NCBI GenBank assembly: GCA_021234155.1 | Contig: JAJEKV010000053.1 | Span: 6,277,424 to 6,341,423 of the forward strand | DNA length: 64,000 nucleotides | Direction: 5' to 3' | Source: Isoetes taiwanensis | Lineage: Eukaryota; Streptophyta; Lycopodiopsida; Isoetales; Isoetaceae | In this document: positions 1-64,000 of the stretch, in pieces | Position numbering within the stretch: the first letter of the stretch is position 1 | Layout of the letters: every line of letters starts with the position of its first letter | Translations under genes and position numbers: made by a program | The notes under the pieces: generated by a model | Told to the model about the DNA's origin: nothing | What the model saw: only the letters and a program-made list of their open reading frames with translations | The model's database searches: none

Positions 1-2309
1 GGGGTTACGTATTGCCTGCGGTGAGCTTGCAGGCAGTGGTGCGTGCTCAGAAGAAGCAAAGGCGGCTGGATTGCCCAAAGAAGGAAATGACCATCATCAA
101 TTTGAGGAGATGCAGTGGGTTCACCGGCTACGTAATTACTTAGAACAAGCCTGCAAAAGGTGGTGGATAAGGAGTTCACACTGGAAGAAAATGGAAGGAG
201 CTGGCAGCATAACCATTGCTGCCTTTCACTCTGAATTCTCGTCTGTGATAATGTAAAGAATTTAGTGGTCCTGAACAGCTGTGACCGACATCCAGAGGTA
301 TCTCCTGCACACGCTCTCTCTTAGTATTCTGCATCACACCTTTACTCCTTGAGTCAATGAAAACGATTCTCGAATACACACCTAACTTGTTTGCACAGAG
401 AAGTGTATTCCATCACACTTTCGCTTCTTTTCTTTGAGAAGCAGCAGATTCTCGAATACATCATAACAAGAAAAATATTGATTACAATACTTTGTATTCT
501 AGAATAACTTTAGGTGGCGCGTGAAGATAGTTTACTCATGCTTTTCTTTCCAGAATCGGGCTAAAAGGTTGTGTTTTTCTTTTCTAGCCAAAAAATGTTA
601 TCACCGCTGACATAGTCTCTGATGGAGCAACTCAACGTGGAGACGTGAGGTGCAAGGCTTTTATCCCATAGCTACATCCGACGAGCGAGATAAGCCAAGA
701 CGCATCTAAATTTTAGCGATGGCGGTCACCGACCAAACACGCTATACTTACTTGCCCCGCTCTAATCTCCCTTTGTTTGCGTATCAAGAAGAAAATATGA
801 CCCGCCGTAAGGTTTGGCACCTTTGTCGATCGCACGAAGAAAGAACACCTGGCAGAGGAGAACTTAGATGTGGAGCCTGATTATGAAAAGTTTAATTTAT
901 TTGACTAAAAATAATTTGTTTTCCATCATCATTCACGGATCGACTTAATTTATTAGACAAGAAAGCCACAAGATTTCACACCGTGATTGCGGACCTTCCT
1001 TATGGCTTTAACCAGCGATCACTCACACGACGACTAGCCTTAATAATTGGGGAGTTTAACGCCACGACCAGATCAACAGTCACAACCCGCTAAGATCAAG
1101 GTCGGTCGTGGTTTCACTCGAGTAGCTTAATCCGCCCTCGTGGAGTCCACGCTTAAACTCACTTCGGATCCCCAGTAAGCTGGTTAAGTGAGGAATCGGT
1201 TTTGGTGAGTGTTTTATTCGTTGGGGCCGAGTTTTTGTTTTAGTTTCTATTCCGTATTATAATTGCCTTCACTTGTTCTCGAGCCATTTCTTGTTCCTGC
1301 TTTTCATAGTGACACTCACCATTTCGCTGGTGTGCAAACAAATATAAACTACCATGGCGGGCGGGCCGAGATTGCCGAAAGGCGCTGAATACCCATGTTG
1401 CTTATCGGAGTTTCGTTTGAAAAACGACCATGGAGCATTTTGAACACAAAGAAAGATGCTGCACTTTTCTAATGTGTTGAATTTCCACCGTGTTTGTGTT
1501 ACGTGACCCAGTGCATGGTAGAATTGTTAATCACTACCGTAAGCCCTGTGTGTTGATCAACCATCTCCTAGATATGCTTTTTACCGCCCAGAGATTGGCG
1601 CTTTGATGGCCTGCTCTTGTGGCAATAATAGCTTGTAATTTAGAAGGGCTTAATTGTGTGTGAAGAAAGGATATTGATAAAGGTTGCAGTAATTCATCAA
1701 GATGAGACTGCAGCCTTGGTTTACCCTACCAGATGAGTACTAAGAGTTAGGGGGCCAAATCATCCGATTTTTGCTAAGTCGACTCTTCCGAGATACAGCC
1801 TCCATTCACTAGCTCTTTTTAGAGGATGAAGTTTACTTTTGCGAGTCGAAAGAAGTGGCACTAGCTACCATTCCTGAAGACATCAGATAAGTAGAGATAT
1901 GGGTAAGGCATGTTAAAAGGATCGACCGAATCCACAATCAAGCAAAAAGCATGATGAAGACTTTGATTTGACCTTACCGGCTCCTTTCCAAAAACACACA
2001 TCGACTAATTATGTGATGTTACAATTGTATCATTGAAACACTCTTCATTATATAATAATTATTTTATTCACTACATCTGTGTTTTCAGATAGTACTTTTG
2101 AGAATACAGCATGTCTAATTCCTTCCTTTCTATGTTATTTTGGTAAATTCCGTTATTTTATACACTAGGCCAAAAATGAGGTAAAAAAAATTGCTTCATT
2201 GAATTCTAATTGTAGTGAAAAAGTGTCATTTTCTAGATCAGCTGTTTTTTCTAAGTGAATTTTGAACGGAGGCTGCACACTTGCTGACCTGGTAATCGTG
2301 TTCTCGCTT
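1..2309. other. No gene recognised; unique-looking intergenic DNA
   Basis: The longest open frames are about 60 codons, overlap on opposite strands and have no recognisable motif. Base composition is mixed, with AT-rich stretches near 890-960 and 2030-2200. I saw no tandem repeat, TIR, tRNA or rRNA similarity. Nothing here ties it to the low-complexity block that begins near 2310. Confidence 0.5.
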
Positions 2310-3006
2310 ATTCTATTCCTTTTCTATTTTCTTTATGTTTCCATTTTCCTTTCTCCTTCTCTTCCTTCCTCTTAATTTTCCTTTATTCCTTTCCTTTCTT
2401 TTTCCTTCCTTTCCACTGCTTTTTCCTCCTTTTCCCTTCTCCCTTCCCTTCCCCTTCCTTCCCCCATCGCTTCCTTTCCCTTCCCTCTTCCTTTTCCCCT
2501 TCATCGTTTTTCCCTTCCTTCCTTTTCCCTTCCTTTCCCTTTCATCGTTTTTCCTTTTCCTTCTTTCCTTTTCCCTTTCCCTTTTTCCCTTTCTATATCG
2601 TTTTTCCTTTTTCCCTTCCTTTTCCCTTTTCCCTTCCCTTTTCCCTTTCATCATTTTTCATTTTCCTTCCCCTTCCGCTTCCTTTTCCTTTCATCGCTTT
2701 TTTTTCTCCTTTTTCCTCATCTCCTTTCCTTTTTCCCCTTTCCCTTCCTTCCAGTCGATTTTCCCTTCCGCTTCCTTTTCCTTTCATTTTTTCCTTTTTC
2801 CTTCCCTCTTTCCTTTTTCCCTTTCCCTCTATAGTTTTCCTCTCCTTTTCCTGAATGGTTTTCCCTTCCCTTCTTTGCTTTTCCTTCCCCTTCATCATGC
2901 CTTTCCCTTCCCTTCCCTTCCCTTTTTCCCTTTCCCTTTCCCTTTTCCTTCTCCTTTTCCTTCCTTTTCCTTTTCCTTCCTTTCCTCTTTCCTTTTCCCT
3001 TTCATA
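2310..3006 (+). repeat. Polypyrimidine tract 1
   Basis: About 700 bp composed almost wholly of C and T, built from irregular TTTTCCC / TTCCTT / CCCTTTCC words. TCATCG interruptions (for example CTTTCATCGTTTTTCC) recur several times. Long open frames exist on both strands only because CT/GA repeats avoid stop codons; their products are pure F/P/S/L or K/R/E/G runs and are not proteins. The minus strand has a quadruplex-type G motif at 2905-2922. Confidence 0.9.
2905..2922 (-). other. G-quadruplex-type motif
   Basis: The plus strand reads four CCC runs spaced by TT, so the minus strand is four GGG runs with two-base AA loops. This meets the classical G3+N1-7 quadruplex pattern. Formation is inferred, not shown. 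Confidence 0.6.
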
Positions 3007-3246
3007 TTGAAGTTTGCTAGTCAAGATGAAATTTTATGAAGACACGCACACATCATCTCCACCACATTATCAATCAACCTCGACCGTCCGACGAGGTGCT
3101 ATCCATTACACACACATACTCAGTAATGGTACCCAAATATTGTTGGGCATAAGTTAAACCTGTAGACGAAAATATCTATCTCGGGACCCTTTCATAAATC
3201 CATGAACAGAAACCATGTCCCATTGCCAACAGATGAGTTTTGAGAC
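3007..3246. other. Normal-complexity interruption between two pyrimidine tracts
   Basis: About 240 bp of mixed-sequence DNA with AC-rich stretches. It separates the two pyrimidine tracts and contains no recognisable gene or TIR. Confidence 0.6.
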
Positions 3247-4675
3247 CACACCCTTCCTTCCGCTGTCTTTGCTCCATCCCACGTTTCTTTATTCCCCATC
3301 ATTCTCTTACGCCTTTCTTCTTTTCCCCTTTTTCCTTATTCCCATTTCTTTCCCAGGCCCGCCTCTTTTCCCCCTTCTTTTTAACTCTTTCTCCTTCCAT
3401 TCCTTTCTTTCTTTTCCGCTTTTTTTCCTTTTCCTTTTTTAATGGACTTTTTCCTTCCTTTTCAAATTTTTCCCCTTCTTCCTAATTTTTCTATGTGCCC
3501 TTTTTTTCCTTTTTCCCTTTCCTCTTCCTTTTCATTTTCTTCCTTTTCCTTTCCTTTTCCCATGCCTTTTTGCCTTTTTTCCATATTTTCATGTGCCCTT
3601 TTCTTCCTTTCTCCCAATCTCTCCTCTTTTATCCCATGTTCTCCGCTTACATTTTCTCCCTTTTACCCTTTTTATTTCTTTCCCTCCTCCTCCCTCCATT
3701 CCATTTTCCTTCCTTTTATCCTTTCTTACCCTCTTCCCTTTTTCCTGCGGTTTTTTTCCCATTTCCCGCCTCTTCCTTCTCCCTTTTCTTTTTTTTCCTT
3801 TCCATTTTCCCGCGACCTTTTTTCCATTCCTTTTTTTTCCCACTTTTTTTTTTACGGTCCCATTTCCTCCTTCTTACTCCTCTTCCTTTTCCCTTTTCTC
3901 TTTTCCCTTATCTCTCTTTTTCTTTTTTTTTCTTTTTTCATTTCCATGCTCATTTTCCCTTGCTTTCTTTTCCTTTCCTCACTTTTCTATTCTTCCATTT
4001 TTCTCTCTATGCCTTCCTTCCTCTCCTCCCTTTTCTCGCTACTTTTTCCTTCCTTTTTCCTCCCTTGTCTCCTTTTCCTTTTTCTTGCCTTCCTTTTCAT
4101 CCCTTCCTTTCCATGTGTCATTTTTCCTTCCTTCTTTCCTTCCTTTCCATTTCTATTTCCATTTTTATTTTTAACACCTTCCATCCTTTCCCACCTTTCA
4201 CGGCTCCCTCCTTTCCCACCCTCTTCCCCTTCCATTTTCCATTCCATCTCTCTTTCCTTCCCATGCCCTTTTCCTTTTTTCCCAAATCTCTTTCCTTTTT
4301 CATAAATTTTTCCCATGTTCTTCGCCCTTCTTTCCATTTTCCTCTCTCTGTCAGGTTTTTCCTTCCCTTCGCCTCCTTTGCTTTTTCCTTTCCCTTTTAT
4401 TCCCCATGTCTTTTCTTCATCTCCACCATTTGTTTTTCCCTTTTCCCTTCCCTTTTCCTCCTTTCCTCACCCTTCACCTTTTTTCGTTGTCTTTCCTTCC
4501 TTCCTCCTCCCCTTTCTTTTACCTATTTTATCCTTCCCATACCATTTTCCCTTTCCTCACTCTTTTCCTCCCTTTTTCCCATAAACATTTTCCTTCCTTC
4601 CCCTTCCCCCTTCCCCTTCCTGCGGCCTTTATCCTTCCATTTTCCCCTGATCCTCCTCCTTCTTCCTTCTTCTTC
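3247..4675 (+). repeat. Polypyrimidine tract 2
   Basis: About 1.4 kb of nearly continuous C/T sequence with the same word content as tract 1, interrupted mainly by short CATG or CCATG words (for example TTTCCATGCCCTTTTCC) and single A or G bases. It ends abruptly at TTCTTCAAGATC. Long frames through it are composition artefacts. Confidence 0.9.
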
Positions 4676-4939
4676 AAGATCAAAGCTGCGACCATTCCAC
4701 AGCAGGAAATGCGGGCGATAAACTTTGACTGGCGTAACCTGATGATCTAAAACCATCCAAATTCAGGGTTTCATTCATGATACTTACGCTTATAACATTA
4801 TAATCTTATATTATAAAAGTTTTAGAAGCGATAGTTCAAATCAAACCCTAATTTAGATAGTTAGACGCCCGATTGCATTTGAAGGCCGAGATTTATCGTG
4901 ACAACTTCCCACCACCATGATTGGCTGCGCTCGATCTCT
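4676..4939. other. Spacer between pyrimidine and purine tracts
   Basis: About 265 bp of ordinary sequence with an AT-rich middle (4790-4860). It lies at the switch point where purine/pyrimidine strand bias reverses. No gene, TIR or repeat was seen. Confidence 0.6.
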
Positions 4940-6298
4940 TAAGAGGAAAGCGGAAAATGGCGTAGCGCAAAAGTGAGAGGCAAAAAGGCACGGGCAAAAA
5001 AGGGAAAGACTGAAGGAAAAGGAAAGGGAAAAAGAGTACCTAAAAGGGAAAGAAAAGAAAGGGAGAAAAGAAGGAAAAAAGACACTATGAAAAGGAAAAA
5101 GGGGGAAAGGAGACTTGAGAAGGAAAAGGAAAGGGAAAAGAGCACCAAAAGGAAAGAAAAGAAAGGGAGAAAGGAAGGAAAAAGATTATGAAAAGGAAAA
5201 AGGGTGAGGACAAATAAGGAAAGAAAAGGGAAAGGAGGAAAAGGAAGAAAAAAAGGGGCAACGTAAAAAAATGGAATGGAAAAAAGTGTGAAAATGGAAA
5301 GGAAAAAAGAGAAGGAAAAAAAGGGTGGAAAAGAAAGAGGAAAAGGGGTATGGAAAAAGAGAAAAGGATGAAAAAAAGAAGGAAAAGGAAAAGGAAATGG
5401 AGGCTAAAAGGGAAAGTGGGGAAAGAAAAAAGAACACTGGAATAAGGAGGGAAAATGGAAAAGAGGAAGGAAAAAGGGCAACTAAAAACCTGAAGAGGGA
5501 AAGGTGAGGAAAGGGTAAAAATAAAGGGAAAAAGAGCATGAGGAAAGGGAAAAGAAAAAAAGAAAAAAGGGGAATAGGACGGGAAAAGGGGAAAGGGTAA
5601 GGAAAGGCGAAGAAAAGGCAAGTAAAAAAGTGAAAAAAAGGGAATGGAAAAAAATACATGGGAAAAAAGGGAAAAGGAAAAAGGGAAAGGAAAGGGAAAG
5701 GGAAAGGGAAAGGGAAAGGAAAGGGAAAGGAAAAGGAAAGGGAAAAGAGAAAAGGAAAGGGGAAGGAAAGAGGAAAAGGCACCTGAAAAAAATGGAAAGG
5801 GTGGGGAAAATGATGAAAAAAAGAAGGAAAAGGAAAAGTAAAAAGGAGGCGGAAAGGGGGGGAAGGAAAGGAAAAAAGGCATGAGAAAAAAAGAAAGAAG
5901 AAAATGGGAAAAAAAAGAGACATGAGATAAAGAAGAAGAGGGTGAGGGAGAGGAAGAAAACATAAAAAAAGGCGGGAAAAGGGAATGCAAAACGGCATGA
6001 GAAAGTTTGGAAGGGAAAAGAGAAAAGCAAAAGGAATGGGAAAAGGAAAGGGAAAAAAGATTATGAGAAAATGGGAAGGGTGGAGAAAGGTGAAAAGGGA
6101 AGGAAAAACCGCAAAAAAGGGGAAAGGGAAAGGAAAAAAATGAGAAGGAGAAAAGGAAGAAAAGAGGAGGGAGAAGAGGGTAAAAAAAAAGAGAGAGGGA
6201 GAAAAGTAAAATGTGCAGGAAAATAAGAAAAGGGAAAAAAAGAAAGTGTGTAAGAAAAATGAGGAAAAAGGATATGCGTGATAGAGCAAAAGGGAAGA
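4940..6298 (+). repeat. Polypurine tract, opposite strand bias to the preceding tracts
   Basis: About 1.35 kb made almost entirely of A and G: GGAAAAGG, AAAGGGAAA and AAAATGAGGAAAA words with scattered ATG, GCA and GTG interruptions. Its reverse complement has the same vocabulary as the preceding pyrimidine tracts, so the block resembles two arms of a very large imperfect inverted repeat with a 265-bp spacer. Encoded K/E/R/G runs are not proteins. Confidence 0.9.
5694..5714 (+). other. G-quadruplex motif (GGGAAA repeats)
   Basis: Four GGG runs separated by AAA occur in unbroken register, flanked by further GGAAA and GGGAAA words. This is a textbook G3N3 quadruplex pattern inside the purine tract. 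Folding is inferred. Confidence 0.65.
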
Positions 6299-7984
6299 TT
6301 TATCAAATGCACAAAAACCTTATAGCCTAGCAATGATGGACTTGGTTTCTATTATATTAGATGTATAAAAATGAGTCCGAAATTCAATAGGTTTTCCACC
6401 ATTAAATGCTCTTAACATTTACCCAAAGAACGCCGGGCAACCATTACTAGTATAAGATAAGATGTTGCATGGTCACTTTTGGCATTGGCAATTTGTAGAA
6501 ATTTGGCATTTTGGGACATTTGCTAACAGCTCAAGCCTATTTTCTTATTTTGACGCTTATGTTACCGAGATGAACAATAGTAGTGCCAAAGAAACACGAG
6601 TAGTGGGATTATTTACTGTGTCGAGCATTCATCTTCAACTTCATCTTCTTCGGCCCTTCGTGGAAGGTACAGAAAAAGAGCTAGAAATAACCCCGTTGAA
6701 GCTTCCATATCGCCATCGCGGAAAGTTGTTGGTGCAATAAGTGTCGGGAGTTGCCACGCTCTTTATCATGTGCGATAAACAACACGCATAACTATATGGT
6801 ATGTGGGGCTTAAATAGGCCCCAACAAAAGTTTATCGGTAGGAATGCCAACGGAACAACGGTAAGAAAATGAGGTATGCTACATATATACCCCTCTAGGC
6901 ATTTAAACTAATTAGTTGACATGTGCATTTAGTTATTTTAAATGTTTGAATATGTACAATCATTATGTCGTGAACAAATAGTGGATGCCTATTTTTACAC
7001 ATATGACTAACCTAACGTCAGAAAGGTTAACACAATTCAACCACAAACTTCTAATGAGGAGCATACTCGTTTGCGCTATAGAGTGTGTTGAATTGCTTTT
7101 ATGTACATTTTAATATCTTATTTATTGTGTTGTTATTCCAATTGTATAATGTAATAGAAATTGTACAATGTGATGGATTTATATTTGTATAATGCATATG
7201 GTGTTCATATAATTGTTTCATAATATATCAAGTGTATGATCTTTAAATTACCACCTAACATAAAATAGCAACCGACATCTATATGTTCAGTCCCTCGTGA
7301 TGAATCATTGGATGAAGTTCAAACATCAAGTTCAAAGAATACTTTGTTTTGTGCGATGCTGGATACATGAAAACACCACAAATTATTTTCCAGCAGTTCA
7401 ACACCCTCGAAATGAGAACAATGGTGACAAGGTTGAATTCTACACAACGAGGCAACAACCCCATTGTTTCCAAATGCACGGTATCTCGCCTTTGCTGCGA
7501 TGTTTGTTAATTTTGAACCTCCCAACATAAAGCCGGCTGGAGCAACAATAGTGTTTCGAAGTTTTTCGTGTATGTACATATGCTCTTATAGATTTTTGTT
7601 TTTACAATGTTGCTACTAACAATATTAAAATATGAGACATGTACTCTAGTTTGCTAGACAAAATACTACCGTAAGGGCATTGCCTTCCAAAGTCAAGAAG
7701 AGAGGCAAGAGAATTGTTAAGCAGCATTAGGCTAGAATACACCAGTATACATGCATGCTGAATGATTGCATACTATTGATAGAACGCATTGGCGCGGGAA
7801 CCAATCATGCCCGAAGTGAAATGAGCCACTGTGATGAGGAAGGAAGAAGGTCAAAAGTGGCAAGGAAAACATTGGCGCCCATATGCCTATAATCCCCCCC
7901 TTTTACGCTATATGTTTCGATCTCCTTCCATTGCCTTTTATGGATTACCATGCAAAAATCAGAGCATAGATGGAAAATGAGGAT
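6299..7984. other. No clear gene; AT-rich DNA upstream of CACTA transposase 1
   Basis: AT-rich sequence. Short open frames near 6462-6740 and 7297-7530 show no recognisable motif. The part after about 7270 may hold upstream exons or leader of the CACTA transposase that becomes recognisable at about 7990, but no domain supports this. Confidence 0.4.
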
Positions 7985-10540
7985 GCCCGCACAGATGGAG
8001 AGTCTTGGAAGAATGTCAAGAAAAGTGGCCACAATTTAAAAACGTGAGCCCCGCAACATTAGGCTTGGGCTAGGCTTGATGGAATATGTCCATGGGGAAC
8101 TATGTCATCATCACATAGCTGTGATGGCCGAAGTTGTTGTAAACTACAATATTCCACCATGGATGGCTATCAAACCCGGTCATATCATGTTGACATTGAT
8201 TGTTCCGTGTATTATGTTATGGTCATATCTTGCTGTATGAACATGTAAACAAAGTGGAAAAAATGTTTCTTTAAGGAAAATACCAAGTAAAAAATATGGA
8301 TGTTTACATGGAACCTTTGGTAGAGGAACTAGAAATATTGTGGAAGGGGATTCACATGTATGACATTGCAAGAGAGCCACATGATTTCACACTACATGGG
8401 ATGCTATGTTTCACAATTCATGATTATCCGTGCTTTTCTGTGGGATCGCAAGTATATCACTACAAAATTATATAAGCTAAAAATCTAGTTGCTTGTAAAC
8501 CATGATCCTAAAAATCAAGTGCTTACTTTGTGATGTAACAGTGTCTACGTGACAAGTGGGAGCATATGGATGTCCCTCATGCGGAACTAGCCTAACATCA
8601 TACGCATCCAAACATCTCAAGAAGCAAATTTTACATTGGCCACAAAATATCTCCTGCCTGGCACCATGCACGCATGCGAGGTGACACCCCCACCAAAGCG
8701 ATGGACAACTAGGGATTGGCTCCATGCATGGAAAGATGCAAATCCAAATTTGGATTACTTGGCTAATATTGAGAAGGCACAGCACACTCCCCCTTGGTAT
8801 GAAACGCTTATCTATATTTTATAGATTGGAGCACCGGGTAGACTTGAGGTCGACACTTGTTTTGATCCAATGCATATATTAAAAAATATTGCACATTCTT
8901 TATGGAAGCATTTAACCGGGTGAGTGGGAGATATTAGGAGCCCGAGAAGACCTTTAAAGAAAGAAACATAAAAGAGAATATTGGCCAATTGAGAGGGTCG
9001 GAAGACTCAAATGGAAAAGGGTAAAGTTTGGGTGTTAGAGAAACAAATGCTTTGCCACAAAGGCATAGGAGAATACAAAATATTCGCAGACAATCGACCG
9101 ACATGGTGCTTTCTACAAAAAAGCATTTACAAAAGATGAAAAACTCGGGCCGCCTCAAGACACATGACCGCATAAGTTTTCGAGGTATTTTATCATGAGT
9201 TTTGTTGCATGACTATTGAAAATATTTTCATGTATTAAACCATTGTTTGTTGTGGATGTAGCATGTGCTTCCTTTGTGCCATTGGAAGCTATCCGACACC
9301 AGCTATAAGGAATATTATATATCGCTTAGGCAAATTTGTGAGATGGGTGTCTTTGAAGGAAATTCGATATCCGACATTCCAAAGATGGAGGAGGAGGCCA
9401 TTTTACTATTATGTGATATTGAGAAAGAGTTTCCTACGAGCTTCTTAGATCTACAAGTATTATATTGTCCTTTCCTTAAATCTTTCTCACTATGCTTCTT
9501 TTTCTTATATTATGTATAGATTTGATGATATTAATGCAATGATATTATTGGCATAGGTGCACCTATTAATTCATATTCCAAATGAGATCAAATTAGCGTG
9601 TCCCGCCCCTCGACGATGGATGTTCTTTCTCGAAATATATATGAAAGTGCTCAAGGGGTTTGTCCGCCAAATGGCTAGGCCGTAGGGTGTATAGCGTAGG
9701 GCCATCTCATACAAGAAACACTTTATTTCCTCGAATGATGTGACGCATTGCATGCAATCCGATGGCCTTAAAATGTGGAGGAAAAGAGCCCATGAGATTA
9801 TAGCACGTAAGTTCTACAAGGCAAAGGGTGGAAAGGAATCTAAAATGATGAGATGTTTCGCCATAAATACATTTGTCTTGAATAACACAACGAAGTCCGC
9901 AATCTTTGCAGACATGTATGAAATTGCAAAGGAGAAGCACGAAGAAATAGCTCACATATGGTTCAATAATTGAAGAATGCACCTTGCCGCTATTACCAAT
10001 GAGCAATGATTGGTTATTAGCTCGCATGGATGAAGCAAGAGATGGTGGACAAACTGTTCCGATGATGATTATGAGCTTGCCATTGGATGCAATAGAAAGG
10101 TATGTAATTTAAATGTTTTTATACAATAAACTATATAATTCACTAAAATGCTTTCATATTAGGGCGATTTCATACATCCATGTGGGCATATGGGCAACAC
10201 TTGAGATTAGTAAGGTTGATAAATGGAGAATCACCTTTGACCTCGAATCATGGCACAATTTGAACAAAGGAGTCAAGCAAGCAAGAGGGATCAGAACCCC
10301 ATTATATTATGTTGGAACCATATCGATATCATTGAGTTAAACTATCGAACCTCGTAAATGTATTGAAAGCACAAAGGTTCAAGGTTGTGTACAGAGGTCT
10401 GGAAAAATAATTAGACACATGCTTCGATTTGTAGAGACCGATTCCACAAAAGTGCTACCCGACATGGACGCAGCCATTTGTTTTCCCAAATCGTTGGAGC
10501 AAGTCTTTTTCCATCCAAATCAATTACAACAATGATTGGT
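7985..10540 (+). pseudogene. CACTA (En/Spm) transposase 1: TNP2, DUF4218 and DUF4216 remnants
   Basis: Decayed TNP2-type transposase, recognised from plant CACTA motifs in order. DGESWKN is at about 7993, then PRNIRLGL; NIPPWMAIKPGHIMLTLIVP follows near 8150-8205. Next come PLVEELEILW with HDYPCF near 8310-8440, and CFDPMHILKNIAHSLW near 8851. DUF4218 follows: IEKEFPTSFLDLQ at about 9418-9456, then, after a likely GT-AG intron (9457-9556), VHLLIHIPNEIKLACPAPRRWMF and a KVLKGFVRQMARP stretch. A DUF4216-like tail (DTDSTKV/LPDMDAAICFPKS type) lies at 10,090-10,530. Stops and frameshifts break it in many places, for example after MARP at about 9682. The family's role is cutting and pasting CACTA elements by binding subterminal repeats. 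Identification is confident; exon boundaries are approximate. Confidence 0.85.
9457..9556 (+). other. Probable GT-AG intron inside transposase 1
   Basis: GTATTATATTG opens and TTGGCATAG closes a T-rich 100-bp segment. Removing it joins FPTSFLDLQ to VHLLIHIPNE, restoring the continuous DUF4218 motif order seen in intact CACTA proteins. Splicing is inferred from this continuity. Confidence 0.65.
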
Positions 10541-10639
10541 GGATTGTGATACATTCCCACCTAGGTCGCCTGCGGTGATTGGAATTCTTACATCCAAGAA
10601 CAATATCGAGCCAACATCCGATGACGGCGATGGACAATC

Positions 10640-11095
10640 AAATCATGTACACTATTGGGGATCGCCGACGCCCAACGACGCCGCTAAGGTTGCCGATGAA
10701 CGACGATCGCCGCCGTTGATCGACGCATATCGCTGCTCAACGACGACGACAACGCCGCTTCGACGCCGCTCAACGACGGCCATCGTGGTCGACGTGAGCC
10801 CGGATTTGCCTTCGCTATGGTATGGGTACCGGCCGCAGCAGGCTCAAGGTGGTCAAACACGCGGGCTAAACGCCGCTCAACGACGCTTCACGAGTTTCCG
10901 ACGCCATTACGCGTGGAAATGGGCAGCTTGTTGCCGGCAAACAAAGTGGTCAAGATCGCCGCCAGCCGCGGCCGCCGTTGAACGACGTTGTATCAACGCC
11001 GACGCGGTCACGCCCGTCAAGGTGGCATGGTGCTGGTGCTGTCACCGCCATGCGGTGTGACATCGCCAGCCTTTAAACGCCGTTAAACGACGTGG
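10640..11095. repeat. ACGACG-type subterminal repeat cluster 1
   Basis: A GC-rich block packed with CGCCG(C/T)T(C/A)AACGACG words, including near-palindromic CGTTGAACGACG. It directly follows transposase 1. The same vocabulary recurs at 11.70, 18.36, 56.46, 57.20, 62.71 and 63.46 kb. By analogy with CACTA biology these are transposase-binding subterminal repeats. No TIR could be found at its outer edge. The open frame across it is a composition artefact. Confidence 0.7.
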
Positions 11096-11098
11096 GGA

Positions 11099-11122
11099 TT
11101 TTTTTTTTTTTTTTTTTTTTTT
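11099..11122 (+). repeat. T24 homopolymer
   Basis: An uninterrupted run of 24 T that ends the ACGACG cluster, immediately upstream of a short CCCTAA array. Confidence 0.95.
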
Positions 11123-11134
11123 GCCAAATAAAAA

Positions 11135-11156
11135 CCCTAACCCTAACCCTAACCCT
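11135..11156 (+). repeat. Short interstitial telomere-like CCCTAA array
   Basis: Three CCCTAA units plus CCCT. The unit is the TTAGGG type, not the usual land-plant TTTAGGG. At 22 bp it is too short to be a telomere. Confidence 0.85.
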
Positions 11157-11206
11157 ACATCCACGTTATAAGTGGATCCATCAGTAGCTGCTGTTATTCT
11201 TATTTT

Positions 11207-11473
11207 TTGAGTGTTCTTCCCTATCTTGCTATAATGGTCCGGCAGTTGAAGACCACCTTCGCGCGATATGTTCCTTCTAGCAGTAATCCTCCTCCTCCAA
11301 GGGAAGACAACTCCAGCAACCCCCCTGCTTCTCCCGCTGAGAACCCTCCCTTCACCATCGTGGCAAAGATGAGTGAAAAGGAGCTTTCGATTGCACTAAC
11401 ATCCGGGCGCTCCATGCGGGAACGATCGGTAGAATGGCTCACCGAAAGCCAAACAAAGAGAAAACGACATTAA
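11207..11473 (+). CDS. Hypothetical proline/serine-rich small ORF in a CACTA-related block
   Basis: An 88-codon frame. Residues about 25-50 are rich in P, S and N; the C-terminus (about 55-88) is charged and ends in a basic KRKRH tail. No family was recognised. The sequence just downstream (from about 11,480, ATGATGCAAATGGTTGCATCAAA) is repeated in inverted orientation at the right end of the window, so this ORF may be the last exon of a gene carried by a repeated element. The start codon is simply the first ATG; an upstream exon is possible. Confidence 0.3.
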   Translation: MSVLPYLAIMVRQLKTTFARYVPSSSNPPPPREDNSSNPPASPAENPPFTIVAKMSEKELSIALTSGRSMRERSVEWLTESQTKRKRH

Positions 11474-11477
11474 TGGT

Positions 11478-11690
11478 GCGATAATGATGCAAATGGTTGC
11501 ATCAAACCTGCCACGCCCCTCATGATGGACATAAGTAATGTATAAGTTTTTTTATGAATGGAAACAATAAGTTTTTTATCTATTTGTGTTGTCGCTAGTA
11601 TAAGCTTATTTTATGAATGGGAACAATCAAGATTTTTATTTATTTGTGTTATTTGTATTGTATGTTGTTTCGCGTATGTTAAACAATCGC
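11478..11690 (+). repeat. Element 3' flank with internal duplicated 60-70 bp unit
   Basis: Two tandem copies of a segment centred on ATGAATGGRAACAATMA, followed by TTTATTTATTTGTGTT. The whole stretch has an inverted counterpart at 63,780-64,000, where the same duplicated unit occurs, so the duplication predates the spread of the two copies. Confidence 0.75.
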
Positions 11691-11694
11691 AGCT

Positions 11695-11880
11695 TGGTCG
11701 CTTAACGACGCTATGTATCATTTGACGCCGTTAAACGACGCTATGATCATCCGGACGCGGCATATGAGGGGCATCGACGCGCAGCTAAGCCGATGTGGCA
11801 TGCCTAGGTGTCGACGACGCCAGCTTGGCGCCGTTAAACGACGCCATTACTGCACGCCGATAAACGACGCCAATATATGA
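11695..11880. repeat. ACGACG-type subterminal repeat cluster 2
   Basis: Repeated CGCCGTTAAACGACG-like words (GCTTAACGACGC, GCCGTTAAACGACGCTATG, CGATAAACGACGCC). It occupies the same relative position as the cluster at 63.46-63.72 kb in the inverted copy. Confidence 0.7.
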
Positions 11881-11884
11881 ACCT

Positions 11885-12235
11885 ACCGCCGGGTTATTTA
11901 CTTGTTATTTTCACCGCTTGTTTCGGATTTTTGCTCGCGGGTCTTCATAAGGTAAGATCTCCTTTTAATCTTTGTGTTAGAGTTAAACACCTCCAAATGC
12001 TAATAGATTAGAAGATTGAATCTTGAAAGTATGTTAAAACTCGAGGGATGCATGATCAAGGTATCGGGTCGGCTCCATCCCTAATGGAGAAGACTAGATG
12101 TATCGGGTTTATGCACCTCGTAACGTAAGTTTCAATCTTCATAGATTACAAAAGATTTGAAAGGTTGCGCGGAATATAAGGTAACCGGGTCTACTCCATT
12201 TCAAATGGAGAGGACTAGATGTATCGTTCAGCACC
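11885..12235 (+). promoter_or_regulatory. Leader segment with repeated CTCCAT...ATGGAG hairpin module
   Basis: The segment CTTCATAAGGTA(A/G)GATC through AATGGAGA(A/G)GACT (11,945-12,090) is matched in inverted orientation at 63,200-63,365. A second module copy follows at about 12,190-12,220 (GGTCTACTCCATTTCAAATGGAGAGGACTAGATGTATCG). Each module can pair CTCCAT with ATGGAG across a short loop. The module is also related to the three tandem units at 58.2 kb. Its location upstream of a spliced gene suggests a 5' leader or promoter of CACTA-related elements; this role is inferred. Confidence 0.45.
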
Positions 12236-12309
12236 CTTCAATCAAATGCTTTCTAAATATCATAAACGCTTGTATGAATCAATCTTAAGAATAAACATTT
12301 GATAAAATC

Positions 12310-13715
12310 ATGAAAAAAAACATGGATATTTATATTTATTATATTATTACATGGTTTTTATTAATATTTTTATTGTTTACTAGAAAACAACATGGACCTA
12401 ACGTAAGGAATTTGAACGTGAAAGTGAGACGTAAAGCTTTGAGAAAGTTACACGGCTTAATTTTGCGCAAGAATGTTACCCCAACAATTGCCACAAATAG
12501 TCCAATTAGACCCAAAGGGACCTAGTCTTCCTAGAGGTCGGGTGGTGTGCATGAAATGAATGTCACATGTATGTACATATAAACATGTTTCAATGATTAG
12601 TTAACTTTATATCTTGATGTTACTTTTTTTTGCGCTTGTACTTGACAGTCGTTATATTGCAATTGTTCATGTGCAAAGGACAAATAAAACGGATGAGAAA
12701 GACTGCCCTCACCATGTTGACAAATATGGTGAATGCCCGACAAATCCAAAGGTTTCTGATGCATTATGTGGGTATTCCAACGAGGTATAATACACTAATC
12801 TTATGAACGATAATCAACTACTCTCATGTATTTGAATCGATGTCTTAACTTAGTTTTGTTTGTATTTTGTTAGGAAGAAATTGAGAATGAAGTGAGCTCG
12901 GCAAAAGATATAGATTTTGGGGTTATGTTGTCATTGGAAGTAGATGATGTTGATACTATGAATGTGTTCATAGAAAAACCCTAAAAAAAAGAAAGCCATC
13001 AACTTCCTCAAAGAGTATCCCATTACGCGATAGAACTCGCCGCGGCAAATGGCCGCTGCCAAGATTGGAGGGAATGACAATGTTCATCAAAATTGGAATG
13101 TACTAGATCATGTCGAAGAAAATAATCTTCCACCTTCACTAGTCCATTTGGTCCAGCCCTTTACGTGATAAAGATCGTAAGAAATTCAATGCATGGCCTA
13201 GAGGCAAGCCAATTATTTATGGGGAGCAATTTACATATTGGGGTAGGCAGCATGATTAAAAATAGTCGGGTCCCCTTGCCGGCCTCGATTATATATTATG
13301 ACTAGTGTGAAAGTCAAAGATGGTACGATCGTCCTTTAATGCCATATGTAGGTCCCGAATATAACTCGCATTAATTTGGCATAAATTGAGTAAGCATCGC
13401 TGGCGATGCTCATCTATGGCCTAAATTCAAATGCACTAACAATATCCAAGCTCAGCTGACCACACTAAAGCTTCACATATATTGATGGTCGCCCCCGCTT
13501 GCATGGAAACCTTGTCGCTTTTATTAATAGCTCTATCGAGAAACCCGAAGTTACCAATTGTGAATTTGTCGAGGCAAACAAAGACCAAGAAGATTTTTTA
13601 GCCGTAAAATTGACTCGAGATATATCATGGTTTATGCTATAAAAACTTTGTGTATTGGTGATGAATTGTTCATTGAATATGAATACAGAGACCAATACCG
13701 AGAGGTCCTTTGATG
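12310..13715 (+). pseudogene. Spliced gene with C-terminal SET-like domain inside a CACTA-related block
   Basis: Probable multi-exon gene. A first exon (about 12,310-12,568) encodes a basic stretch (KVRRKALRKLHGLILRKN). Likely GT-AG introns lie at 12,569-12,648 and 12,785-12,873. The exon between encodes a Cys/His-bearing stretch (DEKDCPHHVDKYGECP), and the next an acidic segment (EEIENEVSS). The C-terminal part, 13,478-13,715, reads like a SET methyltransferase core: IDGRPRLHGNLVAFINSS, then NCEF, then after one frameshift IKTLCIGDELFIEYEYRDQY. These correspond to the SET N-x-A-x-F-I-N-H-S region and the GDEL-(F/L)-x-x-Y motif; the usual NHSC is replaced by NSS. SET proteins methylate lysines on histones and other proteins. 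The frameshift and an in-frame stop near 13,635 make it a likely pseudogene. Domain call fair, exon model tentative. Confidence 0.5.
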
Positions 13716-13756
13716 ATGTACTCAAATTACTCATATAATTTTTGTCGAATGCACCA

Positions 13757-13794
13757 TTTTTCTTCTTCTTCTAATTCTTCTTCTTCTTCTTTGG
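13757..13794 (+). repeat. TTC microsatellite
   Basis: An imperfect (TTC)n run in the spacer between the SET-like gene and transposase 2. Confidence 0.8.
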
Positions 13795-13799
13795 AATGA

Positions 13800-14259
13800 G
13801 ATTGCACATATTGAAGATAAATGTGTATTATATCTTCAATATATGCTTTTGATTATGACATAAAATTTTATATTTCGCTCGCTATTAAATGCTTAAAATT
13901 TAACAAACACGCCTCAATGTATGTATCAATCACGATATATTTCGCTTTTAATATGATAAAAGTGGTAGGCAAGTGGATATAAGACCACATCCGCCGCATC
14001 GAATTGGCTTACATCAAAAGTCATTATGATAGCGTAATTAGAATACATTGAGCAAAGATGGTACAAACATGGGCACAACGATACCGAAGAGTACAATGAT
14101 GAAGATGAACAGAATACGATGATGAAGATGATGACAATGCCCCTATGGATGACTTCATGGAAGTTGAGGAACCCATAGCACATGTTAGATGCATTTGGCC
14201 CAATCTTCATTAAATCCACCTAGATGACGATATAAATACTCCTAACGATGGTCATGAAG
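13800..14259. other. Spacer; acidic-coding remnant before transposase 2
   Basis: AT-rich sequence, then from about 14,080 GATGAAGATGA-type codons that could encode an acidic linker (EDEDDN type), as often precedes the TNP2 domain. No domain is recognisable. Confidence 0.4.
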
Positions 14260-17200
14260 ATCACGCTTTTATTGGAGGAGGCGATAAAGCATTATATCCA
14301 GTGCAAGCATATCTAGATTGACGACATCTTTATTGATATTAAACCTTCAAGCCAAATTAAATGGAGCAATGCTGTTACGTTTTGTTAGAGTAAGTACAAT
14401 TGCAATCACTTGACTTTATTGAATTTGTAGTTGAATGTATAACGAAAGGTCCGTTTTATGTTGTGTTATTGCAAGAGAAAATACTCCCACAAGGGAACAC
14501 TATGCCCAAAAGTCGACTGAAATAAAAAAAATATATTGCAGCCATCGGTTTAGGGCTACCATAAGATTCACGCTTTGTCCAAATGATTGCATGGTATATT
14601 ATCCCGATGACATCTACAAGAACACGTAAACATGCCCTAAATGTGGTGCCTCTAGGTACAATGCAGATGCCAAGGGAAAGACCGCCCGATGAAGGTGGTT
14701 CGCTACTTTCCATTGATCCCCGCGATAAGGCTATTGTTTCGATGTGAATCTCTAGCTTCGGCCATGGGTTGGTGTGCTTCACGCGCCGAAAGTGACAATG
14801 TAATTCCGCGTGGTTAGTGACCGCAAAGCAATGGAAGCATATTGATGAAACATGGCCGGAATTTGAAGAGAGCCACTAAATCTCGATTAGGGTTGGCAAC
14901 CGGATGGTGTTAATTATGGACGCCAATCACCAGCTGGTCAATCCCAAAAGAGTGTTGATCAACTATAATTTACCACCGTGGTTACTCATGAAGACTAGCC
15001 ATTTAATGGTAGTACTATTAGTTCCAGGACCAAGAAGCCGGAAAAAGTCTAGATCCATATCCGAAAATAGTTATTGATGAGCTTTTGACATTGTGGAGTG
15101 AAGGTATTGAAGTTTACGATGTCTCAAGAGAACTGCGGCCGAACTAAGATTTACCTTTGAGAGCAATCTTAATGTGGACAACGAAATGCATTGGCCTGGT
15201 TTGTATGAACTCTCTCGACTCCAAGTGTCCGATATGCGATGTCACTTGTGTGGGTTTGAACAGTTGAACTCTCACGGCCAATCCGCATTGCACAAAAAAT
15301 GTCTATGCAAACTTCAAGAGATATCCGCCAATGGAAAATCGACTTCGATAATGAGGTCCAAGAGAAAAACATTTGCAATCAAGAGCCTCCCAAAAGGTTG
15401 ACAATGAGAGATTGGGGTAACATGTGGGATGCCAAGGAAATAAGGTTAAGGGAATGAAGTGGAAAGCATCCTTCTTCCTTCTACCCTATTGGACAGAATT
15501 GAAGATCCATCATCTTCTTGATCCCATGCACATCTTTAAAAACGTTTTGCGCCTATTTGGAAGCATGTCACCGGATGAAGGACACGATGCAAAGACGAAG
15601 ATCTACAAGAAGTTGGATCAAAATCTAAAGCATGGTTAAATGTCAAGAAGGAATAAGGCCACAAGTGGATTGATCGCGCCTAGAAAATGTATGAAACCCG
15701 CTCGAGAAGTTTATCAAGGCAATAAAGACCCTGGACAGATATATGCATTCGCTATGCATTGTTTCTCTAACGGGGGAGTTAACCGGGTTGAAATCTCATG
15801 ATTGGCATAAGATGTTGCAGTTTGTTATGCCTATTGTTCGAGGGGTCGCCTCGGCCGACGGTCCACTACATGCAATATGTCTCCTATCGAAGTTTTCCGT
15901 GTTCAGACGGATTTAGAAAACACCGATGCTGAACTCTCACTTAACTTTTTTCTTTCTTAAATGATATTTAGATGGATTACAAGGAAGGAGATACCGACAA
16001 ATGAAATTGGCGGACATGCTGTAACTAAGGTCGCTTGAGGCATGTTGTATACTAGAGAAAGAATTCCCAACAAGTTTTTTCTCGACATACAAACTCACTT
16101 ACTAGTGCATTTAGTGGATCTAAGTAGAGCTTTGAGGTGCACAACAAATCCTAGATGGATGTTTTTATAGAACGCTCAAGGTCCTCAAGGACTTCAGACG
16201 TACAAGGCAAGGCCGAGGGTTGCATGGCCGAGGGTTGGTTAGCACGAGTCATTATTCTATGTCACCGAAGTTCTGGCCGATCTACACCCCAATGCTCCAC
16301 GATTATGGACCGATGAAGACACTCCAACTATAATTGGAGAAGTTCCCAAGGAAGACCACGTAAGAAATTGTTCACACTAGAAGAAACAAAAAGTCAATAA
16401 GTTTTCATCTACAACTCCACCCCATGGAGAAATGGATAAAAAAATACGAGGAAGAAAAAAATAAAGAGAGATGAGGAGAGAAGACGCCATCGACAAAAGA
16501 ATCGCAAAACAACCACTTCCGTGATCATCTAGGGTCCCGCCAAGTGAGATAAACAATAAATGGCTGCTCAACAACTAGAGATGGCAAGGCAACGCGGCTT
16601 AACATGTTTCTAGAATAAGAATTTGCATATGCTAAAGGCGTCACTATTTGTCGCTGCAACTTAATAGCATATAATTCACGAAATTTCGCCTGCTATTTTG
16701 AACATTTGTTCCTTTACTTTGTAGTATAATTCATATGCATCAATATGGTCTTCTCGGGTGCTCACTTTTCGGAATACAAAGTGTGGATCATGGCAAACGC
16801 ACTTATGATTGTGGTTAGTATATCAGCAAAGTTTAGTACAGTTTGCCGACCGGTAGTGCACTCCAAACCCAATCGAGGCAATGTTGGAATGGATTGGTAC
16901 TATAAAGACTATCATGGAGGTTGATGTCGGTGAGTGCATTCAAAACAATGTTGTTTGATGCCGAATGGTTTGATCTTTGTGTGTACTGGTGCTCATGCCA
17001 CGATACGCAAAGATCCGAGTGGCATGTATTCACTAGATTCAACTTGCTGCATCGCGGGTCAAGACACACTCGTGAGGGTTGAGCAATGTGAACAAGCATG
17101 TTTACTTGGATGCAATAAAAATTTAAAATTCTAACAAAGGAACTAATGTAATAGAGGTTTTGTAGGTCACCTTTGTTCCGCATCCTTTGCAAGATCGCTG

Positions 17201-17295
17201 GTGGTTCAGAGTTCCATGTAAGGCTCGCCTCACGCATTATATTTGAAGGTGAAGAAGAGATGGTATTAATAGGGAGGTTGGGAGGGGCTAGACTA
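14260..17295 (+). pseudogene. CACTA (En/Spm) transposase 2: TNP2, DUF4218 and DUF4216 remnants
   Basis: A second, differently diverged TNP2-type transposase. The zinc-ribbon-like N-terminal motif CPNDCMVYYPDDIY with a following CPKCGASRYNADAKGK is at about 14,576-14,690. NLPPWLLMKTSHLM and VLLVPGP lie near 14,970-15,035, and LLTLWSEGIEVYDVSRE near 15,080-15,130. LPYWTELKIHHLLDPMHIFKNVLRLFGS is at 15,483-15,570. DUF4218 follows with TGLKSHDWHKMLQFVMPIVRG (about 15,785-15,845), FPTSFFLDIQTHLLVHLVDLS, and a PRWMF / KARP / CMAEGW series to about 16,240. A DUF4216-like C-terminus (AEWFDL; DPSGMYSLDST) sits at 16,940-17,130. Multiple frameshifts and stops make it inactive as written. Family call is strong; the borders are not. 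Confidence 0.87.
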
Positions 17296-17299
17296 TTGT

Positions 17300-18350
17300 C
17301 ATGATAGAAGACTACCATCATTGAACCTTCATTACTTTATTATGATTATATTTTCTTCCCACATATGAATAAGAAAAATACTTTGGCATTTTAATTTGTG
17401 TATACTACAAACCATATTAGGCAACATTAGTATTGCAACTTCGGTTATCATAGACATTTATGCCAAGTTAATTGGCATCCTAGTATAGACCTTATGGCTT
17501 GCAAACTGATCGTGGGCGCTTCTACATACGCTTGAGTACACGCTTTATGTTTAATTAATCATAAAATGTGAAGATTCCCTTCAAATGCAAGATTCATATA
17601 AAAAAATCATATGTATTCCCCTTCAAAATACAAAATTCATATAAAACCCATACACAATTCAAATACATAAAACAAAGTGGATGCCGTTGCACATCTAGCA
17701 GATATATCAGATCCAAGTAGATCCACTGCGCAGTTTCAAGGTGCTCGACCTGCGATTTCCCTCCACCTCACGGCCAACCTCCAAGCATGGAACTAAGCCC
17801 TCCCTAAAAGGTGTCCGTTTCCCCAAGGAATTCATGTACCAGCACTTCCCGCATGCCCCGGGTTGGTCTCGGAAAAACTTTTGAAAGTAGGGCTTCAAAG
17901 AATGTTACCCTTCCCGCCCTCTCCCCTCTAGCATACCGGGCCAAGCACAACGGAAGCTCACCATGCATTTCTTTCAGGCACTCGAGTCTCAGATTGAGGG
18001 GAAGGTTTCTGGCTCCCAAAGAATGCTTAACGCAGGTCTTTCTTTGCCCCCATCACGCCAGCCTTGGTCATGGCTTGCTTGAACTCCCCGCCTTCTTGGG
18101 TTAGGTTCATCTCTAGCCACCGTGACCGAGGCGCTTCAGTGCTCCAGCAGTGACGTGACGCCTCCGGTGCAAGATCGCTCTGCATGCATCGAGAAGCGCC
18201 ATGGCGTATGTAGGTGAGGAGCCTCACGACGGTGAGGAGGAGGAGGAAGTCGAGGGCCAGGAGCAGCAGGGACGGAGGGCTGGAGAAGTCGGAGGACTAA
18301 TAGGGCAATATATATATGGCAATAAAGATGCGAAAAACAAAACAAATTTC
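17300..18350. other. No recognised gene
   Basis: AT-rich to about 17,700, then GC-richer DNA. A 67-codon frame starting at 18,201 begins with an acidic stretch (EEPHDGEEEEEVEGQEQQG), and overlapping frames of similar length occur on the minus strand. No family was recognised and the frames conflict, so I assign no gene. Confidence 0.4.
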
Positions 18351-18351
18351 A

Positions 18352-18455
18352 GACGACGCCGTTATAGCGAACGCCGTTATAGACGCCAAGTAAATCCATC
18401 TTAAACGCCGCAAACGACGCCTTATAAATGTAAACGACGCTCGTTTTTAAAAAGT
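18352..18455. repeat. Small ACGACG-type cluster 3
   Basis: Contains GACGACGCCGTTATAG, GAACGCCGTTATAGACGCC, TTAAACGCCGCAAACGACGCC and TAAACGACGCTCG. It is a remnant of the CACTA subterminal vocabulary without an adjacent transposase on its right. It may mark a solo end or a non-autonomous element. Confidence 0.55.
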
Positions 18456-19538
18456 CATCGGGCCGGCCATTTTTTGAGTATTTTTTTATGATTTGAGAAC
18501 CATCCCTGATCCTAGTTTTCATTGCGCTATTGTGAGAGTTTTTTCTTTTTATTGCTTTTGGGATACATGGCCATGGAAGGTATGCTTCGACGCTTTGAAC
18601 CATTCGTGAGGAGATGAGGATTCAAGAGCAGAGAGATATGGAACCTGCCTTCACAAGTAAGGCTACACTCAGAGTTTATACACTTTATTGTATTTTTATC
18701 TATTTTCTAATCTATAGCTTGGTAGGAGCCGCCGAGGGCATGAGAAGGAAGGGAATCCTCCGCGGAACCCCTCCACTCAAGATGAGGACTATGAAACAAC
18801 GATCCATCGGATGAAAGTGTTAAAGAAGTATGTGATTGGTGAGAAGCAGACAGACCAAATTGCTAGGAACCAGTTGAGTCGCCTAGCATGATGAGGGTGC
18901 TCTTGAAAAGATGGTCGTGGTTTGAAGCACCACAGAAAAACAAAGATTAACATGATAATTAGCTGCCGACATATGCATGGTCGACGCCGCATACTTGACA
19001 TGGAGCTGTATGGTTCAAAGGGATGGACAAGTGGAGGACTTCACGATAGAAACCATAAGCCAAACTCAGAGGAGGAGTATGCTGAATTGTTCAAGTGATC
19101 TTTTGTTCAATAAACCTATGTTTTGTACATTGTTATATTTTCTCTCGGGTACAATCTAGCATTGATACATATGTATGAACATGATCCTCAAGACTTCTTG
19201 AAGATATTTTGCATTCTTTCTGTTGGATATCGCTTTCTTCGGGGCCGATGCGGGATTTGCCATTTTGAGCCCTCCCGAGGTTTCGCGACATTTCGACGGA
19301 CTGGTAGAACCGCCTTTTCCGAGATTATTTGTGGTTTGACTCTCCCCAGAGTTCTTACAAATGGGACACTTCCATGTTCTAAATCTTTCAAATGCACATT
19401 CTTAGAAGTTTAGATGGGAAATGCCTGGATTTTTTCCTCCAACCCTGATGATAGAAGCAGCCACTAAATTTATGTTTTTGTGGCTTGAAGTCAACCGTGA
19501 TCTTCCAAATCTTCCAAATCAGCTTCTGCCTGTTCTTG
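18456..19538. other. No recognised gene between CACTA remnants and satellite
   Basis: Unassigned DNA with short overlapping frames. A T-rich stretch ending in AATCTATAG at about 18,717 could be an intron end upstream of a basic stretch (RRKGILRGTPP), but the frame closes soon after. No similarity to the satellite monomer was seen until about 19,539. Confidence 0.35.
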
Positions 19539-22036
19539 TAACCCGCCGCCCGATTCGGCCTAATGCTAACCTTTGACCTAGACTTTCTCCAAAAATTCAA
19601 AAATTGGGCCGTAGGCCGAGATGAATTAGGATCCGGCAAAAAATCAGAATTTATTTTCGCAGGCAATGCATTAATTGCGAATTTTTTCATGTGTTGCCAT
19701 CGAAAAGATGACTTCTAATCGCCATTATCGAGGAGGACAGTCCAAACTCCGCTCCGATTTATGCGCTTCTCGCCGCAGCCGCCAATGCCTAATTGCAATG
19801 ACCAGGACTCGTTTCAAAACGTAAAACCTTCTAGAGCCCGCAACTCGGGCCGTGGTTTACGCCGCTTTCTGAGGCCCTCTCCTGTCGATTCGCCGACCTT
19901 TCCAGACGCATGGTCTTTGAAGTGGAGTTGGGGGTGTTGACGGAGGAGGACCTAAAATCTCCTCCCGAGGTCGCTGCCCAAATTTCTCTCCCTAAGGCCC
20001 TCGGGAAGAACCTCCCCCTCCATCATCTGTAATGGACTCTATTTCGGGAACTCCGCGGGCCAAGCCACTCCTCGCCCCCAAAGTAGAAACCTTGACTCCA
20101 TCAACACTCGCCGAATCGTCTAGGACATTGCGATAACCAAGTTGGACGTGCTTAAGAGCAAAAAACGTAACTTTGCTCATTTCAAAATGAACCTCCTTCT
20201 AGAGCCCGGCAACAAGGCCGATGTGGTTTGCGATTCGGAGGCCCGCGCCGTAAGATTCGCCGACTTTCGCCGCCAGCCATGTCTTGAAGTTTTTGGGGTG
20301 TTGACGCCCCGAGTCCTAACACTAAAATCCTCCTAAGCCGCTTTGCCTCGTCCTCTCCCAAGGCCCCCGGGGAAGGATCCGCAACCTCCCTCTAACCGAA
20401 CCTTTTGATTTGCTCGCCAATGGACGTAATCGGAGATGAATTGATCGGGATTAAGTTCCTCAGGCTTAAGAAGGATCGCCCCCAAAACGTAAAACCCTTC
20501 TGAAGCCCGGCAAACTCCGGCCTGGCTTCTTGCGTGATTTGAGGCTTTTTCTTTGTCAGATTCAAATGTAGGCCGACCTTTGCGCCCGGGTCTTGAAGTG
20601 GAGTTGGGGGTGTTGACGTGAGCCGGACCCTAAAATCTCCCGAGGTCGCTTTTGCTTAAATTTCCTCTCCCTCAAGGCCCCCGATGGACGGGCCACCTCC
20701 CTCCGAACAAGGGACCGACTCGCCAATGGACTCAGAACGCCGACATTGCCCTGGGGACCAAGTTCCGCGGGCCGTAAGACCACCAACTCCAAGAAGCGCC
20801 AAAGTAGCTCACTTCCATCACACTCAGAGTCAATTGGCCTAGGATGTGCATGGATACCGGCTGTGGAGGGCGGAGTGTTTTTCTTTTTCAAAACCGACCG
20901 CGGTAACTTGCTCCCTAGGGTAATTTCGCCATTCCCGACGATTTGGTGGTCTATTTGCCATTCCCGAGCATCCCTGCGTCCGAAACGACAAAAATGCTAT
21001 GGTTTCTACAAGGCCGACATCGATGCCCCGCGGTTTGACAAGTTCTCCCGGACCGATCTGAATCTTTTTGACCTTCCCAAGAGGGGCCCCTGAACGGAGG
21101 ATCCAACTGGCCGGATAGGGGAACCGCCCGGGAGGGTGGTCATTAGCGCGGTACCGGGAGCCGCCAGAAGGGTCGCCTTCGAACTTTTTTTGATCCCGCC
21201 CCCCGGGTCCGGACTCTCCTCTTGTGAGGGATCCCCGCAAGGTCCTGGCCTCGTTTGACTTGGGAAGGGTGCCACTCGGTTGTTCCCGCAACGGCTGCCC
21301 CGACCGTTCTAATGCTAACCCTTTGACCTAGACCTTCTCCGAAAATTCAAAATTGGGCCGTGCCGAGATGAATTAGGGATCCCACGACGGCAAAAAACCG
21401 GAATTTATTTTCGCAATGCATTAATTGCGTAATTTACGAATGTCTTGCCATCGGCAAAGCCCCGACTTCTACTTGCCACATCGGGAGGAGGGAAAGGCCC
21501 AAACTCCGCCCGCCGGGCCTCTTGTTCGTATTCTGGCGCCGCTTCTGGCCAGGTCCCAAGTGCAATTTGTAGACCAGACTCGGCCCCAAAAACGCAAAAC
21601 CCTTCTAGAGCCCGGCAACCCACGTGGTTTACGCCGCGGGAGGCCCTCTCCTTGTCGATTCTACGGACTTGGCGCCGCGGTCTTGAAGTGGAGTTGGGGT
21701 GTTGACGCCGACTAAGGTGGACCCTAAAATCCCTCCTGAGGTCGCTTGCCCCAAATTTCTCTCCCCAAGGCCCCGGGGACGGACGGGCGACCTCCCTCTC
21801 CTCCCCGGGGACCGACTGACTCGCCAATGGACTCGAACGCCGACATTGCCTCGGGGACCAAGTTCCGCGGGCCGTAAGACCACCCAACTCCAAGAAGCCA
21901 AAGTAGCTCACTTCCATCACACTCGTAGTCAATTGGCCTAGGATGTGCATGCGGGATACTGTCGTGGAGGGCGTGAGTGTTTCCTTCTTTCGCAAAACCG
22001 ACCGTGTAACTTGCTCCCTAGGGTAATTTCGCCATT
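19539..22036 (+). repeat. Left part of the 1.1-kb satellite: degenerate and truncated units
   Basis: Satellite blocks recur in the same order as in the main array but are diverged and shortened. A first unit starts with TAATGCTAACCTTTGACC at 19,561 and breaks off near 20,145. A second partial runs about 20,158-20,430. A third resumes at AACGTAAAACCCTTC (about 20,475) and runs through to 21,308. A fourth (21,309-22,036) is close to consensus and is cut at the TAATTTCGCCATT block by the inserted transposon. Rising similarity toward the array interior is typical of satellite edges. No conserved reading frame is present. Confidence 0.88.
22033..22036 (+). other. Target-site duplication, left copy (CATT)
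   Basis: The satellite consensus reads TTTCGCCATTCCTGACG without interruption. Here CATT is followed by foreign sequence, and CATT recurs at 31,588-31,591 where the monomer resumes with CCTGACG. This is a 4-bp duplication of the target. Confidence 0.8.
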
Positions 22037-22111
22037 AACAACGTCTTAAATTAAACGCACTTATTTTAAAAGTGCATTTAAAAGATTCCTTAGAAAAAAC
22101 TGAATGAAGTC
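22037..22111 (+). repeat. Left terminal inverted repeat
   Basis: It begins AACAACGTCTTAAATTAAAC. Comparison with the complement of 31,515-31,587 shows AACARCGT, AAATT, GCACT(T/A)ATTTT, a TGCA(T/C)TT core and AAGATTCC in the same order, with a few small gaps. Confidence 0.82.
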
Positions 22112-22844
22112 AGAAAAAGGCTCTTTTTTTCAAGACTTTAAATTGTTAATGCATGGCAGTATAAATTTGAGCACGTTTTAGCCTATTTTAATCATTGCAC
22201 GAAATTATTGATGAATAGAAGCTTAAAATTATGCATTTTTAGTATGCTTTTTCTATCTACATGATCACTCCAATAAAGAACATCTTACGACGTAGCAACT
22301 TTTACAAGAATTTCGTTAATGCATGAAGTTGCTAAAGAAAAATAGCATTGACAAAGGATCTTAAAGCGCATTCATCTCTATTAAAACTTCATTTGTAGAT
22401 TTACAAGCATGCAATCGAATTATTCTTCTTTAAGATTACTTAATTTGTTCACTTATAACCAAATAATCGAAGTGCTAGTCTCTTTCAAATAGTTTTTTAG
22501 GATTAAATGGTTGTTCTTGTCCCTTTTTTTTTAAAGAGTAGGATTCAAACAATAACCAATAAAAATTATCAATTTTAAGCTTCTACTAGTTGAAAGATGA
22601 CTGACAAAAAACATAAGGTTTAAAAATTATTCAACTAAAAGCACAAGACAATTCTTAAAACAAAAAGATCATAAGCATAATACTAAAGGAAAAAAACAAT
22701 CACAAAATAAATGACAAATTAATTCACAACAATAGTTCTTAAACTTCATATCTCAAGCAAATGACAAAATAGTAAAACGACTACCAAAGAAATAGAAATT
22801 TATAAGTTCTTAAACTTCGTGTCTCAAGCAAATATTAAACTACT
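22112..22844. other. AT-rich subterminal region of the transposon
   Basis: AT-rich, with no gene. A 30-bp segment around CTTAAACTTC(A/G)T(A/G)TCTCAAGCAAAT is present twice (about 22,739-22,764 and 22,809-22,835). This may include the 3' UTR of the minus-strand gene. Confidence 0.5.
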
Positions 22845-23139
22845 TCAGTAATCAATGGGTTCTTCTTCATCGGGGTTCCATTCTTTCTTTCTCCTCTTCA
22901 AGACCAATGTTTACTAAAGGAATTGTTGATGAAGCCTTAGGAGTTTCTTCAGAATTACAAAGAGCGTGATCAAGCTCGCAAAATCAACTCGCCATCGCCT
23001 ACCACTAGGTGGTGGCTGAATTTCGTGAGAAAGTTTCGCTAGATTTCCAATCAAGCTTTTGTCGCCTAACTCCCCGATTTTCATCAGGCAAGGACTCACA
23101 AGAACTTATTCTTGTTTTATAAAACTAACATTATCCGGA

Positions 23140-23835
23140 TCAATATCAATGGAGATAACATTTCTTCCTTTCTTAAGAGCACAAACCGCAGCTTGTCCCC
23201 GATCCAAAATGCATCCAAAGACCAACCACCGGTCTTGAAAACCAACTAATAAGCTTTAGAAATTAACTTCGGGCTTTTGATAATGTGACACTATTTGTCC
23301 CTCCTCTCGAGGATCTTTCAACTTTGAAGCATGTACCGGATAACAAAACACGTTGTTTGGTGGTTGAGTTTCATCCGCTGTGTTGTAATGCCGCATACCC
23401 CTTTACCATCAACACTATAATATCCAATATGGAGATGCTCAAACTTACTAACTAGACGAAGCTCCACCACCATTGCCTTTAACATTTGTTTTTATCCCGC
23501 AAGAACTTGAAATCGTAAACGTGAACCGTGATATTTCAAAATGAAGAAAAGTTTAAACTTACCACACACAACCCTCAAAACCAAAGATTGCATATTGTAG
23601 ACAATGGCTTTATCACGTATATTGTTTGAACATCCGAATGAAATAAAATTATTTCTCCAATAGGAGGAGGTGGTGACCTCTTTAAATCCTTCCGTAAATG
23701 ACTCCACCTCCTTCCAAGTAAAAGCCTTGTCATCAAAGCGATCGGCCCTTTTATCTTGAAGCCATAAGGTATATCAGCTATGCACAATGTGAAGTTACGT
23801 GGTTGAATAACTTGTTTCAAGAACCCAGCCTCCAA
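23140..23835 (-). other. Amino-methyltransferase catalytic region (motifs IV and I)
   Basis: The frame starting at 23,835 gives NFTLCIADIPYGF, matching the (D/N)PPY-type catalytic loop with the variant DIPY. About 180 codons later, switching between frames, come a FxGSGQAAVCALKKG-type glycine loop and a GRNVISIDIDP stretch, where the acidic residue after ISI would bind AdoMet ribose. The intervening SDVQTIYVI and FFILKYHGSRL segments fit beta strands of the core. The C-terminal glycine loop is characteristic of PF01555-type enzymes. Confidence 0.65.
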
Positions 23836-24660
23836 CTACGACTTTATATAATGCATCTTGATTGAAAAGATAGAAACTCTCAAGATCATTAGTCAAAAAC
23901 CTAGAGCGGCTTGACCTTCCTCGCTTGTGCTTTAAGCTTTTGCCTTTCTTCTTTACACCTTCTTACAAGGTTTAAAAATCCAAAGCAGTAATCCACTAGA
24001 CTTTTCTACGTAAAGAAGTTATTCTTTAATACTTAAATTGATATATTATGAAGTTCAAAAAAAAACATTGTAGTATAGAACTTATCTATGAAATTTGAAG
24101 TACTAACCCATTTGTCGGGTTAGGGGCATATTCTTTTATCAAAGCATCCGTGGTTGTCGGGCCGATAATTTGCTCTCATAGCCTTCCCAAGCATCCAGAT
24201 TAAGTGCTTTCAAAGAGCTCTAACCGGCAAGTTACAATATCTTTTTGTCTGTATGTAACAATAAAATATTTTAGAACATCTCTACCGATTAATCACAAAA
24301 ACAAACACCTTATCGCTTTGTTTCATTTGCCATTTCTTCTAAAGTAAACTCCTTAGCCACACGACTCTCTCAGAGAAGATGGACTAGTAGCTCTTTGTCC
24401 TTAATTCCTTGAAGAGAAATCCAAGGAACAATAGTCATCTCCTTCACCTTAGCAGGTTTAGATAATTTCTTGCTTGCCTTAGGCGCTTTTTCCACTACAG
24501 ATTTTGTCTTTAGCTGGTTGTCTTGAAACATGGAAAAAAAATTTTCTTGAAGTTCCCATATCTGAAAAAGCAAACTATTAGTGCCAGAAGTTGCCATTTG
24601 TTTAACTACAATAAGAAAACACTGGATGGCAACATCCACAAAACTATGCACTTATTTCTA

Positions 24661-24992
24661 AGATTTTATGACAAGTAACGTAACTAAGTGCACGCAGTAT
24701 GAATTCATACACTAGTTTTTTAACACAAGCAATAAACATGCCAACTTCAGTTTTGAATGCATACCTTTTGTAAGATTTTTTGACAAGTAAGTACTGTAAA
24801 TGAGTGCACGCAGTATGAATTCATACACTAGCTTTTTAACACAAGCAATAAACATGCCAACTTGAGTTTAAATGCGCACCTTTTGTAAGATTTTTGACAA
24901 CTAGTACTATAAATGAGTGCACGCAGTATGAATTCATACTAGCTTTTAAACACAAACACTAAACATGCCATCTTGAGTTTAGATGCAGACCT
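24661..24992 (+). repeat. Three tandem copies of a ~115-bp unit
   Basis: Copies start at AGATTTT (24,661), 24,773 and 24,888. Each holds AGTGCACGCAGTATGAATTC, then TTAACACAAGCAATAAACATG and CTTTTGTAAG. Each contains the perfect palindrome GTATGAATTCATAC (24,697-24,710; 24,813-24,826; 24,926-24,939). They lie within the minus-strand gene between its ParB-like and middle regions, so they are probably intronic. Confidence 0.88.
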
Positions 24993-25194
24993 TTCCACTT
25001 CTGAAGGCTAGTTGAAAATAGTTGTCAAACTTTTAAAGCACCCGGTGGGTGATGATCACTATCATACCGAGGCAACATTCGCTACACAAGTTTCCCCGAG
25101 CTCAAGGAGTGTACCATTCTTTCTAAAGTCTTCACCGTGAGGTCTGCTCAAAGTTTATAAATTCTCGATGCATAAAGCGATCCGATCAATGAAA

Positions 25195-25575
25195 CTCATT
25201 TGAGGCGTGACTCATTATCAACATTATGAGAAATGGCTAGAACTTTTGCTTCTTCATCCGTTAGACCAACATAAACCTTAGCTTCTACCACTTTCCAAGC
25301 GGTGATTTTTGTCGCCTTCTTTCATTAGTTCCTTTCTTGCTTTGTAACCGCGGTGTTCCACCCAAGACATAATACCGATAGTACTCAAAGTCAGCCTTAT
25401 TGTACTCTTTTTAGAGATGTACATTGATTTGGGTCAACCATAACAATCATAGGAGTGACTATCGCTTCTTGGTTAGCCCTCATTCTATCTTTTAGAATGT
25501 CAACGCAGAGGCATATAACTTCCTAACTTGCAGAGGCCTTTGCCCGTAAGCCGCCTTTGGGAGGTCTTTGATTGT
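25195..25575 (-). other. ParB/sulfiredoxin-like region
   Basis: Minus-strand codons give TPMIVMVDPNQC (entry strand of the fold), then LGGTPRLQ-type residues where ParB proteins have the GxHR box, then VYVGLTDEEAKVLAISHNVDNESRLK. The ...LTDEEA..LA..HN... stretch resembles the Arg/His helix region of ParB-like proteins. Frame shifts occur at about 25,310 and 25,410. The fold is inferred from motif order only. Confidence 0.5.
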
Positions 25576-26002
25576 AGCTGTAGAGAGCCTCATCAGATCA
25601 ACAACACGCTTGGTTGCATTGACATAATTCAACAAACTTTGTGCTCCTATCAACTTCCTTACTTTTAATCACACATCCAGAGCTCTTTTTTCTCCTTGGG
25701 CACTTCGATCCCTCAATGCGCTTGTACCTTCCTCTTCCTTTGCACAACAATTTCTTTGACATGTTTTTTTTGTTTTTAAGCAAGTCCTTATCCAAAGGTT
25801 TCTATCTAATTCTCCACCATCATCTCCGCCCTCTTCCTCTTGACCGCTTGCTTCTTCGCCTTCTTCCCCACTCAATTGTTCTTTCTCCACTTTTCACTCC
25901 TCTCGATTCATCATCTGGGTAGACTTTACCTACCTTAAGTATCACCGCTGAATTACAAGCTTTAACATTTTGGAGGACATCAATAATATCCTCGTTGCAC
26001 AA

Positions 26003-27230
26003 AGTTATCGGGCTTGAACATTAAAGTAAACAAACTAAATTGACAAGATTTTACAAAAGTTTTAACACCGCACGGATGTACTCCTTCAAATCAGCAGAAA
26101 ACACAATGACATCTTCATGAAAACACTATTTAAAACAATTACGCCTCTTTACCGCTTAATTATCCAAATACCACTTGGTTTGCGTAATCATTCCTCTTAA
26201 TCGAAAAATTCTTCCGTGGACATAAAAGTCATCCTTCTTTAAAGTTTCTCTCGCCAGAGATGGTCGTTGTCCAAAGAAATAAGTCGTATGGATGCTTGTC
26301 TTGAAATCCTCTAGAAAGAAACCATCGGTGATTTAACATTTTGTATCCTTTCAAATTTTCTCCGTATGATTTTAAACTTCATTTTAGGCGCTTTTATCGC
26401 ACAACAAAGCTTTTGTTATGCAAACTAATTTTGCGTAAGATATTTGATTCAACAAAACCAGCCAAGTGTTAAAATCAATCATCAAGTCCTTTTGCCGAAA
26501 AAAATGTGGAAAAGCTACTAAAAGTGCAAAGAAAACCGGGCCGATTTCATCACTTTTTCATAATTTCCTTGTTGTTCAGACGCCAAAATATCTACTCTTA
26601 TTAAGTACAAAGATGTGCCAAATTAACAGTGAATTGGCTTATTCTACTACCGATTTTGCTATTTCTACAACAGATTTTTATGATTCTACAGCCGATTTTT
26701 CAACTTCTCATCTGATTTTTCAATTGTTCAGTCCGTTGTCGATTTCCTGGAAAATATTGCTGATGTTTGTAATCTAGTCTACAGCTGCAAAAGAACGGCC
26801 AATTTTGATTGTTTTAATTACGCTTTTGGAGATTTTGCTGTTCTACATGAAGTCTGGCACAGAACAATTTTTAAGTTGCAAAATCGATTTCTTTGTCGCT
26901 TCGGATTTCTTTTTCAAAAAAATCGATTTCTCGCTGCACGTTTCGTTTCTAACGCCGATTCGCTGCTTTTAACCTGGCGCTTGAAATCGAATCCTCGCTT
27001 TAACCGGGCCGATTTGGCCTGCTGCCGATTCGGCCGATTCTCACGAGGACGCTTGATTCTCGGCCGTTGTTGGTTTCCTTTAACGCCTGGCCTTAAACCA
27101 AGAGTTTAATTGCAAGGAAAAGGGACGGTTGTTGTTGCACAACGTCCAACATGTTAGGAAATTTAAAAAGATAGAATGTTTTTAGCAATTGAGATGTTAT
27201 TTTAAGGATGGCACTTTGAGAAAGAAAAGG
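26003..27230. other. Central part of the transposon: no clear gene
   Basis: A 103-codon plus-strand frame at 26,466-26,777 contains repeated YSTTDFAISTTDFYDSTADF-like wording, which comes from a DNA-level repeat of (C/A)CCGATTTT(T/G) (26,650-27,010) and is probably not a protein. The divergent promoters of the two genes should lie between about 26.0 and 28.9 kb. Confidence 0.4.
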
Positions 27231-27234
27231 AACC

Positions 27235-27952
27235 GTATGAATTCATACCATACAACATTTTGCCTTCTAATCTAAGACAGAGAAACTTCTAGAAATGCAC
27301 TTTTTGGGATTAATTAATCCCGCTTTTACTCTCTCTCTTGGAAAGAGACTCAGATGAATTTATACCGGGCCATCTACGCCTTAAGGGTGTCAATGCCTTA
27401 AAGTTGTGAGCAGAATATTCAATAACACATGATGGTATAAATTAATACCACCACTAAGATAAATTCATACCACAAACTTATTCTTGAAAACCTCAAAGGT
27501 ACAAGTATAAATTTAAAAAGGAATATTCTGAAGAAAAAATGAAAAACGCAAAGAACATTAAGAGTAAATAGGTCGGCGCGACGTGGCTCACTCCGGTCAT
27601 GTCCCAGATATCGGCTTTTTATAGGTCCACTTCTATGGTGAAGAAGACTATTCAATGAGATGCCGTTTTGGTGAAATTTTATGATGTAAGAAATGAGAGA
27701 GAGTTAAAGTATTTTGGTATGTTTTTTCATCTCGATTTTAATTGTGCATTGCCATAGAGTTGCGTGATACGGGAAGTTGTTTACAATTGTTGAAATTGCT
27801 ATTTGTATTTGGGATTGGTATGAATTCATACCGCTTTGCTCTACTTAACCCTTCTAGGATCAGGGTTTGAGTGTAGCATTGGTATAAATTTATACCGCCG
27901 CTTGTACTTGTTCGTCGGGCCTAAAACAAAGGATCTGGTAGAAATTCAAACC
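27235..27952. repeat. Cluster of GGTATGAATTCATACC-type palindromes
   Basis: Palindromic or near-palindromic words occur at 27,235-27,248 (GTATGAATTCATAC), 27,353-27,366 (GATGAATTTATACC), 27,434-27,449 (GGTATAAATTAATACC), 27,459-27,472 (GATAAATTCATACC), 27,817-27,832 (GGTATGAATTCATACC), 27,881-27,896 (GGTATAAATTTATACC) and 27,937-27,952 (GGTAGAAATTCAAACC). They are unevenly spaced in otherwise different sequence and share their core with the three copies at 24.7-24.9 kb. They may be binding sites for an element-encoded dimeric protein. Confidence 0.75.
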
Positions 27953-27992
27953 AATGCTTTTTAAGGAGATGGAGACATCACATTCTACTAGA

Positions 27993-28325
27993 TTTCCACC
28001 TCCAATGCGGTGTCACCCCCTCCACAAAATTGCACATTCCACCTCCAATGCAGATAACACTGATACACACAACCGCCAAAATTCCGCCTCCCATGCAAAT
28101 CACTCCTGCATAATAGCTTTTGTTACCCTCAATGGAATTCACTCCACCACGTTGTATTAAAATTCCACCCCCATGCAATTTACTCCGTGACGAGACAATT
28201 TTTGCTTGTAAAGGCACACTTGACAAAACAAAGTATTCCAAGCAATTCTTCTTTGCCACTTCTACCGCTTTGGCACACTACATCGATGCAATGTCTTTTT
28301 TGCCACCACCAATGCAAGTTACTCC
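27993..28325 (+). repeat. Spaced CCACCTCCAATGCA-type motif, five copies
   Basis: Copies are at 27,993 (TTTCCACCTCCAATGCGG), 28,036 (ATTCCACCTCCAATGCAG), 28,081 (ATTCCGCCTCCCATGCAAAT), 28,162 (ATTCCACCCCCATGCAATTT) and 28,301 (TGCCACCACCAATGCAAGTT). Three are followed by (C/T)ACTCC. They sit between the palindrome cluster and the transposase gene. A regulatory or binding-site role is inferred from repetition only. Confidence 0.65.
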
Positions 28326-28985
28326 AGACAATCCAACATGAATCCACCCCCCTCAGATTCCACTCGATTGATACAATTGACATCTTAGAATCCCTTGAGA
28401 AGGAACCCTCAAAATGAAGCAGATGTTGCCACAAATTCCTTTTGTAATCCTAGTCGGGCCGAGCAACGCCATCCTTTAATGGCTTTCCAGTGTGCTTCAG
28501 ACTTTCGAGTCCTTCCAAGGTCGCTTTTTCCGAGGGTGGACGCCTCAACAAGGTAATCAACCTACACAATTTGAAGTACCGTAGCGGGGCCATTTCAGAT
28601 GAAGATGATTTAGAAGAGGATTCGTAACATCGTGGCAAACCGCTTGAATTCAAAGAACCTAGGAGCAACAACTTTAAGAGAAATCAGACAAAAGGTTTAC
28701 TCACTACCTGAGACGCCACGACTCATGGATGAGGCAAACTTAAGGAAGTCGCGACATCCAACATTGTTGTAAGAATAATTGTATTTCAAAGATAAGTTTG
28801 AGAGAGTTGAGGTTACTACGCGGATCACTATAAAGGTAAATGACTTTTAAGGACCAAAGAGGTTATCCGCATACAATATAAGGCCCGACAGAGGAGACAA
28901 GTTTTTTTATTATCAGAAGGAATTGAAGTTTGTCGACAAAGATTCAAAAATCATCCATTGTTTAGGAAGGTGAGACTAACAAGGT
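28326..28985 (+). other. Presumed upstream region or first exons of the transposase gene
   Basis: No motif is recognised. The region includes short Ser-rich minus-strand frames and plus-strand segments with basic coding potential (ETRLTRLKKRLDKNPL near 28,970-29,010) that run into the transposase gene. Confidence 0.35.
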
Positions 28986-30960
28986 TGAAAAAAAGGCTCG
29001 ATAAGAATCCACTAATTAATGATTACCGCCAATCCGAAATGTTGTGACTACTCATGCTCTAGAATGTGTAGCTTGATGGAAAACTTCTTCAAAGAATCTT
29101 GTGAAAAGTTGCCCAATAGTCCAATGTACCATTTGAATGATAATTTCACAAAACGTGAAGTCTACAACAACTACAAAGAAACATGCCTAGAATCCGTGTG
29201 CGCCAAGTTTCTTATTCACATTTCACGCTTTTGTGGAAGAAAGAATTCGCCGTGTAAGGATTCCAAGAAAGCATCAGATGTCGGGCTTGTCCACACATAC
29301 CGAAGTTGAAGGCTAAGAGGCAAAGTGCAAAAACTTTACATGTTAAAAGTAAGATAACAAGAATCCTTTTTATTTTTGTATTCTCCTAGAAGTTTGTCCG
29401 ACAACTATTTTATGTGTAGATGCACTCAAGGAGCAACTTAATAAATAATGTGGAGCGGATACAATTGTTAGAAAGAAGAAAATTGTCCAAGCACGTAAAA
29501 AGTCGCTAGAGAAGCCCCTTCAAGATCTTCAGCTTGTAATAGATGGCATGGATCAAAAGAAAACGACGATACTTCACTTTGTGAATGTGCCTAAGGATCT
29601 TCCAGAGCAAGACTTCATTCACCTACATGTTGTTGGCGCTAATGATTTTTTTCTCGTAAGCTTCGTTGTAAAGCTTTTCTCAATTATCCAAATCTTCAAA
29701 GTTGATCCAAATCTTGTAGTTACAATTTTGCACAAGATTCTTTGTAGCTTGAAAATTTACCGCCAAGTGTTATACCTTCAACCGACAACACTACAAGAGA
29801 AAATAAAATCAAGTGGTCTTTGCTTATTGTGCCATGTTGGTCGAGAAACAAATCTTTAAGAAAGTAAAGATTGGTTTTCTACTAGTTGGGCACACGCATC
29901 CACCAAATTGATCGATGTTCAGCAGATTCTCCAAACGCCTTGCTAGAAAAAGGCGTTTACTTTGCCAACAATGGTTGAAGTTATCAAAGATTCTTATAAT
30001 CCCTCAACCGTAAGTTGAGCTAATCGAGGAGACTTTTGATTTTAGAGAGTTTGTATTTCGCAAAGATGGAGATGGTTGTGCTATTGAGCCGTTAAGGAAC
30101 ATCACATTTCAGCACCATGCAAAGTTCTTCTTACAAAATAGCAAGACCTTATTACAAGGGAAGAAATATGCTACATCACGAGAATGGTTACCAAAGGATG
30201 GTCTACGCTTATTCGCTATATTCCCGATCCTAATACTATGATGTTGGCAAGAGCAAATGCCCCTCAAGAATCTATTTGAGATAACCAAGAGTCACAAGGA
30301 AAAAAGAGCATTTGATCCAAAAAAATCCTTAGATGCATTTGAAAGAAGTATTAAGCTTTGTTATAATCACTTTGATGAAGCAGCTTGTTTGTGGTGGAGT
30401 TCTTTCTTTAGTAAGCAAGGCAACCTTTCCAAAAGATGGCACTAGGGCCAACAACAATTGCATTCCAAGTGGGCCGTGAGAAAAGATCTCATATGCTTGC
30501 AACCGATGATGTAGCAATAGACTAAGTTGAACAAGTTCTCACCAGACGAGGAAGGTCGTGGTAATCGCATACTGTGCCCCTAGAAGAACAAAGACAACAA
30601 GAAGCTAGAGTATCTGGAAATACTTCAGAAATACAAAAGGGAATGCTAGTTGCTGTTTTGGCAGATGATGATGAGGAAGGCCGAATGTTTTGGTTGGCAA
30701 AAGTCCTTGATGTTGTTCGCGAGGAGGGATTACCCACACAATTAAAGGTGCATTGGATGAGAACTACATCAAAAAATGCATTTGATGGACTGTGATGACT
30801 TTGAGATGTTGAACTAATAGAGGCAAAAAGAGCAAGAAGCACAAAGAAGAACGGATATGCTTCATCTCTCAGAAGTAAAAATCCTTGCATATGACTTTAC
30901 CCTGAAAGCCAACAACAGACTGCGCGAGACTACTAAAAAGCTACTAAAATCTGCTTGTGG
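28985..30960 (+). pseudogene. DDE-like transposase (DGMDQ/GHTH family) with C-terminal SH3/Tudor-like segment
   Basis: Plus-strand pieces across three frames give, in order: a segment ending WKKEFAV then RIPRKHQMS (about 29,215-29,280); KPLQDLQLVIDGMDQKKTTILHF with D at about 29,542; HLHVVGA; NLVVTILHKIL; LYLQ followed by DNTTRENK (29,784-29,807); FAYCAMLVEKQIFKKVKIGFLLVGHTH (GHTH at 29,888-29,899) and an ID pair (29,907-29,912). The DGMDQxKT / DNxxRENKN / GHTHxxID pattern is that of an abundant, poorly named eukaryotic transposon protein family (DUF7869-like); these acidic residues would form the metal site. Downstream come EWLPKDGLRLF and HFDEAACLWWSSFF, then KGMLVAVLADDDEE with FWLAKVLDV and LKVHWM (30,640-30,760), like an SH3/Tudor/BAH barrel. 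It ends with ILAYDFTLKANNRLR. Broken by frameshifts. Confidence 0.7.
30574..30795 (+). other. SH3/Tudor-like segment at the transposase C-terminus
   Basis: One clean 73-codon frame: GMLVAVLADDDEE, RMFWLAKVLDVV and LKVHWMRT. Alternating hydrophobic strands with FW(L/I)(A/G)KV and KVHW are typical of small chromatin-reader-like barrels. In the context of the upstream transposase motifs it is best read as that protein's C-terminal domain, perhaps steering insertion to modified chromatin. The ligand is unknown. Confidence 0.5.
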
Positions 30961-31514
30961 TCTAGGTGAGTCGTCAAAAAATGTTGACAATGTTGTCGAT
31001 GAGAAGATGACATTTTACTAGTGGATGCTGATGAGGAGGACCGCTCCAAAGACATCCACCTCCTCGATAGCGAGGCACTAGACACAAACAAAGGATAATA
31101 CCGACCACCTGTCAACTAACCGATGATGAGATAGATCCCGTGACTAGCAAAGAAAGTCAAATTATGTTAGATAACGCTTATTTTCAAGATATAGTTTATT
31201 CTTGATAATTGCAAAGTCGCATACATTTCATAATTAATATGTTTTGTGTAATCTTGTAGTGTCTCTTATAAATTTCTATTTAAAACTACTTTGTGCCACA
31301 CATCTTTACTTATAGATTTGAGATATTTTCATTTTACTACCATTAGAGTTAGGGTGCTTTTTATTTTTTTGTTCCATATTTAGTTTTACAATTTAGGTTA
31401 GGAACAAAAAAATATGCCTTCAAGTTTTTACACAAACCCAAAATAGGGTAAAAAATTTGTAAAATGTCTAAATTATCAATATTACCACAAAAAATAGCAA
31501 GAAATTTCTTGTTT
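30961..31514. other. AT-rich 3' region of the transposon
   Basis: Past about 31,140 the sequence is AT-rich and frame-free, consistent with a 3' UTR and subterminal region. No repeat was seen other than the TIR that follows. Confidence 0.5.
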
Positions 31515-31587
31515 TCGTGGGGAATCTTTGAATATTCCTTTGAAGTGCATTTCATCAAAATTAGTGCATTCAATTTTGAACGCTGTT
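31515..31587 (-). repeat. Right terminal inverted repeat
   Basis: Reverse complement begins AACAGCGTTCAAAATTGAAT and aligns with the left TIR: AACARCGT, AAATT, GCACTAATTTT, AAATGCACTT and AAAGATTCC. It carries a short insertion relative to the left copy (GGAATATTCA region). The plus strand ends ...GAACGCTGTT at 31,587. Confidence 0.82.
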
Positions 31588-31591
31588 CATT
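31588..31591 (+). other. Target-site duplication, right copy (CATT)
   Basis: CATT precedes CCTGACGATTTGG, where the interrupted satellite monomer resumes in phase. It matches 22,033-22,036. Confidence 0.8.
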
Positions 31592-34500
31592 CCTGACGAT
31601 TTGGTGGTCTATTTGCCATTCCTCGAGCATCCCTGCGTCTCGAACGACAAAAAAAGGCAAGGCTTTTACAAGGCCGACATCAGACGCCCGCGGGTTTGAC
31701 AAGTTCTCCCGACCGATCTGGAATCTTTTGACCTTCCCCAAGAGGGGCCCCCGAACGGAGGATCCAACTGGCCGGATAGAGGAACCGGCTCCCGGAGGGT
31801 GGTCATTAGCGCAGCCCCGGGAGCGCCGCCGCCAGAAGGGTCTGCCTCGAACGCTTTTTGGATCCCGGCCCCCGGGTCCCGGGACTCTCCCCCTCTTGTG
31901 AGGGATCCCCGCAAGGTCCCCGGCCTCGCTTTGACTTGGGGGAAGGGTGCTGCCTCTGCTGTCCCCGCAACCCGCTGCCCCGACCGCTCTAATGCTAACC
32001 CTTTGACCTAGACCTTCTCCGAAAATTCAAAATTGGGCCGTAGGCTGGAGATGAATTAGGGATCCTACCGGGCAAAACCGGAATTTATTTTCGCAATGCA
32101 TTAATTGCGAATTTATTTAATGTCTTGCCATCGCAAAAGCGCCCCCGACTTCTACTTGCCACATCGGAGGGAGGAAAGGCCCAAACTCCGGCCCGCTGGC
32201 CCCTTGTTCAGATTCTCGGGCTGCCGCCGCCAGGTCCCAGTGCAACAGATCAGATTCTCGCCCCCAAAACGTAAAACCCTTCTAGAGCCCGGGCAACCCA
32301 CGTGGTTTACGCCGCCGAGGCCCTCTCCTTGTCGATTCGGGCCTGACCTTGCGCCATGTCTTGAAGTGGAGTTGGGGTGTTGACGCCAGAAAGCTGACCC
32401 TAAATCCTCCCGAGGTCGCTTTGCCCCAAATTTCCTCTCCCCCAAGGCCCCGGGACGGGACGGGCGACCTCCCCTCCCTGAATCGCGATCCGACTCGCCA
32501 ATGGACTCAGAACGCCGACATTGCCCTGGGGACCAAGTTCCGCGGGCCGAAGACCACCCAACTCCAAGAAGCCAAAGTAGCTCACTTCCATCACACTCGT
32601 GAGTCAATTGGCCTAGGATGTGCATGCTGGATAACCGGCGTGGAGGGTGTGAGTGTTTCCTTCTTTCGCGAAAAACCCACCGCGGTAACTTGCTCCCTAG
32701 GGTAATTTCGCCATTCCCGACGATTTGGTGGTCTATTTGCCATTCCGGAGCATCCCTGCCCAACGACAAAAAAAGGCGGTTTCTACAAGGCCGACATCGA
32801 CGCTTCCGGGTTTGACAAGTTCTCCCGACCGACTGAATCTTTTGACCTTCCCCAAGAGGGGCCCCCCGAATCCGGAGGATCCAACGGCCGGATAGGGGAA
32901 CCGCCCGGAGGGTGGTCATTAGCGCAGCCCCGGGAGCCGCCAGAAGGGGCTGCCTCTGAACTTTTTGATCCCCGCCTCCCGGGTCCTGGACTCTCCCCCT
33001 TGTGAGGGATCCCCGCAAGGTCCCGGGCCTCGCTTTGACTTGGGAAGGGTGCCAGCCTCTGCTGCCCCCGCAACCCGCTGCCCCGACCGCTCTAATGCTA
33101 ACCCTTTGACCTAGACCTTCTCCAAAAATTCAAAATTGGGCCGTAGGCCGAGATGAATTAGGGATCCTACGGGCAAAACCGGAATTTATTTTCGGCAATG
33201 CATTAATTGGCGAATTTATTTAATGTCTTGCCATCGCGAAAAGCTACTCGACTTCTACTTGCCACATCGGGAGGAGGAAAGGCCCAAACTCCGCCCGGCC
33301 GGGCCTCTTGTTCCGTGATTCTGGGCTGGCCGCTGGCCAGTCCCAGTGCAACAGATCAGACCTCGCCCCCAAAACGTAAACCCTTCTAGAGCCCGGGCAA
33401 CCCACGTGGTTTACGCCGGGAGGCCCCCTCTCTTGTCGATTCTACGGGACCTTGCGCCGCGGTCTTGAAGTGGAGTTGGGGTGTTGACGCCAGAGCGCTG
33501 ACCCTAAAATCCTCCCGAGGTCGCTGCCCCAAATTTCCTCTCCCCAAGGCCCTGGGACTGACGGGCCACCTCCCCTCTCCGGAATCGCTGACCGACCGCC
33601 AATGGACTCAGAACGCCGACATTGCCCCTCGGGGACCAAGTTCCGCGGGCCGTAAGACCACCAACTCCAAGAAGCGCCAAAGTAGCTCACTTCCATCACA
33701 CTCAGAGTCAATTGGCCTAGGATGCATGCTGGATACCGCCGTGGAGGGCGCGGAGTGTTTCCTTCTTTTCGCAAAACCGACCGCGGTAACTTGCTCCCTA
33801 GGGTAATTTCGCCATTCCTGGACGATTTTGGTGGTCTATTTGCCATTCCCGAGCATCCCCGCGTCCCGAACGACAAAACAAAGGCGGTTTCTACAAGGCC
33901 GACATCGACCCACGGTTTGACAAGTTCTCCCGACCGACTCGAATCTTTTGACCTTCCCCAAGAGGGGCCCCGAACGGAGGATCCAACTGGCCGGATAGGG
34001 GAACCTGCCCGGAGGGTGGTCATTAGCGTGCCTCGGGAGCGCCGCCAGAAGGGCTGCCTCGAACTTTTTTGATCCCGCCCCGGGTCCGGACTCTCCCCTC
34101 TTGTGAGGGATCCCCGCAAGGTCCCCGGGCCTCGTTTGACTTGGGAAGGGTGCCGCCGGGTTCCCCCGCAACCCGCTGCCCCGACCGCTCTAATGCTAAC
34201 CCTTTGACCTAGACCTTCTCCTAAAATTCAAAATTGGGCCGCGGGCCGGAGATGAATTAGGATCCCACCGGCAAAAACCGAATTTATTTTCGCGGCAATG
34301 CATTAATTGCGAATTTACTTAATGTCTTGCCATCGCAAAGCGCCCGACTTCTACTTGCCACATCGGGAGGAGGAAAGGCCCAAACTCCGGCCCGCCGGGC
34401 CTCTTGTCCGTGATTCTCGGCTGCCGCTTCTGGCCAGGTCCCAGTGCAACAGACCAGACTCGCCCCCAAAACGTAAACCCTTCTAGAGCCCGCAACCCAC

Positions 34501-37500
34501 TGTGGTTTACGCCGGGAGGCCCTCTCCTTGTCGATTTCGCCGACCTTGCGCCGCGGTCTTGAAGTGGAGTTGGGGTGTTGACGCCAGAGCTGGACTCCTA
34601 AAATCCTCCGGAGGTCGCTTGCCCCAAATTTCCTCTCCCCAAGGCCCGGGACCTGACGGGCGACCTCCCCCTCCTGAATCGCTGACCGACTCGCCAATGG
34701 ACTTAACGCCGACATTGCCATGGGGACCAAGTTCCGCGGGCCAGAAGACCACCCCAACTCCAAGAAGCGCCAAAGTAGCTCACTTCCATCACACTCGTAG
34801 TCAATTGGCCTAGGATGTGCATGCGGGATACCGCCGCGGGAGGGCGGAGTGTTTCCTTCTTTCGCAAAACCGACGCGTAACTTGCTCCCTAGGGTAATTT
34901 CGGCCATTCCTGACGATTTGGCAGGGTCTATTTGCCATTCCCGAGCATCCCCTGCGTCCGAACGACAAAACAAGGCGGGTTTCTACAAGGCCGACATCGT
35001 GATTTCCGCTGGTTTGACAAGTTCTCCTGACCGATCTGGAATCTTTTGGACCTTCCCCAAGAGGGGCCCCCGAATCCGAGGATCCAACGGCCGGATAGGG
35101 GAACCGCCCGGAGGGTGGTCATTAGCGCAGCCCCGGGAGCCGCCAGAAGGGCTGCCGAACTTTTTTGGATCCCGGCCCCGGGTCCTGGGACTCTCCCCTC
35201 TTGTGAGGGATCCCCGCAAGGTCCCGGGCCTCGCTTGACTTTGGGGAAGGGTGCCGCCTGCTGTCCCCGCAATCCGCTGCCCCCACCGCTCTAATGCTAA
35301 CCCTTTGACCTAGACCTTCTCCTAAAATTCAAAATTGGGCCGCAGGCCGAGATGAATTAGGGATCCTACCGGCAAAAAAACCGAATTTATTTTCGCAATG
35401 CATTAATTGCGAATTTATTTAATGTCTTGCCACCGCAAAGCGCCCCCCCGACTTCTACTTGCCACATCGGGAGGAGGAAAGGCCCAAACTCCGCCCCGCC
35501 GGCCCCTTGCTCCAGATTCCTGGCCGGCCGCCTGGGCCAGTCCCAGTGCAACAGATCAGACTCGCCCCCAAAACGTAAACCCTTCTAGAGCCCGGCAACC
35601 CACGTGGTTTACGCTTCGAGGCCCTCTCCTTGTCGATTCGCCGGACCTTGCGCGCAGGTCTTGAAGTGGGTTGGGGTGTTGACGCCAGAGCGCGGACCCT
35701 AAAATCCTCCCGAGGTCGCTTGCCCCAAATTTTCTCTCCCCAAGGCCCCGGGACGGACGGGCGACCTCTCCGCCTCCGGAATCAAGGACCGACCGCCAAT
35801 GGACTTTAACGTCGACATTGCCCCGGGACCAAGTTCCGGGCCAGAAGACCACCCAACTCCAAGAAGCCAAAGTAGCTCACTTCCATCACACTCAGAGTCA
35901 ATTGGCCTAGGATGTGCATGGATACCGGCGCGGGAGGGCGGAGTGTTTCTTCTTTTTTCGCAAAACCGACCGCGGTAACTTGCTCCCTAGGGTAATTTCG
36001 CCATTCCTGACGCATTTGGGGTGGTCTATTTGCCATTCCCGAGCATCCCTGCGTCCCGAACGACAAAAACAAGGCGGTTTCTACAAGGCCGACATCGACG
36101 CCGCCGGTTTGACAAGTTCTCCTGACCGATCTGGAATCTTTTGACCTTCCCCAAGAGGGGCCCCCGAACGGAGGATCCAACGGCCGGATAGGGGAACCGG
36201 CCCGGAGGGTGGTCATTAGCTGCAGCCCGGGGGAGCGCCGCCAGAAGGGGCCTCGGGAACTTTTTGGATCCCGCCCCGGGTCCGGACTCTCCCCTCTTGT
36301 GAGGGATCCCCGCAAGGTCCCGGGCCTCGCTTTGACTTGGGGAAGGGTGCCAGCTGCTGTTCCCCCGAATCCGCTGCCCCGACCGCTCTAATGCTAACCC
36401 TTTGACCTAGACCTTCTCCCAAAATTCAAAATTGGGCCGCAGGCCGGAGATGAATTAGGATCCTACTGGCAAAACCGAATTTATTTTCGCGGCAATGCAT
36501 TAATTGCGAATTTATTAATGTCTTGCCATCGCAAAAAAGCCCCGACTTCTACTTGCCACATCGGGAGGAGGAAAGGCCCAAACCCGCCCGCCGGGCCCTT
36601 TTGTCCTCAGATTTCTGGCTGCCGCTTCCGGCCAGTCCCAAGTGCAACAGACCAGACTCGCCCCCAAAACGTAAACCCTTCTAGAGCCCGGCAACCCACG
36701 TGGTTTACGCCGGAGGCCCTCTCCTTGTCGATTCGGCCGGACCTTGCGCCGTGGTCTTGAAGTGGAGTTGGGGTGTTGACGCCAGAGCGCTGACCCTAAA
36801 ATCCTCTCCGAGGTCGCTTGCCCCAAATTTCCTCTCCCCAAGGCCCCGGGACGGACGGGCACCTCCCCTCCTCCGAATCAAGGACCGACTCGCCAATGGA
36901 CTTAACGCCGACATTGCCCCGGGGACCAAGTTCGCGGGCCGTAAGACCACCCAACTCCAAGAAGCCAAAGTAGCTCACTTCCATCACACTCGTAGTCAAT
37001 TGGCCTAGGATGTGCATGCGGATACCGCCGCGGGAGGGCGGAGTGTTTCCTTCTTTCGCAAAACCTAATCGCGGTAACTTGCTCCCTAGGGTAATTTCGC
37101 CATTCCCTGACGATTTGGTGGTCTATTTGCCATTCCCGAGCATCCTGCGTCCGAACGACAAAACAAAGGCGGTTTCTACAAGGTCGACATCGACGCCCCG
37201 CCGGGTTTGACAAGTTCTCCTGACCGATCTGGAATCTTTTGGACCTTCCCCAAGAGGGGCCCCCCGAACGGAGGATCCAACGGCCGGATAGGGGAACCGG
37301 CCCGGAGGGTGGTCATTAGCGCAGCCCCGGGAGCCGCCAGAAGGGCTGCCCGAACTTTTTTGATCCCGCCCCGGGTCCGGACTCTCCCCTCTTGTGAGGG
37401 ATCCCCGCAAGGTCCCCGGGCCTCGCTTTGACTTGGGAAGGGTGCCACTCTGTTGTTCCCCGCAACGGGCTGCCCCGACCGCTCTAATGCTAACCCTTTG

Positions 37501-40500
37501 ACCTAGACCTTCTCCTCAAAAATTCAAAATTGGGCCGCAGCCGAGATGAATTAGGATCCTACCGGCAAAAACCGAATTTATTTTCGCAATGCATTAATTG
37601 TAATTTATTTAATGTCTTGCCATCGCAAAAGCGCCCCACTTCTACTTGCCACATCGGGAGGAGGAAAGGCCCAAACTCCGCCCCGCCGGGCCTCCTTGCT
37701 CTCAGATTCTCTGGCCCTTGCCGCCAGGTCCAGTGCAATGTATCAGACTCTCGCCCCCAAAACGCAAACCCTTCTAGAGCCCGGCAACCCAATGTGGTTT
37801 ACGCTGCCGGAGGCCCTCCTTGTCGATTCGCCGACCTTGGCGCCGTCTTGAAGTGGAGTTGGGGTGTTGACGCCAGAGCTGACCCTAAAATCCTCCCGAG
37901 GTCGCTTGCCCCAAATTTCCTCTCCCCAAGGCCCCCTCGGGACGGCCACCTCCCCCTCCGAATCGCTGACCGACTCTCGCCAATGGACTCTAACGCCGAC
38001 ATTGCCCGGGGACCAAGTTCCGCGGGCCGTAAGACCACCCAACTCCAAGAAGCCAAAGTAGCTCACTTCCATCACACTCGAAGTAATTGGCCTAGGATGT
38101 GCATGGATACCGGCCGTGGAGGGCGGAGTGTTTCCTTCTTTCGCAAAACCGACCGTAACTTGCTCCCTAGGGTAATTTCGCCATTCCGGACGATTTGGCA
38201 GTGGTCTATTTGCCATTCCGAGCATCCCCCGCGTGCCCGAACGACAAAACAAGGCGGTTTCTACAAGGCCGACATCGACCCCTCCGGGTTTGACAAGTTC
38301 TCCCGACCGATTCGAATCTTTTGGACCTTCCCCAAGAGGGGCCCTCGAACGGAGGATCCAACGGTCGGATAGGGGAACCGGCCCGGAGGGTGGTCATTAG
38401 CGCAGCCCCGGGAGCGCCGCCAGAAGGGGTGCCGGGAACTTTTTTGATCCCGCCCCGGGTCCGGACTCTCCCTCTTGTGAGGGATCCCCGCAAGGTCCCG
38501 GGCCTCGCTTGACTTGGGAAGGGTGCCACCGGTTGCCCCAAGAACCCGGGCTGCCCCGACCGCTCTAATGCTAACCCTTTGACCTAGACCTTCTCCTAAA
38601 AATTCAAAATTGGGCCGCAGGCCGAGATGAATTAGGGATCCTACCGGCAAAACCGGAATTTATTTTCGCGGCAATGCATTAATTGCGAATTTATTTAATG
38701 TCTTGCCATCAGAAAAGCCCTCGACTTCTACTTGCCACATCGGGAGGAGGAAAGGCCCAAACTCCGCCCGCGGGCCTCCCTTGTTCAGATTCTGGCCGGC
38801 CGGTTTCCGCCAGTCCCAAGTGCGTAACATCAGACTCGCCCCCAAAACGTAAACCCTTCTAGAGCCCGGCAACCCATGTGGTTTACGCTTCGAGGCCCTC
38901 TCCTTGTCGATTCGGGCCGACCTTTGCGCCGTGGTCTTGAAGTGGAGTTGGGGTGTTGACGCCGAAGAGCTGGACCCTAAAATCCCGAGGTCGCTTGCCC
39001 CAAATTTCTCTCCCCAAGGCCCGGGGGACGGACGGGCGACCTCCCCTCTCCGAATCAAGGACCGACTCGCCAATGGACTCTAACGCCGACATTGCCCTGG
39101 GACCAAGTTCCGCGGGCCGTAAGACCACCCAACTCCAAGAAGCCAAAGTAGCTCACTTCCATCACACTCAGAGTCAATTGGCCTAGGATGTGCATGCATG
39201 GATACCGCCGTGGAGGGCGGAGTGTTTCCTTCTTTCGCAAAACCGACCGGTAACTTGCTCCCTAGGGTAATTTCGCCATTCCTGACGATTTGGTGGTCTA
39301 TTTGCCATTCCGAGCATCCCTGCGTCTCGAACGACAAAACAAAGGCGTTTCTACAAGGCCGACATCGATGCCCCGCGGGTTTGACAAGTTCTCCTGACCG
39401 ATCTGGAATCTTTTGACCTTCCCCAAGAGGGGCTCCCCCCGAACGGAGGATCCAACGGCCGGATAGGGGAACCGGCCCGGAGGGTGGTCATTAGCTGCAG
39501 CCCCGGGAGCGCCGCCAGAAGGGCTGCCCGGGAACTTTTTGATCCCGCCCCCGGGTCCTGGACTCTCCCTCTTGTGAGGGATCCCCGCAAGGTCCCTGGC
39601 CTCGCTTTGACTTGGGAAGGGTGCAGCCTCGGCTGTTCCCGCAACGGGCTGCCCCGACCGCTCTAATGCTAACCCTTTGACCTAGACCTTCTCCTAAAAT
39701 TCAAAATTGGGCCGCAGGCCGGAGATGAATTAGGGATCCCACCGGGCAAAAAAACCGAATTTATTTTCGCGGCAATGCATTAATTGCGAATTTATTTAAT
39801 GTCTTGCCACCGCAAAAGCCCCCGACTTCTACTTGCCACATCGGGAGGAGGAAAGGCCCAAACTCCGGCCCGGCGGGCCTCCCCTTGTTCAGATTCTCTG
39901 GCCTGCCGCTTCTGGCCAGGTCCAGTGCAACATTCAGACTCGCCCCCAAAACGTAAACCCTTCTAGAGCCCCGCAACCCACGTGGTTTACGCCGAGGCCC
40001 TCTCCTTGTCGATTCGGCCGGACCTTTGCGCCGCGGTCTTGAAGTGGAGTTGGGGTGTTGACGCCAGAGCGGACTCCTAAAATCCCTCCCGAGGTCGCTT
40101 GCCCCAAATTTCCTCTCCCCAAGGCCCCGGGACGACGGGCGAACCTCCCCCTCTCCCGAATCGCTGATCCGACTCGCCAATGGACTCGTAACGCCGACAT
40201 TGCCCCGGGGACCAAGTTCCGCGGGCCGTAAGACCACCAACTCCAAGAAGCCAAAGTAGCTCACTTCCATCACACTCGTAGTCAATTGGCCTAGGATGTG
40301 CATGCTGGATACCGCCGTGGAGGGCGGAGTGTTTCCTTCTTTCGCAAAACCGACCGTGTAACTTGCTCCCTAGGGTAATTTCGCCATTCCGACGATTTGG
40401 GTGGTCTATTTGCCATTCCCGAGCATCCCTGCGTCCGAACGACAAAAACAAGGCGGGTTTCTACAAGGCCGACATCGATGCCCCGCTGGGTTTGACAAGT

Positions 40501-43500
40501 TCTCCCGACCGATCTGGAATCTTTTGACCTTCCCCAAGAGGGGCCCCCGAACGGAGGATCCAACGGCCGGATAGGGGAACCGCCCGGAGGGTGGTCATTA
40601 GCGCAGCCCCGGGAGCGCCGCCAGAAGGGCTGCCGGGAACTTTTTTGATCCCGGCCCCGGGTCCGGGACTCTCCCCTCTTGTGAGGGATCCCCGCAAGGT
40701 CCCCGGGCCTCGCTTTGACTTGGGGAAGGGTGCCACCGGTTGCCCCCGCAAAACGGGCTGCCCCGACCGCTCTAATGCTAACCCTTTGACCTAGACCTTC
40801 TCCTAAAAATTCAAAATTGGGCCGCAGGCCGAGATGAATTAGGGATCCCGCTGGCAAAACCGAATTTATTTTCGCGGCAATGCATTAATTGCGAATTTAT
40901 TTAATGTCTTGCCATCGCAAAAAGCTGCCCCGACTTCTACTTGCCACATCGGGAGGAGGAAAGGCCCAAACTCCGGGCCCGCCGGGCCTCCTTGTCCGTG
41001 ATTTCTGGGTTGCCGCCGGCCAGGTCCCAAGTGCAACAGACCAGACTCGCCCCCAAAACGTAAACCCTTCTAGAGCCCGGCAACCCAATGTGGTTTACGC
41101 TTCGAGGCCCTCTCCTTGTCGATTCGGCCGACCTTGCGCCGCGGTCTTGAAGTGGAGTTGGGGTGTTGACGCCGAGCTGGACCCTAAAATCCTCCCGAGG
41201 TCGCTTTGCCCCAAATTTCTCTCCCCAAGGCCCTCGGGGACGACGGGCGCACCTCCCCTCCGAATCAGGACCGACTCGCCAATGGACTCTTTAACGCCGA
41301 CATTGCCCTCGGGACCAAGTTCCGCGGGCCGAAGACCACCCAACTCCAAGAAGCGCCAAAGTAGCTCACTTCCATCACACTCGTGAGTCAATTGGCCTAG
41401 GATGTGCATGCGGATACCGGCCGCGGAGGGGCGGAGTGTTTCCTTCTTTCGCAAAACCGACCGCGGTAACTTGCTCCCTAGGGTAATTTCGCCATTCCGA
41501 CGATTTTTGGTGGTCTATTTGCCATTCCCGAGCATCCCCGTGCCCGAACGACAAAACAAGGCGGTTTCTACAAGGCCGACATCGACGCCCCGCTGGGTTT
41601 GACAAGTTCTCCTGACCGATCTCGAATCTTTTGACCTTCCCCAAGAGGGGCCCTCGAACGGAGGATCCAACGGCCGGATAGGGGAACCGGCCCGGAGGGT
41701 GGTCATTAGCGCAGCCCGGGAGCCGCCAGAAGGGCTGCCTCGAACTTTTTTGATCCCGGGCCCCGGGTCCGGACTCTCCCTCTTGTGAGGGATCCCCGCA
41801 AGGTCCCCGCCTCGTTTGACTTGGGGAAGGGTGCCACCGGTTGCCCCGCAGAACGGGCTGCCCCGACCGCTCTAATGCTAACCCTTTGACCTAGACCTTC
41901 TCCTAAAATTCAAAATTGGGCCGTAGGCCGGAGATGAATTAGGGATCCTACTTGGCAAAAACCGAATTTATTTTCGCGGCAATGCATTAATTGCGTAATT
42001 TATTTAATGTCTTGCCATCGCAAAAGCGCCCCTCGACTTCTACTTGCCACATCGGGAGGAGGAAAGGCCCAAACTCCGCCCCGCATTGCAGGCCTCTTGC
42101 TCCAGATTCTGGCCGCCGCTTCGCCAGTCCCAAGTGCAACAGACCAGACTCGGGGCCCCCAAAACGTAAACCCTTCTAGAGCCCGGCAACCCACTGTGGT
42201 TTACGCTTCGGAGGCCCTCTCCTTGTCGATTCGGGCCGACCTTTGCGCCGCGGTCTTGAAGTGGAGTGGGGGTGTTGACGCCAGAGCTGACCCTAAAATC
42301 CTCCCGAGGTCGCTTGCCCCAAATTTCCTCTCCCCAAGGCCCCGGGACGGACGGGCGACCTCCCTCTCCCGAATCGCTGATCCGACTCGCCAATGGACTC
42401 AGAACGCCGACATTGCCCCCGGGGACCAAGTTCCGCGGGCAGAAGACCACCCCAACTCCAAGAAGCGCCAAAGTAGCTCACTTCCATCACACTCGTAGTC
42501 AATTGGCCTAGGATGTGCATGGATACCGTCGTGGAGGGCGCGGAGTGTTTCCTTCTTTCGCAAAACCGACCGCGGTAACTTGCTCCCTAGGGTAATTTCG
42601 CCATTCCTGACGATTTGGCAGTGGTCTATTTGCCATTCCGAGCATCCTGCGTCCGAACGACAAAAAACAAGGCGGTTTCTACAAGGCCGACATCGACGCC
42701 TCCGCTGGTTTGACAAGTTCTCCCCGACCGATCTGGAATCTTTTGGACCTTCCCAAGAGGGGCCCCTGAACGGAGGATCCAACGGCCGGATAGGGGAACC
42801 GGGCCCGGAGGGTGGTCATTAGCGCAGCCCCGGGAGCGCCGCCAGAAGGGCTGCCTCGGGAACTTTTTGGATCCCGCCCCGGGTCCCGGACTCTCCCCTC
42901 TTGTGAGGGATCCCCGCAAGGTCCCGGCCTCGCTTGACTTGGGGAAGGGTGCACTGCCCCCGCAAACGGGCTGCCCCGACCGCTCTAATGCTAACCCTTT
43001 GACCTAGACCTTCTCCCAAAATTCAAAATTGGGCCGTAGGCCGAGATGAATTAGGGATCCTACCGGCAAAAACCGAATTTATTTTCGCGGCAATGCATTA
43101 ATTGCGAATTTATTTAATGTCTTGCCATCGCAAAAAGCCCCCGACTTCTACTTGCCACATCGGGAGGAGGAAAGGCCCAAACTCCGCCCGCCGGGCCCCT
43201 TGCCCAGATTCTCGGCTGCCGCCGCCAGTCCCAAGTGCAATGTAGACAGACTCGCCCCCAAAACGTAAACCCTTCTAGAGCCCGGGCAACCCATGTGGTT
43301 TACGCCGAGAGGCCCCTCCTTGTCGATTCGGCCGGACCTTGGCGCCGCGGTCTTGAAGTGGAGTTGGGGTGTTGACGCCGTGAGCTGACCTAAAATCCTC
43401 CTGAGGTCTTGCCCCAAATTTCCTCTCCCCAAGGCCCCGGGACGGGACGGGCGACCTCCCCTCCGAATCGCGATTCGACTCGCCAATGGACTCCTAACGC

Positions 43501-46500
43501 CGACATTGCCCCGGGACCAAGTTCCGCGGGCCGTAAGACCACCAACTCCAAGAAAGCCAAAGTAGCTCACTTCCATCACACTCGTGAGTCAATTGGCCTA
43601 GGATGTGCATGGGATACCGCCGTGGAGGGCGGAGTGTTTCCTTCTTTCGCAAAACCGACCGTGTAACTTGCTCCCTAGGGTAATTTCGCCATTCCGGACG
43701 ATTTGGCAGTGGTCTATTTGCCATTCCGAGCATCCCTGCGTCCCGAACGACAAAAAAAGGCGGTTTCTACAAGGCCGACATCGATGCCCCGCGGTTTGAC
43801 AAGTTCTCCCGGACCGATCTGGAATCTTTTGACCTTCCCCAAGAAGGGGCCCCATGAACGGAGGATCCAACGGCCGGATAGGGGAACCGGCCCGAGGGAG
43901 GGTGGTCATTAGCGCAGCCCCCGGGAGCGCCGCCAGAAGGGCTGCCTCGGGAACTTTTTGGATCCCGGCCCCGGGTCCTGGACTCTCCCTCTTGTGAGGG
44001 ATCCCCGCAAGGTCCCGGGCCTCGCTTGACTTGGGAAGGGTGCCACCGGCTGTTGCCAGCAACGGGCTGCCCCGACCGCTCTAATGCTAACCCTTTGACC
44101 TAGACCTTCTCCTCCAAAATTCAAAATTGGGCCGCAGGCCGGAGATGAATTAGGGATCCTACCGGGCAAAAACCGAATTTATTTTCGCGGCAATGCATTA
44201 ATTGCGAATTTACTTAATGTCTTGCCATCTAAAAGCTCTAATTTCTACTTGCCACATCGGGAGGAGGAAAGGCCCAAACTCCGCCCGCCGGGCCTCCCCT
44301 TGCTCAGATTCTACCTGGCCGCTTCCGCCAGTCCCAAGTGCAACAGACAGATGACTCGGGCCCCAAAACGTAAACCCTTCTAGAGCCCCCGGCAACCCAC
44401 TGTGGTTTACGTTTCGAGGCCCTCTCCTTGTCGATTCGGCGGGACCTTGCGCCAGGTCTTGAAGTGGAGTTGGGGTGTTGACGCCAGAGCGGACCCTAAA
44501 ATCCTCCCGAGGAGGCTTTTGCCCCAAATTTCCTCTCCCCAAGGCCGGGGGGACGGGGGGCGACCTCCCTCTCCTGAATCGCTGACTGACTCGCCAATGG
44601 ACTTTAACGCCGACATTGCCCCCGGGACCAAGTTCCGGGCCAGAAGACCACCCGAACTCCAAGAAGCGCCAAAGTAGCTCACTTCCATCACACTCGTAGT
44701 CAATTGGCCTAGGATGTGCATGCGGGATAATGGCCGCGGGAGGGCGGAGTGTTTCCTTCTTTCGCAAAACCGACCGCGGTAACTTGCTCCCTAGGGTAAT
44801 TTCGCCATTCCTGACGATTTGGGTGGTCTATTTGCCATTCCGAGCATCCCTGCGTCCCGAACGACAAAACAAAGGCGGTTTCTACAAGGCCGACATCGAT
44901 GCCCCGCGGTTTGACAAGTTCTCCGACCGATCTGGAATCTTTTGACCTCCCCAAGAGGGGGCCCCGAACGGAGGATCCAACGGCCGGATAGGGGAACCGG
45001 CCCGGAGGGTGGTCATTAGCGCAGCCCCGGGAGGAGCCGCCAGAAGGGCTGCCTCGGGAACTTTTTGGATCCCGCCCCCGGGTCCTGGACTCTCCCTCTT
45101 GTGAGGGATCCCCGCAAGGTCCTGGCCTCGCTTGACTTGGGGAAGGGTGCTGCTGGTTGTTCCCCGCAACGGGCTGCCCCGACCGCTCTAATGCTAACCC
45201 TTTGACCTAGACCTTCTCCGAAAATTCAAAATTGGGCCGTAGGCGGAGATGAATTAGGGATCCCACCGGCAAAAAACCGAATTTATTTTCGCAATGCATT
45301 AATTGCGAATTTATTTAATGTCTTGCCATCGCAAAAGCCCCGACTTCTACTTGCCACATCGGGAGGAGGAAAGGCCCAAACTCCGCCCGCGGGTTCCCCT
45401 TGTCCGTGATTCTTCCGGCTGCTTCGCCAGGTCCCAGTGCAACAGACAGACTCGCCCCCAAAACGTAAACCCTTCTAGAGCCCGGCAACCCACGTGGTTT
45501 ACGCTTTGAGGCCCTCTCCTTGTCGATTCGCCCGGACCTTGCGCCGCGGTCTTGAAGTGGAGTTGGGGTGTTGACGCCAGAGCCGGACCCTAAAAATCCT
45601 CCCGAGGTCGCTTGCCCCAAATTTCCTCTCCCAAGGCCCCGGGGACGGACGGGCAACCTCCCTCTCCGAATCGCGATCCGACCGCCAATGGACTCCTAAC
45701 GCCGACATTGCCCCCGGGGACCAAGTTCCGCGGGCCGTAAGACCACCAACTCCAAGAAGCCAAAGTAGCTCACTTCCATCACACTCGTAGTCAATTGGCC
45801 TAGGATGTGCATGGATACCGCCGTGGAGGGGCGGAGTGTTTCCTTCTTTCGCAAAAACCGACGCGGTAACTTGCTCCCTAGGGTAATTTCGCCATTCCTG
45901 ACGATTTGGCAGGGTCTATTTGCCATTCCGGAGCATCCGGTGCCCGAACGACAAAACAAGTGCGCGGTTTCTACAAGGCCGACATCGACGCCCGGGTTTG
46001 ACAAGTTCTCCGGACCGATCTGGAATCTTTTTGACCTTCCCGAAGAGGGGCCCCCGAATCCGGAGAGGATCCAACGGCCGGATAGGGGAACCGGGCCCGG
46101 AGGGTGGTCATTAGCGCAGCCCCGGGAGCCGCCAGAAGGGCTGCCTCGGGAACTTTTTGGATCCCGCCTCCGGGTCCTGGACTCTCCCTCTTGTGAGGGA
46201 TCCCCGCAAGGTCCCCGCCTCGCTTGACTTGGGGAAGGGTGCCGCCGGTTGCCCCGCGAACGGGCTGCCCCGACCGCTCTAATGCTAACCCTTTGACCTA
46301 GACCTTCTCCCGAAAATTCAAAATTGGGCCGCAGGCCGGAGATGAATTAGGGATCCACCGGCAAAAACCGAATTTATTTTCGGCAATGCATTAATTGCGA
46401 ATTTACTTAATGTCTTGCCATCAAGAAAAGCGCCCGACTTCTACTTGCCACATCGGGAGGAGGAAAGGCCCAAACTCCGCGTCCCCGCCCCTTGCTCCCA

Positions 46501-49500
46501 GATTCTGCTTGCCGCCGCCGGCCAGGTCCCAAGTGCAACAGACTGTGACTCGCCCCCAAAACGTAAACCCTTCTAGAGCCCGGCAACCCACTGTGGTTTA
46601 CGCCGGAGGCCCTCTCCTTGTCGATTCGTAGGGACCTTGCGCCGCGGTCTTGAAGTGGAGTTGGGGTGTTGACGCCTGAGCTGACCCTAAAATCCTCCGA
46701 GGTCGCTTTTGCCCCAAATTTCCTCTCCCCAAGGCCCTGGGGACGACGGGCGACCTCCCTCTCCGAATCGCTGACCGACCGCCAATGGACTCAGAACGCC
46801 GACATTGCCCCGGGACCAAGTTCCGCGGGCCGTAAGACCACCCAACTCCAAGAAGCCAAAGTAGCTCACTTCCATCACACTCGTAGTCAATTGGCCTAGG
46901 ATGTGCATGCGGGATACCGCCGTGGAGGGCGGAGTGTTTCTTCTTTCGCAAAACCGACCGCGGTAACTTGCTCCCCTAGGGTAATTTCGGCCATTCCTGA
47001 CGATTTTGTGGTCTATTTGCCATTCCGAGCATCCCTGCGTGCCCGAACGACAAAACAGAGGCGGTTTCTACAAGGCCGACATCGACGCTCACGGGTTTGA
47101 CAAGTTCTCCCGGACCGATCTGGAATCTTTTGGACCTTCCCCAAGAGGGGCCCCTCGAACGGAGGATCCAACGGCCGGATAGGGGAACCGGCCCGGAGGG
47201 TGGTCATTAGCGCAGCAGCCCCGGGAGCGCCGCCAGAAGGGCTGCCTCGGGAACTTTTTGGATCCCGCCCCCCGGGTCCGGACTCTCCCCTCTTGTGAGG
47301 GATCCCCGCAAGGTCCCGGGCCTCGCTTTGACTTGGGAAGGGTGCCACCTGCTCCTCCGCAACAACGGCTGCCCCGACCGCTCTAATGCTAACCCTTTGA
47401 CCTAGACCTTCTCCAAAAATTCAAAATTGGGCCGCAGGCCGGAGATGAATTAGGGATCCTACCGGCAAAACCGAATTTATTTTCGCGGCAATGCATTAAT
47501 TGCGAATTTATTTAATGTCTTGCCATCGCAAAAGCGCCCGACTTCTACTTGCCACATCGGGAGGAGGAAAGGCCCAAACTCCGCTCCGCCGGTTCCCTTG
47601 TTCAGTATTCTCGGTTGCCGCTTCGGCCAGTCCAAGTGCGCAGACCAGACTCGCCCCCAAAACGTAAACCCTTCTAGAGCCGGCAACCCACGTGGTTTAC
47701 GTTTGAGGCCCTCTCCTTGTCGATTCGGCCGGGACCTTTGCGCCGTGGGTCTTGAAGTGGGAGTGGGGTGTTGACGCGTGGCCGGACCCTAAAATCCCTC
47801 CGGGAGGCCTGCTTGCCCCAAATTTCCTCTCCCAAGGCCCCCGGGACGGACCAGGCGACCTCCCTCTCCGAATCGCGATCTGACTCGCCAATGGACTCTT
47901 TAACGTCGACATTGCCCCTGGGGACCAAGTTCCGTGGCCGTAAGACCACCCTAACTCCAAGAAGCCAAAGTAGCTCACTTCCATCACACTCGTAGTCAAT
48001 TGGCCTAGGATGTGCATGCTGATAATCTTGTGGAGGGCGTGAGTGTTTCCTTCTTTTTTCAAAACCCACCGTAATAACTTGCTCCCTAGGGTAATTTCGC
48101 CATTCCGACGATTTGGTGGTCTATTTGCCATTCCGAGCATCCCCGTGCCCGAACGACAAAACAAAGCGGTTTCTACAAGGCCGACATCGACGCTCCGCTG
48201 GTTTGACAAGTTCTCCCGGACCGATCTCGAATCTTTTGACCTCCCCAAGAGGGGGCCCCCGAACGGAGGATCCAACGGCCGGATAGGGGAACCGGCCCGG
48301 AGGGTGGTCATTAGCTGCAGTACCGGGAGCCGCCAGAAGGGCTGCCTCGAACTTTTTTGGATCCCCGCCCGGGTCCTGGACTCTCCCTCTTGTGAGGGAT
48401 CCCCGCAAGGTCCCCTGGCCTCGCTTTGACTTGGGAAGGGTGCCAGCTGTTGCCCCGCAACGGGCTGCCCCCGACCGCTCTAATGCTAACCCTTTGACCT
48501 AGACCTTCTCCGAAAAATTCAAAATTGGGCCGTAGGCCGGAGATGAATTAGGATCCCAAACTGGCAAAAACCGAATTTATTTTCGTGCAATGCATTAATT
48601 GCGAATTTACTTAATGTCTTACCATCATTCCAAAAGCAGCCTAATGCCCCTTGCCCCCGACTTCTACTTGCCACATCGGGAGGAGGAAAGGCCCAAACTC
48701 CGCCCGCCGGTTCCCCTTGCTCAGATTCTCTCATTGCCGCTTCCGGCCGTGTCCCAGTGTACGGGCAGACCAGGACTCGCCCCCAAAACGTAAACCCTTC
48801 TAGAGCCTCGGCAACCCACTGTGGTTTACGTTGGGGGAGGCCCCTCTCCTTGTCGATTCTTCTAGGGACCTTTGCGCCGCGGTCTTGAAGTGGAGTGGGG
48901 GTGTTGACGCCAGAGCAGTATGGACCCTAAAATCCTCCTGAGGCTGCTTGCCCCAAATTTCCTCTCCCCAAGGCCCCGGGCCGGACGGGCGACCTCCCTC
49001 TCGGAATCGCACGACCGACTCTGCCAATGGACTTAGAACGTCGACATTGCCCAGGGACCAAGTTCCGCGGGCGTAAGACCACCAACTCCAAGAAGCGCCA
49101 AAGTAGCTCACTTCCATCACACTCGTAGTCAATTGGCCTAGGATGTGCATGGATACCGTCGTGGAGGGCGGAGTGTTTCCTTCTTCGCAAAACCCACCGC
49201 GGTAACTTGCTCCCTAGGGTAATTTCGCCATTCCTGACGATTTGGCAGTGGTCTATTTGCCATTCCCGAGCATCCCTGCCCGAACGACAAAACAAGGCGG
49301 TTTCTACAAGGCCGACATCGACGCCCGCTGGGTTTGACAAGTTCTCCGGACCGATCTGGAATCTTTTGGACCTTCCCCAAGAGGGGCCCCCGAACGGAGG
49401 ATCCAACGGCCGGATAGGGGAACGGGCCCGGAGGGTGGTCATTAGCGCAGCCCCGGGAGCGCCGCCAGAAGGGCTGCCTCGGGAACTTTTTTGATCCCGG

Positions 49501-52500
49501 CCCCGGGTCCGGACTCTCCCCTCTTGTGAGGGATCCCCGCAAGGTCCCCGCCTCGCTTGACTTGGGGAAGGGTGCCAGCTGGTTGCCCCGCAACAATGGG
49601 CTGCCCCGACCGCTCTAATGCTAACCCTTTGACCTAGACCTTCTCCTAAAAATTCCAAAATTGGGCCGTAGGCCGGAGATGAATTAGGATCCTACCGCAA
49701 AAACCGGAATTTATTTTCGCGGCAATGCATTAATTGCGAATTTACTTAATGTCTTGCCATCGCAAAAGCCCGACTTCTACTTTGCCACATCGGGAGGAGG
49801 AAAGGCCCAAACTCCGCCTCCGCCGGGCCTCCCCTTGCTCCGTATTGATTCTCGGTTGCCGCTTTCGGCCAGTCCAAAGTGCAATGACAGGGACTCGCCC
49901 CCAAAACGTAAACCCTTCTAGAGCCCGGCAACCCACTGTGGTTTACGCTTCGGAGGCCCCTCCTTGTCGATTCGGCCGACCTTGCGCCGTGTCTTGAAGT
50001 GGAGTTGGGGTGTTGACGCCCAGCTGACCCTAAAATCCTCCGAGGTGCTTTGCCCCAAATTTCTCTCCCAAGGCCCCGGGGGACGGACGGGCGACCTCCC
50101 CCTCCCGAATCGCGATCCGACTCGCCAATGGACTCTTTAACGCCGACATTGCCCCCGGGGACCAAGTTCCGCGGCCGTAAGACCACCAACTCCAAGAAGC
50201 GCCAAAGTAGCTCACTTCCATCACACTCGTAGTCAATTGGCCTAGGATGTGCATGCGGGATACCGTCGTGGGAGGGCGGAGTGTTTCCTTCTTTTCGCAA
50301 AACCGACCGCGGTAACTTGCTCCCTAGGGTAATTTCGCCATTCCGACGATTTGGCAGTGGTCTATTTGCCATTCCTGAGCATCCCTGCGTCTCAACGACA
50401 AAACAAAGGCGGTTTCTACAAGGCCGACATCGACGCCCCGCGGTTTGACAAGTTCTCCCGACCGATCTGAATCTTTTGACCTTCCCCAAGAGGGGCCCCC
50501 GAACGGAGGATCCAACGGCCGGATAGGGGAACCGGGCCCCGGAGGGTGGTCATTAGCGCAGTACCGGGAGCCGCCAGAAGGGTCGCCGAACTTTTTTGAT
50601 CCCGCCTCCCGGGTCCGGACTCTCCCCTCTTGTGAGGGATCCCCGCAAGGTCCCCGGGCCTCGCTTTGACTTGGGGAAGGGTGCCGCTCGGTTCCCGCAA
50701 CGGGCTGCCCCGACCGTTCTAATGCTAACCCTTTGACCTAGACCTTCTCCCAAAATTCAAAATTGGGCCGTAGGCCGGAGATGAATTAGGGATCCTACCG
50801 GCAAAACCGAATTTATTTTCGTGGCAATGCATTAATTGCGAATTTATTTAATGTCTTGCCATCAAAAAGCCCCGACTTCTACTTGCCACATCGGGAGGAG
50901 GAAAGGCCCAAACTCCGCCCGTCGGCCTCCCCTTGTTCAGATTCTGGGCTGCCGCCGGGCCAGGTCCCAGTGCAATGAGACCAGACTCGCCCCCAAAACG
51001 TAAACCCTTCTAGAGCCCGGCAACCCATGTGGTTTACGTTTCTCGAGGCCCTCCTTGTCGATTCGGCCGGACCTTTGCGCTCGCGGTCTTGAAGTGGAGT
51101 TGGGGTGTTGACGCCAGAGCGCGGACCCTACCCAAATTTCCTCTCCCCAAGGCCCTGGGGACGGACGGGCAACCTCCCCTCTCCGGAATCGCGATCTGAC
51201 TCTGCCAATGGACTCAGAACGTCGACATTGCCCTGGGGACCAAGTTCCGTGGCCAGAAGACCACCCGAACTCCAAGAAGCGCCAAAGTAGCTCACTTCCA
51301 TCACACTCGTAGTCAATTGGCCTAGGATGTGCATGCGGGATACTGTCGTGGAGGGCGTGAGTGTTTCCTTCTTTCGCAAAACCGACCGTGTAACTTGCTC
51401 CCTAGGGTAATTTCGCCATTCCGGACGATTTGGCAGGGTCTATTTGCCATTCCGGAGCATCCCCGGTGCCCGAACGACAAAACAGTGCGGTTTCTACAAG
51501 GCCGACATCAGGACGCCCCGCGGTTTGACAAGTTCTCCCGGACCGATCTGGAATCTTTTGGACCTTCCCGAAGAGGGGCCCCTGAACGGAGGATCCAACG
51601 GTCGGATAGGGGAACCGGGCCCGGAGGGTGGTCATTAGTGTACCGGGGGAGCCGCCAGAAGGGTCGCCTTGAACTTTTTGATCCCGCCTCCCCGGGTCCT
51701 GGACTCTCCCTCTTGTGAGGGATCCCCGCAAGGTCCCTGGCCTCGCTTGACTTGGGGAAGGGTGCCGCCTCTGCTGTCCCGCAACGGGCTGCCCCGACCG
51801 CTCTAATGCTAACCCTTTGACCTAGACCTTCTCCTAAAATTCAAAATTGGGCCGTAGGCCGGAGATGAATTAGGGATCCAAACCGGGCAAAAACGGAATT
51901 TATTTTCGCGGCAATGCATTAATTGCGAATTTACTTAATGTCTTGCCACCGCAAAAGCTGCCCCCGACTTCTACTTGCCACATCGGGAGGAGGAAAGGCC
52001 CAAACTCCGGCCCGCCGGGCCTCTTGCTCCAGATTTCTACGGCTGCCGCTTCAGGCCAGTCCCAAGTGCAATGTATCAGACTCCGCCCCCAAAACGTAAA
52101 CCCCTTTCTAGAGCCCGCAACCCACTGTGGTTTACGCTTTGGAGGCCCTCTCCTTGTCGTGATTCGGCCGGACCTTGCGCCGCGGTCTTGAAGTGGAGTT
52201 GGGGTGTTGACGCCGAGCGCGGACCCTAAAATCCCTCCCGAGGCTGCTTGCCCCAAATTTCCTCTCCCAAGGCCCTCGGGACGGACGGGCGACCTCCCTC
52301 TCCCGGATCACCGGACTGACTTGCCAATGGACTCCTAACGCCGACATTGCCCCCGGGGACCAAGTTCCGTGGGCCGAAGACCACCCGAACTCCAAGAAGC
52401 GCCAAAGTAGCTCACTTCCATCACACCCGTAGTCAATTGGCCTAGGATGTGCATGGATACCGGCGCGGGAGGGCGGAGTGTTTCCTTCTTTCAAAACCGA

Positions 52501-55500
52501 CCGCGGTAACTTGCTCCCTAGGGTAATTTCGCCATTCCCGACGATTTGGCGGTGGTCTATTTGCCATTCCGAGCATCCCCGGTGTCTCGAACGACAAAAA
52601 AGGCGGTTTCTACAAGGTCGACATCGACGCTTCCGCGGGTTTGACAAGTTCTCCGGACCGATCTGGAATCTTTTTGACCTTTCCCAAGAGGGGCCCCCCG
52701 AACGGAGGATCCAACGGCCGGATAGGGGAACCGGGCCCGGAGGGTGGTCATTAGCGCAGCCCCGGGAGCCGCCAGAAGGGTGCCTCGAACTTTTTTGATC
52801 CCGGCCCCGGGTCCCGGACTCTCCCTCTTGTGAGGGATCCCCGCAAGGTCCCCGGGCCTCGCTTGACTTGGGAAGGGTGCCGCCTGTTGCCCCCGCAACG
52901 GGCTGCCCCGACCGCTCTAATGCTAACCCTTTGACCTAGACCTTCTCCCAAAATTCAAAAATTGGGCCGTAGGCCGGAGATGAATTAGGGATCCTACTGG
53001 CAAAAACCGAATTTATTTTCGGGCAATGCATTAATTGCGAATTTATTTAATGTCTTGCCATCGCAAAAGCGCCCCCGACTTCTACTTGCCACATCGGGAG
53101 GAGGAAAGGCCCAAACTCCGCCCGTCGGGTTCCCCTTGTTCGTGATTTCTGGCCGCCGCTTCTCGGCCAGTCCCTGTGCAACGTCATCAGACCTTCGCCC
53201 CCAAGGCGTAAACCCTTCTAGAGCCCCGGGCAACCCACGTGGTTTACGTTTGAGGCCCTCTCCTTGTCGATTCGGCGGGACCTTTGCTCGCGGTCTTGAA
53301 GTGGAGTTGGGGTGTTGACGCCGTGAGCGCCGGACCCTAAAATCCCTCCGGAAGCTGCTTGCCCCAAATTTCCTCTCCCCAAGGCCCTGGGGACGGACGG
53401 GCGACCTCCCCTCTCCGAATCGCTGATCGACTCGCCAATGGACTCGGAACGCCGACATTGCCCCGGGACCAAGTTCCATTGCCTGGGCCGAAGACCACCC
53501 AAACTCAAGAAGCGCCAAAGTAGCTCACTTCCATCACACTCAGAGTCAATTGGCCTAGGATGTGCATGGATCTTGCCGTGGAGGGCGGAGTGTTTCCTTC
53601 TTTTCGCAAAACCGACCGTGTAACTTGCTCCCTAGGGTAATTTCGCCATTCCCGGACGATTTAAGGTGGTCTATTTGCCATTCCGAGCATCCCGCGTCCG
53701 AACGACAAAACAAAGGCGGTTTCTACAAGGTCGACATCGTGACGCCCTGTTTGACAAGTTCTCCGGACCGATCTGGAATCTTTTGACCTTCCCCAAGAGG
53801 GCCCCTCGAATCCGGAGGATCCAACGGCCGGATAGGGGAACCGGCCCGGAGGGTGGTCATTAGCGCAGCCCCCGGGAGCCGCCAGAAGGGCTGCCTCGGG
53901 AACTTTTTTTGATCCCGCCCCCGGGTCCGGACTCTCCCCTCTTGTGAGGGATCCCCGCAAGGTCCCCGGGCCCTGCTTGACTTGGGGAAGGGTGGCCTGG
54001 TTGCTCCCGCGAACGGGCTGCCCCGACCGCTCTAATGCTAACCCTTTGACCTAGACCTTCTCCAAAAATTCAAAATTGGGCCGTGGTGGCCGAGATGAAT
54101 TAGGATCCCACTGGCAAAAACCGAATTTATTTTCGGTGCAATGCATTAATTGCGAATTTATTTAATGTCTTGCCATCGCAGCCCCCGACTTCTACTTGCC
54201 ACATCGGGAGGAGGAAAGGCCCAAACTCCGCCCGCCGGTTCCCCTTGCTCCAGATTCTCTGGCCGCTTGCCGCCAGTCCTGTGTCCTGCAGACCAGGACT
54301 CTCGGCCCCCAAAACGTAAACCCTTCTAGAGCCCGCAACCCACGTGGTTTACGTTTGAGGCCCTCCTTGTCGATTCGGCCGGACCTTTGTGCCGCGGTCT
54401 TGAAGTGGAGTTGGGGTGTTGACGCGAGAGCGGACCCTAAAATCCCTCCGGAGGTCGCTTGCCCCCAAATTTCCCTCTCCCCAAAGGCCCCTGGGACCGG
54501 ACGGGCGACCTCCCTCCTCCGAATCGCGACCGACTCGCCAATGGACTCGAATGTCGACATTGCCCCGGGGACTAAGTTCGTGGCCGTAAGACCACCCAAA
54601 CTCCAAGAAGCCAAAGTAGCTCACTTCCATCACACTCGTAGTCAATTGGCCTAGGATGTGCATGCGGGATACCGCCGTGGAGGGCGGAGTGTTTCCTTCT
54701 TTTTCGCAAAACCGACCGTGTAACTTTCTCCCTAGGGTAATTTCGCCATTCCTGACGATTTGGGTGGTCTATTTGCCATTCAGGAGCATCCCTGTGTCCG
54801 AACGACAAAACAAGGCGTTTTTACAAGGCCGACATCGACGCCCGCGGTTTGACAAGTTCTCCCGGACCGATCGGGAATCTTTTGACCTTCCCGAAGAGGG
54901 GCCCTGAATGGAGGATCCAACGGCCGGATAGGGGAACCGGCCCGGAGGGTGGTCATTAGCGCAGCCCCGGGAGCGCCGCCAGAAGGGCTGCCTCGGGAAC
55001 TTTTTGATCCCGCCTCCCTCGGGTCCGGACTCTCCCCTCTTGTGAGGGATCCCCGCAAGGTCCCTGGCCTCGCTTTGACTTGGGGAAGGGTGCCAGCCTC
55101 GCTGTTCCGCAACGCGGGCTGCCCCACCGCTCTAATGCTAACCCTTTGACCTAGACCTTCTCCGAAAAATTCAAAATTGGGCCGTAGGCTGGAGATGAAT
55201 TAGGGATCCGGCCGGCAAAAACCGAATTTATTTTTCGTGCAATGCATTAATTGCGAATTTCTTAATGACTTACCCACGCAAAAGCGCCCGACTTCTACTT
55301 GCCACATCGGGAGGAGGAAAGGCCCAAACTCCGCTCCGTCGGTTCCCTTGCTCCGTATTTCTGGCCTTTTCTCGGCCAGGTCCCAATGCAACAGACAGAC
55401 TCGCCCCAAAACGTAAACCCTTCTAGAGCCCGGCAACCCACGTGGTTTACGCTTCAAGAAGGAGGCCCTCTCCTTGTCGATTCGGGGGGACCTTGTGCCG

Positions 55501-55668
55501 CGGTCTTGAAGTGGAGTTGGGGTGTTGACGCCCGAGCGCTGGACCCTAAAATCCCTCCCGAGGTCGCTTTGCCCCAAATTTCCTCTCCCAAGGCCCCAGG
55601 GGACGGGACGGGCGACCTCCCCTCCGGAATCAAGGATCCGACCGCCAATGGACTCAGAACGTCGACTG
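31588..55668 (+). repeat. Main 1.1-kb satellite array, about 22 head-to-tail monomers
   Basis: All monomers are direct repeats. The landmark CCGACCGCTCTAATGC lies near 31,981; 33,084; 34,182; 35,283; 36,380; 37,476; 38,557; 39,655; 40,764; 41,864; 42,976; 44,072; 45,180; 46,271; 47,375; 48,472; 49,607; 50,711; 51,795; 52,909; 54,024 and 55,125. Spacing is 1,081-1,135 bp, mostly 1,096-1,112. Block order per unit: CTAATGCTAACCCTTTGACC; CAAAATTGGGCCG; GCATTAATTGCGAATTTA; ACTTGCCACATCGGGAGG; AACGTAAACCCTTCTAGAG; TGGAGTTGGGGTGTTGACGC; CCAAAGTAGCTCACTTCC; TTGCTCCCTAGGGTAATTTC; ACAAGGCCGACATCGA; GAGGGTGGTCATTAGC; CTTGTGAGGGATCCCCGCAA. A larger deletion occurs in the unit at 51,130 (about 40 bp after GCGGACCCTA). 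Open frames differ from unit to unit because of indels; there is no conserved protein and no TIR/LTR structure. Length and GC richness are unusual for a plant satellite. Confidence 0.95.
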
Positions 55669-56043
55669 AAGTGGCTGGCAAGCTTGATTTAGTATGAAAG
55701 TATGCAAGTGAAGCTCAATGGTGCACAAGTCTGGTTTATTAAAGTGGATAGATAAACAAGGATGGAGAGAAATCTAAGTGGATACATAAACAAGAATAGA
55801 TAAAATACATAAGTAATGAAACAAATCTAAGTTGCTAATAATATTAACTTAAAAAAAAAGGACACGTCGATATAAACCAAAAAGTCGTCAAATGAAAGCA
55901 TAGGGCGGGCTCTAGAATAGGTATAGCTTAACTGTCCAAATCCGGTACTGACAACAAATTAATTGCCGTGGCGGTCACATTCATATGGACTCATTATGGA
56001 GTGTACGAAATTGAATATCTCGAACTCGAAATTCAAGGTGAGA
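55669..56043 (+). repeat. Direct duplication beside the satellite, copy 1
   Basis: Starts immediately where the last satellite monomer breaks off (AACGTCGAC|TGAAGTGG). It contains GGCAAGCTTGATTTAGTATG, AAAGTGGATAGATAAACAAG, TTAACTTAAAAAAAAAGGAC and GGGCGGGCTCTAGAATAGG. It matches copy 2 (56,237-56,437 plus 56,538-56,728) at roughly 90% or better by eye. Confidence 0.88.
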
Positions 56044-56236
56044 CGTCGTTGAACCCCAAGCCGCGGTCCAAAACCCTTAGCAGTAATCTATGAAGAGGCT
56101 GCAACCATATATGAAGTTGTATGTGATCATGCATGAGAGAATATGGCAAATCAAAGAAGCTCTTCTTGCATGCCTTGTGTAGATTGTATGCAGAAGAGCA
56201 ACCTGGTGAGCCATATGTTTGCACTGCTACAGTCAT
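56044..56236. other. Unique spacer between duplicated segments
   Basis: About 190 bp without recognisable features. It ends AGTCATGACTGAAGTG, where copy 2 of the duplication begins. Confidence 0.5.
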
Positions 56237-56728
56237 GACTGAAGTGATTGGCAAGCTTGATTTAGTATGAAAGTATGCAAGTGAAGCTCAATGGTGCACA
56301 AGTCTGGTTTATTAAAGTGGATAGATAAACAAGGATGGAGAGAAATCTAAGTGGATAGATAAAGAAGGATAGATAAAATACATAAGTAATGAAACAAATC
56401 TAAGTTGCTAATAATATTAACTTAAAAAAAAGGACACGTTCATTTGGAACCGAAACATCGTTATAAACGCCGCTCAACGAAAAATTACGGACGCCGATAA
56501 AAAAAAAGATTGCTAATAATAATAACTTAATAAAAAAAAGACACGTCGTTATAAACCAAAACGTCGCCAAATGAAAGCATAGGGCGGGCTCTAGAATAGG
56601 TATAGCTTAACCTGGGTCCAAATCCGGTGATCGACAACAAATTAATTGCCGCGGGCGGTCACATTCGTGATGGACTCATTATGGAGGTAATGAAATTAAA
56701 TATCTCGAACTCGAAATTCAAGGTGAGT
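56237..56728 (+). repeat. Direct duplication, copy 2, interrupted by an ACGACG-type insert
   Basis: Same sequence as copy 1 but split by about 100 bp (56,438-56,537) carrying CGTTATAAACGCCGCTCAACG and a second AATAATAACTTAATAAAAAAA word. The split lies at GGACACGT, which recurs on both sides of the insert, so it may be an expansion of the ACACGTCG(T/A)TATAAA unit rather than a transposon. Confidence 0.8.
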
Positions 56729-57195
56729 AGGATATGTTATATTAAGGTGAAGGGTCTATCTTGTGCCACCACAATATAGATAAAAAACATAAGTAATAAA
56801 ACAAATAGATCTAAGTTGGTAACTTAATAAAAAAAAAAAAGACACGCTTCGGCAGATACAAATTGGCGGTCATTCCCGCAAATACGGCCCACCTCTTTTC
56901 TCTCGCTCTGTTTATGCAGATCGAATATTGCACCAGATCCATCGGTGAAAAGTCATTTTTTAATCATCTAAGTTCGCCGAAAGATAAAAATTTGAGTTTG
57001 ATTTCTACATTTTCTATCACAAAATAAACCGAGGTGGAGGCAAACGGGACTTTCAACATCCCTGTTCAAGAGCGGCTTCTTTCGAAGTTAGATTTCGCGA
57101 TAAATGATGACCCTCCACGGGTAACAATCCTTCTTTGTATAATAATTATAATTATAATAATAACTTATAATTATAACTTAATAAAAAAAAAGGGC
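56729..57195. other. No recognised gene; AT-rich with recurring ACTTAATA-A-run words
   Basis: The word AACTTAATAAAAAAAA followed by GACACG or GGCACG recurs here (56,821-56,847; 57,174-57,199) as it does at 55.85, 56.42 and 56.53 kb. A TTATAATTATAA tract lies at 57,144-57,178. Confidence 0.5.
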
Positions 57196-57290
57196 ACGTC
57201 GTTTAACACAAAGACGTCGTTATAGACGTCGTTTAACGACTATTGCACGCCGTTAACGACCTCACGACGCCGTCGTTCAACGACGCGTCA
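57196..57290. repeat. ACGACG-type subterminal cluster, probable left part of CACTA element 3
   Basis: Contains GCACGTCGTTTAAC, GACGTCGTTATAGACGTCG, TTTAACGAC and CGTCGTTCAACGACGCGTC. The vocabulary is the same as at 62.7-63.2 kb. No CACTACAAAACC terminus was found just to its left, so the left border of the element is not fixed. Confidence 0.55.
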
Positions 57291-57744
57291 GAACTTTTTA
57301 TCGTAAAGCGAAGCCGGCTTTTCCGCCGCCTAGTTTTTTTTGGTTCTAAGCGGCCGGAGGTTTTTTTTGGGCGATTTTTGGCGCGGATCATCCTTGCGGT
57401 CCTTTCCAAGCTTCAAGCAAGCATCCAAAGGTATTTCAATGGATCAATCAACTCTATTTTTGAATTAGGCTTGTTGTTTGATAGATTTAGGGCTTCTTGT
57501 TTTTTCTTGTTTGTTTTCAATCCATCCCATTTCTATCCTCCTCTTCTTTCCATCCTTGTTTTTCTTCAATCCATTTCGCCTCTTATTAGTATGAATCGAA
57601 TCCTCCTCCTTCTTCTTCCAATCATCTTCCAATCATTGGTTTCTTCCTTCTAATCTTCCGTTCTTCCAATCTTCTATTCATTTTCTTCTTCTTCTTCTTC
57701 ACCACTTTCTCATTCTATTCAATCTTTCTTTCCTATCTCCCCTT
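57291..57744 (+). other. Possible leader of element 3; no gene assigned
   Basis: One 136-codon plus-strand frame (57,243-57,653) crosses the ACGACG cluster and a TC-rich stretch. It is rich in F, L and S and has no motif, so I do not call it. It is followed by TTC-rich DNA. Confidence 0.35.
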
Positions 57745-57776
57745 TCTTCTTCTTCTTCTTCTTCTTCTTCTTCTTC
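57745..57776 (+). repeat. TTC microsatellite
   Basis: About ten TTC/CTT units in a longer TC-rich stretch. Confidence 0.85.
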
Positions 57777-57799
57777 CTCTTCTATTTTTTTTCCATGGA

Positions 57800-57895
57800 A
57801 GAAGGACGTCGTTGAAAGACGAGGCCCATTCTTCCTCTATTTTTTATTACAAGAAGGGGACGTCGTTGAAAGACGAGGCCCCTTCTTTTTATGTT
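57800..57895 (+). repeat. Two direct copies of a ~50-bp GACGTCGTTGAAAGACGAGGCCC unit
   Basis: GAAG(A/G)(A/G)GACGTCGTTGAAAG followed by ACGAGGCCC(A/C)TTCTT occurs at about 57,800 and 57,855. It is related to the ACGACG subterminal vocabulary but carries GAAAGACG in place of GAACGACG. Confidence 0.75.
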
Positions 57896-57999
57896 CTTCC
57901 TTTTTTTTTATTTTCATTTTTTACATGTCAATATATAGTTCTTTTTAATTAACAATGTAAATAGTTTTAATGTCAATGATCTTTTCAACGTGAATGGTC

Positions 58000-58020
58000 T
58001 TTTTTTTTTTTTTTTTTTTT
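58000..58020 (+). repeat. T21 homopolymer
   Basis: An uninterrupted T run preceding T-rich sequence. Confidence 0.9.
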
Positions 58021-58204
58021 ATTTATTTCTTTATTTATGTAAGTTTTCTAATTATTGAATGCCTTTATTTTTTTGCATGTACACTAATAACAAAATGCGT
58101 CGCTCTTGGAAATCGATTTTCGCAGCTCGAAGACATTCTAGGTAAGAATTTGAGTTTGAGTAGGAGAATAAAATTTTAATGTTTTATTTAGGTTAAAAAA
58201 AAAC

Positions 58205-58545
58205 TTGGGGAGACTTGGACAAGGGCATGGTCGGCCCGCCTTTGAGTGGAGAAGACTAGGTGTTCGAGGTCCAAGCTCACCGCTTACTCTTTGTAATTTT
58301 ATTGATTAATGTATTTAGTTTAGAAAAATTGGGGAGACTTGGACAAGGGGCATGGTCGGCTCCGCCTTTTGAGTGGAGAAGACTAGGTGTTCGGGTCCAA
58401 GCTCACCGCTTACTCTTGTAATTTTATTGATTAATGTATTTAGTTTAGAAAAATTTGGGGAGACTTGGACAAGGGCATGGTCTATCCGCCTTGAGTGGAG
58501 AAGACTAGGTGTTCCCGGTCCAAGCTCACCCACTCTTTGTTTTTT
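58205..58545 (+). repeat. Three tandem copies of a ~125-bp hairpin module
   Basis: Copies start TTGGGGAGACTTGGACAAGG at 58,205, 58,329 and 58,455 (third partial). Each holds GGTC(G/T)GCTCC-like, GAGTGGAGAAGACTAGGTGT and TCCAAGCTCACC words, then ATTTTATTGATTAATGTATT. The GAGTGGAGAAGACTAGGTGTTCGGGT part is related to the module at 12.08, 12.20 and 63.20 kb. It lies upstream of the coding part of element 3, in the same relative position as at 12 kb. Confidence 0.85.
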
Positions 58546-58799
58546 TTTTTATTAATATATCAATAAATAGAAATCTTTACTGGATTGGACAAGGGCGGTG
58601 GTTTTTGAAAAAAATTGCATTATTGATTTTCGGGTTTCTAGTTAAGAATGTTGTTTTTAAAGATGTTAGGGATGTCAAAGAAACACCGATGTGGAGTGGT
58701 TAAGAGCAAGAAAAATTTAAATAGTTGGTTTTAAAAAAAAAAAAAAAATTAAAAGGGAAACTAACTCTTAAGAAAGTAGGTAAAGATTCATAATGAAGG

Positions 58800-60760
58800 T
58801 TTGAAAAAAAGTCACAAAGCAAGATTAATGAATCTAAATTGGTTTGTAGGTATGGCCCCATTTGTGAAGACACTAATGATTAGTGAGATTAGACGCATGG
58901 TCATAAATGAGATATGTGCTAACGAAAGTCCCGGCCGGGAGATGCAACCGGTCAACGGTCGACCATTTTGTCGACATGTGAAAAGGAAGTGCCAATTTGA
59001 GTTAGCACAAAATGGCCGTGTCAAGAAGAAATGTTGACTTCTCTCCTTGACACACATGTAAAGCCAATGATTGGAAACCCCATGGATGAACTGAAGACAT
59101 GTTTGAAGCATTCTGCGCGACTTAAAAGTCCCAATGCCGAGGCTCGTGTCAAGGAATGGGTAGCTTCATGGAATTCCTCAAAGAAGCGGACGTTTGGATC
59201 ACAAGAACATCATTGCGGATATCAATGCACGCCGGTTGGAGGTAATTAAAAATGCTTTGCATCGTGGGGAAGCTCTAGTGGGCGGTGGCCTAGCAAGGCC
59301 CACTTTTCTTTGGAGAATCACATGAACACATCAATCTTTGTTGATCCCATGCCCGTAGAGGCCGTGGATGTGATCGCCTTTATTGAGGAGAAACCAACAC
59401 ATCGCATCGTATCAAATCAAGATCAACGGAACACAACACTTCCAAGATGATGAGCTATACAGTGGATGGGTTTTCAAGGGCAAAGATAGGGCGTAGACGT
59501 ATGAGATGGCTCAAAGATACATACGCTTCAAGAGCCCCAGAGATCCCGCTTTGGCTACATCCATTGGACTTGCATATGAAGTTGCTAGCTCTAGTGGGGA
59601 TACCATAGGGCCAATGGTGATTCTACCTTTCATGAATGGAGAGACACTTGCACACTTGTTTGACTATTTACCTAATAACTTGTCACGTTTTAGAAGATGG
59701 TCAAATGCAATTGCTAGCGCCAAGAAGAACCGACAAACACATAGGCGCTGAACTTAGGAGCAAAATGCGAGTTGTATATCAAGATGTTCCGAGGAGATAG
59801 CTCTTGCCCCAGCGTAAGGTGTCGTTGAGATCCACAAAGGCCACTTCACTCACACAAAGCTTAATTGCAAAGAGAGTCAAATTACATTTTGATGATGAGT
59901 ACCAAAATGTGTGGGTGGCCATTGGTGATTGGGACAATGCAATTCATTTTACGCCAAAGAGCCGCCGTCCCTTGTTGAAGTGTCGGTACTTACTTTCTGG
60001 ATGGACAAGCAAAATATCCATGGTTAGAGGAAAGCGTGTTTGAGAAATCAAAGGATGATGATCGCGGTATGGGGACACGAAATTCATGATGTCTATGCAT
60101 TGGGATATATTTATGAGATGCTTCGGATTTCGCGTGCAAGCTATCGCTACATTTAATGGAGTGGTTTAATAATAACAACAATGCCCAATGGATTAATCCA
60201 ACCCATATGTACCAACGACGCCTTGACAAGTTGGAGGAGCAAAAACAAGAATGATGTGCCCACGTGAAGACGTATTCTCATCACGACCCAAAGCTTCCGG
60301 GTTGTTGAAGCCTTACAAAGTGTTGGAATATCTTCTACCATGGTTGTGAGACAAAGACGACACATGAAGTGCATGGATGCCTTGAGATGTCAAAATTGTT
60401 GTTGTCACAACTCAAATAATGAATACAATATTGTATATCTTGCCATGTTTAAGAGTATTAAATTTTTTAATTGTCTAATAACCAAATATATAAAGACACT
60501 TTTAATTATTCAAATCCCAATGTTTTGTAATGAACTTCCCATGTTGCTAACATTTGTTGCTTTCCTACTATGTTATTCATCGACTCCATATAAATAACTT
60601 GCAAGTTTTTGCACATGTCCAAAGAACCATGGGATGCGCACGATGGCATATCTATTGTTCACAACTTTACTTCGCGTGGCTTGGTAGCCTTATTGACACC
60701 CTAAACCTCGCAAAGGCCTTTAAGAGGCGAAGTTGGTCGATTCGGGTTTAGCTCGCCACC
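58800..60760 (+). pseudogene. Unrecognised multi-piece gene in CACTA-type element 3
   Basis: A run of coding-like plus-strand pieces in shifting frames. 58,801-59,037 gives a basic Cys/His stretch (RPFCRHVKRKCQFE). 59,031-59,175 has PMIGNPMDELKTCLKHSARL and VKEWVASWNSS. 59,215-59,280 has DINARRLEVIKNALHRGEAL. 59,325-59,390 has NTSIFVDPMPVEAVDVIAF. 59,506-59,700 has RYIRFKSPRDPALATSIGLAYEVASSS and ILPFMNGETLAHLFDYLPNN. 59,830-60,040 has KRVKLHFDDEYQNVWVAIGDWD, and the end holds KPYKVLEYLLPW. Hydrophobic/charged periodicity suggests a real former protein, but no family was recognised. Premature stops (for example TAG at about 59,493) mark it as decayed. Its place before a TNP1-like gene suggests the element's second ORF. 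Confidence 0.45.
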
Positions 60761-60902
60761 ACCGCCACCTCCACCATTGTGTGGATTTGGTATGGATTTT
60801 TTTTTCTAGGATAAAATGTAAGTTAACCATTTATTTTAACGTTCTAATGTTTTTAAATGTAAGCGTGTAAATGCGGTCGCGTCCTTCTTTTTCCTATACA
60901 TA

Positions 60903-62320
60903 ATGTTCGCCGTTGTGGTTATGGGCGGATCTTCTTCTCACTCCCCAAGAGAGGCAGGGAAAAGGACCTCGTGATCCAGCCAGAAGACGAAGAGCGTGGA
61001 ACTCCGAGATATCAACGAGGCGATAACCCCGAAGATAGGTGGAATGCCTTGCAATTCGGGATGTCGCCCGCAGAAATGGAGATTGCGGCGCCAGTCGTTG
61101 AACAAAGTAGGCGGAGGTTTGCGCCCATGACCCTCCACGCCATAGCTCATACACTCCTTCGTAATTCAATCTTGGGCCCGTTGTTAACGCAGGAGAATGA
61201 ACCCCCAAAGGAGGCGCCGACCGTCGTTTACGCCTGAGTGGGATAATTCCTCTTCAAGCTCGTTAAAGATCGTGCACCACCCGCACCACCTCCACGAAGG
61301 CATCTCTTTCAATATGAGTGAGTTCATCTTGAATTATGCCCTTTTTTGTTCACTAACACATATTCATTTGTTAGTCGTGATGTTGAGTGTAGTAGCAAGA
61401 GTTGCCGCTACCACAAAGACCTTTGCAGATGGCGACAATTTTTGGAAGATGGCTAATAGTGTCACAAATAGCGTTTGCCATAACGTCCACAAGGGTGAAT
61501 GGAACTCGGGAGCCTATGATGAGGAAAAGAGAGGATCAAGGAGCTTTTAGAAGCAGAATATCCCGAGCTCAAGTCAGGAGAGATCTCATGGAGGGAGGTT
61601 TGTTCAAAGCGGTGGTAAACATGTTAAATCCACCGTGTATTAGGCTCTTTCGTTCTTCATTATAACCTCATTGTACTCATATTTTATTTATATTTTGCAG
61701 AGGTAATCGAAGAGCAAAACAAAGCTCTTGCCAAAGCTACTGAGGAGTCCCGATAGAGGGAAGTGGGCACCTATCCGTTGACTAATGAGGCATTTCAAGT
61801 ACATCATCTCTCCCATGAGTCGATAATTAGATGATGCCATGTGGACTAAGTCCTTGTATTGCATTGTAGTGTTTGAAGGCCAACATATTATCAAAGAAAG
61901 GGGAAGCTAGAACAAAGGCAGCGCTCTTTGGACGCGAGGTACGACGAAGCAAGTGGCAGCCATAGTGCCAATAAGACTGGGTCTGGCGGTTATGGCTTTC
62001 TGAATAAGCTATTTGTAAGTATAAATTTGGTTTATAATGTAGGTTCTCGAGTTGAACACTAACATTAGTTTTGGTGCTCATTCTCAATAGGCGTCATTTC
62101 TTTGGTCGCCCGGCTGCTAAAGATGAACGCGAAAGGGCCTTCAAAAAAGGCAGTCATGCGGCCATCCAGTACGCCGCTGCGCGTGAAAGGGGGGATGAAG
62201 TGTGTATCATTCATTAGATAATTATTTGTGACTACAATGAACTAATTGTTGCGATACAATATAATGCAGGTAAATGAAGACGAAGCCAATGAAGAAGAAG
62301 AAGAAGAGAGCAACAACTAA
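60903..62320 (+). pseudogene. TNP1 / Transposase_24-like spliced gene of CACTA element 3
   Basis: Plus-strand exons separated by likely GT-AG introns. Exon 1 (from 60,903, frame change at about 60,975) includes WNALQFGMSPAEMEIAAPVV and a PPAPPPRR stretch, ending near 61,313. Exon 2 (about 61,406-61,613) includes TFADGDNFWKMANSV and LLEAEYPELKSGEISWREV. Exon 3 (about 61,702 onward) has EEQNKALAKATEES, and QRQRSLDARYDEASGSHSA then GYGFLNKLF before GTAAGT at about 62,012. Exon 4 has FFGRPAAKDERERAFKKGSHAA; the last exon is VNEDEANEEEEEESNN with TAA at 62,318. The W-rich/E-rich C-terminal half with R(A/E)..FKK.....Y....+RGDE resembles the small CACTA protein that binds subterminal repeats. Stops after TEESR and a frameshift in exon 1 suggest decay. 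Confidence 0.5.
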
Positions 62321-62702
62321 AGACTTAATATATTTTGTAATGTGCAAATTACATTGTGAAATATATTAATTGAATTCAATTTAAATTTTTTATGCTTTGT
62401 TCTTATTATTTGTGATTTTTTTGTTATGTTAATTTTATGCTCGATTCTATTTTTTTATTCTTAGATTTATTAAACATTTAATTACATATTAAACAATAAT
62501 GCTTAAATATTTATTCTCGATTTATTTTGTTCATATTTAATATTTATTAATACTATTAATATTATTGATAATATTAATATTAATAAATATTACTAAATAT
62601 TTATTTATATTAAATATTTGTTAATTTTGAATATGAATATTAACTGTCCGTTAAATCATATTGAATAATATTAAATAAATATTTTTTTTTAATCAAAATT
62701 CC
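62321..62702. other. AT-rich 3' flank of element 3
   Basis: Very AT-rich, with repeated TAATATTAATATTA and AATATTTATT words. No gene. It joins the TNP1-like stop codon to the subterminal repeats and is a plausible 3' UTR/polyadenylation region. Confidence 0.6.
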
Positions 62703-63180
62703 TTAATCGTCGTTGAACGACGTTGTCTGCGTGGCCGCCATGTCAGCAGCGTCGTTGAACGACGTTGTCTGCGTGGCGCCAGGCCAGCAGACAGGTGACA
62801 GCCACGCCAGCAACGTCGTTGAACGACGTTTCACACGCGGCAGCCACGTCAGTGCTACGCGCTGGCAACGCCACGCTGGACGGACATGATGACGTGTACT
62901 TGTCGTCGTTGAACGACGTTGCCAGGTCATCTGCCACGCCAGCCGGCCGCGCTGGCGCGGTCACTCTGGCAGCAGTGCCGCGTGGCTGACCCACGTGTAC
63001 GCAACGACGTTGAACGACGTCAGGTCGTCGCTTAAAGACGCCGCGGTTGCGACGCGTATAGCGACGCATAAATGTCGTTTATCGACGGTCCGACGTCGAA
63101 ATAGACGTCGTTTATCGACGTTTTGACGTCGATCATCGACGTGCAAACGACGTCTGGACGTCGTAATAGACGTCGTAACA
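62703..63180. repeat. Right subterminal repeat array of CACTA element 3
   Basis: Near-palindromic CGTCGTTGAACGACG occurs intact at 62,708-62,722, 62,750-62,764, 62,814-62,828 and 62,904-62,918, with variants near 63,003-63,020 and GACGTCGTTTATCGACG forms to 63,175. Between copies lie GTCTGCGTGGC and GCCACG(T/C)CAG words. The density and proximity to the TIR match CACTA transposase-binding subterminal regions. Confidence 0.85.
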
Positions 63181-63199
63181 GGGCTTTGGTTTTGTAGTG
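63181..63199 (-). repeat. CACTA terminal inverted repeat (right end of element 3)
   Basis: The complement reads CACTACAAAACCAAAGCCC, a standard CACTA terminus, followed inward by the ACGACGTC repeats. Outside, the sequence is homologous to the 12.09-kb block and diverges exactly at this boundary, fixing the end of the element. A 3-bp duplication cannot be checked because the left end is not identified. Confidence 0.85.
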
Positions 63200-64000
63200 A
63201 GTCCTCTCCATTCGGAATGGAGCCGACTCATACCTTGAACATGCATCCCTCAAGTTTTTAACATACTTTGAAGATTCAATCTTCTAATCTATTAGCATTT
63301 GGAGGTGTTTAACTCCAAAACCACAAAGATTAACAAAATAGCAAAGATCCTACCTTATGAAGATAGACAAAACCCTCGGGCGCCAAAAACTCCAAAGGGA
63401 ATGGGACAAAATAACAATGGAATGGAAAAATAAACTGAGCGCGTTCCCGCCATAATTGGACATCATTTATCGACGCCATAACGTCGTTGAACGACATCCC
63501 GCTGACGTGGCTTGACACCCAGGCATGCCACGTCAGCTGGAGGGCGTCAGATGCCCCGTCAGATGCCACGTCAGATCCCAAGACGTCGTTGATCGACATG
63601 TGGCTGATATGGCTTGATACCCAGGCGTGTCATGTCAGCTCGCACACGTCAGCTCTGCCCCGTCAAATGCCCATAACATCGTTAAACGACGTTCTTTGCG
63701 TCGTTAAACGACGTATTGTGCTTGTTTGATTTGTAGAAACTTGTTAGTTGGTTTTATTTCTATAAGAAATTGTAGGTAACAATTCTAGCACGTTCCCCAT
63801 AAGACAAACAACATAAAATACAAACAACACAAATAGATAAACAAACTTATTGTTTCCATTCATAGAAAAAGCTTATACATTACAACACAAATAGATAAAC
63901 AAACTTATTGTTTCCATTCATACAAAAAGATTATACATTATTTATATCCATCCTGAGGATATGACAATTTGATGCAACCACTTGCATCATTGTCTGCACG
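63200..64000 (-). repeat. Inverted copy of the 11.48-12.11 kb block
   Basis: Read on the minus strand from 64,000 to 63,200, it has the same layout as 11,480-12,090: the ATGATGCAA(A/G)TGGTTGCATCAAA start, the duplicated ATGAATGGAAACAATAAGTT unit, ACGACG repeats (63,460-63,720), CTTCATAAGGTA and the GGAGTTAAACACCTCC...GATTGAATCTT stretch, and finally the hairpin module. The copy is truncated by the window edge and by element 3. It is a second member of the same repeat family. Confidence 0.88.
63460..63720. repeat. ACGACG-type subterminal cluster with duplicated 33-bp unit
   Basis: Contains ACGTCGTTGAACGACATC, GACGTCGTTGATCGACATG and two CGTTAAACGACGTT-like words. TGGCTTGA(C/T)ACCCAGGC with a following GTCAGCT is present twice, at about 63,508 and 63,610. 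Confidence 0.8.

Follow-up and report, generated by a model that had tools for sequence, protein, structure and literature searches.

Arrays of GTAT-N6-ATAC palindromes in a Sola-like transposon of Isoetes that carries a ParB-like/methyltransferase gene

Introduction

Do transposons modify their own DNA, and so evade or manage silencing by the host? The question bears on an element within a 64,000-nucleotide stretch of the Isoetes taiwanensis genome, the whole of which is referred to here as the window. Algal transposon proteins that join a ParB-like part to a DNA methyltransferase have been noted, with no target sequence named in the available extract (PMC12477816; papers given by PMC number are cited from extracts). 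In the Isoetes element a candidate target is present, a short palindrome that recurs unaltered more than 12,000 times in a single genome, exists in several family-specific versions, and is retained in elements whose genes are lost. The arrays of this palindrome are the most unusual part of the element and, as far as a literature search shows, GTAT-N6-ATAC palindromes are new in such elements. Neither palindrome arrays in such elements nor this element group in Isoetes was found among the matches listed from openly licensed PubMed Central papers, a scope that leaves out subscription papers.

The element and its insertion site

The transposon occupies positions 22037-31587 of the window (9,551 bp), exactly where the first-pass annotation had placed it, and sits in a satellite of ∼1.1-kb monomers. 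An exact target site duplication, CATT, lies on either side (22033-22036 and 31588-31591), with TTTCGCCATT meeting AACAACGTCT at the left junction and GAACGCTGTT meeting CATTCCTGACG at the right. Both copies of the duplication are supported by comparison of the flanks and by the empty site; a query that fuses the flanks around one CATT has 24 hits, of which 22 are satellite monomers aligned through the junction, mostly ∼1.1 kb apart, which bears out the proposed insertion into a satellite. The termini of the element read AACA...TGTT and form imperfect terminal inverted repeats (TIRs) of 48 bp on the left (22037-22084, plus strand) and 50 bp on the right (31538-31587, minus strand). Their alignment score of 34 lies above the maximum of 28 from 500 mononucleotide shuffles; the repeats are somewhat shorter than the roughly 60-75 bp originally suggested.

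Copies in the genome and superfamily placement

The ends of the window element are common to other copies that have 4-bp duplications of their own. The left 164 bp have at least 41 matches in the genome, with 40 of 44 candidates scored; 36 of the matches begin at terminal base 1. The right 197 bp have 27 matches (all 27 candidates scored), and 21 of these begin at that base. Among the first eight elements with both ends seen, the window copy included, seven have an exact 4-bp duplication and one (L004) does not; the full set raises this to 24 of 25, so that the further copies with precise ends that had been called for were found. The duplications include CATT, GTAG, GGTG, CCCA, and others. The cut-and-paste TIR transposons to which the window element belongs form a large and diverse group, part of which was active recently.

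The duplication is 3 bp in CACTA, 8 bp in hAT, 7-12 bp in MULE, 3 bp in Harbinger, and 2 bp in Tc1; with 4 bp here, the earlier exclusion of these five holds. The piggyBac and Kolobok superfamilies are specific for TTAA, which is absent from the 24 duplications. The lengths for MULE and Tc1 agree with a paper that describes Sola as a superfamily of TIR elements with 4-bp duplications, sizes of 2-9 kb with some above 15 kb, and occurrence in a moss (PMC10741241). The group described here shares the 4-bp duplication (24 of 25 elements), the TIRs, a length of 9,551 bp within the reported size range, and occurrence in a land plant. The AT-rich target of amoebozoan Sola2, AWWT (PMC3627910), differs from duplications such as GTAG and GGTG. 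The first-pass annotation had invoked a poorly described superfamily; this is unnecessary, because the published element Sola1-1_Ec32 of the brown alga Ectocarpus already pairs its transposase with a ParB-like/methyltransferase gene on the other strand (PMC12477816) and the 4-bp duplications likewise fit Sola1. The element is termed Sola-like by its likeness to published descriptions rather than by transposase sequence.

A divergent gene pair

The two genes of the element, a transposase-like gene and a ParB-like/methyltransferase gene, are present and divergent as initially described, and both are interrupted in the window copy. The transposase gene lies on the plus strand, with coding matches for an N-terminal part at 27969-29353 (element positions 5933-7317) and for a part with the DUF7869 domain at 29419-31171 (element 7383-9135). 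Profile searches of both genes gave a Pfam match to DUF7869 (E 2.5e-54) in the longer frame of another copy, L003, and to N6_N4_Mtase (E 6.9e-18) in that of copy L001. The DUF7869 protein is likely the transposase of the element. Sola transposases are of the DDD type; the acidic residues that are invariant in an alignment of three sequences of this protein include D41, D121, D160, and D163. No mention of DUF7869 was found in openly licensed PubMed Central papers. Simple decay of the window copy is weakened as an account of its broken frames by an excess of single-base indels, 116 between the window copy and L001 compared with 15 between L001 and L003; some of its frameshifts may therefore be residual long-read assembly errors.

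In the product of the minus-strand gene, a ParB-like part is fused with a bacterial-type N6A/N4C DNA methyltransferase. The exons of this gene, the first two and last two of which are interrupted here, comprise an N-terminal exon at 26069-26363 (element 4033-4327, from tblastn with L003; homologous frames have no Pfam match), the ParB-like exon at 24982-25812 (element 2946-3776, also from L003), a middle exon at 24313-24597 (element 2277-2561, from tblastn with L002) whose C-terminal stretch looks by eye like a helix-turn-helix and whose frame in L055 has no Pfam match, a methyltransferase exon with the motif ADIPYGF at 23563-24006 (element 1527-1970), and a methyltransferase exon for the SAM-binding half at 22848-23495 (element 812-1459), to which the N6_N4_Mtase match belongs. 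The methyltransferase is of the beta class, with scores of 65.8 and 70.7 bits against a curated cut-off of 26.7, and its closest solved structures are MboIIA, CcrM, and RsrI. The usual beta-class catalytic motif is (D/N/S)PP(Y/F/W), typically DPPY; motif IV in 11 of the methyltransferase sequences reads DIPYG (6), DLPYG (3), DLSYG (1), or NIPYG (1).

The ParB label of the second exon is weak. Pfam ParB_N gave no match among those listed for five aligned ParB-like members, and its sole place in the whole genome (E 1.49) lies outside every element examined. DUF6551 stays below threshold (best E 0.0052). Sulfiredoxin, to whose GG-x-H region GGTHSYKARKEL or GGNHSFKARRQL aligns, is not significant (E 1.6), and unrelated chains such as DHFR-TS score better (E 0.0084). 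As proof of a ParB domain, DUF6551 and sulfiredoxin were rejected; both are sub-threshold and serve only as hints.

The two genes keep their arrangement across the genome. When 150 of 9,908 DUF7869 candidates and 150 of 3,159 methyltransferase candidates were scored, 30 pairs lay within 20 kb of each other, all 30 divergent and 22 of them 5.4-6.7 kb apart. Between families, dN in the methyltransferase exons ranges from 0.04 to 0.65 and dS is mostly saturated. Where the listed pairs of divergent families allow an estimate of dS, dN/dS comes to 0.02 (L053-L055) and 0.03 (L048-L056) and 0.04 (L048-L050) in the C-terminal half, 0.04 in the N-terminal half (L048-L049), and 0.06 in the ParB-like exon (L053-L055). 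By these codon comparisons, the methyltransferase has been under purifying selection as the families diverged. Among close copies the ratio is not low, at 0.53 for the N-terminal half of L001-L003 and 1.44, from few changes, for the C-terminal half of L054-L055.

Phage relatives of the methyltransferase were considered and set aside; all 630 phage records fall below 60% identity, with 24-26% in the ten listed, so the phage matches are generic. Searches of viral contigs by pattern yielded sets of 24 and 497 stretches, none of which codes for anything related to the transposase domain or to the ParB-like exon. Among 134 stretches from prokaryote genomes there was a single match, L085, which from its frames we take to be a GatD/GatE amidotransferase pair and which was rejected as a relative.

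Cargo genes are common in DNA transposons, a general background that favors regarding the methyltransferase gene as a passenger, acquired in a single event and with no part in mobility. The movement of TET/JBP genes between superfamilies is a further point on that side (PMC12730594). Against a passenger stand the divergent order in all 30 neighboring pairs and the low dN/dS of 0.02-0.06 between divergent families with estimable dS, and we regard it as highly improbable.

Palindrome arrays in autonomous and non-autonomous elements

The non-coding parts of the elements contain repeated, exact 14-bp palindromes of the form GTAT-N6-ATAC. In the window copy, a search for exact palindromes located GTATGAATTCATAC at 24697-24710, 24813-24826, and 24926-24939. 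Between the genes, GTATGAATTCATAC recurs at 27235-27248 and 27818-27831, accompanied by an imperfect version, GTATAAATTAATAC, at 27435-27448 and by GTATAAATTTATAC at 27882-27895. Genome-wide, GTATAAATTTATAC occurs 12,556 times, compared with 17 for its reversed control, and GTATTCCGGAATAC 3,720 times compared with 0; the excess of GTATGAATTCATAC is modest (64 compared with 11). Each of six elements (L048-L051, L056, and L057) has 13-25 exact copies of GTATAAATTTATAC, while 20 shuffles of the same elements yield a mean of only 0.45-0.9 14-bp palindromes of any kind. All seven palindrome places examined have a family terminus or a coding match within the same 6-kb piece.

The palindromes persist in five kinds of non-autonomous derivative, each with at least one. 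Of 20 pieces picked by the right terminus alone, nine prove to be complete 2.2-kb elements in which a piece of the N-terminal exon is all that is left of the coding content; all nine have 7-9 palindromes, and they represent one family rather than independent cases. In the case of L006, the listed matches to the window family cover end regions alone, but this element contains five palindromes; two of these fall where its sequence can be aligned with arrays in L056, L057, and L059. L007 has one exact palindrome left. L059 and L062 were discovered via their palindromes.

In 18 elements, the 178 listed sites occupy methyltransferase-gene introns and the space separating the two genes, and none overlaps a coding match. 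This avoidance of exons could in part reflect coding constraint. Arrays outside coding sequence, kept by non-autonomous elements without most or all of both genes, would also be expected if the palindromes were internal transposase sites or a transposition enhancer instead of methyltransferase sites; an array that aids assembly of the synaptic complex would explain their retention. Transposases usually have their sites at or near the ends of an element, whereas in the 18 elements the listed palindromes are absent from the terminal repeats, from the plus-strand transposase match, and from everything past that match, and those present are intronic or intergenic. We consider a transposase site unlikely. 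The clusters between the divergent genes, seen in the window copy and in most of the divergent families, would suit operators at which the ParB-like protein controls two promoters, its own and that of the transposase, with no marking of other copies. Several clusters are intronic, however, one site in L048 lies directly past the stop codon, and arrays are kept by non-autonomous elements that lack functional versions of these genes, all of which make such a purely regulatory role a decidedly poor prospect.

The palindromes exist in versions with central bases AAATTT, GAATTC, or TCCGGA, or in a shortened TCGA form, and the GTAT arms are fixed. Many sites are tandem or inverted, as judged by eye from their spacers, and the central array of L056 is itself a large inverted repeat. 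These features favor a spread of the arrays by tandem duplication and inverted repetition, with no selection for binding, as does the mixed base-level conservation in the 2.2-kb family; there, palindromes have fewer changes at A/T positions (8/1,136 compared with 263/13,461 outside) and more at G/C positions (11/190 compared with 174/6,110). Duplication of this kind accounts poorly for a 14-bp core that is exact while spacers vary, for families that differ in core yet keep the GTAT...ATAC arms at comparable places, and for four window-family copies in which 0 of 336 palindrome positions depart from the majority compared with 1,107 of 37,446 elsewhere; we rate it very unlikely. Helical phasing of the sites is not claimed, as the 145 pooled, non-independent spacings give R 0.505 at a period of 10.5 on a broad curve with its maximum, 0.519, at 11.0.

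A proposed mechanism

On balance, we lean slightly towards the view that the ParB-like methyltransferase binds the GTAT-N6-ATAC palindromes and thereby marks copies of its own transposon. Binding by the ParB-like protein, DNA methylation by it, and an anti-silencing outcome are what we infer. In such a scheme, the DUF7869 transposase would cut at the AACA...TGTT ends and generate the 4-bp duplications, while the methyltransferase, probably a dimer, would bind palindromes in its own introns and in the shared promoter region and methylate the surrounding transposon DNA. The methyl mark would separate element copies from host DNA and keep them expressed or competent to move, and non-autonomous copies would retain palindromes so that the enzyme can act on them in trans. 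A fuller form of this self-recognition is put forward more tentatively, as one that may well prove wrong: the enzyme would load at parS-like arrays and deposit 6mA or 4mC across the copies of its transposon, among them non-autonomous copies of which the two ends, an array, and filler are all that is left, and its specificity would diversify by concerted change of the central bases with the GTAT arms fixed. As the candidate target is abundant, exists in versions, and is retained, the idea is directly testable by binding assays and by modified-base calling in native long reads. The palindromes might also serve in plants as short sequences to which DNA methylation can be directed.

Comparison with known systems

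Bacterial ParB acts on parS, clustered perfect palindromes of a length similar to those described here, and the ParB-like protein is likewise proposed to act on such clusters. The parS sequence differs from the Isoetes palindromes, ParB_N has no significant match here, and the ParB-like part is joined to a DNA methyltransferase.

The proposed marking somewhat resembles anti-silencing by the VANC proteins of Arabidopsis VANDAL elements, compared by way of working only. The binding sites of VANC21 are motif arrays within non-coding DNA of the element that encodes it (PMC5735166), and both systems would combine an element-encoded protein with family-specific arrays of short non-coding motifs (PMC5735166, PMC10398659). 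VANDAL is a MuDR-type element (PMC12730594), unlike the Sola-like element; the VANC motif, YAGTATTAY, is not palindromic and has a single orientation, and VANC causes loss of methylation whereas the protein here is a methyltransferase (PMC5735166, PMC10398659). DNA transposons of fungi with TET/JBP genes also carry a DNA-modification enzyme with a proposed escape from silencing, but the enzyme, the superfamilies, and the hosts are different (PMC12730594).

The closest likeness in gene content is to Sola1-1_Ec32, whose ParB-like and N4C/N6A methyltransferase gene lies on the strand opposite the transposase, as in the elements described here (PMC12477816). It is larger (21.5 kb compared with 8.2-9.6 kb), its host is a brown alga rather than a probable vascular plant, and the available extract mentions no palindrome array; the likeness is one of description, not sequence (PMC12477816). 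The study that describes it suggests that proteins of this kind may attach to the transposon encoding them and modify it (PMC12477816).

Element boundaries and target duplications

The transposon occupies exactly the limits proposed in the first-pass annotation, positions 22037-31587 of the window, with CATT adjoining each side. An empty site is represented by 22 satellite monomers that match the joined flanks across the junction with a single CATT. The terminal inverted repeats are present (score 34; the highest of 500 mononucleotide shuffles scored 28) at lengths of 48 and 50 bp rather than the 60-75 bp first described. A search of the genome, consisting of 1,658,258,908 bases in 1,110 contigs, for the same termini gave 41 matches to the left 164 bp and 27 to the right 197 bp. 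Eight two-ended elements, including the window copy, have lengths of 9551, 9548, 9568, 9466, 9279, 4050, 2675, and 2786 bp, and seven of these are flanked by exact 4-bp duplications, the exception being the window-family copy L004. Among ten more distant family members, both ends lie within the cut piece in six, all with exact duplications (TAAC, TAAC, CTTA, ATAT, GTTT, and ATCC); no end pair was found in the cut pieces of the remaining four. Two of the seven pieces cut around palindromes (L059 and L062) and nine short elements supply further exact duplications. The 4-bp duplication inferred from a single copy is thus exact in 24 of 25 two-ended elements; the 24 duplications pooled are 71% A+T, and no clear consensus is found among them.

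The left flanks (200 bp) of the window-family copies L001 and L004 differ almost only by short indels; between the elements themselves the difference is 17%, and their right flanks have no real similarity, L004 being the element that lacks a matching duplication. The satellite spans window positions 20875-54805 with a period of ∼1.1 kb; the 22 monomers covering the insertion-site sequence differ from each other by several indels per 116 bp, to which assembly errors may contribute. The window also contains, at 2330-6272, a polypyrimidine stretch (∼2.3-4.6 kb) and then a polypurine one (∼5.0-6.3 kb), with a GC skew of -0.66 at 2001-4000, as well as a 125-bp tandem repeat at 58200-58560 and another, of 42 bp and with CGTCGTTGAACGACG, at 62708-62790.

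Gene content and abundance

Both genes are interrupted in the window copy. Frames taken from copies L001 and L003 match DUF7869 on the plus strand (E 2.5e-54) and N6_N4_Mtase on the minus strand (E 6.9e-18), which bears out the divergent transposase-like and methyltransferase genes of the first-pass annotation. The minus-strand gene consists of an N-terminal exon with no Pfam match, a ParB-like exon, a short middle exon, and two methyltransferase exons containing ADIPYGF and DAFSGSGTT, in that order; the five exons are probably spliced into a single protein. The top solved-structure matches of the product are MboIIA, CcrM, and RsrI, which are N6-adenine enzymes, with N4-cytosine enzymes lower in the same list. 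The ParB-like exon bears the motif GGTHSYKARKEL; Pfam ParB_N does not match this exon and other ParB-related matches are sub-threshold. The label is based on the motif, on these sub-threshold matches, and on the same label printed for an Ectocarpus protein (PMC12477816).

A first look throughout the genome yielded 9,908 DUF7869 and 3,159 methyltransferase candidates, of which 150 each were scored. DUF7869 was absent from 14 control genomes, those named being prokaryotes. Scored places no more than 20 kb apart form 30 pairs, all divergent, with spacings of 5.4-6.7 kb in 22 and 7.6-18.7 kb in eight. The family of the distant member L056 has 1,179 candidate left ends and 1,168 right ends; in each search the 40 that were scored show 98-100% identity across 120 bp, and therefore at least those copies spread recently.

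Palindrome arrays in the non-coding part

The gene-bearing elements harbor repeated exact palindromes, nearly all with the arms GTAT...ATAC. Four window-family copies contain GTATGAATTCATAC five times; L004 has it twice and L005, a deleted copy, once. Six divergent members hold 13-25 copies of GTATAAATTTATAC, three elements hold six or seven of GTATTCCGGAATAC, and the distant member L052 holds two of GTGTATTCGAATACAC. A further exact palindrome, GGATTAATTAATCC, lies between the genes at window positions 27307-27320 and once in each of L001-L005. None of the 178 listed sites, six of them GGATTAATTAATCC, overlaps a coding match in the 18 elements, of which two lack any such match (the gene-less L006 and L007), and none lies inside or beyond the plus-strand transposase match in elements with such a match. 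In the 54 kb of the window outside the element there are ten 14-bp palindromes, each single. Genome-wide palindrome counts are 12,556 vs 17, 3,720 vs 0, and 64 vs 11 for controls with the same letters in reversed order. In all seven pieces cut around palindromes, from seven of eight contigs listed, either coding sequence or an end of the group is present; one, L058, contains a terminus alone, 2.4 kb from the palindrome.

The central array of L056 (oriented 4760-5084) contains eleven palindromes and is itself a large inverted repeat, whose spacers appear by eye to be near reverse complements of each other. L052 (oriented 2677-2898) has palindromes whose centres are two bases shorter (GTATTCGAATAC) and one that is one base shorter; the distant member L055 is 84% identical to L052 overall and has the 14-bp form.

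Retention in non-autonomous copies

Sequence was read 2.7 kb inward from the first 20 of the 40 scored L056-family right ends after the query's own copy. Nine are complete short elements of 2,190-2,275 bp with exact duplications and 7-9 palindromes each, in which a fragment of the N-terminal exon is the sole coding trace detected; together with L059, they align as a single family. Ten others contain transposase coding sequence and no palindrome within the 2.7-kb stretch, as expected because full elements show the same layout; two of these, L065 and L067, have a flank in common and could represent a single locus that was duplicated. The last, L080, has neither transposase coding sequence nor palindrome. 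Further non-autonomous kinds are L005, a deletion copy; L006 and L007, both identified through their termini; and L062, identified through palindromes. The longest matches listed between L006 and the window family are confined to the end regions; two of the five palindromes of L006 lie in a stretch alignable to the L056, L057, and L059 arrays. L007 has one exact palindrome. Overall, what recurs in gene-less copies is the two ends plus the array, the latter weak in L007.

In four window-family copies, off-majority bases occupy 0 of 336 palindrome positions vs 1,107 of 37,446 elsewhere (Fisher P 0.005 at A/T sites and 0.12 at G/C sites). In ten short copies, palindrome A/T sites have fewer changes than those outside (P 0.001) and G/C sites have more (P 0.03). 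CpG sites outside palindromes change at ∼3 times the rate of other sites (0.087 and 0.080 vs 0.024-0.034 and 0.020-0.029), an excess that would fit host cytosine methylation of the elements, with a possible contribution from base-calling errors at modified sites.

Selection and possible exchange of halves

Comparisons across families show synonymous sites mostly at saturation in the methyltransferase and ParB-like exons, with the protein conserved. Among the printed pairs with estimable dS, dN/dS is 0.02-0.06 for the divergent pairs L053-L055 (C-terminal half and ParB-like exon), L048-L056 and L048-L050 (C-terminal half), and L048-L049 (N-terminal half); the closer pair L048-L057 gives 0.05-0.13. 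In the nearest pairs the ratio is not low: L054-L055 has 1.44 in the C-terminal half, where changes are very few, and 0.17 in the N-terminal half, and L001-L003 has 0.53 in the N-terminal half and 0.13 in the ParB-like exon. The counts include L050, whose ParB-like part is inverted, and L049, whose ParB-like match has seven stops. Several pairs among L048, L049, L053, L055, and L056 have diverged far less in the transposase half than in the methyltransferase half, with transposase dS of 0.13 for L048-L049 and 0.12 for L053-L055. Within the palindrome-rich stretch between the genes there is a point at which the nucleotide similarity of L048 to L056 and L049 steps from ∼72% to 84-88%. The differing divergences and this step suggest that halves may have been exchanged between families.

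A putative palindrome binder and its parallels

Recognition by a protein would account for the pattern of numerous exact sites with two-fold symmetry, kept even in copies without working genes. The element encodes two candidate binders. The ParB-like methyltransferase is favoured as the putative binder because the sites lie in its introns and between the genes, away from the ends, because palindromes are sites of action for ParB-type proteins, and because sequence-directed methylation would explain sites throughout the non-coding part. The putative mark might oppose silencing, license transposition, or protect the DNA.

Within the openly licensed papers searched, and as far as the searches show, the occurrence and scale of the group in a vascular plant are new, as are the purifying selection on its methyltransferase gene and, above all, the palindrome arrays with their retention in non-autonomous copies. 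The closest working parallel is VANC, a transposon-encoded protein bound to arrays of short motifs in the non-coding part of the element that encodes it, where silencing is lost (PMC5735166).

Follow-up and report, generated by a model that had tools for sequence, protein, structure and literature searches.

A decayed two-gene DNA transposon in Isoetes taiwanensis with a ParB-like/methyltransferase gene and arrays of palindromes

The window analysed here, a 64,000-nucleotide stretch of the Isoetes taiwanensis genome, holds a decayed member of a two-gene, cut-and-paste family of plant DNA transposons (Table 1). The element lies in a GC-rich satellite array with a period of ~1.1 kb, which is broken off at 22036/22037 and taken up again at 31588. 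Comparison with the 22 other satellite copies whose flank matches extend to the insertion point shows, in every case, an overlap of exactly 4 bp between the left and right matches, which identifies CATT as a duplication made on insertion. The terminal inverted repeats are ~31 bp long and imperfect, and across its whole length the element is 92.7% identical to L036, a relative in the same genome. Its two genes stand head to head, a transposase on the plus strand and a ParB-like/methyltransferase gene on the minus strand, and this copy is decayed and can no longer make either protein.

Table 1. Positions of the transposon, its genes and its repeats in the window
Feature	Position	Strand	Basis or remark
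Complete DNA transposon, 9,551 bp	22037..31587		Satellite-copy comparison; full-length match to L036
Target-site duplication CATT, left	22033..22036		Satellite-copy flank overlap
Target-site duplication CATT, right	31588..31591		Satellite-copy flank overlap
Left terminal inverted repeat AACAACGTCTTAAATTAAACGCACTTATTTT	22037..22067	+	Identical in L035 and L036
Right terminal inverted repeat AACAGCGTTCAAAATTGAATGCACTAATTTT, read inward	31557..31587	-	
Methyltransferase exon, motifs X, I and II	23106..23582	-	Profile scan, PF01555 read-through, tblastn; bounds approximate
Methyltransferase exon, motif IV (ADIPYG 23761-23778)	23600..24006	-	tblastn; bounds approximate
Linker exon KEMTIVPWISLQGIKDKELLVHLL...	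24313..24564	-	tblastn with L035 protein, E = 2.3e-32
Three palindromes AGTATGAATTCATAC(A/T), one per 116-bp tandem unit, and a weaker site at 24750	24696..24940		Intron after ParB-like exon
ParB-like exon, with frameshifts and stops	24988..25578	-	Bounds from protein matches
Palindrome cluster, seven sites with at least 13/16 matches to GGTATRAATTYATACC	27234..27952		Between the two genes
Decayed transposase, DUF7869 domain	28844..31000	+	PF25273; bounds approximate
Second methyltransferase copy, fragment	974..1570	+	IADLPYG 974-1036; further piece 1394-1570

A read-through piece of the window transposase matches PF25273 (DUF7869) with E = 1.9e-30, the read-through matches named proteins such as P0003 over 92% of its length, and tblastn with P0001 gives E = 7.4e-49 at 29807-30418. 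Among the best 120 of 250 matches, the closest named relatives come from Riccia, a liverwort, and Adiantum, a fern, with animals lower down. A first-look search of the 1.66-Gb genome (1,110 contigs) for the transposase domain turned up 9,903 candidates; every one of the 150 that went on to scoring was a match, and the 10 kb upstream of the 20 best-scoring of these were analysed. Both the ParB-like part and the methyltransferase are present, on the strand opposite the transposase, at 13 of the 20 loci; one has a ParB-like piece alone and six have neither protein part. For 14 loci 5 kb downstream was also taken; both ends could be placed in 11 of these, and identical 4-bp duplications flank every one of the 11. 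Many copies are damaged and several have open exons; the exon frames of L035, L041 and L048 are open and give motifs IV, X and I in that order.

The first-pass annotation of the window had picked out four motif pieces, and all four do lie on the minus strand inside 22845-26002: GGTPR at 25348-25362, VYVGLTDEEAKVLAISHN at 25223-25276, ADIPYG (Table 1) and GRNVISIDIDP at 23136-23168. Their order needs correcting, since along the gene the GGT box precedes VYVGL and not the other way round, and the "GGTxR box" itself did not hold up: the sequence at this place is GGTHS in own-genome relatives and GGSHS in fern-like ones, which makes the R of GGTPR the product of a shifted frame. The window pieces are spread over different frames with many stops, so this copy of the gene is broken. 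Its ParB-like exon gives E = 1.6e-36 with the L035 protein in tblastn, over 25175-25570, and the last exon, at 23106..23582, gives E = 2.3e-27 with the L048 protein. In that exon HYQKPE is motif X, GRNVISIDIDP is motif II, and motif I (SRPGGWSLDAF..GSGT) spans two frameshifts.

A frameshift-tolerant scan of both strands of the 64 kb, free of any choice of frame and based on a profile of eight phage and plasmid methyltransferases, reached 41.7 bits at 23109 on the minus strand, and the runner-up anywhere in the 64 kb scored 18.0, so the methyltransferase is real. In a profile search against PF01555 (N6_N4_Mtase; cut-off 26.7 bits), the window read-through fell below the cut-off (22.5 bits, E = 1.2e-4) and the spliced exons of relatives rose well above it: 59.9 bits for L048 and 57.9 bits for L019, a fern-like relative. 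Among the same-genome copies with open exons, the spliced exons of the methyltransferase give E = 4.5e-16 for one. A Pfam search of single window frames, with X at stops, found no match. In the open frames of same-genome relatives the order is ParB-like part, IV, X (YQKPE), I, II, which agrees with the beta-class order (IV before I) proposed from the window alone. L048 reads CIADIPYG ... HYQKPQ ... DWILDAFSGSGTT ... VSVDIDP and L041 likewise, and the D-x-P-Y and FxGxGT motifs are found in both in the order IV, X, I; motif II is present in these two and absent from the L035 frame. The open exons of relatives lead us to reject an intronic position or a wrong order for the motif pieces.

Protein database searches with the broken methyltransferase and one single frame gave nothing at E <= 0.001, a PDB search with the methyltransferase read-through gave nothing significant (best E = 0.13), and scans of viral contigs found no relative. 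The best matches to phage and plasmid methyltransferases (E = 3e-3 and 2e-3) agree with the methyltransferase family and point to no origin. Acidithiobacillus phage AcaML1 (L003) and Gordonia phage Arri (L012) have a ParB-like part before an amino-methyltransferase and the motif order IV, X, I, as in the plant gene, with PF01555 found on L012, but they are very distant from it in sequence.

The pairing of ParB with a methyltransferase, as first proposed, survives as one gene with a ParB-like part; that part is a candidate ParB domain, with no Pfam match and a borderline profile comparison. PF02195 has no match in the exons of the window, own-genome relatives or fern-like relatives, in a search that, on eight ParB regions of control phage proteins, missed two (L007 and L012) and placed three of its six matches under the curated cut-off. 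In a frameshift-tolerant scan of the window with a ParB profile, the expected place came second with 17.0, behind another place with 17.7, and is not significant by itself. Comparison of the ParB-like part with ParB in hhalign gave a probability of 2.8%, E = 0.016 and a score of 18.98, against 8.3-9.9 for the controls (reversed, methyltransferase), with one of 60 column shuffles higher (19.23); the alignment pairs GG(T/S)HSxxARxxL of the ParB-like part with GHxRxxAAxxL. A PDB search with the ParB-like part gave nothing significant, sulfiredoxin standing there in row seven of eight with E = 1.5 over the stretch just aligned, and the ParB-like read-through had no match among phages. An AlphaFold model of the fern-like ParB-like exon (pLDDT 46) was too poor for a structure search. 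Homology of this part to ParB is weakly supported.

The open frames of relatives also carry a record of selection. In pairwise Nei-Gojobori comparisons, which used open frames only and pairs with dS of 0.05-1.2 that are not independent of one another, median dN/dS was 0.085 for the ParB-like exon (21 of 27 pairs; maximum 0.68), 0.089 for the motif IV exon (17 of 24; maximum 0.42), 0.05 for the motif X-I exon (14 of 16; maximum 0.14) and 0.27 for a transposase exon (5 of 6; maximum 0.30). These medians point to selection at the protein level, the methyltransferase gene being under purifying selection. The central claim of the first-pass annotation, a beta-order amino-methyltransferase on a plant mobile element, is upheld by less damaged relatives that retain the motif order and are under purifying selection.

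A second lineage of the family came from a scan of genome contigs with the transposase, which gave ten loci, eight of them contigs of one metagenome-assembled genome labelled Trichormus. Trichormus is a symbiont of the fern Azolla. From this symbiosis, the split genes and a transposase whose named relatives are eukaryotic, we infer that the contigs are DNA of the Azolla host. In five of the eight, transposase and ParB-like/methyltransferase gene occupy opposite strands, and the other three contigs are just 3.7-4.2 kb long. Against these five the window ParB-like piece gives E = 1e-22 to 8e-26, the linker 4e-8 to 5e-10 and the methyltransferase 2e-4 to 2e-15, two of the contigs holding the beginning of the methyltransferase only. 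The ParB-like exons of the two lineages are ~42% identical. Three fern-like elements have both inverted repeats, ~34 bp long and starting with AACA as in the window; a matching 4-bp duplication flanks one of the three and is missing from the other two. Elements of the Sola superfamily make a 4-bp target-site duplication, a likeness shared by the window element, the bounded relatives in its genome and this one fern-like element, their transposase being known here as DUF7869.

We find that the best clue to function is a feature absent from the first-pass annotation, the palindrome arrays. The window element has 11 sites like GGTATRAATTYATACC, four of them intronic, and the rest of the window has none; 100 block-shuffled controls of the element averaged 0.22 sites and reached 2 at most. 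In the 11 bounded elements, 276 GGTATRAATTYATACC sites fall in 100,661 bp inside and none in 64,339 bp of flanks. The upstream loci hold 387 palindrome sites in 18 of 20, and not one overlaps the 28,446 bp of BLAST-supported coding sequence. The sites lie in the introns of the ParB-like/methyltransferase gene, near that gene's two ends and in the region it has in common with the transposase promoter; in bounded elements they come no closer than ~457 bp to an element end. Palindromes occur at every one of the 13 loci with both protein parts, at the locus with the ParB-like piece alone and at four of the six that lack both (L039, L046, L051 and L052); L037 and L050 have no palindromes and neither protein part.

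Across 176 sites at seven loci, the palindrome columns carry 1.70 bits and the spacers 0.15, the former figure being inflated because sites were picked by palindrome similarity; in L035 and L036 the values are 1.67 and 0.41 (19 sites). With so little information in the spacers, the sites at the seven loci do not come from plain repetition of a longer unit, although three palindromes of the window do sit in 116-bp tandem units. GAATTC is the core seen most often in the window, L035 and L036, and AAATTT in the other loci with sites. Spacings of 21, 28-32 and 41-42 bp are common, and helical phasing of the palindromes is only suggestive, since the spacing test did not pick out 10.5 bp.

The GGTATRAATTYATACC-type palindrome is absent from the fern-like elements, which have one of their own, GTCGATRC-N3-GYATCGAC; it occurs at 32 sites in six of eight loci, and neither the window nor the 20 own-genome loci contain it. 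These sites lie between the two genes in L018, L019, L022 and L023, spaced mostly at ~51 bp in L018 and L023; L017 and L021 have them too but are too short to show the partner gene, and L020 and L024 have none. The palindromes of the two lineages are unrelated, yet occupy the corresponding promoter region.

Taken together, a selected methyltransferase, a putative DNA-binding part and lineage-specific arrays suggest that the protein recognises its own element. The explanation we favour, with moderate confidence and from sequence comparison, is a two-gene family whose ParB-like/methyltransferase protein would recognise the palindrome arrays of its own element, act on them and so mark the copies. 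Recognition of the arrays would recruit the protein to copies of the transposon, and the methyltransferase would act there, probably methylating adenine at N6 or cytosine at N4, in the sites themselves or the surrounding DNA. The mark would then keep the common promoter active against host silencing, as VANC does for VANDAL elements by other chemistry. By that analogy, we infer an anti-silencing system that would work by a written mark rather than by removal of 5mC.

The main rival, which we think rather unlikely, is that the arrays are bound by the transposase or by a host transcription factor driving the common promoter, the methyltransferase having a separate job, such as tying the timing of transposition to replication in the way known from Dam methylation and Tn10. 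Because arrays stand beside a transposase gene at four loci with neither detected protein part, a host factor or the transposase itself could do the binding, and part of the array does stand directly upstream of the transposase gene. Those four loci may, however, be deletion derivatives, the arrays also occur within the introns of the ParB-like/methyltransferase gene, and even the site nearest to an element end is ~457 bp from it.

We consider it improbable that the enzyme, instead of marking the transposon, modifies DNA, RNA or protein of the host, a silencing factor for instance. Family membership alone does not fix the substrate, but N6_N4_Mtase members are as a rule DNA enzymes, and the linkage of the gene to sequence-specific arrays points to the element itself. 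That the gene is a captured bacterial passenger with no function in the element is very improbable: the window copy is dead and many others are damaged, but the median dN/dS of 0.05-0.09 leads us to reject a passive passenger, motifs IV, X, I and II are intact in L041 and L048, and the gene has been retained in two lineages as far apart as their ParB-like exons indicate. Bacterial or phage contamination of the assembly, which the bacterial style of the domains might bring to mind, is rejected with next to no doubt by the satellite insertion with its 4-bp duplication and by genes split into exons, and four LEAFY-domain (SAM_LFY) matches in the genome, against none in 14 control genomes, indicate a plant.

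For self-recognition by the ParB-like/methyltransferase protein, the closest working parallel would be VANC of the Arabidopsis VANDAL elements. VANDAL elements have a MULE-type transposase and make a 9-bp duplication, features not found in the window family with its DUF7869 transposase and 4-bp duplications. VANC target motifs form arrays in the introns of VANC and VANB and upstream of VANA, and they differ between related VANDAL elements, according to the available part of the text (PMC5735166). Arrays in accessory-gene introns and upstream of the transposase gene are likewise found in the window family, and their sequence differs between the two plant lineages as it does between related VANDAL elements; a transposon-encoded, sequence-specific factor is a further likeness, putative for the window family. 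VANC removes DNA methylation, and the available part of that paper does not describe it as a methyltransferase, whereas the window family encodes one; its text contains no word starting with "palindrom", whereas the arrays described here are palindromic (PMC5735166).

For algae, transposons with ParB-like/methyltransferase genes have already been published, and so has the idea of self-marking. In the DNA transposon Sola1-1_Ec32 of the brown alga Ectocarpus a single protein, encoded opposite the transposase on the other strand, combines a ParB-like part with an N4C/N6A methyltransferase, and the portion of the paper available to us already proposes that the protein binds and modifies its own transposon (PMC12477816). 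That element is larger (21.5 kb, with a 1104-aa protein) and is likened to the window family by description; palindrome arrays, present in the window family, are not mentioned for it in the same portion (PMC12477816). Similar ParB-methyltransferases of green and red algal transposons are credited there to Iyer, Abhiman and Aravind 2011 and Petroll et al. 2025 (cited in PMC12477816). The literature searched, mostly titles and abstract openings with few subscription papers, held no land-plant members and no palindrome arrays of such elements, and arrays in the introns and common promoter appear to be new.

An enzyme gene beside 13 of 20 sampled transposase genes of a single plant genome, under purifying selection and accompanied by candidate target sites that differ between two lineages, bears on deliberate 6mA/4mC in land plants and on how transposons escape silencing. 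If the mark sits on the element's own palindromes, it would form part of a transposon anti-silencing system chemically unlike VANC. A broader reading, possible but tentative and again drawn from sequence, is that land-plant transposons carry a three-part self-recognition system comprising a ParB-like/methyltransferase protein, fast-evolving parS-like arrays and a transposase under the same promoter, with 6mA or 4mC, written by the protein on the arrays, serving as an epigenetic counter-mark through which copies would stay active. If true, each lineage would have its one palindrome sequence, and the system would be a writer-type counterpart of VANC demethylation.

The window also holds a fragment of a second methyltransferase copy (Table 1), in which the piece at 1394-1570 gives E = 4.6e-5 with the L035 protein in tblastn and the motif IV piece E = 0.08.

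The transposon lies within a GC-rich satellite, whose interruption gives the exact point of insertion; in the parts compared, satellite copies are mostly 85-93% identical. A fragment of a second copy from the methyltransferase family of the main element is also found in the window, and its segment at 1394-1570 matches the ParB-like/methyltransferase protein of L035, a transposase neighbourhood from the same genome, with E = 4.6e-5.

Satellite and second methyltransferase copy in the window
Feature	Position (window)	Strand	Basis
GC-rich satellite, ~1.1-kb period	~19900-22036 and 31588-55600		Satellite copy comparison
Second-copy fragment, same methyltransferase family as main element	974-1036 and 1394-1570	+	tblastn match for 1394-1570

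Four other transposase neighbourhoods (L039, L046, L051 and L052) carry palindrome arrays, and no ParB-methyltransferase match was found in the 10 kb taken per locus; these may be deletion derivatives.

A cyanobacterial MAG labelled Trichormus includes eight contigs (L017-L024) with eukaryotic-type transposons; these contigs are apparently host DNA binned together with its symbiont. Two other bacterial MAGs, one of Shimia (L025) and one of an actinobacterium (L026), contain sequences that match the DUF7869 transposase less well, at 25-26% identity; these are possibly eukaryotic contamination as well.

Elsewhere in the window, 2001-6300 holds a long C/T-rich stretch, with a GC skew of -0.66 over 2001-4000, followed from ~5000 by an A/G-rich stretch with which it forms an imperfect inverted pairing. 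Words around CGTCGTT / AACGACG recur in several repeats (10735-10885, 57774-57887, 62708-62790 and 63074-63176).
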